The position numbers were made by a program, and so were the translations under genes. Shown one piece after another: positions 1-33,083 of a stretch of 33,083 bases of DNA (position 1 is its first letter; each line of letters begins with the position of its first letter). The DNA comes from a virus. The stretch lies in IMG/VR virus record IMGVR_UViG_3300021376_000206, positions 1-33,083 of that record. One strand, given 5' to 3'. The notes beneath the pieces were generated by a model, which saw only the letters and a list, made by a program, of their open reading frames with translations, was not told where the DNA came from and ran no database searches.

Positions 1-2
1 TT

Positions 3-1688
3 ATGGGTATTCCGCAAGCCCTTAAACTAATTGAAGGGCCAATTGATGCGTTAGCAAGACTACCGCAACAATCGCTTGTGGCTATGGCACAGCGTAGTCC
101 TAGCCTTCTTAAAGTTTTGCCAATTGTTTTAAACGAAAAAGCTGATGAAGCGCAACGGGCTGCAAATATGGCTGCACTGGCCCAAGGCACTCCTCCGTCA
201 GTTACTGAGCAGAACATGGCAATTAATGCCCAAGCTGAAGCACAACCTATGATGGCTGCTGCACAACCTATGATGCTTCCGGAAAATGTGGGAGTAGCGG
301 CACTTCCTGTTCCTGAAGGTAGCTATGCAGGTGGTGGCATCGTGGCTTTTGATGATGGTGGTGAGGTTCAGCGTTTTCAAGGGCAAGGCCCGTCACTTGT
401 ACAGTCGTCACCTGCAGCTCGAATGATTCCGCGTGGATTTACATTTTTTGATCTTCAAAATATAGGGCCAACAATTAAATCTGGATTTGAAAGTATGTTT
501 CCGCCTGAAGAACTTGAAGCTGTGCGGTTAAGAGATCAAATTCGTTCTGCGTTAGGCGGTAAGGGTGGCCCGTACGGAATGTTTAAAGTTCAAACTGATG
601 CTGAATTTGCGGAAAATAAAGCTTTAGCACAACGATTAAACATAATGCCGTTAGATGAGTTGCGACAAGTTGCAGAAAGATTAAAGACAAAACCAGCTGC
701 AGTAAATTTTGACAGAGATTTTAAAGATACGGATATCGGCGTTTCAACTACGCAACCTGCACCCGCTGCTGGAGGTTCGGATCTTGCAAGACCTAATATG
801 TTTGGGCTTGCTAGTATTCCTAGCTTTGCAAAACCTAATTATTCACTGCTTAAAAGCGAAGCAGAAAATATTGCAGGTGAATTTGCAGGTACTACTCCAA
901 ATGTTCCAACTAATGCGGACGCAACACGAAAAGCTTTAGATATATACGCCGCTGCTAATGTTGATTTTGATTTGTTTAAAAAACAAGCAGAAGCATTAAC
1001 AAAAGAAAAAGCAAACATTAAACTTGATAAAAGGGAAGCAGGTAGCATACGTTTAATTGAAGCAGGTCTTGGTATCCTTGGCGGCGAATCGCCCCACGCT
1101 TTTGTTAATATCGGTAAAGGAGCATCGCCTGCACTTAAAGGTTTGGCTGAAGATCTTAAAGATATTAAAAAACTTGATCGTGAACGTGATAAAGAAATTC
1201 GTAACTTGCAAGTTGCTGAAAATCAATTACGTGCGGGAGTAGGTAAAGATGCGTTCGATATTATTAATAGGGCTGAACAACGTTTAGATACCTTTAACAG
1301 GGAAGATCGTCAACTTAGAGCAAGCATCTTTAATAATTTAATTTCTTCAGAAACTACAAGAGCAGTTGCAGAGTTTAATGCTAAAGCTCAACTAGCTCGT
1401 CCGTCAGACGAACAGCTTCGTCAAGATATGTTCCGTAAAGATCCTGAAGCCTTTAAGCGCTATCAAGAATCTATGCGGCCGGGGTTTGAAACTGCTCAGA
1501 CACAGCGGGACAAGGCTATACTTGAGCAAATTACTAACACACTGCTTACCATGAAAAAAGACGATCCGCAACGTAAGGTGCTTGAAGAGCGGCGTCAACA
1601 AATCATAAATCGGATGAGTGGACAACTTCCCCCTCTGCCAGCTAATGTACAGGCGGTATTTCAGAGACTTGGAATAGCAACCGAATAA
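3..1688 (+). CDS. Putative virion-associated protein with GGGIVAFDDGGEV-type motif
   Basis: This 561-residue protein has no function I can name. Residues 1-55 are helical with many Leu and Pro. Residues 60-100 are rich in Ala, Gln, Met and Pro, with a duplicated QPMMAA/QPMML stretch. A glycine motif, GGGIVAFDDGGEV, follows at about residues 110-122. Similar Gly-rich motifs after a Gln/Pro-rich linker recur in uncharacterised proteins of environmental tailed phages, usually next to giant internal virion proteins. The C-terminal half is charged and helical (K/E/R-rich, about residues 300-500), suggesting coiled coil. Only two bases precede the ATG, so the ribosome binding site is not visible and the true start could lie further upstream. 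The gene ends 4 bases before the 2404-residue gene and is probably co-transcribed with it, which supports a structural role. The assignment to virion genes is inference from neighbour and composition. Confidence 0.6.
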   Translation: MGIPQALKLIEGPIDALARLPQQSLVAMAQRSPSLLKVLPIVLNEKADEAQRAANMAALAQGTPPSVTEQNMAINAQAEAQPMMAAAQPMMLPENVGVAALPVPEGSYAGGGIVAFDDGGEVQRFQGQGPSLVQSSPAARMIPRGFTFFDLQNIGPTIKSGFESMFPPEELEAVRLRDQIRSALGGKGGPYGMFKVQTDAEFAENKALAQRLNIMPLDELRQVAERLKTKPAAVNFDRDFKDTDIGVSTTQPAPAAGGSDLARPNMFGLASIPSFAKPNYSLLKSEAENIAGEFAGTTPNVPTNADATRKALDIYAAANVDFDLFKKQAEALTKEKANIKLDKREAGSIRLIEAGLGILGGESPHAFVNIGKGASPALKGLAEDLKDIKKLDRERDKEIRNLQVAENQLRAGVGKDAFDIINRAEQRLDTFNREDRQLRASIFNNLISSETTRAVAEFNAKAQLARPSDEQLRQDMFRKDPEAFKRYQESMRPGFETAQTQRDKAILEQITNTLLTMKKDDPQRKVLEERRQQIINRMSGQLPPLPANVQAVFQRLGIATE

Positions 1689-1692
1689 TTTT

Positions 1693-4600
1693 ATGGCTAC
1701 CTTAGATCAGCTTTATGGCGCACTGTTAAAAGCAGATGCGGTGGGGGATACTGAAGCTGCTCGGATTTTAGCTCAGTACATACAACAAGTTCGCGGCGGG
1801 ATGCCACAAGCGGCGCCGACTTCAACACCCCCAAAAGAAGATACAGGCTTCTTTGACATGGCTGGCCGCGCTGTTGTGCGTGGTGCTAAGCAAACAGGTA
1901 GTCTTTTAGGAGATGTACTTCCCGCAATGATTGGTCGGGCAGTTGGTGCGGATGAATACGCTGCTCGTCAGATGGCTGAGGCTGAAGAAACACAAAAAGA
2001 GATTGAAGCCAAATACGGCGCTCGGTACAAAGAGTTGTCTGATGTCAAAGGACTTGGTGACGTTTTGCCATTTATTGCTGAAACTGCCCTTGAGCAGATA
2101 CCAAATTTAGCAACCGCTATTATCCCCGGTGTTGGCGGTGCAGTTACAGGTGGTCGGATGGCTGCGGCGCAAGCAGCTGCTAAAGTTAAAGCTAGACAAG
2201 AAGCAGGAGAAACAGTAGCAGAGGAAGCTGCAAAACGATATGGCGCTATAGCTGCCCGTAAAGGGGCCGAGCGTGGTGGTCTGAGCGGTGCATTCCTTGG
2301 TTCTTATGCTCTTAACGCCCCCGAGGTTTTCCAGAATATTTATGAATCAACTAAAGATGAATTCACGGGCGAAGGCCAGATGGAGTTGGGTGCGTCCCTT
2401 TTGGCTGGCTCAGTCTCGGCCGCGCTTGATTCTATTCTCCCCGCATACTTAGTGCGTCAATTTACTCCCGGTATGAAGATGGGAGTTGTAGAACGTATTT
2501 TAGAGAAATCAGGCATGCCCACTGGTGTGGCGCGTGGCGCTACAGCCGGTGTAATTACAGGTGCCGTAACTGAGGCTCCTACTGAGGCTGCACAAGAAGC
2601 AATAAGTATTGCTGCAGAAAAGTTTGTTAATGAGAACGCTGATGTCTGGGGTAGTAAAGACTTTAACCGTTTGGTTGAGTCGTTTGTCCGAGGTGGTGTC
2701 GGCGGCGGTGCTATTACTGGTGTTGCCGGTGGAGTTAAAGGATACATGGATAGACCTCGTGCTCCTGCAAAAGAAACAGGTGTACCTGGAGACAATGCGA
2801 TAACTCAAATAGATAAGGGAGAAGTTGAAGGCGAGGCACCACCTGCACCTACACCTCCAACTCAAGGTCAAGAGCCAGCAAAAGTTGCAAAAACTACAGA
2901 ATTAATAAAGCAAACACCTGCTGTGTCACCTGAAAACTTAGAGCGAGCTCAAGAACTAAAAGCCCAAGTCGCCCAGATTGACAGAGAAATCCGCCAGCTG
3001 CAGAAGGCTGGCACCGATGAAGCCACGTTGACCGCTTGGTACACAGCCCGCGATGAGTTGGCTGCACAAGAACGTGCCTTACGCCGAGGCGAGGGTGAAG
3101 AAGGAATTGTTGCTAGGGCCGCATCAATTGAAAAAACAACATCGCAAGGATTAGCTTTTACACCTATTAAACCTCTTTCTGAATTTAAAGATTTACCTAC
3201 TGAATCATTAAAAGTTGAAGGATTTGGGGTTAGTGCGCAACTTACTCGTGATACAAAACGTGAACCTAATGTTTGGAAAGTAAGTGGAGTACGTGCAGAA
3301 ACTCCGGGTAAGGGGCAGGGGACTCAATTTGGACAAGCACTTACAGATTGGGCAGATCAAAATGGGGCTACACTACAGTTAGTAGCTGCAGCGAATAAAG
3401 TAGATAAACAACAAGGGCTTGTTAATTTTTACGAAAGCCTTGGATTTGAACCTACTGCAGAATCTAAAGAACGCGCAGATATGGGGTTGTCGTATAGCTC
3501 TTTAATACGATACCCCAAAACTCCATCGGAATCATCTACGGTTCTCCGTGCCTCCAGTGCTCGTGATGAAGCCCTGCGTATGGCAGGTTTGTCTGAAGAA
3601 GATATTCAAGATCGGCGAGAAAAATTTGGAGAGCCCGGTGTTTCTTACAAAGTCACACCTGATGAATCGCGGATAACAGTAACTAATCTAGTTGATGCAG
3701 GGGTTTACGGCACCGAAGCAGAAAATATTGTTAACGAAATTAAAAAAGGTCGTGTCTCTGGGAAGACCAAGTATATTCTGAGCAAAGTATCTTCTGGGAT
3801 GGTGGAGTTTCCTGATGGCTGGCGGGTGCCGACTGACCAAGACTATCAGTCTGCCAATGACTTTACAAAGGCTAAGTTTGACCGGGCTAAGCAATTAGGT
3901 GCAGGAGCATCGCAGGCTTCTCTTTTTCGTGCCCAGCAAATAGGTCTTGACCTGGCTCCGGCTACAGAAGAAACCCAGCGAGAGTTTATATCTCCAATTG
4001 CTGAGAGCGAGCGTGAATTTGCATTGACTGCCCCTGAAGGTACAGCACCTCCGCGAAGTCAGATTGAGACTGAAGAAGCGCCTGCAGCTGCTCCGATGAA
4101 TTTAGTTGATGAATACAATATCAACCGGCTTGAGGACATGTTTAATAATCTACAGCCAACTGTAGAAGCAACATCGGGCATAAAAAATTACAAATCTGCA
4201 ATTAAAAACTTTATTGACGAAATTAATGAATATCTTGGAGGCCCGCGAGAGCAGCGCGTTGAAAACCTCAAAACTATTAACTCTTTCTTTAATAGTCTGG
4301 GCACTACAAGTGATCCTCAGCAAGCGGCAAATCTTGCCAGAGATTTAAAAGGTAAGACTACGGAGCAGCAAGCAGAAATCCTTAGAAACCGTACTAAGAT
4401 GCCAAATATCACCACGCCGACTGGGCTGGGTGAGCTACGCAAGCAGTTCCAAGACTTTATGGAGCAGCAGAGTCTAGCTAAGGTCGGCACGTTCCCAGCA
4501 GCGGCTGCTACTAGGACATTCGGTTCAGATATCTTTGTACCTGCAGAAGTTGCCAATATATTAAGAGTGCTAAGGCAAAAACCTGCCAAGTCGTTATCGC

Positions 4601-7600
4601 CTGAAGAAAAAGCCTTTATGGCTTATATGAGTAAGTTTAAGTATGGATTGGCTATGCGCTCGGCTGCTTATGATTTAGCCGAAAATGTTCCTATGGGGAC
4701 TATGTTTTCTGGACAAGGCGCAAAAAATGCAACTTTATTTAAAAAGTTTGTTGATAAAAACTTCCCACCTTTAATTGCCGACGCATTTAACGGCGCAGTT
4801 GATGAGTACAAGAACAGATCAAAATACCTAGCAGAACAGTTTGAAAAATTAAAGCAAGCCCGGACTCGTCGCCAAGAATACATGCGGAAAGAAAAGACGG
4901 AAAGAAAAGAAACTGTTGAGGAGTTTGCTAAGGAAGAAGCTGAGAAAAAAGCAAAAGAACAAACTGACCTTAAAGCAAAATATGCTAAAGAGATAAAAGC
5001 TCTTGAAGAGGCTAAAAAAGGCGAAGGTTTATTTAAAACTTTTTTCAAAGCTGGTACCCCTGCAAGTAACTTTAAACCTTTACATCCAGCTGTTGAAGAC
5101 AAGATTTCCAACAACGATGTTGACGGTGCGCTTGAACTAATTGAAAACTTCCCTGATTCCATGTATTGGAAGCTGCTGGCTAAGCGGTTGCGTGCAGCAA
5201 ATATTACTGCAAGTATTAGGTTTGACGAACAAGAACGATTGATGCGCTATGAAGTAAGCAAAATTAAACTTACTGTAGATGCATTGCTCAACAACATTTA
5301 TGCCACTTATCCAGAAGTTTTTAATCTTTACATTGCTCCAGCAATCAATGAAGTCGGTGAAATTGATATTAGGCGTTTTGCTGAAGGGCTTAAAACTATT
5401 AAAAACAACAAACTAATTAGCGAAAAAGGCATTAAAAGTCGTGTGTTTGAACGAACTTTTGATGTATACACAGACGCAGTATCTTCTTTAGATGCACCTG
5501 GATTTTACATGGCCGACAACAAAATGGAAGCCATAAATCTTAATCGCTCAGCTAATGGTAATTCGTATTATGCTTTTTTTCACGAGTTAATACATGCTGC
5601 AACATCTTTAGCAATCAAGAACCCAAGTAGACTAAATCCCGCACAGAAAGAAGCGTTAAAAAATCTTGAGGCTTTATATAAAGAAGCCACTGCTACGTAC
5701 CCAGCTGTGTCAGTGTATGGGTTTCAAAATCTAGATGAGTTCATTGCAGAAGCATTTTCAAACGTAGAATTCCAACGGCTTTTGTCCAGCATACCTTACA
5801 AAACTACTGAGTCTTCGCTGTGGTCTAAGTTTATTCAGTATGTACGCAGACTTTTAGGTGGTAAAGACACGGCTTTGTTTGGAACGTTAGCAAATGCTGA
5901 CATTTTAATGAGTGCAACACAAGTACGGGGCTCCGACTTAAATAAATACAGCGGCACGTTAAAAGCTACGGCTATACCAACTACTAACTATAAAACAGCT
6001 CCGGATGTAAAACTTTCTCAAGCGTGGTTAGATATATTACCTGATCGTTTAGAGTGGAATGCTGCAAAAGAAGGTGTTGGCAGACTACTTGAAAACGTAA
6101 CTGATACAACTCGTAAGTATTTTCTTGGAGCATTTACACTTCGGCAACTGCAAGACTTAATCGGCACTCGATTAGGTGGCACGGCTTCAGGCTTTATTAA
6201 TACGATTGAAAACATGCTTGAGGACCACAACCGGATAATTAATGAAGCTAAAGATGTTACAGACCTATGGACAAATTTAACCCCAACAGAAAATGATAAT
6301 GTATCTACATTAATGTTAGATTCAACATTACGATTTATTGATCCAGCTACACAACCGGGAAAAGATTTTGACTTAGACCAGCGTTGGAACGCTTTATCTG
6401 ATGACGCTAAAACTGTTTATCGTAAAGTACGTGATTTTTATGAACAACGCATTATTGAATACAAGCAGACATTATTAGATAACATAGAAATGTCTTTGGT
6501 TTCTAAAAATACGCCAGCACAAGAAATTAAAGAAAAGCTAGCAGCAATTTCACAAGAGTTTGATAAAGATAGTATTAAACCATATTTTCCTATACGTCGT
6601 TTTGGTCCTTACTGGCTACAGGTAGGCGAAGGTAAAACTAAAGAATTTATGATGTTTGATTCTGCTGCAGCACGTAACGCTGCTAGAAGAATGGTTGAAG
6701 AAGAGATAAATACGGGTAAAAGAAAACGTCAAACTATATATGAAGGTAATAGTCTTCGAGATATTCGATTACAAAATTTACAAGATATAGACACATTACA
6801 ACGTATTGAAGCAATCGTTGATGAAGCCGCTGTTGACGATCCAATTATGAAAAGCACATATGTAGGTTTTGACAAAAAGATTGATTACCTACGAGAAGCT
6901 ATTAAAGACAGCGTTGAAGAACTTTATCTAATGACATTGCCCAGCAAGAGCATTCGTAAAAATTTCATAACTCGTAAAGGTATAGCAGGTGCTTCTAAAG
7001 ATATGCTACGAGCTTTTTCTGAGACTTCATCTCGGATGGCATATCAACACGCCCGATTTAAGCATTCTAGAACAATGTTTGAGCAATTAGGTGCCGCTCG
7101 AGAAATTCAAAAGAGCAATACTAAAGAAGGCAAACCTAATACTAAAGTTGATCTTGATTATATAAACGAGTTAGAAAAACGACTTGAATATGTAATGAAC
7201 CCAAGCAATACAGGAACATTACCAACTATTCTTTCTAACGTGTCTTTTATTTGGTATCTGACAGCCCCCGCTTCTGCACTTGTTAACATGTTGGGCGTGC
7301 CAGCTATTGGCTTCCCTGTGCTTGCGGCTCGGTTTGGTAAAGGTAAATCTGCTGCTACTTTGGCTTCATACGGCAAACGATTTATTAGCGCTGGATTTAA
7401 AGACGCAAATGGTAAGTTTTCTATGCCATCACTTAGCACAACAAATCTGTCGCTTGAAGAACGTGCTGCCTATGATATATTTACAGCAAGCGGTTTAATT
7501 GATATCACTCAGGCTTATGATTTAGCAGGATTAGCTGAGTCGCCATCTAATATGTACACCGGCAAAATGAGCACAATCATGCGCTGGTCAAGTTATATGT

Positions 7601-8907
7601 TTCATCACGCTGAGCGGTTTAACCGTGAAGTTGTTGCCATGAGTGCGTTTCGGATGGCATATGACAAGGCAAAAACTGCTGGACTACCAAATAGAGTAGC
7701 TTTTCAAAAAGCAATCAACGAAGCCAAAGATCTTACTTATCGGTCAATGTTTGACTACTCAACGTTAAACAAGCCTAGGTATTTGCAAAACGCTTACGCC
7801 AAAGTTATTTTGCAATTTAAGCAGTTTCCGCAGCACATGACTTTTTTGTTAGCTCACAGTGCGTTTCTATGGTTTTCACCGCAAAATGCTGAGCTTAAAG
7901 CTGAAGTGCGAGAGTCTATTGTTACCGAACGTTTGCAGCTTGGTTTACCCCCACTTACAGATGAAGCAAAACTAAACAAAATGGTGGACGAAGAGGTAAA
8001 ACGTATCGCTAAAGAAGGCCGAGATCGCGTCCTTGGAACTTTAGGCATGACGTTTTTATTTGCCGGAGCTACGGGGTTACCTTTATTTTCAGTCGGAGCA
8101 ACAGTAATTGAAGCGGTTCATGCTGCATTTTCAGATGATGACGAGCCACCCCTTGATTTTGAAAATTGGTTTAAAAACTGGATGGCGACTACATTTGGCA
8201 ACTTCTGGGGAGACTCTATATCTAGGGGTGTCATCACACAGGCTACAGGAATGAACTTTGCTGATCGTATGAGCCTTAATGATTTGTGGTTCCGTGATGC
8301 CCGCAAGAGTCAAGACGAAGTTACTGCTTTTCAAAATATGATCATTAACTTGCTTGGCCCAACTGCATCTCTTGCAGTAAGTGGCGTTGAAGCTCTAAAA
8401 CTTTATAACGATGGGCATTACTATCGCGGTGCAGAAAAAGCATTGCCAGCATTTTTAAAGCAACCTTTAGTAGGGGCACGGTACGCTACTGAGGGAGCAC
8501 TAACTTTAAAAGGTGATGAGCTTGTATCTGGATCTGAATTAAGTGCTAAAGATGCTTTGGCTCAGTCTTTAGGCTTTGCACCTGAAAAGGTTTCTCAGCG
8601 TCAAAAAGCCAACATTGAAATGAAAACCGCCGAGCAAGAAATCCTTACTAAGCGTCAAGACTTGTACAACGCTTTCTTCATGGGTGTTGATACTAGCGAT
8701 GATGATCTGATAGACCGAGTGTTAGAGAAGATTGCTAAATTTAATCGTATGTATCCAGGACGTGCAATTACGGCAGAAGGATTACAAAAGTCTATTAAGA
8801 ACCGTTATAAAGCCCGTGCTTTAGCTGAAATTACAGGCGGTATTCCCATTGATAAAAAGTTGATGGCCGACCTCATGGAAATGGGGTATTACGGAGACTT
8901 AGACTAA
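1693..8907 (+). CDS. Giant polyvalent internal virion protein (GNAT-like, HExxH and PLxRFG signatures)
   Basis: This 2404-residue protein looks like the giant polyvalent proteins that some podovirus-like phages carry in the capsid and inject with DNA. Residues 100-350 are Ala/Gly-rich and weakly hydrophobic. A GNAT-like segment spans about 500-610: GKGQGTQFG at 539-547 matches the acetyl-CoA loop, and NFYESLGFEP follows at 578-587. A charged coiled coil covers about 1040-1112. A zinc metallopeptidase signature HELIH sits at 1297-1301, and LDEFIAEAF from 1347 offers a Glu third ligand (E1349 or E1353). The motif PIRRFG at 1633-1638 matches the PLxRFG signature of large polyvalent proteins. Hydrophobic stretches near 1845-1880 and 2116-2146 could enter membranes. 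The reading frame is intact over 7.2 kb. Virion location and injection are inferred from family architecture. The enzyme activities are predicted from motifs only. Confidence 0.75.
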   Translation: MATLDQLYGALLKADAVGDTEAARILAQYIQQVRGGMPQAAPTSTPPKEDTGFFDMAGRAVVRGAKQTGSLLGDVLPAMIGRAVGADEYAARQMAEAEETQKEIEAKYGARYKELSDVKGLGDVLPFIAETALEQIPNLATAIIPGVGGAVTGGRMAAAQAAAKVKARQEAGETVAEEAAKRYGAIAARKGAERGGLSGAFLGSYALNAPEVFQNIYESTKDEFTGEGQMELGASLLAGSVSAALDSILPAYLVRQFTPGMKMGVVERILEKSGMPTGVARGATAGVITGAVTEAPTEAAQEAISIAAEKFVNENADVWGSKDFNRLVESFVRGGVGGGAITGVAGGVKGYMDRPRAPAKETGVPGDNAITQIDKGEVEGEAPPAPTPPTQGQEPAKVAKTTELIKQTPAVSPENLERAQELKAQVAQIDREIRQLQKAGTDEATLTAWYTARDELAAQERALRRGEGEEGIVARAASIEKTTSQGLAFTPIKPLSEFKDLPTESLKVEGFGVSAQLTRDTKREPNVWKVSGVRAETPGKGQGTQFGQALTDWADQNGATLQLVAAANKVDKQQGLVNFYESLGFEPTAESKERADMGLSYSSLIRYPKTPSESSTVLRASSARDEALRMAGLSEEDIQDRREKFGEPGVSYKVTPDESRITVTNLVDAGVYGTEAENIVNEIKKGRVSGKTKYILSKVSSGMVEFPDGWRVPTDQDYQSANDFTKAKFDRAKQLGAGASQASLFRAQQIGLDLAPATEETQREFISPIAESEREFALTAPEGTAPPRSQIETEEAPAAAPMNLVDEYNINRLEDMFNNLQPTVEATSGIKNYKSAIKNFIDEINEYLGGPREQRVENLKTINSFFNSLGTTSDPQQAANLARDLKGKTTEQQAEILRNRTKMPNITTPTGLGELRKQFQDFMEQQSLAKVGTFPAAAATRTFGSDIFVPAEVANILRVLRQKPAKSLSPEEKAFMAYMSKFKYGLAMRSAAYDLAENVPMGTMFSGQGAKNATLFKKFVDKNFPPLIADAFNGAVDEYKNRSKYLAEQFEKLKQARTRRQEYMRKEKTERKETVEEFAKEEAEKKAKEQTDLKAKYAKEIKALEEAKKGEGLFKTFFKAGTPASNFKPLHPAVEDKISNNDVDGALELIENFPDSMYWKLLAKRLRAANITASIRFDEQERLMRYEVSKIKLTVDALLNNIYATYPEVFNLYIAPAINEVGEIDIRRFAEGLKTIKNNKLISEKGIKSRVFERTFDVYTDAVSSLDAPGFYMADNKMEAINLNRSANGNSYYAFFHELIHAATSLAIKNPSRLNPAQKEALKNLEALYKEATATYPAVSVYGFQNLDEFIAEAFSNVEFQRLLSSIPYKTTESSLWSKFIQYVRRLLGGKDTALFGTLANADILMSATQVRGSDLNKYSGTLKATAIPTTNYKTAPDVKLSQAWLDILPDRLEWNAAKEGVGRLLENVTDTTRKYFLGAFTLRQLQDLIGTRLGGTASGFINTIENMLEDHNRIINEAKDVTDLWTNLTPTENDNVSTLMLDSTLRFIDPATQPGKDFDLDQRWNALSDDAKTVYRKVRDFYEQRIIEYKQTLLDNIEMSLVSKNTPAQEIKEKLAAISQEFDKDSIKPYFPIRRFGPYWLQVGEGKTKEFMMFDSAAARNAARRMVEEEINTGKRKRQTIYEGNSLRDIRLQNLQDIDTLQRIEAIVDEAAVDDPIMKSTYVGFDKKIDYLREAIKDSVEELYLMTLPSKSIRKNFITRKGIAGASKDMLRAFSETSSRMAYQHARFKHSRTMFEQLGAAREIQKSNTKEGKPNTKVDLDYINELEKRLEYVMNPSNTGTLPTILSNVSFIWYLTAPASALVNMLGVPAIGFPVLAARFGKGKSAATLASYGKRFISAGFKDANGKFSMPSLSTTNLSLEERAAYDIFTASGLIDITQAYDLAGLAESPSNMYTGKMSTIMRWSSYMFHHAERFNREVVAMSAFRMAYDKAKTAGLPNRVAFQKAINEAKDLTYRSMFDYSTLNKPRYLQNAYAKVILQFKQFPQHMTFLLAHSAFLWFSPQNAELKAEVRESIVTERLQLGLPPLTDEAKLNKMVDEEVKRIAKEGRDRVLGTLGMTFLFAGATGLPLFSVGATVIEAVHAAFSDDDEPPLDFENWFKNWMATTFGNFWGDSISRGVITQATGMNFADRMSLNDLWFRDARKSQDEVTAFQNMIINLLGPTASLAVSGVEALKLYNDGHYYRGAEKALPAFLKQPLVGARYATEGALTLKGDELVSGSELSAKDALAQSLGFAPEKVSQRQKANIEMKTAEQEILTKRQDLYNAFFMGVDTSDDDLIDRVLEKIAKFNRMYPGRAITAEGLQKSIKNRYKARALAEITGGIPIDKKLMADLMEMGYYGDLD

Positions 8908-8913
8908 AAAAGA

Positions 8914-8932
8914 CCCCCGCACTAGGCGGGGG
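8914..8932 (-). terminator. Rho-independent terminator of the leftward genes at the convergent junction
   Basis: A 7-bp GC stem (CCCCCGC paired with GCGGGGG, loop ACTAG) lies just past the stop codon of the giant gene. Read leftward, the stem is followed by TC and then six T residues, the classic intrinsic terminator form. Read rightward there is no T tract, so it mainly ends the leftward replication transcript, although the stem could also protect the 3' end of the rightward mRNA. Confidence 0.8.
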
Positions 8933-8935
8933 CAA

Positions 8936-9017
8936 GGTTGAAGGAATCCAACCACCAAGAGGAGTGCCATGGGCACCGACAGCAAGGAGGTGCTGTCAGG
9001 GCGGAGTTTACTACCCT
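8936..9017 (+). other. Run of small hairpins displaying GGA motifs
   Basis: Rightward RNA from this stretch can form four short hairpins in a row. They are GGTTG/CAACC (8936-8953, loop AAGGAATC), GTGCC/GGCAC (8964-8976, loop ATG), GACAGC/GCTGTC (8978-8997, loop AAGGAGGT) and AGGG/CCCT (8998-9017). GGA occurs in the loops of the first, third and fourth, and in the linker before the second. The layout resembles RNAs that bind CsrA/RsmA, but the stems are short and no rightward terminator follows. It overlaps the 3' end of the convergent gene by 7 bases. A functional RNA here is only a hypothesis. Confidence 0.3.
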
Positions 9018-9208
9018 AATCTCCACACGCGCAAGCCTTTAATACCATTCTCTACTACACCTTTCATTTCTATAGAATAGCGCAATCTTTTAGCCACTAG
9101 CTTTACCTCTCTTTTAGCCTCTTCTAAATCTAAGCAAGGGATAAAGAATGTTCTCCCCGGCTTAAATTTGGCCCAGTCAATTTCAAAACTAATCCCGTGA
9201 ACCTTCAT
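9011..9208 (-). CDS. Small conserved-looking hypothetical protein (65 aa)
   Basis: This is the last gene of the leftward replication operon. The product is a basic 65-residue protein with a plausible alternating strand-helix-strand layout: FEIDWAKFKPGRTFFIP, then a Leu/Glu/Lys helix, then RVWRL at the end. Small proteins of this shape with a stretch like TFFIPCLDL occur as uncharacterised genes in aquatic phages, but I cannot name a function. The ATG overlaps the 3' end of the primase-helicase gene by 20 bases in another frame and lacks a clear Shine-Dalgarno sequence, so translation is probably coupled to that gene. The terminator at 8914-8932 lies downstream. Confidence 0.65.
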   Translation of the reverse strand: MKVHGISFEIDWAKFKPGRTFFIPCLDLEEAKREVKLVAKRLRYSIEMKGVVENGIKGLRVWRLG

Positions 9209-12005
9209 TTGGTGGTGCTAAAGCGGCTACATAATCATCCGGGTTAATAAAATCCCCTTTGGAGCAATCAAACATAAAAGCATCTGTGGGGAGCCCCTCA
9301 ATCTTTGTGCCCTTTGCCATACGTTTTTTAACTGTCTTTTCATATATGCCATCAGACTCTAGAGCTTTTAAAGCGTCTTTCAAAGTAATTCGGTTATCAG
9401 TGCAGAACTTTCGTAAATGCTTGGCGCTGATAAATAGCTTCTTGGTGTCGGGCTCCATACGGACTAGCAAGTCATATTTGGGTTCCACAACTGGCAGTTG
9501 AGCCATCCCCGTACGGTTGTCGGCGGCGTCATTAATAACCAGAATGCTGCCCCGATGTTCATTTAAGAATTCACCAATGACGCTGGCTTGGTTAGTAGCG
9601 GGCGGTTTAATCTCCTGACGCATCTGAGAAAACTCTTTAATCATCCATTCAAAAACCCGCTTAACATCAATATCAATCAAACCAAGACGTTTGGCAATCA
9701 TCCCCCCAGCGATATTGCATGCAGCTACGCCAGACCAGAACCGCTCTCGACCACTAAATTTAACTTTCTTGTCAATGACTAGCTGAATCTGTTTGACCAT
9801 GTTAATTGCTTCTTCAAGATTACCAACTAGCCATTGCAAATAGGGACGCCCTGCATGACCATAGTTTGTAAACATTTTTGGAAACAACTCATCAGCTTCT
9901 GCCTTAGTCATTAAAGAAGTCTCAGGAATTTGATATTCAATTAATCGCATCAACTCTCCATCTGGTGTAGCAGCCATAGAGCCGAGCTTGTCGTAAAACG
10001 AAGCATTTGATGTGCAGACGCACAATAAAGACCACTTAGAATTATTGATTCGTTCTACGTTAACTTGTGACTGCATACGCCCCCGCGCTCGACCTTGCGA
10101 TACGGCATACAAGAAATCAGAGAAGTCATTGCTATCCATTTTTGTAACCTCATCGCAACTAATAGGCAGGTGGTTCATGATGCCCATGCGATTAAGTTTC
10201 ATATTCATGGTGTCACGCCAGATAAGCATCTGCTCGTCTGGATGTCCGTATACACTATGCATCAACTGAGCAATAGTCGTTTTACCTGTACCAGATCGGT
10301 TGTTGATAAGGTTGATAACTGCGCCTTTTAGATTTATATGCTTGAGAAGAGGGGAACCAAACGCCGTGAAAAAGCCAAACGCATGAGGCTCAAACCCTTC
10401 ACGATTGTAAACATTTGCCACCTCTTTCCATTCATCTAAAGTACCAACTGGTTGCATGAATTCAGAAAGAGCACTTGTTGCAGCCGATGGTGGGCTATAT
10501 CGAATTGCCTCGGCGCTAATCTCTTGGTCTCCGACAATAAATTTTCTGTCTTTATCAGTCCATCCAAATTGCATTCTCATAACCTCCACTTCAGTTTTAA
10601 ATTGTAGCTCGTTAATAAATTTAATCATGAATTGGGAAATCGCATCCATTTGCTTAACGTTGCCGACTACCCCATACCATCCTAAACGCTCTTTTATTTT
10701 TTCTTTAGACATAAGATCTGTAACTGGTAAGGCAAATTCTCTTATTCCGTCCTTTGGTAGGTGAAGCCGAATCCAAGCTACCTCACCCCTATGTGGGTCG
10801 TGCATCCGTTTGACAATATACAAATCATGTGGATAGATAACATCCGGGTCTTCACCATCGCCATTAGATCGGTAAATGCCGCCGTTCTTACCACGGAAAT
10901 ACGGGAACGGATACTCTGGAATAACAACCTTGGATGAGGGTAGCTCAGATATTTCTTGAGGTATTTCAACTACGTTATCTTCCGGTGCAGCACGGACAAT
11001 CTTTTTACCAAGCTGTATTGGTCCCGTAATCTTTCCCTTGTGCTGGCACCCATCGCAACCCCCGGAGTTATACTTCTCAAACGTAACACACTTCTGTGGG
11101 CCTCCGGTGTCCATAGCTTTGCGAACAGTTTCGGCGGCGTTGTAGCCTGGATGCCCTTCTGAAATTTTATGTATTGCTACGTCACGATCTTCACAAGCCC
11201 ATGCTACAGATAATCCAGCACGCCACAAATTGTAATCAACAGTATCTTGTTCTGTAGCAATCTTTGCTATCTGAGCGCAGCCTTCACCCTTAATTGTTTT
11301 AGCAATAATTATTTTGAACCACTTCTCTTCGTTGTTTGCCAACGCTTTAGTTAGTTCATTTAATTGGGCTTTAGGTAGTCCTAGTTCTGGTGGTGCAATT
11401 AATACGCCGACACGACTCTTAATTGTTTCGTAATCTACTTCTGGTGCTAAAGCTAAAATAGATACAGGTTTAGGTGGGTCATCTTTAAAGTTAAGTGTCT
11501 CAGGAACACGCAGTATAGATGCAGTATCAGCTGTTCGCGCTGGATCGGCGTAAAACTCGTTTTCTTCACACAGATACTTAATCCGTTCGGCAACGGGCTT
11601 CCATTCCTTAGCACTGACCGTTTTTGTGAGCCGCCAGTAAACATGTAACCCACGCCCAGAATTAACAATAGATGGCTTTGGCAGTTTTAATTCTTTGCAA
11701 AACTTATGTAGCGCCTGTAGCCCTGTTGCTTGGTCTGGATAGTCTTTACCTTCTCCGCAATCAATGTCAAGCCAGAAAGCCTTAATGTACTTAGCATTAC
11801 CCTGTGTCCTTGATGTATTAGATTCATACTTAGAACAAGCAAAGTAAACGTCATACTTCTGCCCTAACAGACGTGCAATTTCCTCCTCTGCAGCATCCAA
11901 TGTTTCATGGAACGTCTGCTTTGGCGTGCCCCCCTTTTTCAACCCAACGATGCAATACCAACCTTCGGATGGCAACACCGCTTGTAATAGTTCTGTTGTT
12001 GACAT
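9189..12005 (-). CDS. Primase-helicase (AEP-like primase fused to P-loop helicase)
   Basis: This 938-residue protein is predicted to make primers and unwind DNA at the phage fork. The N-terminal part shows archaeo-eukaryotic primase-type motifs: FWLDIDCG with D80 and D82 as metal ligands, SGRGLH at 116-121, and RVPETLNF from 166. A Cys-rich knuckle (GGCDGC) lies in the middle. The C-terminal part carries a Walker A motif GTGKTT at 572-577 (K575) and a Walker B at LPISCDE (D618, E619), followed by conserved Ser and Asn positions typical of superfamily 3/DUF927-like helicases. It lies 2 bases downstream of the HTH gene and in one operon with the SSB-like gene, which fits a replisome set. The start is the first ATG after the HTH stop, preceded by AAGG. 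The exact helicase subfamily is uncertain, but the primase-helicase call is firm. Confidence 0.85.
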   Translation of the reverse strand: MSTTELLQAVLPSEGWYCIVGLKKGGTPKQTFHETLDAAEEEIARLLGQKYDVYFACSKYESNTSRTQGNAKYIKAFWLDIDCGEGKDYPDQATGLQALHKFCKELKLPKPSIVNSGRGLHVYWRLTKTVSAKEWKPVAERIKYLCEENEFYADPARTADTASILRVPETLNFKDDPPKPVSILALAPEVDYETIKSRVGVLIAPPELGLPKAQLNELTKALANNEEKWFKIIIAKTIKGEGCAQIAKIATEQDTVDYNLWRAGLSVAWACEDRDVAIHKISEGHPGYNAAETVRKAMDTGGPQKCVTFEKYNSGGCDGCQHKGKITGPIQLGKKIVRAAPEDNVVEIPQEISELPSSKVVIPEYPFPYFRGKNGGIYRSNGDGEDPDVIYPHDLYIVKRMHDPHRGEVAWIRLHLPKDGIREFALPVTDLMSKEKIKERLGWYGVVGNVKQMDAISQFMIKFINELQFKTEVEVMRMQFGWTDKDRKFIVGDQEISAEAIRYSPPSAATSALSEFMQPVGTLDEWKEVANVYNREGFEPHAFGFFTAFGSPLLKHINLKGAVINLINNRSGTGKTTIAQLMHSVYGHPDEQMLIWRDTMNMKLNRMGIMNHLPISCDEVTKMDSNDFSDFLYAVSQGRARGRMQSQVNVERINNSKWSLLCVCTSNASFYDKLGSMAATPDGELMRLIEYQIPETSLMTKAEADELFPKMFTNYGHAGRPYLQWLVGNLEEAINMVKQIQLVIDKKVKFSGRERFWSGVAACNIAGGMIAKRLGLIDIDVKRVFEWMIKEFSQMRQEIKPPATNQASVIGEFLNEHRGSILVINDAADNRTGMAQLPVVEPKYDLLVRMEPDTKKLFISAKHLRKFCTDNRITLKDALKALESDGIYEKTVKKRMAKGTKIEGLPTDAFMFDCSKGDFINPDDYVAALAPPNEGSRD

Positions 12006-12007
12006 CC

Positions 12008-12262
12008 TTAATCCAGATGGGTTTTTCTTTTAAGTTTTTTAAGGGTATCCTCAATTTTCTCAATATGTTTCTTACGTGGGATTTCCTGCCCCTTAAACCA
12101 TTTGTAGATGGTCATACGGCTTACACCAAAGAAATCTGCTACGTTTGAAACTGGTATTTCTTGAGCAATACACATCCTCCCCAGCATTACGCCGGGAGAG
12201 GATGTCGAGGCTGACTTATTTGTCTCAATAATACGAGACGAGTAACCACGAGAATCCGTCAT
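12008..12262 (-). CDS. Small helix-turn-helix DNA-binding protein
   Basis: An 84-residue basic protein with one helix-turn-helix: about residues 38-62 read IPVSNVADFFGVSRMTIYKW, the form seen in Cro/XRE-type or recombinase-type HTH domains. The C-terminus is a Lys-rich helix. It sits between the SSB-like gene (2 bases upstream) and the primase-helicase (2 bases downstream), so the three are surely co-transcribed. It may regulate the replication genes or mark the origin, but nothing in the sequence decides between these. There is no dimerisation domain of the CI repressor type and no peptidase domain, so it is not a classic lysogeny repressor. Confidence 0.75.
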   Translation of the reverse strand: MTDSRGYSSRIIETNKSASTSSPGVMLGRMCIAQEIPVSNVADFFGVSRMTIYKWFKGQEIPRKKHIEKIEDTLKKLKRKTHLD

Positions 12263-12264
12263 GA

Positions 12265-13137
12265 TTACTCATCATCCGTAGCCCAGTCGGCCATAACCGA
12301 GGCCAGATCTGCTTTGGGAGCAGGAGCATCAGCGGTTTTTTTAGTAGTCTTTTTAACCGGCTCAGCCACTTCAGCTTTGGGGACTTCCAGTGCTGCTACG
12401 GGTGCGGCAATAGCCTTTTGTTTAGAGTCGGCTTGAGAAGCGGTCTGAATAACTGCAGACTTGGCTTCGGGCGTAGAACCCTGCGCTTTAGCGACTTCCC
12501 ATTGCTCACGGTTTAAAAATCCAACCGGCTTGAAGATAAGTTTGGGCGACTCACTATCAGAGTCAAACTTCATCTCCGTAACAATCATATTAATATTGTA
12601 GCCCTGCGAAGCAACGTACTTAGCATACTGCTCAAACGGCATATGATCTTGATCACCCTTACCAAAATAAGATTTGGACGGTAGGATTAACTGATAGACA
12701 GAACCTTTGATGTCGTCAGCCAACGCTACGGCAAGACGCTTTTCAAACCGGCAAGCACGGCTGTCTTTCTGACCCGAACCTTTGATGTTCTGAGGGCACC
12801 CTTCACAATTAGTATGCTGCGGATCTTCAATACTTGCGTCAGGAGTTATGCCATCATTAGACCAGCAATCGGGAGGAGCCGACTCACCGGGGACATATGC
12901 ACCCTCGTAAAACTTACGGGCCACATGTTTGGTGCCGTTTACGACAACAATGTTCATCGCACGATTTTCATTCTTGGCAATCTCTTCACCATTAACCATC
13001 ATGCGAAACACTGAACCACGGATAGAAATCCGCTTCATGCCACCAGAACCACCAAGTGATTTGGTTAATTCATCAACGCCAACTTCTTTGATGTAATCAG
13101 GGACTGCTTGTTGGAACAAACTTACTTCGTTGCTCAT
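12265..13137 (-). CDS. Putative single-stranded DNA-binding protein with zinc-binding Cys set
   Basis: This 290-residue protein is a likely single-stranded DNA-binding replication protein. A central segment has four cysteines, C91, C111, C114 and C129, with the spacing of a structural zinc site (CEGCPQN in the middle). A β-rich core runs to about residue 215. After a Pro/Ala/Lys-rich flexible linker (about 230-275) the protein ends in the acidic, aromatic tail MADWATDDE, a hallmark of SSB proteins that recruit partners. The ATG overlaps the stop of the upstream coiled-coil gene by one base (TAATG), so translation is coupled. The neighbours are primase-helicase and HTH genes. I infer the SSB role from the Cys set, the tail and the context. 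It is not a bacterial OB-fold SSB by obvious sequence. Confidence 0.65.
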   Translation of the reverse strand: MSNEVSLFQQAVPDYIKEVGVDELTKSLGGSGGMKRISIRGSVFRMMVNGEEIAKNENRAMNIVVVNGTKHVARKFYEGAYVPGESAPPDCWSNDGITPDASIEDPQHTNCEGCPQNIKGSGQKDSRACRFEKRLAVALADDIKGSVYQLILPSKSYFGKGDQDHMPFEQYAKYVASQGYNINMIVTEMKFDSDSESPKLIFKPVGFLNREQWEVAKAQGSTPEAKSAVIQTASQADSKQKAIAAPVAALEVPKAEVAEPVKKTTKKTADAPAPKADLASVMADWATDDE

Positions 13138-13526
13138 TATTTTCTCCTAATGGTAATTTGATACTCACGATCCCGTTGAAGCCCTGCGGGATGCAAATCA
13201 GGGTTTTCCTCCAAAAACTGTTTCATATTGCTTTGGTGAATTCGACGCTCAAGTAACTCCATAGCCTCGTGCTCACGCATAAAACCGTGAAACGATTCCC
13301 AATCATTAGTCCAGTATCGTTCTTTTAATGTGCGATATGCGGTGCCAAACGGAGTGCGAAAGCTATCAGCACCAGTCTCTTTGCAGATATTAAGCAATTC
13401 ACCACTGATGACTTTCATCTGATCTTCTATGTTTTCAATCTTTGCTTCCATGTCACGCTTCACCCGATCACGTTCATCACGCATCTTGATGTAAACAGAG
13501 ACGAGCTTATCTACGGAAACATCCAT
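13137..13526 (-). CDS. Hypothetical coiled-coil protein upstream of SSB
   Basis: A 129-residue protein with a charged N-terminal coiled coil (about residues 1-48, rich in R, E, D and K). It is followed by a conserved-looking segment with TPFGTAYRTLKERYWTNDW at 58-76 and EENPDLHPAG near 105-114. Proteins with this pattern are found beside SSB and recombination genes in several phages and are sometimes likened to Gam-type nuclease inhibitors. I cannot confirm that, so I leave the function open. It is the first gene after the internal promoter at 13555-13583, and its stop overlaps the SSB start. The ATG is preceded by an AAGAGGACC ribosome binding site. Confidence 0.7.
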   Translation of the reverse strand: MDVSVDKLVSVYIKMRDERDRVKRDMEAKIENIEDQMKVISGELLNICKETGADSFRTPFGTAYRTLKERYWTNDWESFHGFMREHEAMELLERRIHQSNMKQFLEENPDLHPAGLQRDREYQITIRRK

Positions 13527-13554
13527 ATCGGTCCTCTTGGTTTTATTTTTTTAT

Positions 13555-13583
13555 AATCTACTACTAAAACTGTACTGTGTCAA
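13555..13583 (-). promoter_or_regulatory. Internal sigma70-type promoter for the SSB/primase genes
   Basis: Read leftward, a perfect -35 TTGACA (13578-13583) is followed after 17 bases by TAGATT (13555-13560, four of six matches to TATAAT) in an A/T-rich stretch. The -35 includes the stop codon of the SNF2-like helicase gene. The position, in a 53-base gap before the coiled-coil gene, supports a real promoter that lets SSB and primase be expressed separately. Confidence 0.6.
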
Positions 13584-15136
13584 GAACTAATTTCAGTCTT
13601 GTATAAATCAACTAACTGCGTATGGGTATTAAGTTTTCCTTGAAGCATTCCGTACAACTTGTTTTCTACAGGACTACCGCTGATATGAACTACAGTCATC
13701 GGATTCTTCTGTCCCTGCCTATGTATACGTGCATTTGCTTGCAAATAAGTCTCAATAGAAGTCACCGGAGAGTACCATATGATTACATTAGCAGCAGTTA
13801 GGGTTACTCCGTGGGATGCAGCTTGCGGTTGAATAAGCAATACTTTTGGATCTAACTGCTCTTGAAACCTCTTAAATATGTCTGTACGTTTGTTAACACT
13901 TACATTACCGTTTATAACTTCACAAGTCGTACCCTGCTTAATAAGATATTCCTTAAGAAGTTGTATAGTGTGAGTGAATGGAACAAAAACCAATACTTTG
14001 TGGCTAGCCTCATCTATGACTTCTTGAACCACGCTGAGACGAGTTGAGACATCGAACTCAATGACATTACCCGCATCGGTATAGACTGCCCCACCTGATA
14101 TCTGTAGCAATTTGTTAAGATTTGTAGCAGCATTGACGGTTGATACTTCTTCACCAGCAGCTGACATCAACATCTCATCCTTGAGAATCTTGTAATACTT
14201 TTCCTGTTGAGAAGATAAAGGGGCATGTCGAGCGGTGTAAGTTACCTCTGGTAAATCAATACATTGTTCTTTGGTAAACCGGATTGCAGGTTGCAGTGCA
14301 GTAAAAACAATATTTTGAGCACTTGGTTTTGGTATCCACTTAAATCTACTGATGTTGTACATAACCATGTCTCTAAATGACCCAAAAAACCGTGGAACAT
14401 TCTGTGGAACAGCCATCTTGGCTAAGCCAAAAGCATCTGTAGGTGACTGAGCCGCCGGGGTACCCGTCATCATCCAAAGCCGTGTATCTTCTTTTAAGAT
14501 GTTCTTAAGTATTTTCCATCGCTTAGTTGTTACATTTTTGTAAGCATTAGCTTCGTCTACAATAATTAAATCAAAAGTTTCGTCCCTAATTATTTCGTCT
14601 GCTATCGTCTCCACCCCATCGTAGTTAATAACAACAAACTCGGCGGCGCCATTAATTATGGCCTTTCTTTTTTCTTTAGAACCATGTGCCATACCAACAT
14701 GTCGATGAACTGCGCACTTAAACAAATCAGATTGCCATGACGCCTGCATGATTGATAACGGACATATGATTAAGACTCGGCGTATTAAGCCCTGCTCCAT
14801 AAGATAATCTGCTGCCCATATAGCTGCTGCGGTCTTACCTGTACCTTGTTCGTTAAAACAAAAAGCTCGTTTGTGCAGCGTGAAAAAAGACGCAGTATCT
14901 TTTTGATGTGACATAGGAGGGTAAACTCCCGGCCACTTGTAGTCTCTAACGATTGGAGACGGCACATTCTTAAGATTTAACGTGCTCAATGTTTGCGCTT
15001 CATGCAATCCCCAGTTAACTGCTACATCGCTAATTTCACCCTCTTTTTGTACAACTTTGCTTTTCTTTATTGTTTCGGTAATACGGCTTGGAAACTTAGT
15101 GCGCACCACCAAAACTTTGTCATTTATTATTTGCAT
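13580..15136 (-). CDS. SNF2-like DEAD/DEAH-box helicase
   Basis: A 518-residue superfamily 2 helicase/translocase of the SNF2-like type. Motif I is NEQGTGKT with K101. Motif II is VDEAN at 193-197 (a DEAN box). Motif III is MMTGTPA near 225. Motif VI near 466-475 reads NARIHRQGQ, with the arginine finger at R470 or R473. That HRQGQ form is typical of SNF2 proteins. No extra nuclease domain is fused, but HNH and VRR-NUC genes are in the same transcript, a common pairing in phages. Likely work is DNA translocation during replication or recombination. The ATG lies inside the end of the HNH gene (17-base overlap). The stop codon overlaps the -35 of the internal promoter. Confidence 0.85.
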   Translation of the reverse strand: MQIINDKVLVVRTKFPSRITETIKKSKVVQKEGEISDVAVNWGLHEAQTLSTLNLKNVPSPIVRDYKWPGVYPPMSHQKDTASFFTLHKRAFCFNEQGTGKTAAAIWAADYLMEQGLIRRVLIICPLSIMQASWQSDLFKCAVHRHVGMAHGSKEKRKAIINGAAEFVVINYDGVETIADEIIRDETFDLIIVDEANAYKNVTTKRWKILKNILKEDTRLWMMTGTPAAQSPTDAFGLAKMAVPQNVPRFFGSFRDMVMYNISRFKWIPKPSAQNIVFTALQPAIRFTKEQCIDLPEVTYTARHAPLSSQQEKYYKILKDEMLMSAAGEEVSTVNAATNLNKLLQISGGAVYTDAGNVIEFDVSTRLSVVQEVIDEASHKVLVFVPFTHTIQLLKEYLIKQGTTCEVINGNVSVNKRTDIFKRFQEQLDPKVLLIQPQAASHGVTLTAANVIIWYSPVTSIETYLQANARIHRQGQKNPMTVVHISGSPVENKLYGMLQGKLNTHTQLVDLYKTEISS

Positions 15137-15395
15137 TCTTTTTTACTGATCTATCTGAGTTACGTTTGAAAGAACGGTTTGTGCTTGGCTTGACAAGTCT
15201 AAGATTACTGCGGGAGTTGGTGCCACCCTTGGATAGAGGTTTAATGTGGTCGATATCTTTCCCGTCTCGATCAACACCGTCCTTGTCCATGTGGTATCTC
15301 GCACGTTCACGTGTGGCTCTAGAAGGTTTTTCATTTCGTTCTTTTTGCTGCTGCCATTCTTTTTTGTAGGGTCGGGGTTTATTAACATAAGGCAT
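15120..15395 (-). CDS. HNH endonuclease (small)
   Basis: A 91-residue basic protein with an HNH nuclease core: DIDHIKPLSKGG places D49-H50, followed by N64 in RSNLRLV and N73 in place of the last His (an HNN form that is common in active members). The N-terminus is rich in K, R and Q and probably contacts DNA. Stand-alone HNH proteins in phages act in packaging, recombination or as homing endonucleases. The position next to the helicase and far from the terminase favours a replication or homing role, but this cannot be settled. The start has the ribosome binding site TAGGAGG four bases upstream of TAATTATG. Confidence 0.8.
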   Translation of the reverse strand: MPYVNKPRPYKKEWQQQKERNEKPSRATRERARYHMDKDGVDRDGKDIDHIKPLSKGGTNSRSNLRLVKPSTNRSFKRNSDRSVKKNANNK

Positions 15396-15404
15396 AATTA
15401 CCTC

Positions 15405-15617
15405 CTAATTTAGACTCCTAAATTGTGTACGGTCTTTGAACCCCAAGTCAAGGGCCAACCGCTCGTTTTCGTCTTTAAGCCTGTCTATGTATTTTTGCAG
15501 GCCAGAAATGTGTTCGTGCAGTCGCACAATTTCCAATCCAGCCTGCTTCATTAATTCTTCTGCTTCGTCCGTGTCGTAGACTGGGTTGGCTAATTTCCGT
15601 AAAAGATCTGTATTCAT
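15405..15617 (-). CDS. Small coiled-coil hypothetical protein (70 aa)
   Basis: Seventy residues, mostly helical. The segment LEIVRLHEHISGLQKYIDRLKDENERL at about 28-54 has heptad spacing of Leu and Ile and is a probable coiled coil. No family is recognised. Its ATG overlaps the stop of the upstream winged-helix gene by four bases (ATGA), so the two are translationally coupled and the reading frame is likely real. Confidence 0.65.
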   Translation of the reverse strand: MNTDLLRKLANPVYDTDEAEELMKQAGLEIVRLHEHISGLQKYIDRLKDENERLALDLGFKDRTQFRSLN

Positions 15618-15817
15618 TCCTTCACCCTGTAAAATCTCACACCACCTTGCTTGCTCATCTCGGCAAGTCCCTTCAAAACAAAATAATCCAATGCACGTCT
15701 TGCATGGGTTTCGCTAATCAATAGCGTTTTCATCGCCTGCTTGATTGTCACCGGAGTTTTACGCTCGGCAAAATATTTCCAAATCTTTTGGTCCTTCGGG
15801 TCTATGCTAATTGGCAT
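15614..15817 (-). CDS. Small winged-helix-like protein
   Basis: I place the start at the internal ATG at 15817 (MPISIDPKDQ), giving 67 residues. It has GGAAG at a good distance, whereas the longer reading frame to 15880 would overlap the upstream gene by 74 bases. The sequence reads as a helix (IWKYFAERKTP), a turn, then VTIKQAMKTLLISETHARR, a helix LDYFVLKGL and a short wing GGVRFYRV. That is the layout of MarR-like winged-helix domains. It could be a regulator or a fold-stabilised small phage protein. The function is unproven. Confidence 0.6.
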   Translation of the reverse strand: MPISIDPKDQKIWKYFAERKTPVTIKQAMKTLLISETHARRALDYFVLKGLAEMSKQGGVRFYRVKE

Positions 15818-16025
15818 TTGTTTTCTTCCAATACTTCTTATTCTGTTCACCAATCCACAGCCCCGCACATGCAATTTCAAGTTCTTCGCTCGGCGGGTTA
15901 GATTTCAAGGCGTATTGTATGCCCATCTTGAATCCTTCTGCGTGAGTGCGGTCTATCTTGTTATCAACGAGTAACCAAACCAAACCGACTACGCAGAAGA
16001 TGGCAACTGTTTTATAGAAGTTCAT
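15807..16025 (-). CDS. Small membrane-anchored hypothetical protein (72 aa)
   Basis: Residues 5-20 (KTVAIFCVVGLVWLLV) form one N-terminal transmembrane segment or uncleaved signal anchor. About 50 soluble residues follow, with CAGLWIGEQNKKYW near the C-terminus. No family is recognised. The stop overlaps the following winged-helix start by 11 bases and the start overlaps the upstream membrane gene stop by four bases. It is one of two adjacent small membrane proteins in this operon. Confidence 0.65.
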   Translation of the reverse strand: MNFYKTVAIFCVVGLVWLLVDNKIDRTHAEGFKMGIQYALKSNPPSEELEIACAGLWIGEQNKKYWKKTNAN

Positions 16026-16225
16026 CTCACCCTCGGCTGACAGTTATATGCTTGCGTTCCATCGCGAAACGATCCCATGAAGCGGCAGTCTTCGGTTATC
16101 AATTTGTTCTCAAGAGCCATGCCAGATAAAAAAGCCATAAGGATAAGCACGATGCAGCCAAAGGATGTTTTCCATCGTTCTACACACCATGTCCATATTT
16201 TTTTAAAGTCAATCAAGTCTTTCAT
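16022..16225 (-). CDS. Small membrane protein (67 aa)
   Basis: I choose the ATG at 16225 (MKDLIDFKKIW) because AAGGAG lies six bases upstream. The longer frame to 16267 has no better signal and overlaps the neighbour further. After a short charged N-terminus there is one transmembrane helix (FGCIVLILMAFLSGMAL), then a polar tail with two cysteines (TEDCRFM and YNCQP) that would lie outside the cytoplasm and could form a disulfide. No known family. The stop overlaps the next gene by four bases. Confidence 0.65.
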   Translation of the reverse strand: MKDLIDFKKIWTWCVERWKTSFGCIVLILMAFLSGMALENKLITEDCRFMGSFRDGTQAYNCQPRVR

Positions 16226-16424
16226 GCAAGACTCCTTCTTCATCAATGTAAAACTTCTTATCGTCAATGGTTATGTTTATATCAGGTGTGCAAGAGCATG
16301 GTTTATTTTTATAGAAGTTACACCAATCATCGTGAGCAACTTCAGTCATGTAAACGCCTGTGGGCCATTTTTCTTTTGCAATTGTGATGCCTAAAGTTAG
16401 CCTTTGCATGTAATCTAACTTCAT
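16209..16424 (-). CDS. Hypothetical protein (71 aa) with Cys-rich centre
   Basis: A 71-residue soluble protein. A Trp/Tyr-rich region around residues 20-40 is followed by CNFYKNKPCSC, with three close cysteines, and then a β-like stretch INITIDDKKFYIDEEGVLH. It could bind metal, but three cysteines alone do not show that. The ATG overlaps the upstream stop by four bases (ATGA), consistent with a tightly packed operon. No family recognised. Confidence 0.6.
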   Translation of the reverse strand: MKLDYMQRLTLGITIAKEKWPTGVYMTEVAHDDWCNFYKNKPCSCTPDINITIDDKKFYIDEEGVLHERLD

Positions 16425-16651
16425 AGAAAAGCCTCTTTATGTTGTTCAATGTGTTCTTTGATCTGCTTTTTCTTGATACTACGCAATTGTTCACGATGCC
16501 ATTCAGCAAGCATCTTTAGTTCTTCTTCGGTCTTAAACGGCCATGCCAACCGCACCGCATCCATATTAAGACCTTCGTTAGCCTTGGCAACTTCAGCCTG
16601 CACTTCCGGCTTGACCAACTGGTCAACCATCCACTGAGTAACTTCGCTCAT
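16421..16651 (-). CDS. Hypothetical helical protein (76 aa)
   Basis: A 76-residue, charged, all-helical protein. The N-terminus MSEVTQWMVDQLVKPEVQ is followed by a Lys/Glu/Gln-rich C-terminal helix (REQLRSIKKKQIKEHIEQHKEA). No domain is recognised. It is coupled by four-base overlaps both to the Cas4-like nuclease upstream and to the Cys-containing small gene downstream, so it is translated with them. Confidence 0.6.
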   Translation of the reverse strand: MSEVTQWMVDQLVKPEVQAEVAKANEGLNMDAVRLAWPFKTEEELKMLAEWHREQLRSIKKKQIKEHIEQHKEAFL

Positions 16652-17325
16652 CTATATTCTCCCTTCCCATTATGTTCACAGTCGTGTACCGGACAAAACT
16701 TACGGCACGTGAAATTAGGTACAGCGTTCCACACGTTAGTCTCCATCGCTTTTTCTAAACGTTGAATCTCCGGTAACCATTTTGACCATGCTTTTTCTTG
16801 AACATCGGTTTCGTAGGCGGCTTTGACTAAATCATCTGCAACAACAAAAACTAAGCCAGCTTTTATGCTCTTGATATACGGGAAATGTTTAAAAACAAGA
16901 AGAGCTAGTAGCTCCAACTGTTTTCGATCTGCGTATTGGCTACTCTTGCTAGTCTTGTAGTCCACAAGATGTGCCTGCTCACCGTCAATGATTAATAAAT
17001 CTGCAATTCCACGGAACCATACATTCGTATCCCGAAACCCACAGGGCTCAAACTCTTTGGTCAATCCCATTTCGTATTCGCACAACTTTAAGCCCGGCAG
17101 CTTTTTTAAAGCATCTAGTGTCGGCCTTAAAAAATCGTAACGTGGGTCAAGGCTTTTATCTTTGCAAACATAATTTTCAGCCGCCTCGTGAACCGCAGTG
17201 CCATAATCAAGGTGTGCTTGTCGTGGTTCAACAATATCTTTTAACACCCGCAGTCGGTAATATTTGCGGGGACATTGTTGAAATAGCGAGATGCTACTGT
17301 ATGACCATGTGTATTTATTCAGCAT
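16648..17325 (-). CDS. Cas4/RecB-family PD-(D/E)XK nuclease with Fe-S cysteines
   Basis: This 225-residue protein carries the full RecB-nuclease set: H46 (GTAVHEAAENY), D109 (RGIADLLI), D122 and K124 (VDYKTSKS), and Q136 (KQLELLAL). It also has one N-terminal cysteine, C18 (QQCPRKYY), and three C-terminal ones, C207, C211 and C216 (CRKFCPVHDC). This is the arrangement that holds a 4Fe-4S cluster in Cas4 and AddB. The length matches phage Cas4-like exonucleases, which resect DNA ends to make single strands for recombination or replication. There is no CRISPR array or other cas gene in the window. The partner proteins are probably the SSB-like protein and the helicase of the same operon. The assignment is from motifs and is strong. 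Confidence 0.85.
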   Translation of the reverse strand: MLNKYTWSYSSISLFQQCPRKYYRLRVLKDIVEPRQAHLDYGTAVHEAAENYVCKDKSLDPRYDFLRPTLDALKKLPGLKLCEYEMGLTKEFEPCGFRDTNVWFRGIADLLIIDGEQAHLVDYKTSKSSQYADRKQLELLALLVFKHFPYIKSIKAGLVFVVADDLVKAAYETDVQEKAWSKWLPEIQRLEKAMETNVWNAVPNFTCRKFCPVHDCEHNGKGEYR

Positions 17326-17485
17326 GGCTTTTCACCGCTGCTCGCATCAGGCGTAATTCAACTATGACTTCATTTATTATTCCTGCGGCTTCTTTAAACT
17401 TGTTTTTAAGAAGCAGTTCATGCACTTCTGTTAACTTCTTTTTGGTTTCTAAATAGTGCGGGGCATAGTCAATCTTGTCCTTCAT
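17315..17485 (-). CDS. Small helical hypothetical protein (56 aa)
   Basis: The start is taken at ATG 17485 ([17 protein letters not shown]) because it overlaps the stop of the sigma-like gene in an ATGA junction, whereas the upstream ATG at 17503 would lie inside that gene. The product is a helical hairpin of about 56 residues ([19 protein letters not shown], then [16 protein letters not shown]). The function is not recognised. Its location right after the sigma-like gene might suggest a partner, but no sequence evidence supports this. Confidence 0.6.
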
Positions 17486-18231
17486 TCTTCTTTCTCCGTC
17501 CATTTACTGTTACCTTCTTCATCAAATGTCCAAGCAGGTGTGTGCGCGACATCATTTACCCAAAAAGAAGATTCATACCCCAGATCTATTATTTTTTTAG
17601 CGTTTTTTAATCTTAACTTTCGTAGCGCTTTTATTTCTATTTGCCTAATTCTTTCTCTTGTGCAATCTAACATTTTTGCAACTTCTTCTAAAGAGTAGCC
17701 GGAATCACCATGTAACCCAAATCTGTATTCCAAAACTCTTTTTTCTCTTGGAGTTAAATGCTCAAGCGCATTTCTTATGTGTTCTTTAAATTCTTTCTTT
17801 TCTACAATTTCGTCAGGTTGATCAGGCAGTTCGTAGTCAACCCCCTGCACCGCGTTATTTAGTTTTAGTATGTTTCCCCCAAGAATGGCATGCGGATGAT
17901 CTTGGTAACTATTTGAGTTAAACCACGTTGAATTTTTTCGTGTTTTTAAAGTTAACTGCTCGGCCGTCCAAAGGTCTGTGGGGGCAGCGCCAAGTACTTC
18001 CATAAGACGTTTAGCAGCAGGACTAAACTCACCAGCCTCGTTAAGTGGCTTTTGTCTAAAACATATAAAAGAATTAACATCGCCGTCTCTTAATTCATTT
18101 TGTCTACAAAATTCAGCAACGCTTTTAAATCCTAAATTTTCAATAGCAGATAGCAACAAATTGTTACGAATAGAAACTTTAATTCGATACGGCTGTTCGT
18201 CACTCGTTGCATCGTAGTTAACAATGTCCAT
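17482..18231 (-). CDS. Sigma-70 region 4 protein with N-terminal phage domain
   Basis: I choose the ATG at 18231 ([10 protein letters not shown]), which has GGAG six bases upstream. The longer frame begins with GTG at 18255 inside the polymerase gene. The 249-residue product ends in a clear sigma-70 region 4: [15 protein letters not shown] (from about 159), then a helix-turn-helix with [19 protein letters not shown] (from about 190), very close to RpoD. Region 2, which melts the -10 element, is absent. The N-terminal 15-95 segment ([28 protein letters not shown]) resembles an HTH-like domain found in phage sigma-like proteins. It could bind host RNA polymerase and recruit it to -35-like sites of late genes, or block host sigma. 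Both are inference. Confidence 0.75.
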
Positions 18232-20014
18232 AACTTTCTCCACATTCAACTTCACAGGTAAGGGGTAGTGTTTGCGCCCACTTGGGTCGCCACTTCATGC
18301 ACTCAGTGACGTACGCTACGGCCTCCGTGGCTTCAGCTTCTTTAGCAATGCATACGACAGAATCGTGTACTGTCAGCGCAACTTTGTATTTTTTTGCAAT
18401 CTTTAACATTTGTTCGCCAACCGCGCATCGAGCTACAGCTTGTGTGAAGTTCTCCGTAACTTTTCCCCCATAAATTTTTGTTTCACCCATTCTTGTTTTG
18501 TAAACATATTGTCCGTCCAAATCTTTTGAAAGTTGCGGATATCGAATAAGTAAACCTGATGGCAAGCGAATGCCTCCGTCTTCTACGGTTATCACTTCAG
18601 GGTGCATACCAAGTGGCGTAGTTTGACGTGCAGCGATTGCGTCTAAAGCCTTTTGAGCCTCTTTCCAAAGCAGCGGGATGTGCGGATAAGTTTCTCGGTA
18701 GATGTAGATAATTCGTTGACACTCATTCTCCGGTAGCGCAACCCCAAAAACCTTAAGTTGAGCCTGAAACTTAACCGCGCCCATTCCGTATCCTGCCCCG
18801 AGGATAGTCGTCTTACCAACAAATCTTTCCTCTTTCGTAATTTCTTCGACAGGCTTACCATATATTGCCGACGCCATGATCTTGTAGACATCTTTACCTT
18901 TATCAAACGCATCAACTAAGTCCTCTTGTCCGGCTAACCACGCCACAGCACGCGCTTCAATCTGTGATGAGTCGGCATTAATAATTACATAACCTTTTGG
19001 GGGTGTTATTACTTTTTTAAGCGTCCCATTCCTCGGTAGATTTTGAAGATTAAGTTTATCATCACCGCCCCAACGCCCTGTATGCGCAGCGTAATACCGC
19101 AACGGCACAGGTAGATTGCCCCTTTTAGCTATCTCAATAAACCTTTCAGTTCTTGTCTCTTCCAACGTACTCTTTGTGCCTAGTCGTGCAGCAACAAGTG
19201 CTTGTACCCGCAGATCTTCATGATCCTGTAATTCTTTCAATCCTTCGTCAGACTTAGCCAAGGCCCATGTCTCTTTGCCTGTCGCCGGACTAATCTTAGT
19301 CGGCACAACCACGCCAAGGCTTTGCAGTAGCGCAGCAAACCTATCGTTAGAAAGGAGCGTGTCTTTGTCGGAGTCGGCAGCACGCATTAACTTTTCTTTG
19401 CGCTCTTTGACTTCTTCAAGATGCTGCTCTAGTAATGGAAGATTTAATTCTAAGACCGGCTCCGTAAACATTCGCAAAGTGAGGTCAATAAGTTTAAGTT
19501 CTGTTTTATTAAATCTAGGGGCAAGGCGTTGAAAAAGGCAATAAGTAAGGTCAACGTCATTACGACAATAATCGCCGTAGCGGCTAAGATCCTCATCAAG
19601 AAACGCTGCTCGTCTCTTGCCCATCGCATTAACCACTTCATTGCCTTTTACTCCTAAGTTGTAGCGTTCAGCTAACTTCGCCAAACTGTTGCCTGCCTCA
19701 GTACCATCAGTAGCACGTGCCATGCATAGCGTATCTAACCATGCAAAAGGACGAATCCTAAAACGCCAAGACAGAATAGCCCCGTCAAAAAGAGTATTGT
19801 GGGCAAGAACAAAGCTGTTAGCCCAATCAAAACTTCCCAAGAATTCCGCAGTTTCTTCATGTGTTCCACTAAACCACTCTGTCTCGTTGTCATCTACTTT
19901 TACTCCTACGCCAATAACTTCAAAGCGATCATCACGCACATACTCCTCAGTAGTCATCTTAGATAAAGAAAACTCTTTGTCGTAATAGGTTTCAAAGTCT
20001 ACCGTGATAATCAT
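18218..20014 (-). CDS. Family A DNA polymerase with 3'-5' exonuclease domain
   Basis: A 598-residue replicative polymerase of the PolA family without a 5'-3' exonuclease domain, as usual in phages. Proofreading motifs are present: DFETYYD (D6, E8), LAHNTLFDG, and YCRNDVDLT for ExoIII. Polymerase motif A is [10 protein letters not shown] with D348. Motif B (O-helix) reads R397 to G407 with K401, L405 and the following AGYGMG. Motif C is LTVHDSVV with D551. Two positions are notable. The site equal to Phe762 of E. coli Pol I is Leu405, and the residue after the motif C aspartate is Ser rather than the usual Glu. The start overlaps the upstream stop in ATGA. The gene overlaps the sigma-like gene by 14 bases. 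Function is certain at family level. Confidence 0.92.
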
Positions 20015-20325
20015 TTCTGTTTCATTCTTATGCGAGGGGCATTCATCAGCTTTTTAGCCGCACGTGACACCGTATCAAAACTAAATTCTTCGGAGGGTGA
20101 ATTATCCATAATTGTCTGCATAATTACTTCTTGCGTAGCTTTGCGTCTTAACGCATTATACTTACGCCCAAGTAAGAATCTCTCAACCGGATTAAAACAA
20201 CCTTCGTTTAACACTTCTCCCCATTTAGTATTTAGTCGGCGTGACTCGTATGAACGCACAAACTCTTCAGGGTAGAGATCCATGCGCTCTAATAAAATTT
20301 TTACCTGTTCAGAAACCAAAGCCAT
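20011..20325 (-). CDS. Hypothetical protein upstream of DNA polymerase (104 aa)
   Basis: A 104-residue basic helical protein. The first half contains MDLYPEEFVRSYESRRLNTKWGEVL and the middle NPVERFLLGRKYNALRRKATQ. Such conserved genes sit next to phage polymerase genes, but I know no function for them. It starts six bases after the VRR-NUC stop, with GAGGAG as ribosome binding site, and its stop overlaps the polymerase start by four bases, so its product is made together with the polymerase and might be an accessory factor. Confidence 0.65.
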   Translation of the reverse strand: MALVSEQVKILLERMDLYPEEFVRSYESRRLNTKWGEVLNEGCFNPVERFLLGRKYNALRRKATQEVIMQTIMDNSPSEEFSFDTVSRAAKKLMNAPRIRMKQK

Positions 20326-20331
20326 GGGCTT

Positions 20332-20655
20332 TTACTCCTCGGAACTGGTCAGATCAGCGAGCAAAGCCTCAAGATCAGGCAGCTTTGTCTCGTCAACGAT
20401 AAATGAAATCCCGCCGTTTTCTTTTATGTTTTCTAACTCGCGGTGTTGTAACGCCGTAACTTTGCCACCATTGGCTTTGCACTCAATGGCTAGAAAATAT
20501 CCATGCTTAGACTTCAGACCCTGCGCACAGCAAATGAAATCAGGAACACCACTTCGACCATAGCCACCCGTTGCAGGCATGAAGTAGTAGATGTTATATT
20601 TTTTGAGTAAAGCCTTGACTTTGGCTTTGACTCGGCCCTCTGGTGTTATTTTCAT
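20332..20655 (-). CDS. VRR-NUC domain nuclease
   Basis: A 107-residue single-domain protein of the VRR-NUC type within the PD-(D/E)XK superfamily. The order is E6 near the N-terminus, GVPDF with D39, AIECKA with E58 and K60, and then GKVTALQ with Q70. This set and the length match phage VRR-NUC proteins, which cut branched DNA such as Holliday junctions or flaps. It is the first gene after the promoter at 20684-20712 and heads the operon with polymerase and SNF2-like helicase, a well-known pairing. The start is the ATG at 20655, preceded by AAGAGGA. Confidence 0.85.
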   Translation of the reverse strand: MKITPEGRVKAKVKALLKKYNIYYFMPATGGYGRSGVPDFICCAQGLKSKHGYFLAIECKANGGKVTALQHRELENIKENGGISFIVDETKLPDLEALLADLTSSEE

Positions 20656-20683
20656 GTGTATCCTCTTGTCGGATTATGGACAG

Positions 20684-20712
20684 AGTATACTTCGGCTTAG
20701 TCAGGATTGCAA
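20684..20712 (-). promoter_or_regulatory. Sigma70-type promoter of the nuclease/polymerase operon
   Basis: Read leftward, -35 TTGCAA (20707-20712) and -10 TATACT (20684-20689) are 17 bases apart. Transcription would begin near 20677, about 20 bases before the VRR-NUC ATG. The promoter follows directly after the palindrome-terminator at 20747-20779, so the two together separate the accessory operon from the replication operon. Confidence 0.7.
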
Positions 20713-20746
20713 GAGGTTTTAATCTAAGGGAGAACCCCAAAGAAAA

Positions 20747-20779
20747 ACGGACAATCCTAGATCATCTAGGATTGTCCGT
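20747..20779. repeat. Dispersed palindrome copy 1, acting as leftward terminator
   Basis: This is the most perfect copy of the phage palindrome family: a 16-base arm ACGGACAATCCTAGAT, one central C, and the exact reverse complement of the arm. Read leftward, the hairpin is followed by TTTTTCTTT, so this copy also works as a rho-independent terminator for the operon that ends at 20873. It is non-coding, unlike copies 2-5. Confidence 0.85.
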
Positions 20780-20797
20780 AAAGAGGAAAGCGTTAGT

Positions 20798-20825
20798 GTG
20801 GGATTAGCAGATTAGTCTGTCCCAC
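20798..20825. repeat. Inverted repeat with inner stem, near the 3' end of the accessory operon
   Basis: GTGGGA (20798-20803) pairs with TCCCAC (20820-20825). Inside, CAGA pairs with TCTG around a TTAG loop, leaving a TTAG bulge on one side. It lies between the stop at 20873 and the palindrome-terminator. There is no T tract, so it is either a protective mRNA 3' structure or a protein site. Confidence 0.5.
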
Positions 20826-20872
20826 GCAGGTTCATGGAGATACTCCGCATCTGCAATACGGTTTACGACCCA

Positions 20873-21724
20873 CTACATAACCTTAGTTTTACCTGCTACG
20901 ATGAAATACCACATTTCTTTGGTATCGCCAACACTATACTCACACTTAAAGCCAATGTCAGCGGCAAACTGATTCGGCTCCAAGATTTTCAACATCGTAT
21001 ATTTTTCTTGAGAATACTGATCAAGTTCATAGGTGCTTTTTAGTTTGCTTGTGGTAGCAGGGTCAGCCATATGAGCAAAAAGAAGCGTCTCATCTTTCAT
21101 AACTCGTAATGCATAGCCATTGTTGTTTTTGCAATGCATCATTACATTTTCTGCAACATCTAAGTTTTCTTTCTTACGAATTAATTCTTTGTTAATGATT
21201 TGATCTTCAATGGATTTTGGAATCGGAGGATTCTTACCTAGATACTTATCAAGAAAGTAATTAGTCAGGGTTGCAGTAGTGCCGAATGAGATAGTATCTT
21301 TGTAATCACAATTAATTTTATCTTTCAGTCTCTCCGCAACATTTCTCACATTTGTAATCAATTGAATACCTAAATCAACCAAAGGTTTCTTTGAAAGCAG
21401 GTCTATGGCGTTACGAGCAGCAGTCTTTGCGTCTTTACTAAACTTAGTGTTTTTATGTGCTCTACCTCTAGACTTTTTAATATTATCGCTAGTGATTGCA
21501 AACCACTCATAAACATTCCCATCGCTTGGGCTGTGTCTTCTGTAAGTTGCATCAATCCGACCAAGGTTTTGACCGTCTTGCCACACCGCTACTTCTGTGG
21601 CTTCCTGTTCACTATTAGACCTTATTACCTCATACTCTAGAAGAGGGCGTTTTGCATACACAATTGAAAGCACCGCATGTAGGCGATGATGCAATCTTTT
21701 TGCTTTGTTGTAGTGAATAAGCAT
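20873..21724 (-). CDS. Conserved-type phage hypothetical protein in MoxR/VWA module
   Basis: A 283-residue soluble protein with no domain that I recognise. The N-terminal 70 residues are mixed strand and helix (YEVIRSNSEQEATEVAVWQDG). A basic patch occurs near 85-95 (KKSRGRAHKNTKF). The C-terminus is β-rich and ends WYFIVAGKTKVM. It is the last gene of the accessory operon, 12 bases after the DUF3150-like gene, with a TAGGAG ribosome binding site. The fixed position after the AAA+ and VWA genes suggests it works with that module, though this is inference from context alone. Confidence 0.65.
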   Translation of the reverse strand: MLIHYNKAKRLHHRLHAVLSIVYAKRPLLEYEVIRSNSEQEATEVAVWQDGQNLGRIDATYRRHSPSDGNVYEWFAITSDNIKKSRGRAHKNTKFSKDAKTAARNAIDLLSKKPLVDLGIQLITNVRNVAERLKDKINCDYKDTISFGTTATLTNYFLDKYLGKNPPIPKSIEDQIINKELIRKKENLDVAENVMMHCKNNNGYALRVMKDETLLFAHMADPATTSKLKSTYELDQYSQEKYTMLKILEPNQFAADIGFKCEYSVGDTKEMWYFIVAGKTKVM

Positions 21725-21736
21725 AGTTTTCTCCTA

Positions 21737-22603
21737 TTAGAAATTAAATTTCGATAGTATTGCATCGACCTCTGCCTTGACACCTCGGCGAGTATCATCA
21801 TCCCCACGCAAGTCGTCCGCTTCAATGCCTGTGAATGTCTGAGCCATGAGATGTCGAGCACGCTCCAATTCAGGATCCTTGGTCACATTCAGGACTTTCA
21901 GCATCTCCACTAACTCCTGAGCATTTTCTATCAGCGAGTCTCGGAAGACTTTGCGTTTAGCGTCTCCCCCAGACACACTATCCTCAAGCCTTTCGCTAAC
22001 ATGGGATAGACAGTCGTGCAATCGAGACCAAGCCTCTTTCATAGCCCCTTGAACTCGCTCGTTGATTGCCGTATTGCATTGCTCTTCCAATTCGGCTCGT
22101 GCTTGGTTTCCGATGTTGATGCGCCAATCTCCTGCTGTTGGCACAGGAGAAAACACATAACGAAAACGAAACTTATCGGAAATAGACTCGGTCTCAGGAT
22201 AATCATTTCTGTCGAATAGATTGCCTAATTGGAAAGCAGCTGCATCAACCAAGTTTGGATAAGAAGCCAAGAAGTCTTGGACTAAGGCGTTGTATTCCTG
22301 CTCATACTCACCAAGCCTTTCTTTGTAAGGCAGAAAGTTTTCCACCGGCAGAAGGCGTAAGCCGTTGTCCGACCACGGCAAAGTATTAGTGTTGTGCCAT
22401 GCTCTGACATTGGCGGCGAACTTCACAATGTTGTCCAACTTCTGCGTCCCCGCAAGAAGGTTCTTGTTGTAATTACCCGCTCGGGCTCGAGCACCGTTAG
22501 TCGTATCTACTTCTTGAGAAACACGCTTGTCTAACTTGCGGGCTGTCCAGCAACTAATTGATAACTCTACGAGCATGGCGCTCGTTTCGATTCCGAAACT
22601 CAT
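21737..22603 (-). CDS. DUF3150-like protein of the MoxR/VWA module
   Basis: A 288-residue, mostly helical protein. The N-terminus LVELSISCWTARKLDKRVSQEV and the later motifs LPWSDNGLRLLPVENF and FSPVPTAGDW resemble the DUF3150-like proteins that accompany MoxR ATPase and metallopeptidase/VWA genes in phages and bacteria. I cannot run the profile search that would confirm this family. The C-terminal third is coiled coil (ELEEQCNTAINERVQGAM onward). The ATG overlaps the stop of the 55-residue RHH gene by four bases. Its biochemical role is unknown. It may be the substrate or adaptor protein of the AAA+ machine. Confidence 0.6.
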   Translation of the reverse strand: MSFGIETSAMLVELSISCWTARKLDKRVSQEVDTTNGARARAGNYNKNLLAGTQKLDNIVKFAANVRAWHNTNTLPWSDNGLRLLPVENFLPYKERLGEYEQEYNALVQDFLASYPNLVDAAAFQLGNLFDRNDYPETESISDKFRFRYVFSPVPTAGDWRINIGNQARAELEEQCNTAINERVQGAMKEAWSRLHDCLSHVSERLEDSVSGGDAKRKVFRDSLIENAQELVEMLKVLNVTKDPELERARHLMAQTFTGIEADDLRGDDDTRRGVKAEVDAILSKFNF

Positions 22604-22767
22604 GACTGCCTCTCTTTCATTTGTTTAGTTACAAGATACTCAACAACCTGAGTAAGCGATGGAACAAACCCAACCTTCACCGCAAACTCAGATTGAAGCG
22701 TTCTGATGTCCTCGTATGTTTTGGTGTTGATACGAATGGACTTGCCTTGATCTTTGTCGTTGCTCAT
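22600..22767 (-). CDS. Ribbon-helix-helix (CopG/Arc-like) protein, 55 aa
   Basis: A short gene easily missed because of its size. The product begins MSNDKDQGKSIRINTKTYED: the strand KSIRIN, the helix TYEDIRTLQSEFAV, and a second helix SLTQVVEYLVTKQMKE. That is the ribbon-helix-helix layout of dimeric repressors. Its ATG overlaps the VWA stop in an ATGA junction, and its stop overlaps the DUF3150-like ATG in another, so the frame is well supported. RHH dimers bind palindromic operators, which makes it a candidate regulator of this operon. No target is proven. Confidence 0.75.
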   Translation of the reverse strand: MSNDKDQGKSIRINTKTYEDIRTLQSEFAVKVGFVPSLTQVVEYLVTKQMKERQS

Positions 22768-24005
22768 ATATGCACCACCTTTCCATATTTGTTAGTAAAT
22801 ACTTTGTTATCTTTGATACACCACAGCAGAGGAGCCTTGATCTGACTCCACTCACCCTCACCTTCATAGAAGCACCCATCGGTTAGCATCACCACACAAT
22901 CAGGTTCGATACGCTTATCACCCATGAACTTGATCACGCAGTTAGGGTCTGTGCCACCACCACCTCTTGGTTTCGTAGAATCAGTCAAAGTTTGAACCGC
23001 TCCGTCTTCGTAGGTTTCATGCCCTGCGACATGGGTATCCCAATACATCAACTCGACTTTCTGTGGTGTAACTTCATCGCATACAGAGCGCACCTCGCTT
23101 AAGAACTCTGCGAGAACTTCTCCGTCTATTGAGCCTGATGTGTCGATGCCCACCGCAATGCATTGAAGTCGGCGGGATATGGTCTGCGGTAGATACACCC
23201 CTGCTCCGATAAGTCTGCGATTGAACCGCCGCCACGATGAGTCATCACGCCCCTTCGCTACTTGCTTGATGAAGTCACGCAACACTTCTTTCCAGTCGAT
23301 CTTAGGGGTCAGCAACTCATGGATTTCTCTAGAAATATTTCCGTTCATCTTACCGGCCAACAACGCACCTTGTCGTAATGCGTTGTCGATTTCCTTTGCA
23401 ATCTGTTCGGCTTCTTTGTCATCCATCTCGTTAGCCTCATCCCACAGATGTTCGTCAAACCCCTGCGGCTCATCGTCTTGGACATTCCTAGATGGACTAG
23501 GATTGTCCGCAACACCTTCCTCATCATCACCCTTACCACGAGGAGGATTCTCTTTCTCTAGAATAGTAAAGACTTGGTAAGTGTCCATACCACGAAAGCG
23601 TTCATCCACTAAGCCCATGACTTTGCCTTCCTCGTCAGTCGGCATGGCTACGATCTCTTCGTCAGGGTCATAATCTTTTATTTGCAGGTTAATCACATAA
23701 TCACACGCAGCATTCGCTAGCCCACGGTTCCTCTTATAAAGTTTTTCCCAGGTTGTTAAGTGGCGATACGCTTTGTGCATCGCCTCGTGCAACACAAGAA
23801 AGCCAAGTTGCTTATCGTTCAGACGATCCACGAACCCCCGCCCGTAAGTAACATTGACACCATCAGTTGCCGCAGTCGGCATGAGGTCGTCCACCTTGAC
23901 CTTGCCCACCATAAACAAACCTGAGAATAAACAAAACTTCTTGTGACGCATTAGAGTCACATGGACTCTTTCAATGCGTTGTTCCGCAGATAACTTAACC
24001 ATCAC
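22764..24005 (-). CDS. Metallopeptidase-like/VWA domain protein (DUF2201-like)
   Basis: This 413-residue protein joins two parts. The N-terminal part has a zinc-peptidase signature HEAMH (H73, E74, H77) followed by RHLTTWEKLYKRN, as in the putative metallopeptidase domain DUF2201. The C-terminal part is a VWA-like domain: GIDTSGS with D288, S290 and S292 as MIDAS metal ligands, then a Rossmann-type fold. An acidic linker joins them (about residues 155-195) and contains the in-frame palindrome copy at 23480-23508, encoding DNPSPSRNV. MoxR ATPases usually work with VWA partners, and the MoxR gene lies three genes upstream in the transcript. Proposed role: protein remodelling with that ATPase. 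The cellular target is unknown. Confidence 0.8.
   Translation of the reverse strand: MMVKLSAEQRIERVHVTLMRHKKFCLFSGLFMVGKVKVDDLMPTAATDGVNVTYGRGFVDRLNDKQLGFLVLHEAMHKAYRHLTTWEKLYKRNRGLANAACDYVINLQIKDYDPDEEIVAMPTDEEGKVMGLVDERFRGMDTYQVFTILEKENPPRGKGDDEEGVADNPSPSRNVQDDEPQGFDEHLWDEANEMDDKEAEQIAKEIDNALRQGALLAGKMNGNISREIHELLTPKIDWKEVLRDFIKQVAKGRDDSSWRRFNRRLIGAGVYLPQTISRRLQCIAVGIDTSGSIDGEVLAEFLSEVRSVCDEVTPQKVELMYWDTHVAGHETYEDGAVQTLTDSTKPRGGGGTDPNCVIKFMGDKRIEPDCVVMLTDGCFYEGEGEWSQIKAPLLWCIKDNKVFTNKYGKVVHI
23480..23508. repeat. Dispersed palindrome copy 2, inside the VWA gene
   Basis: The left arm GGACATTCCTAG and right arm CTAGGATTGTCC pair with one mismatch around a five-base loop. The copy is read as codons on the minus strand and gives the peptide DNPSPSRNV in the acidic linker between the peptidase-like and VWA domains. 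Confidence 0.8.
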
Positions 24006-24247
24006 GCTTCTCCTTGTGGTTCAGATTTACCAAGATAACAAGTGTCGTATGCACTACTGACTTGATCAACAATTTGTGCAATAAATGCTTGCTTGGACAT
24101 ATTCAAGTCTGTGCCAATTTCAGCAACCATAAAACACATTGTGTTTAAGGCCGCATCAATATCGCGGTCGGTTAAAACTTCAGCGAGTGCACGATACAGT
24201 TTCATACAATCTTCCCTTTCTTGCTTAGTCGAATTTCGTTTGCGCAT
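24002..24247 (-). CDS. Small helical hypothetical protein (81 aa)
   Basis: The start is placed at ATG 24247 (MRKRNSTKQ), which has AAAGGA close upstream, rather than at the upstream TTG. After a basic N-terminus, the chain is helical (EDCMKLYRALAEVLTDRDIDAALNTM) with a second helix FIAQIVDQVSSAY. No family recognised. Its stop overlaps the VWA start by four bases and its start overlaps the next gene upstream by 23 bases. Confidence 0.6.
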   Translation of the reverse strand: MRKRNSTKQEREDCMKLYRALAEVLTDRDIDAALNTMCFMVAEIGTDLNMSKQAFIAQIVDQVSSAYDTCYLGKSEPQGEA

Positions 24248-24440
24248 CTTCTTTCCTTTCAAATAAAATATTTAATGCAGGGTCAAGCGGAGTGCAGTCC
24301 TTCGCTGGAACCCAACGGACTAACTCACGCCCAAACACATCCTTCTTGAGAACTAATGTGAGCCAAAGCGTAGAGTCGCCAAAGTGTTCCTTGCGTATCA
24401 CTTTCCGCACCTCATTTTTAACCAATGCATACTCATCCAT
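24225..24440 (-). CDS. Small hypothetical protein downstream of MoxR (71 aa)
   Basis: A 71-residue protein with a β-strand-rich centre (STLWLTLVLKKDVFGREL VRWVP) flanked by charged helices. No domain is known to me. The ATG overlaps the stop of the MoxR gene by one base (TGATG), so it is translated by re-initiation with it, and it lies between the ATPase and the VWA gene. That makes a role in the same module plausible but unproven. Confidence 0.6.
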   Translation of the reverse strand: MDEYALVKNEVRKVIRKEHFGDSTLWLTLVLKKDVFGRELVRWVPAKDCTPLDPALNILFERKEDAQTKFD

Positions 24441-25531
24441 CAGAACAAATACTGATTCTCACGCATCCATGTAACAAATGGTGCGCTCGTCATCACCAAA
24501 GATTTCTTAGCGTCAGACTTCATAGCACTCAAACAGAACACAGACTGCAACTCTTTCGGTGTTCGCTTCATGTAGTCGAACCACTTGCCGATGTTGTTGC
24601 GGTCAATTTTCTGCAATGCGTTGAACGCTAAGATGCATAGTGCCGCTGGACTATTCGGGACTTGCGCTCCGTTAGGATTAGTAGTGATCTGCTCCCATGT
24701 TGGTAGCGAGTCAGCAACTTCTAAGTAAGCAAGTAACTCCCTAGCAGAGTAAGCACCGATTGTGCCTTCAAGAGATGCCTTCAATGCGTTGTGACTAAAC
24801 TCTAAGCGTTTCTTTAAGACATTGCTTGCCTTAACCAAAGTGCGTGGAGAACAGCAAGACTGATCAGGTTTCTTGGGATGGAAGATGTGATGATTCTCTG
24901 CCTGCCCACCATCAAGATAAGATGCCAAAACTTGTGGATACTCTTTGACAAACGCAATCATTGTCGGCTCGACATCATTACGGATTGCCCACAGACCCCA
25001 TGATCCTTCTTCAACAGACCCGTCAGGATTAAACCCCGCCCGTGGTTTGTCCACATGAATCCTAGTGATACGCCCGATAGTGTGTGCTTTCATAGTGTCG
25101 CCTACGCCATCGGTTGTCATGTTGCCTGCAATCATTACGATAGAATCAGGATGCAACTTATCTCCGTTAGGTGTCCTACGCTCATGCAGCAAGGGATGCA
25201 ACATATTCTGAACGGCCTGCGGTGCTTTAGTGAACTCGTCAATGAAGATCACAAGCGGCTCGCCGGTGTGCAGTCCCCAATGCTCGTTAAGATAGAAGTG
25301 CGTGGTCTTTGTCTCGTGGTTAGGAACAGGGATGCCGATGTCACCCAACTCTATGTTCGGCCCGTCCATGTAGATGGGCCTGAACCCTGTCCGCTTTGCG
25401 ACCTCGTCATGCATCGCAGTCTTACCGATGCCAGGCTCGCCCACTAAGTGACAAGTGTTGGTGCTACCGATGGACACAACAAGATCCACAACCTCACTCA
25501 AAGATACACGACTGCTTAGATTGATTTCCAT
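24440..25531 (-). CDS. MoxR-type AAA+ ATPase
   Basis: A 363-residue AAA+ ATPase. Walker A is GEPGIGKT at 31-38 (K37). Walker B is VIFIDEF with D98 and E99. After it comes NMLHPLLHERR, and sensor 1 is IVMIAGN near 132-138. The R of RITRIHVDKP lies where an arginine finger is expected. This is the MoxR/RavA form in which an ATPase works with a VWA protein, and such a protein is encoded downstream. MoxR pairs remodel or help assemble protein complexes. Their job in phages is not known. The start is the ATG at 25531, with GAGGAAACC upstream. The gene follows the 320-residue hypothetical by 16 bases. Confidence 0.85.
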   Translation of the reverse strand: MEINLSSRVSLSEVVDLVVSIGSTNTCHLVGEPGIGKTAMHDEVAKRTGFRPIYMDGPNIELGDIGIPVPNHETKTTHFYLNEHWGLHTGEPLVIFIDEFTKAPQAVQNMLHPLLHERRTPNGDKLHPDSIVMIAGNMTTDGVGDTMKAHTIGRITRIHVDKPRAGFNPDGSVEEGSWGLWAIRNDVEPTMIAFVKEYPQVLASYLDGGQAENHHIFHPKKPDQSCCSPRTLVKASNVLKKRLEFSHNALKASLEGTIGAYSARELLAYLEVADSLPTWEQITTNPNGAQVPNSPAALCILAFNALQKIDRNNIGKWFDYMKRTPKELQSVFCLSAMKSDAKKSLVMTSAPFVTWMRENQYLF

Positions 25532-25547
25532 TTGGTTTCCTCTTAGT

Positions 25548-26510
25548 TTATTTGAAATACTTACGATTATGGTTACTTACTTTCTTACCAACAGGCACTA
25601 CTATTTTATCAAAGACTTCCTCCCTGTGTATGTGTTTAATAATTTCATCGAAAAACTCAAGCATCCTTGACCCTATCTCAACATCGTCTGATATGTCTGA
25701 GGGGTAGCGCCAAGGATTGCTCTTTATGAACGAATTAAGAGATGGGCTGTAATTCAATGACGATGCACCCAACAATACAAACATATCGTAGTAACCCTGC
25801 AGATCCTCCGTTTCTTGTGCCTTCTTAACATGAGATAAAAACAAATTCATATACTTAAGGAACCCTTCACGCTTACGCTCTCCACCAAACGGATACGGCA
25901 ACTCCATTCGGCGCAGTCTTATCTCTCTGAGCGTATTGAACTCAGCGAAAGTGCTTCTGTGTCTTTCCGCAACAGGGGCAATCTCGGTGTCTTTAATACC
26001 AACCAATACATTGCCCATGTTCTTAACATATTCTATGAAACCAGAATACTCTGCACGCTTGGACTTTATCGCTTTCGCGTTGAGTCTATAAATGCTCTCA
26101 TGTATGGGGTCACGCACAGTCCCATCAGGTTGCACAATGATCGGAGTATCGGAGTCGGCGAATGCATACCACTTATCTCCGATGCGGAGATAAGTCTGCC
26201 CTCTCTCATGCGTAACTCCAAACGGCGTTGCTGCAGCAACAAACTGTCTCGTGCCAACGGTGTCCCACTTGCACAATGAAACCACGATATACCCATCGCT
26301 ATGAAAGGTAACAATATTGGACTTGACAAATTGCAGATAGATTTCATCGTTTTGCCCTTTCGCAATGCTCAGATATTTGTATCTACGATTAGAACCCAAA
26401 GGCTTTATACCTTTCTGAGAACCTGAGCGATATGGCATAACTTGATTGAAATGTTCCAAAGCCTCTGCGTAATTCATAATCTTTGGAATGCACGCACTAC
26501 TTACTTGCAT
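25548..26510 (-). CDS. Hypothetical phage protein upstream of MoxR (320 aa)
   Basis: I choose the ATG at 26510 (MQVSSACIPKIMNY), which has a perfect GGAGG five bases before it. The longer frame to 26591 overlaps the upstream membrane gene by 95 bases. The first 160 residues are β-rich (IYLQFVKSNIVTFHSDGYIVVSL; TYLRIGDKWYAF). The second half is helical and basic with RRMELPYPFGGERKREG. No domain is recognised. It precedes the MoxR gene by 16 bases and is likely to be part of the same functional group. Confidence 0.7.
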   Translation of the reverse strand: MQVSSACIPKIMNYAEALEHFNQVMPYRSGSQKGIKPLGSNRRYKYLSIAKGQNDEIYLQFVKSNIVTFHSDGYIVVSLCKWDTVGTRQFVAAATPFGVTHERGQTYLRIGDKWYAFADSDTPIIVQPDGTVRDPIHESIYRLNAKAIKSKRAEYSGFIEYVKNMGNVLVGIKDTEIAPVAERHRSTFAEFNTLREIRLRRMELPYPFGGERKREGFLKYMNLFLSHVKKAQETEDLQGYYDMFVLLGASSLNYSPSLNSFIKSNPWRYPSDISDDVEIGSRMLEFFDEIIKHIHREEVFDKIVVPVGKKVSNHNRKYFK

Positions 26511-26652
26511 GATTACCTCCTTGGACATTCCTAGTCCGTCTATGATTGTCTTTAGTTTCCTTGCGGTAGTCGTAATAAAGCATGATGCCAATGCCTATCA
26601 CAACGACAAAGGCGAACCACGCCACGCTTTGGGCGGCTTCATGGGGAGTCAT
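26497..26652 (-). CDS. Small membrane protein (51 aa) carrying palindrome copy 3
   Basis: The start is set at ATG 26652 (MTPHEAAQSVAW), with GAGGAG nine bases upstream that overlaps the stop of the preceding membrane gene. A single hydrophobic helix, WFAFVVVIGIGIMLYYDY, occupies most of the protein. The cytoplasmic tail is basic and encoded by palindrome copy 3 (DNHRRTRNV). No family is known. Pairs of tiny membrane proteins in early phage operons can be host-takeover or superinfection factors, but that is speculation. Confidence 0.65.
   Translation of the reverse strand: MTPHEAAQSVAWFAFVVVIGIGIMLYYDYRKETKDNHRRTRNVQGGNHASK
26523..26551. repeat. Dispersed palindrome copy 3, in the tail of a small membrane gene
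   Basis: GGACATTCCTAG on the left and CTATGATTGTC on the right, with mismatches in the outer and inner arms; this is the most diverged copy. It lies near the 3' end of the 51-residue gene and is read in the same frame as copies 2, 4 and 5, giving DNHRRTRNV close to the C-terminus. Confidence 0.7.
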
Positions 26653-26665
26653 GTTTTTACGCTCC

Positions 26666-26824
26666 TCATTTAAGTAATAACCAAAGCGGAGCGGCCACAA
26701 AGGCATGACCGCCACCAAACAGCATGTAGTCCACATTGCCTGACATCAGGCCGTAGGCGAACACGGCAAACCCCAACGAAAACTTGAAAAATACTAAAGA
26801 ATAGAAAAAGACTTCGGCTCTCAT
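26666..26824 (-). CDS. Tiny hydrophobic membrane protein (52 aa)
   Basis: A short gene with strong start signals: AAGGAGAG seven bases before the ATG at 26824, and an ATGA overlap with the upstream DUF6915-like stop. The 52 residues are almost entirely hydrophobic or aromatic (MRAEVFFYSLVFFKFSLGF, then VFAYGLMSG, then HAFVAAPLWLLLK), giving one or two membrane helices. It sits directly before another single-span protein. A holin-like role cannot be excluded, but the early operon position argues against lysis. Confidence 0.65.
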   Translation of the reverse strand: MRAEVFFYSLVFFKFSLGFAVFAYGLMSGNVDYMLFGGGHAFVAAPLWLLLK

Positions 26825-27165
26825 TTTTTCTCTCCTTCCACCCTGTATCCTTGGTTCATCCAGACCTCCATCTTGATGTTGCGAAACCAGTCGGCCACAG
26901 TCGGGATGCGGCCACCGCAGTCCTCTTTTACATGTTGCTCACCGATGTAGCGAACAGGGACAACCCGCCCATCAGAGTTAGTAATAGTCCTACCGAATAC
27001 CCGCTCGGCCTCAAATATTCCTTGAGAATGGTGTCTTAGGGCACGGTGACGGGCATCTGCAAACTGACTCTTAGTTTCATCGAACCAATCGTGGATCGGG
27101 GCATAGTCCTCGGCTTTGCCGCCCCAAATCTTGACGCTCGTTAGACTATGATGATGTGGATGCAT
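26821..27165 (-). CDS. DUF6915-like protein
   Basis: The start is the ATG at 27165 (MHPHHHSLTSVKIW), with GGAGG seven bases upstream. The longer frame begins inside the upstream gene. The 114-residue product has the pattern HxHxSSxxxWGGxxxDYxPIHDWFD followed by ARHRALRHHSQGIF and AERVFG, which I recognise as the DUF6915 family of phages and proteobacteria. The many His residues (HPHHH, HDWF, RHRALRHH) could bind metal, but the function of the family is unknown. Part of the start of this gene overlaps the end of the DUF6878-like gene by 20 bases. Confidence 0.75.
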   Translation of the reverse strand: MHPHHHSLTSVKIWGGKAEDYAPIHDWFDETKSQFADARHRALRHHSQGIFEAERVFGRTITNSDGRVVPVRYIGEQHVKEDCGGRIPTVADWFRNIKMEVWMNQGYRVEGEKK

Positions 27166-27649
27166 CTTTATCCTCCTTTTCTTCCTCTTCGTTGAAGTCA
27201 AACGCATAGTCTTCGGTGTGGGTGTGGTTGATCCCAATATTTAAAACAACACTAGCCGGATCGGTATTAAGATCTATTTCTAGAGAACCCTGCCCTCCCT
27301 CGTTGTTATACCAATCCATGCCGGTAGACCCCAAGCAGTCCTCGCATATCTTCACAAGGATGTCGTCAACGGGCATGGCCTTGATCTCGGAAGTCTTGAC
27401 CCACTCTCCCTCTTCCGAATTCTCCTTTCGTTCATAATTAGAATGTTCAGTCTCCCACTCAAACTCGGTATTCTTGAGACTGATCTCTTTGCCCTCGGAG
27501 TCAAGCAGAACTGCAGATTCGATGCTCCCATCGTCACCCCCGCCTGAGAAGGACACCTCAACCTTGTGGCCCCCCATCACTTTGAGCAGGGTAATTAGCA
27601 GTCGCTTGCGGTCAGGGTTTGGGAATGGGTTGATCTTGTTTTGCGTCAT
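27146..27649 (-). CDS. DUF6878-like acidic protein (167 aa)
   Basis: This 167-residue protein is strongly acidic. The centre has KVEVSFSGGGDDGSIES and later GMDWYNNEGGQGSLEIDL, the signature stretches of DUF6878-like proteins, and the C-terminus is a poly-Glu/Asp tail (NEEEEKEDKDAS). The family has no known function. Acidic phage proteins may mimic DNA, but the conserved Gly/Trp motifs point to a folded domain. The ATG at 27649 overlaps the stop of the upstream gene by four bases, so the genes are coupled. Confidence 0.7.
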   Translation of the reverse strand: MTQNKINPFPNPDRKRLLITLLKVMGGHKVEVSFSGGGDDGSIESAVLLDSEGKEISLKNTEFEWETEHSNYERKENSEEGEWVKTSEIKAMPVDDILVKICEDCLGSTGMDWYNNEGGQGSLEIDLNTDPASVVLNIGINHTHTEDYAFDFNEEEEKEDKDASTSS

Positions 27650-27912
27650 ATCCGTATCTCCTCTTGGTTAAATTTAACTTGGTAGCCTAACTCCTTGACA
27701 TACTTAAGAGTGTCTTGGGAAAGCGTTCGACCCCCCTGTATTCTCAAGAATGAAAAGGCAATTGCATTGGCAGGATAAAACCGTAGCGATCCATATTGGT
27801 TTTTGACAGCAACCTCGACAATCCTAGACCGTCTAGGTTTGTCCGTGATTTCTCGTGCTGGCGGGGTTATGTCTTTGATCAGGTCAAAGACGGGTTGCAG
27901 ATGTGTGGTCAT
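27646..27912 (-). CDS. Hypothetical protein (88 aa) carrying palindrome copy 4
   Basis: The start at ATG 27912 (MTTHLQPVFDLIKDI) has AAGGAG eight bases upstream and an ATGA overlap with the zinc-ribbon gene. The longer frame begins within that gene. The 88 residues contain a short helix, then the in-frame palindrome peptide (TDKPRRSRIVEV) and a β-α domain (YGSLRFYPANAIAFSFL, TLKYVKELGYQVKF). No family is recognised. The repeat lies between the N-terminal helix and the domain, where an insertion would do least harm. Confidence 0.65.
   Translation of the reverse strand: MTTHLQPVFDLIKDITPPAREITDKPRRSRIVEVAVKNQYGSLRFYPANAIAFSFLRIQGGRTLSQDTLKYVKELGYQVKFNQEEIRI
27817..27844. repeat. Dispersed palindrome copy 4, inside the 88-aa gene
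   Basis: Left arm GACAATCCTAGA, CG between, and right arm TCTAGGTTTGTC, with one mismatch in the arms. Read on the minus strand it gives DKPRRSRIV, in the same frame as the other coding copies. Confidence 0.8.
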
Positions 27913-28145
27913 GCTCTTGGCTCCTTTTGGTTTGTAAGAAAGAGGTCGGCGGGGTCGTGGATGTATTGGTAGGCCCCCTTGCCGTAGGGGATGGCTACAA
28001 GGTGTTGCGTTGGGTGCAGTCGGTCTAGGTCTGCTTGGCACTCAATGCAAGTCGTTTTCTCCAAGGCGACACGCCGTGGGTCTATGGATGTTCCACAGAT
28101 GCGGCATGGCTTGGGATGCGTAATCGGTGTTTGATTCTCTGGCAT
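27909..28145 (-). CDS. Small C4 zinc-ribbon protein (TraR/DksA-like finger)
   Basis: I take the ATG at 28145 (MPENQTPITHP). The open frame runs on upstream to 28829, but that part crosses the promoter and other genes in another frame and is not coding. The 78-residue product has C14, C17, C33 and C36 as CRICGTSIDPRRVALEKTTC plus IEC, the spacing and the GxxIDxRR pattern of TraR/DksA zinc fingers. DksA-like proteins bind the secondary channel of RNA polymerase, although this one lacks the usual long N-terminal coiled coil. The C-terminus (QYIHDPADLF) is short. A role in adjusting host transcription is possible but unproven. Confidence 0.65.
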   Translation of the reverse strand: MPENQTPITHPKPCRICGTSIDPRRVALEKTTCIECQADLDRLHPTQHLVAIPYGKGAYQYIHDPADLFLTNQKEPRA

Positions 28146-28152
28146 GGTGTGT

Positions 28153-28476
28153 TTACTCCGTATACTCATGGGACATTTGAAAGAACGATGCTGCGCCGCC
28201 TGAGCGATATTTAGCCTTGATGGTGTCGTTGGCGGGGCCTGTGATGTTGCCTGCGGAATCGGGTGTGGGTGTGCCAAGGAAATGATCAAGCAGGGCTTCA
28301 AGGCGCAAGGGCAAGTCGGGTAGGTTGTGGGGGAGCACAAGTCGGTGTAGGTCATCGGTGAGCGAGTCTTTGTAGCGGTAGACAAGCACGATGTTGGATG
28401 GGGGGACGGGGACATTCCTAGATGGTCTAGGATTGTCGGCATATTGTTCCAAGTGATGAGTGATGCGGCCTGCCAT
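28153..28476 (-). CDS. First gene of the leftward early operon, hypothetical (107 aa), with palindrome copy 5
   Basis: A 107-residue protein starting at ATG 28476 with GGAGG five bases upstream. It is the first gene after the strong promoter. The N-terminus MAGRITHHLEQY is followed at once by the palindrome-encoded peptide DNPRPSRNV, a Pro-rich linker, and then a helical part (DDLHRLVLPHNLPDLPLRLEA) that ends in SFFQMSHEYTE. No family is recognised. It is likely among the first proteins made on infection. Confidence 0.65.
   Translation of the reverse strand: MAGRITHHLEQYADNPRPSRNVPVPPSNIVLVYRYKDSLTDDLHRLVLPHNLPDLPLRLEALLDHFLGTPTPDSAGNITGPANDTIKAKYRSGGAASFFQMSHEYTE
28410..28437. repeat. Dispersed palindrome copy 5, in the first early gene
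   Basis: GGACATTCCTAGA, TGG, then TCTAGGATTGTC: near-perfect arms with one mismatch. It encodes DNPRPSRNV near the N-terminus of the 107-residue protein, in the common frame. Confidence 0.85.
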
Positions 28477-28516
28477 GTGAACCTCCGTATGAAAGTGAAC
28501 TGCGTTGCATTGCCAA

Positions 28517-28531
28517 CTGACCTTCGGTCAG
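28517..28531. promoter_or_regulatory. Operator-like palindrome at the early promoter start
   Basis: CTGACC, TTC, GGTCAG is a perfect 6-bp inverted repeat that overlaps the end of the -10 and the expected transcription start. It is well placed for a repressor to block the promoter, or to form a hairpin at the 5' end of the mRNA. Confidence 0.55.
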
Positions 28532-28558
28532 TATAACACACTTTTCTACACTTGTCAA
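28530..28558 (-). promoter_or_regulatory. Strong sigma70 promoter of the leftward early operon
   Basis: Read leftward there is a perfect -35 TTGACA (28553-28558), a 17-base spacer, and a near-perfect -10 TATACT (28530-28535). The first gene begins about 50 bases downstream. The iteron-like heptamers start 24 bases upstream of the -35, so proteins bound there could affect this promoter. Confidence 0.85.
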
Positions 28559-28581
28559 TACCTGTATCACGCAATCGGGGT

Positions 28582-28893
28582 ATTGTTCGGAAAAAGCAGA
28601 GGGATAATGTTCGGAATGTTCGAAATGTAGCGGGGACATACGAACAATAGAAATGGCTTGCAGACGCCATTTGAGGCGTATTGTTCATAATGTTCATTTG
28701 TTCAGTTAAATATATATACGGGGGGATTTTTGGTCTAGAACGGCATGCGCTTGCAGAGAGGCTCGAACGAGCATAGGAATTTTTACGGATGCGGGGTAAA
28801 AGTGCTAAAAACACGGAACAATAGAACATTCCTTTATAATCAATGACTTACAACGGAACAATGCATAGAACAATGTCAGAACAATAGAACAAT
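28582..28893. repeat. Iteron-like array of GAACAAT/ATTGTTC heptamers (candidate origin or operator cluster)
   Basis: Thirteen copies of a heptamer close to GAACAAT (or its reverse complement) start at 28582, 28606, 28615, 28642, 28680, 28689, 28697, 28816, 28824, 28856, 28868, 28879 and 28887. Copies left of 28704 mostly read ATTGTTC or AATGTTC. Those right of 28816 read GAACAAT. The two groups face each other across an A/T-rich run, TTAAATATATATA, near 28705-28718. Such layouts occur at replication origins and at multi-site operators. The 9-mer GGAATGTTC at 28613-28621 recurs inverted at 28824-28832. The region from 28477 to 29038 holds no recognisable gene. Confidence 0.75.
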
Positions 28894-28956
28894 ATAAAAT
28901 TGGGGGCTCCCGCGTTGGGTCTAAGCCTCTCGCGTTGCTTGAGAACTGGCTAGGTT

Positions 28957-29027
28957 AAAACTGGTCAGAATAAAAAACTGGTCAGGCGGAGCCTGCCCTG
29001 CCTGCCATGGGCAAAGCCCACGGCAGG
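28957..29027. repeat. Direct repeats and hairpins between the origin-like region and the 44-aa ORF
   Basis: AAAACTGGTCAG occurs twice, 17 bases apart (28957-28968 and 28974-28985). Right of it are CAGGC/GCCTG (28983-28995), which read leftward is followed five bases later by six T residues, and a 12-bp hairpin with one mismatch, CCTGCC-TGGGC paired with GCCCA-GGCAGG (29001-29027). The first hairpin with its T run could end leftward transcripts coming from 29039-29917 and so shield the origin-like region. Confidence 0.55.
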
Positions 29028-29038
29028 GAGCATGGCTT

Positions 29039-29173
29039 TTACGGACGGGTAGACCGCATTTCAAAGGTTTTATTTAAACGATCCCAAACTATTTGGGCAT
29101 ACTTTATGCCCTGAATTTCGACCTTAACAACAGGCAACCCGGAACCACGAGGGCGAAAATAAATTTCAAACAT
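29039..29173 (-). CDS. Possible small protein (44 aa)
   Basis: A 44-codon frame begins with ATG at 29173, with GAGGTG six bases upstream. The product, MFEIYFRPRGSGLPVVKVEI and then a helix ending in WDRLNKTFEMRSTRP, has a believable strand-strand-helix layout. No family is recognised. It follows the 229-residue gene in the same direction. It is short and stands alone, so it could be chance. Confidence 0.5.
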   Translation of the reverse strand: MFEIYFRPRGSGLPVVKVEIQGIKYAQIVWDRLNKTFEMRSTRP

Positions 29174-29196
29174 AGCATCACCTCTTTCTAGAGAAT

Positions 29197-29220
29197 GGGG
29201 CAGAGCCGAAACCCTGCCCC
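29197..29220. terminator. GC hairpin after the 229-residue gene
   Basis: GGGGCAG and CTGCCCC form a 7-bp stem around a ten-base loop, directly after the stop codon at 29228 read leftward. The T content after it is low (ATTCTC), so this may be a weak terminator or an mRNA end-protecting hairpin rather than a strong terminator. Confidence 0.45.
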
Positions 29221-29227
29221 AGGTTAA

Positions 29228-29917
29228 TTACACCGCCGACTTGATATACCGCTTGAGAGCCACGATTGCATCAGCAAGCACCGACTCATCTTCGGACTTA
29301 GCAACCTCGGCCGCAAGTTTACGGAACGACTCTTTCAGAACTTTGAGCCGGGCCTGCTTATCGGCCTTTACGTCTTTCTCAAGAAACTCGACAGCTTTAT
29401 CAAGAGCTTTAGCCTGAGCAATCGACTCAGCAGTGGCCGTTTTATACAGGGTCATTTGAGCTTCCCGCACCTCATCAAGATTTCGGCCCGCCGCTAAATC
29501 ACGAGCCGCTGTTTCGGCTTTCGCTCTTTGCTCCGCTTTACTGACCGACTCTTTTTGAGCCGACTTAGGCTTGATCAATTGGCAGACCTTGAGATACGGC
29601 ACAACCGTCTGATTCCAAGAACTATTAGCCGAATTAGTCGGATTGATCGGCTTGATGGCCTGAGAATCGCACCGCAGAACAAAAGCCGCCTCATACCGCT
29701 TGCGCCCATTTTCCCAAAGGTCAAAGGTCAAAACACCGGCCTTGAACGCTTGAGCAAAGGCCTCTTTGATCTGATCAAGACCTTTGGCCTGATCGCCAGC
29801 GGCATCGCACAACAACTCAGCGCCGCCTTGAATCAGGGAGACTTGCGACTGAGACCACTGAGAAACGCCAACGGCATCAGCAACCGCATCTGCCACCACT
29901 GTCTTTTGGTTTGTCAT
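29228..29917 (-). CDS. Hypothetical Ala/Lys-rich coiled-coil protein (229 aa)
   Basis: The start is the ATG at 29917 (MTNQKTVVADAVADAV) with GGAG eight bases upstream. The longer frame to 29947 would run into palindrome copy 6. Residues 1-100 are mixed, with a β-like stretch FDLWENGRKRYEAAFVLRC. The C-terminal half (about 115-225) is a long Ala/Lys/Glu helix region, likely coiled coil. No family is recognised. It is alone between two long non-coding regions, flanked by hairpins, with its own leader, so it may be transcribed as a single, separately controlled unit. Confidence 0.7.
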   Translation of the reverse strand: MTNQKTVVADAVADAVGVSQWSQSQVSLIQGGAELLCDAAGDQAKGLDQIKEAFAQAFKAGVLTFDLWENGRKRYEAAFVLRCDSQAIKPINPTNSANSSWNQTVVPYLKVCQLIKPKSAQKESVSKAEQRAKAETAARDLAAGRNLDEVREAQMTLYKTATAESIAQAKALDKAVEFLEKDVKADKQARLKVLKESFRKLAAEVAKSEDESVLADAIVALKRYIKSAV

Positions 29918-29937
29918 AATAAATCTCCAATTAAGCC

Positions 29938-29966
29938 GGACAATCATAGAAAATCTAGGAATGTCC
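29938..29966. repeat. Dispersed palindrome copy 6, just upstream of the 229-residue gene
   Basis: GGACAATCATAGA, AAA, TCTAGGAATGTCC: arms with two mismatches. It is inverted relative to the coding copies, judging by which arm holds the GAATG variant. It lies 21 bases upstream of the ATG, in the 5' leader, where a hairpin or bound protein would affect translation or transcription. Confidence 0.75.
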
Positions 29967-30043
29967 GTATGGCCGCGCTGATCAATCGCCCCGCATCACC
30001 ATAACTACATAATACTACAATCGGAGACAAAGTGTGTTTTTTT

Positions 30044-30095
30044 CGCCGAGCCGCTCCGGGCGCAGACAACGCCGAGCCGCCCCGGGCGCAGACAA
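30044..30095. repeat. 26-bp tandem repeat, two units
   Basis: Two 26-base units differ at one base (GCCGCTCCGGG against GCCGCCCCGGG) and share the end GGGCGCAGACAA. They are far more GC-rich than the surrounding sequence, and T and A runs border them. The position close to terS fits a terminase or regulatory protein site. Two units are too few and too close for a CRISPR. Confidence 0.75.
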
Positions 30096-30300
30096 ACAAG
30101 GCCGAAAAAAAATCGAAACTCGACTACCGTAGTATCAACTCTAGAGGGTCTAGACTTACCTAGATCGTAGGGGGACTAGGCCGCTTGCGCCCACTATGGC
30201 GACCCCACCACTCGGGTCCCCCCTAAAACATACTTGGCGACGTGGTCTACGTATACACAGTGTTTTGCACGTCCTAATACTTCATTTCAAAATGACCCCC

Positions 30301-30370
30301 CACCCCCCTTCATTTTCTACGTAAATACTTACTAACTTAATCTAGCGAAACACCCCCCTTGCTTTTTCTA
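30301..30370. repeat. Pyrimidine-rich direct repeat, two units
   Basis: CACCCCCCTT followed by CATTTTCTA (30301-30319) and by GCTTTTTCTA (30351-30370), 50 bases apart. The C and T runs are strongly strand-biased and unusual for this genome. They could be recognition sites for packaging or regulation. Confidence 0.55.
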
Positions 30371-30467
30371 ATGGGTCCCATACCCCTGGGGGATATATTT
30401 TTTATTGCATTTCCCACTAAGCCCCACTAAACTCCACCTCAAATGAAGCCACAAACCGCTTTCATAC

Positions 30468-31070
30468 ATGCCTACAATCCAGATCACTCCGGATAATTCC
30501 GTTGCGTTGCCGGATACGGAGACAGACGATGCACCAGCCACGGTGCGCGAAGCGGTAGAGGTATCGGCAACAACAGCCATAGTTTTACAAGAACTCGGCA
30601 TGGGGTTTGATATGACCCCCGAGGATGAAAAAGCTGCACAAAAACTTTTTGAAGATTTAAGAGCTAACCCAAAAGCTAAACAGCTTCCGACAGAACTAAA
30701 TACCCCAGAAGTTGCGGCACAAGTCGGTGCTTTATTAAAAGCATATGATCAGCAGGTGGTGGCGGATGCCACTCAATTAAGGACACTTATAACGAATAAG
30801 TTGCTCCTTTTGTCTAACTGCGGGGACACCAAGTACGAACTCAAAGCGCTAGAACTATTGGGTAAGATTCAAGACGTGGGGCTGTTCACAGAGAAATCCG
30901 AAGTTACGGTTATCCATAAATCCTCTGAGGATCTGGAAGAAGCTATACGAGACAAGGTTCGCAGGCTTATCCACAGCAATACCATCGACGTAGAACCCTT
31001 GGTGCAAGACTTAGAAGAAGAATTAGGTATCAAGGAAAAGGAGCAAGATGCAAGCACCGACGTTGGCTGA
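30468..31070 (+). CDS. Terminase small subunit (putative)
   Basis: A 200-residue protein before the large terminase. Its N-terminus is acidic and disordered (residues 1-60). The centre is helical (TPEVAAQVGALLKAYDQQVV, then QLRTLITNKLLLLSNCGD), followed by YELKALELLGKIQDVGLFTEK, a pattern common to small terminase subunits of environmental phages. The C-terminus is acidic (EELGIKEKEQDAS). It would bind the packaging site, likely in the preceding non-coding region, and hand DNA to TerL. The stop overlaps the TerL start by 23 bases. The ATG lacks a clear ribosome binding site, so the start is the least certain part. Confidence 0.75.
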   Translation: MPTIQITPDNSVALPDTETDDAPATVREAVEVSATTAIVLQELGMGFDMTPEDEKAAQKLFEDLRANPKAKQLPTELNTPEVAAQVGALLKAYDQQVVADATQLRTLITNKLLLLSNCGDTKYELKALELLGKIQDVGLFTEKSEVTVIHKSSEDLEEAIRDKVRRLIHSNTIDVEPLVQDLEEELGIKEKEQDASTDVG

Positions 31071-32571
31071 GCTTCAGGCCTTATTAAAAGTGCTGCCTAA
31101 TCTCCCAGATGGGGAGAAACGTAAGGTATTTAAGCAACTGGAAGCCTATGAACGGCTGCAAGAACAAGAAAAAGCCAAGAAAAACTATCTTGAGTTTGTA
31201 AAAAAGGTATGGCCTACGTTTATTGGGGGCAGACACCACTCCAGAATGGCTCGGGCGTTTGAGCGTGTAGCTAAAGGTGAGTTGAAACGCCTCATTATTA
31301 ACATGCCTCCACGGCACACCAAGTCTGAGTTTGCCTCCTACCTGCTTCCAGCATGGTTTCTAGGTAATTACCCTCATAAAAAAGTAATCCAAACGTCCCA
31401 TACGGCAGAACTTGCTGTTGGATTTGGTCGGAAAGTGAGGAACTTAGTTGACCAAGAAAATTATCGAGGAGTATTTCAAGGAGTTGAGCTACAAGCAGAC
31501 TCTAAAGCTGCTGGCAGGTGGGCGACTAACGCTGGTGGAGAGTATTTCGCTATCGGTGTTGGGGGTGCTGTTACGGGTAAAGGCGCGGATTTGCTCATTA
31601 TTGACGATCCGCACTCGGAACAAGAAGCAGCCTTAGCCGAAAATAGTCCGGAAATCTACGATAAGGTCTATGAGTGGTACACCTCGGGCCCACGGCAGCG
31701 TCTGCAGCCGGGCGGGGCTATCGTTATTGTGATGACCCGTTGGTCTAAGCGTGATCTGACGGGACAAGTTATCAAAGCAGCCGCCCAAAGGGGTGGGGAT
31801 GAGTGGGAAGTCATTGAATTTCCAGCAATTTTGCCCTCTGGCAACCCACTTTGGCCTGAGTTTTGGTCCCAAAAAGAGCTTGATGCTCTAAAAGAGGAGC
31901 TTCCGAACTCAAAATGGCAGGCTCAGTACCAGCAGAATCCCACTTCTGAGATTTCAGCCATCGTAAAACGGGAGTGGTGGCAGGTTTGGGAAAAAGATGA
32001 CGCCCCACACTGCGACTTTATCCTACAAGCATGGGATACCGCATTTGAAAAGAACAATCGCGCCGACTATTCCGCATGTACCACTTGGGGTGTGTTCTAT
32101 AAAGACGACGATGCGGGCATATCGCAAGCCAACATCATACTTTTGAACGCCTTCCGCGAACGGATGGAGTTTCCTGAGCTAAAGCGCCGTGCCCTTGAGC
32201 AGATGAAAGATTGGGAGCCAGACTCAGTGATTATTGAGAAGAAAGCCTCCGGTGCTCCTTTAATTTATGAGATGCGGGCTATGGGAGTGCCTGTCCAAGA
32301 GTTCACTCCAAGCAAAGGTAACGACAAAATTAGTAGGCTAAACGCAGTTTCAGATTTATTTGCCTCTGGCCGAGTCTGGACTCCTAACTCACAGTGGGCT
32401 GACGAGGTTATAGACGAGGTTGCATCTTTCCCCGCTGGGGAGCATGATGACTACGTGGACAGTGTATCCCTTGCGTTGATGAGGTTCCGCAAGGGTGGGT
32501 ATATTCGCTCCGCACTGGATGAAGAAGACGAATTTTCTGCTTTTAGACGCAGGAAAGAAGCGTATTACTAA
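31048..32571 (+). CDS. terL: Terminase large subunit
   Basis: A 507-residue packaging motor. The ATPase part shows the Walker A variant PPRHTKS at 87-93 (K92), HTAELAVGFGRKVR as the next conserved region, and Walker B LLIIDDPHS with D186 and D187. The motif VMTRWSKRDLTG follows. The RNase H-type nuclease part has AWDTAF with D330, IEKKASGAPL, and HDDYVDS with D467, D468 and D471. This is the normal length and order for large terminases. It cuts concatemers and drives DNA into the prohead through the portal encoded downstream. The ATG has AAGGAG four bases upstream, within the end of terS. The call is secure. Confidence 0.93.
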   Translation: MQAPTLAELQALLKVLPNLPDGEKRKVFKQLEAYERLQEQEKAKKNYLEFVKKVWPTFIGGRHHSRMARAFERVAKGELKRLIINMPPRHTKSEFASYLLPAWFLGNYPHKKVIQTSHTAELAVGFGRKVRNLVDQENYRGVFQGVELQADSKAAGRWATNAGGEYFAIGVGGAVTGKGADLLIIDDPHSEQEAALAENSPEIYDKVYEWYTSGPRQRLQPGGAIVIVMTRWSKRDLTGQVIKAAAQRGGDEWEVIEFPAILPSGNPLWPEFWSQKELDALKEELPNSKWQAQYQQNPTSEISAIVKREWWQVWEKDDAPHCDFILQAWDTAFEKNNRADYSACTTWGVFYKDDDAGISQANIILLNAFRERMEFPELKRRALEQMKDWEPDSVIIEKKASGAPLIYEMRAMGVPVQEFTPSKGNDKISRLNAVSDLFASGRVWTPNSQWADEVIDEVASFPAGEHDDYVDSVSLALMRFRKGGYIRSALDEEDEFSAFRRRKEAYY

Positions 32572-32580
32572 GGACAAATT

Positions 32581-33083
32581 ATGGCAATCGACAAGGCACT
32601 TAACCAAGCTCCAATGGGTCTACAAGACGAAGACCTAATGATGGCCGAGCCTGCTATTGAGATTGAGATTGAAGATCCTGAGTCTGTCAAAATTAAGACA
32701 GGAGGATTAGAAATAGAAATTGAGCCGGATGAAAATGGCGATGACTTTAACGCTAACCTCGCTGAAGAGATGGATAAAGGAGAACTGACCGAGTTATGCG
32801 GTGATTTATTGGGTGATTTTGAAGACGACATTAGCAGTCGCAAAGACTGGGTTCAGACTTATGTAGATGGCTTAGAACTCTTAGGAATGAAAGTCGAGGA
32901 CAGAACCGAACCCTGGCCGGGGGCTTGTGGGGTGTATCACCCACTCTTATCAGAAGCACTTGTAAAGTTCCAAGCCGAAACCATGATGGAGACTTTCCCT
33001 GCTAAGGGGCCAGTGAGAACACAGATCATTGGTAAAGAGACTCCAGAGAAGCGAGACGCTGCAGTTCGTGTTCAAGATGACAT
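32581..33083 (+). CDS. Portal protein, N-terminal part (cut by window end)
   Basis: An open frame begins with ATG at 32581 (AAGGAC as ribosome binding site) and runs off the window after 167 codons. The first 70 residues are acidic (EIEIEDPESV). Then comes ISSRKDWVQTYVDGLELLGM and the stretch EPWPGACGVYHPLLSEALVKF, then TFPAKGPVRTQIIGKE, which is characteristic of podovirus-like portal proteins. Position directly after TerL agrees. The portal forms the ring through which DNA enters and leaves the head. The C-terminal end is missing. Confidence 0.8.
   Translation, partial: MAIDKALNQAPMGLQDEDLMMAEPAIEIEIEDPESVKIKTGGLEIEIEPDENGDDFNANLAEEMDKGELTELCGDLLGDFEDDISSRKDWVQTYVDGLELLGMKVEDRTEPWPGACGVYHPLLSEALVKFQAETMMETFPAKGPVRTQIIGKETPEKRDAAVRVQDD

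Follow-up and report, generated by a model that had tools for sequence, protein, structure and literature searches.

A candidate bipartite iteron origin in aquatic phages that encode a PrimPol-helicase

A 312-bp array of facing heptamers in a viral genome fragment is likely to be the replication origin of the phage, similar in architecture to PICI and SaPI origins with their two iteron sets and bound by a phage-encoded helicase; this reading draws on sequence comparison, a predicted protein structure and analogy with described origins. We regard as evenly balanced the wider proposal that a large, non-integrating, mostly uncultured lineage of aquatic phages combines PICI/SaPI-like bipartite iteron origins with an MCM-like, self-loading helicase-PrimPol fusion, that iteron specificity has been exchanged among relatives, and that residue 893 of the helicase reads the first iteron base. 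No description of the replication start of this phage group was found in the literature searched.

Results

The window (the whole stretch of DNA analysed), a virus record from IMG/VR, has 33,083 bases and is classed as linear; it represents about half a genome, because the nearest near-complete relative, G006, measures 61.7 kb. Comparison of the window with the phage collection by DNA similarity and with Rfam gave no match, and no tRNA was found in it. A preliminary description had reported thirteen heptamers in two groups facing each other across an A/T-rich run, in a gene-free region of about 560 bases beside a strong promoter. The 13 sites are present between 28582 and 28893 (Table 1), 12 as exact GAACAWT and one as GAACAAA, and those of the left arm face those of the right with the sole exception of the oppositely oriented 28642. 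The heptamers, each of 7 bp, are spaced 8 to 9 bp within runs; a further GAACAWT-type copy, at 28443 on the minus strand, lies within the first early gene. When the window was randomised 1000 times with a first-order Markov model, no version had more than 4 GAACAWT sites in 312 bp, against the 12 observed. The gene-free region also stands, extending from the start of the first early gene (28476) to the small ORF at 29039-29173 and enclosing the array, as does the promoter, which begins 24 bp from the outermost heptamer. The A/T-rich run, TTAAATATATATA, is found at 28706-28718, but the 112-bp spacer has an overall GC content of 45% (mean of 40% in 48 relatives) and is markedly A/T-rich only at this inner edge. 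By predicted ease of melting, the weakest 30-mer of the array (28687-28716) falls in the top 0.1% of the window.

The right arm encloses an IHF-like site, AATCAATGACTTA, a perfect match to the consensus WATCAANNNNTTR; its conserved ACTTA extends beyond the IHF consensus. A short dyad, ATGGCGTCTGCAAGCCAT, at 28651-28672 beside the reversed heptamer is possibly an extra binding element of the array. A ATGGCGTCTRCAAGCCAT-like sequence recurs in L006 and partly in L005 and L099.

Table 1. Positions of the array, its neighbours and the replication genes in the window
Feature	Position	Strand	Remarks
Left arm	28582..28703		Sites 28582(-), 28606(-), 28615(-), 28642(+), 28680(-), 28689(-), 28697(-, GAACAAA); kept in relatives
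Right arm	28816..28893		Sites 28816, 28824, 28856, 28868, 28879, 28887, all plus strand; module spacing conserved
Central spacer	28704..28815		112 bp between facing arms, 45% GC; proposed opening region is the A/T-rich inner edge
Weakest duplex of array, candidate unwinding element	28687..28718		Includes TTAAATATATATA; melting prediction
IHF-like site	28838..28850	+	AATCAATGACTTA, between right-arm heptamers
Early promoter	28530..28558	-	TTGACA-17-TATACT, extended -10; 11 of 12 consensus matches
First early gene	28153..28476	-	107 aa, no assigned function; RBS GGAGG at 28481-28485
Second early gene	27909..28145	-	78-aa C4 zinc-finger-like protein; homologues at 63 array loci
Terminator-like hairpin	28983..28995	-	Ends small upstream transcript
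Small upstream ORF	29039-29173	-
239-aa helical protein	29228..29947	-	No assigned function; transcribed toward array; related genes at this place in most loci
Putative terminase small subunit and terminase large subunit	30468..32571	+	Late block flanking array
PrimPol-helicase	9189..12005	-	938 aa; proposed origin binder and replicative helicase
C-terminal winged helix of helicase	9267..9464	-	K893 codon at 9327-9329
HTH protein	12008..12262	-	84 aa; just upstream of helicase gene; alternative or accessory binder
Conserved protein of replication operon	12265..13137	-	290 aa
Phage family-A polymerase	18218-20014

Of 50 representative relatives, 32 have a sigma-70 promoter scoring at least 10 of 12 after the array; on the control side none of the 50 does. 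The first early gene has a 76% identical homologue in L086. Elsewhere in the window, the early operon encodes a 257-aa protein (17482-18255) with a C-terminal sigma-70 region 4 domain, possibly a phage sigma-like factor; a MoxR-type AAA ATPase and a DUF2201 metallopeptidase/VWA protein form a pair (22764-25531) that is kept downstream of the array across the family; and a late protein of 2404 aa (1693-8907) carries an LPD39 (large polyvalent protein) domain.

Relatives with an array were first collected via TerL and via the first early gene. The IHF-anchored pattern heptamer-AATCANNNNNTTR-heptamer then matched 111 stretches of viral contigs; because a sizeable number of matches to this pattern are to be expected by chance, the analysis was confined to loci with six or more heptamers, and removal of weak matches left 93 such loci, of which 88 could be oriented and 56 were non-redundant. 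Collection scans with the TA and TT forms pulled in many chance matches. Across the 56 non-redundant loci, 514 of 578 sites face inward, spacing peaks at 8 to 9 bp and the central gap is mostly 91 to 131 bp. The array lies between the early and late blocks wherever a locus includes both, with homologues of the zinc-finger gene at a median distance of 199 bp (63 loci) and terS-like genes at 1.55 kb (65 loci); TerL is found at 64 loci. A facing-repeat scan that is blind to the motif leads to the same place in most PrimPol genomes. In the TerL relatives HTVC027P and DSL-LC04, which lack a PrimPol match, no array was found in the parts read and the facing-repeat scan did not rise above shuffle level. 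The module of heptamer, IHF-like site and heptamer is complete on both arms, and more symmetric than in the window, in L108, L139, L183, L187, L055 and G098; the G098 array has three IHF-like sites.

The layout is kept while the heptamer changes among relatives, from GAACAWT to TAACAWT, TTACAWT and TATGCAA, as would be expected of protein-binding sites; the IHF-like site persists as well. Three classes (GAACAWT, TAACAWT and TTACAWT) are seen among the TerL relatives collected independently of the IHF pattern, and in 12 changed-heptamer arrays found without that motif an IHF-like site is present inside nine and 26 bp outside a tenth. Record G010 (L046), for instance, has TTACAWT heptamers in the same two arms with IHF-like sites. 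The cultured Pseudomonas phage Rollin has, at record positions 258-690, an array of facing TATGCAA copies with an IHF-like site; its facing-repeat score of 7 is only just above its shuffles (maximum of 6). Rhizobium phage RHph_TM27A has two facing IHF-like sites but no heptamers that stand out clearly. At L556 11832-12480 (G096 31832-32480), TGGTGTTAGGAA..CCTAACA copies and GCGCGCACCGCTGCTTGAG repeats occur beside a mixed GAACAWT/TAACAWT array.

The preliminary description had favoured a replication origin or a large regulatory switch, and had named conservation of the array and GC skew as tests. Both lend support, as scores of relatives carry the array at a matching position in their genomes and, in nine near-complete array genomes, the detrended cumulative GC skew has its minimum 1.4 to 3.4 kb from the array and its maximum 20 to 26 kb away, at the point of convergence of early and late genes. 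This skew pattern agrees with an origin and equally with gene orientation, as the transcribed strand switches at the same place.

The PrimPol-helicase was found in 18 of 20 related records, both misses being fragments. It comprises an AEP primase-polymerase domain (residues 1-200), an MCM-like AAA+ helicase (DUF927; 362-800) and a C-terminal winged helix (848-913). By sequence, the helicase half matches the SCCmec Cch helicase 5dgk (E of 1e-12). In an AlphaFold model built with 37 sequences (mean pLDDT of 85), the winged helix stands at the end of the protein; VIA-align gave residues 362-928 a Z of 30.5 to Cch 5dgk and 27.5 to SaPIbov1 Rep 8tch, and residues 1-200 a Z of 20.2 to the S-2L PrimPol. 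The fold match of this predicted structure to Cch and SaPIbov1 Rep, which draws on Foldseek as well, includes the C-terminal winged helix. In SaPI Rep, the C-terminal domain recognises the iteron origin, and Cch2, which binds short direct repeats, has been proposed to act as two hexamers (PMC7581432). A homologue of the PrimPol-helicase at L479 31249-34332 (MN988461 EVB29_077) is annotated as a putative integrase, which is probably a misannotation.

Helicase alignment columns were compared between 22 GAACAWT genomes and nine TAACAWT/TTACAWT genomes. Fourteen columns separate the heptamer classes, and the independent TAACAWT lineage G098 agrees in three of these (26, 511 and 893), of which only 893 is conserved in the GAACAWT genomes (K in 21, R in one). 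K893 is situated in the wing strand 888-894 and was not retained in either of the two independent switches to heptamers that begin with T. The tree assigns these switches to one clade of ten and, independently, to G098; the support for K893 thus amounts to two events and not many. The residue is K in four more GAACAWT genomes and, read by eye, appears to be R in the distant G013; mixed arrays are ambiguous at this position (N in G011, K in G096). On this covariation, residue 893 of the helicase wing may read the first heptamer base.

The HTH protein at 12008-12262 had been put forward as a binder of the heptamers but is not the best candidate. In most genomes its gene lies immediately before that of the helicase; two unrelated HTH types, however, occur in the replication operons of genomes that share one heptamer, and some array genomes have neither type next to the helicase, for which reasons the HTH protein was rejected as sole binder. 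A fold search with this protein gave no significant match. Where it is present, an Arg before GYS tracks GAACAWT versus TAACAWT/TTACAWT, in one clade switch only. The idea that a Met in its recognition helix reads the second base did not fit G095 and G011. The helicase, acting through its modelled C-terminal winged helix, is the better-supported candidate.

Discussion

We infer origin activity of the array, binding by the C-terminal domain of the helicase, a bidirectional start and bending by IHF. PrimPol-helicase subunits would bind the heptamers through their winged helices, with one ring on each arm, while IHF or a similar bending protein would fold the arms. The two facing helicases would load themselves, melt the A/T-rich edge and depart in both directions, and the fused PrimPol domain would make primers for the family-A polymerase. 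The same complex may also control the neighbouring early promoter.

Some observations do not sit easily with an origin: SaPI origins lie directly behind rep, but the array is distant from the gene for the helicase; taken as a whole, the central spacer is not rich in A/T; and the GC skew is confounded by the switch of gene strand. The strong promoter beside the array also fits a regulatory role, in which the heptamers would be operators for the 84-aa HTH protein or another protein and would, with IHF bending, control the early promoter. A promoter directly after the array in most relatives, an HTH gene in the replication operon and an N-terminal Arg that tracks heptamer class are all in keeping with such a switch. 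Two facing arms of five to seven sites over 300 bp are, however, more than one promoter needs, a single heptamer is found with either of two unrelated HTH types and, in some array genomes, with neither of them next to the helicase, and the Arg link reflects a single clade switch, so that we consider a regulatory switch quite unlikely. A somewhat better, though still low, probability attaches to a combination of the two roles, in which the HTH protein, much as lambda O does, would bind the origin as its recognition or loading factor and bring in the PrimPol-helicase. The position of the HTH gene directly before the helicase gene accords with this, as does the Arg/GYS covariation, a sign of a possible binder other than the helicase; against it, the HTH protein is absent or replaced in several array genomes and the helicase has a Rep-like C-terminal winged helix of its own, as predicted.

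Two further explanations take the array as a site for packaging or recombination. The lambda cosB site combines repeats with an IHF site, and this likeness, together with the nearby terminase genes, would suit a cos or pac site recognised by the terminase small subunit. It is nevertheless very improbable: terS is about 1.5 kb away with other genes between, the array goes with the PrimPol lineage and was not found near the terminase in TerL relatives without PrimPol, and the ends of assembled contigs did not define the array, although locus ends are partly cut and assemblies circularly permuted. Lambda attP, in outline, has arm sites and an IHF site, as the array does, yet attP or transposition ends seem hardly credible here and are largely refuted by a search for tyrosine integrases, which found none in 20 related records while control genomes gave a signal; moreover, the best matches of the helicase among 84,980 bacterial and archaeal genomes reach at most 40% identity over its length, a kinship too distant to point to a host.

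A replication origin remains the reading that we prefer, and its closest parallels are in the PICIs. In these, an AT-rich region is invariably flanked by two sets of iterons (PMC6092414), a bipartite layout that, according to a description of 2018, no known replicon other than PICIs shares. Like the origins of SaPIbov1 and EcCICFT073 (PMC6092414, PMC7581432), the array has two sets of short iterons around a melting region (a candidate one here), an MCM-like helicase as proposed initiator with a C-terminal DNA-binding domain (predicted here) and an iteron sequence that varies between relatives. Here, in contrast, the elements are tailed phages of 57 to 67 kb without an integrase, IHF-like sites lie inside the arms, the helicase is fused to an AEP PrimPol, the spacer is not uniformly A/T-rich and, instead of lying directly 3' of rep, the array is situated at the early/late junction, upstream of the early operon and 16.6 kb away from the gene for the helicase. 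Because of this different position relative to rep and the lack of an integrase, we do not file the array as a PICI origin.

In both structure and sequence, the helicase half is matched best by SCCmec Cch, and Cch2 binds short direct repeats via its C-terminal domain (PMC7581432), as we infer for the phage helicase. The SCCmec Cch2 system, with its putative origin, differs in having a few 5-nt iterons just downstream of the gene and a primase that is a separate CCPol-MP pair. Origins of the pSC101/R6K type likewise combine iterons, an IHF site and an A/T-rich stretch, but all of their iterons share one orientation and the initiator is a RepA/Pi protein rather than a helicase. The alpha protein of phage P4 (with ori/crr), in which primase, helicase and origin binder are united and which works with iterons, is by description similar to the PrimPol-helicase, but it has another primase domain and P4 uses two separate sites. 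P4 alpha and its ori are cited in the PICI study (PMC6092414).

For a widespread group of freshwater and marine phages, these results offer an origin that can be tested, together with candidates for the initiator and for the residue that sets its specificity. If correct, our reading would connect ordinary tailed phages with the self-loading helicases known from pathogenicity islands, and the four natural heptamer variants would form a ready set for examining how this class of helicases reads DNA. The cultured relative Rollin would allow a laboratory test. In this phage (L477 1-520), a second repeat family, AAAGGTAGyaA, with no assigned function, surrounds the TATGCAA array.
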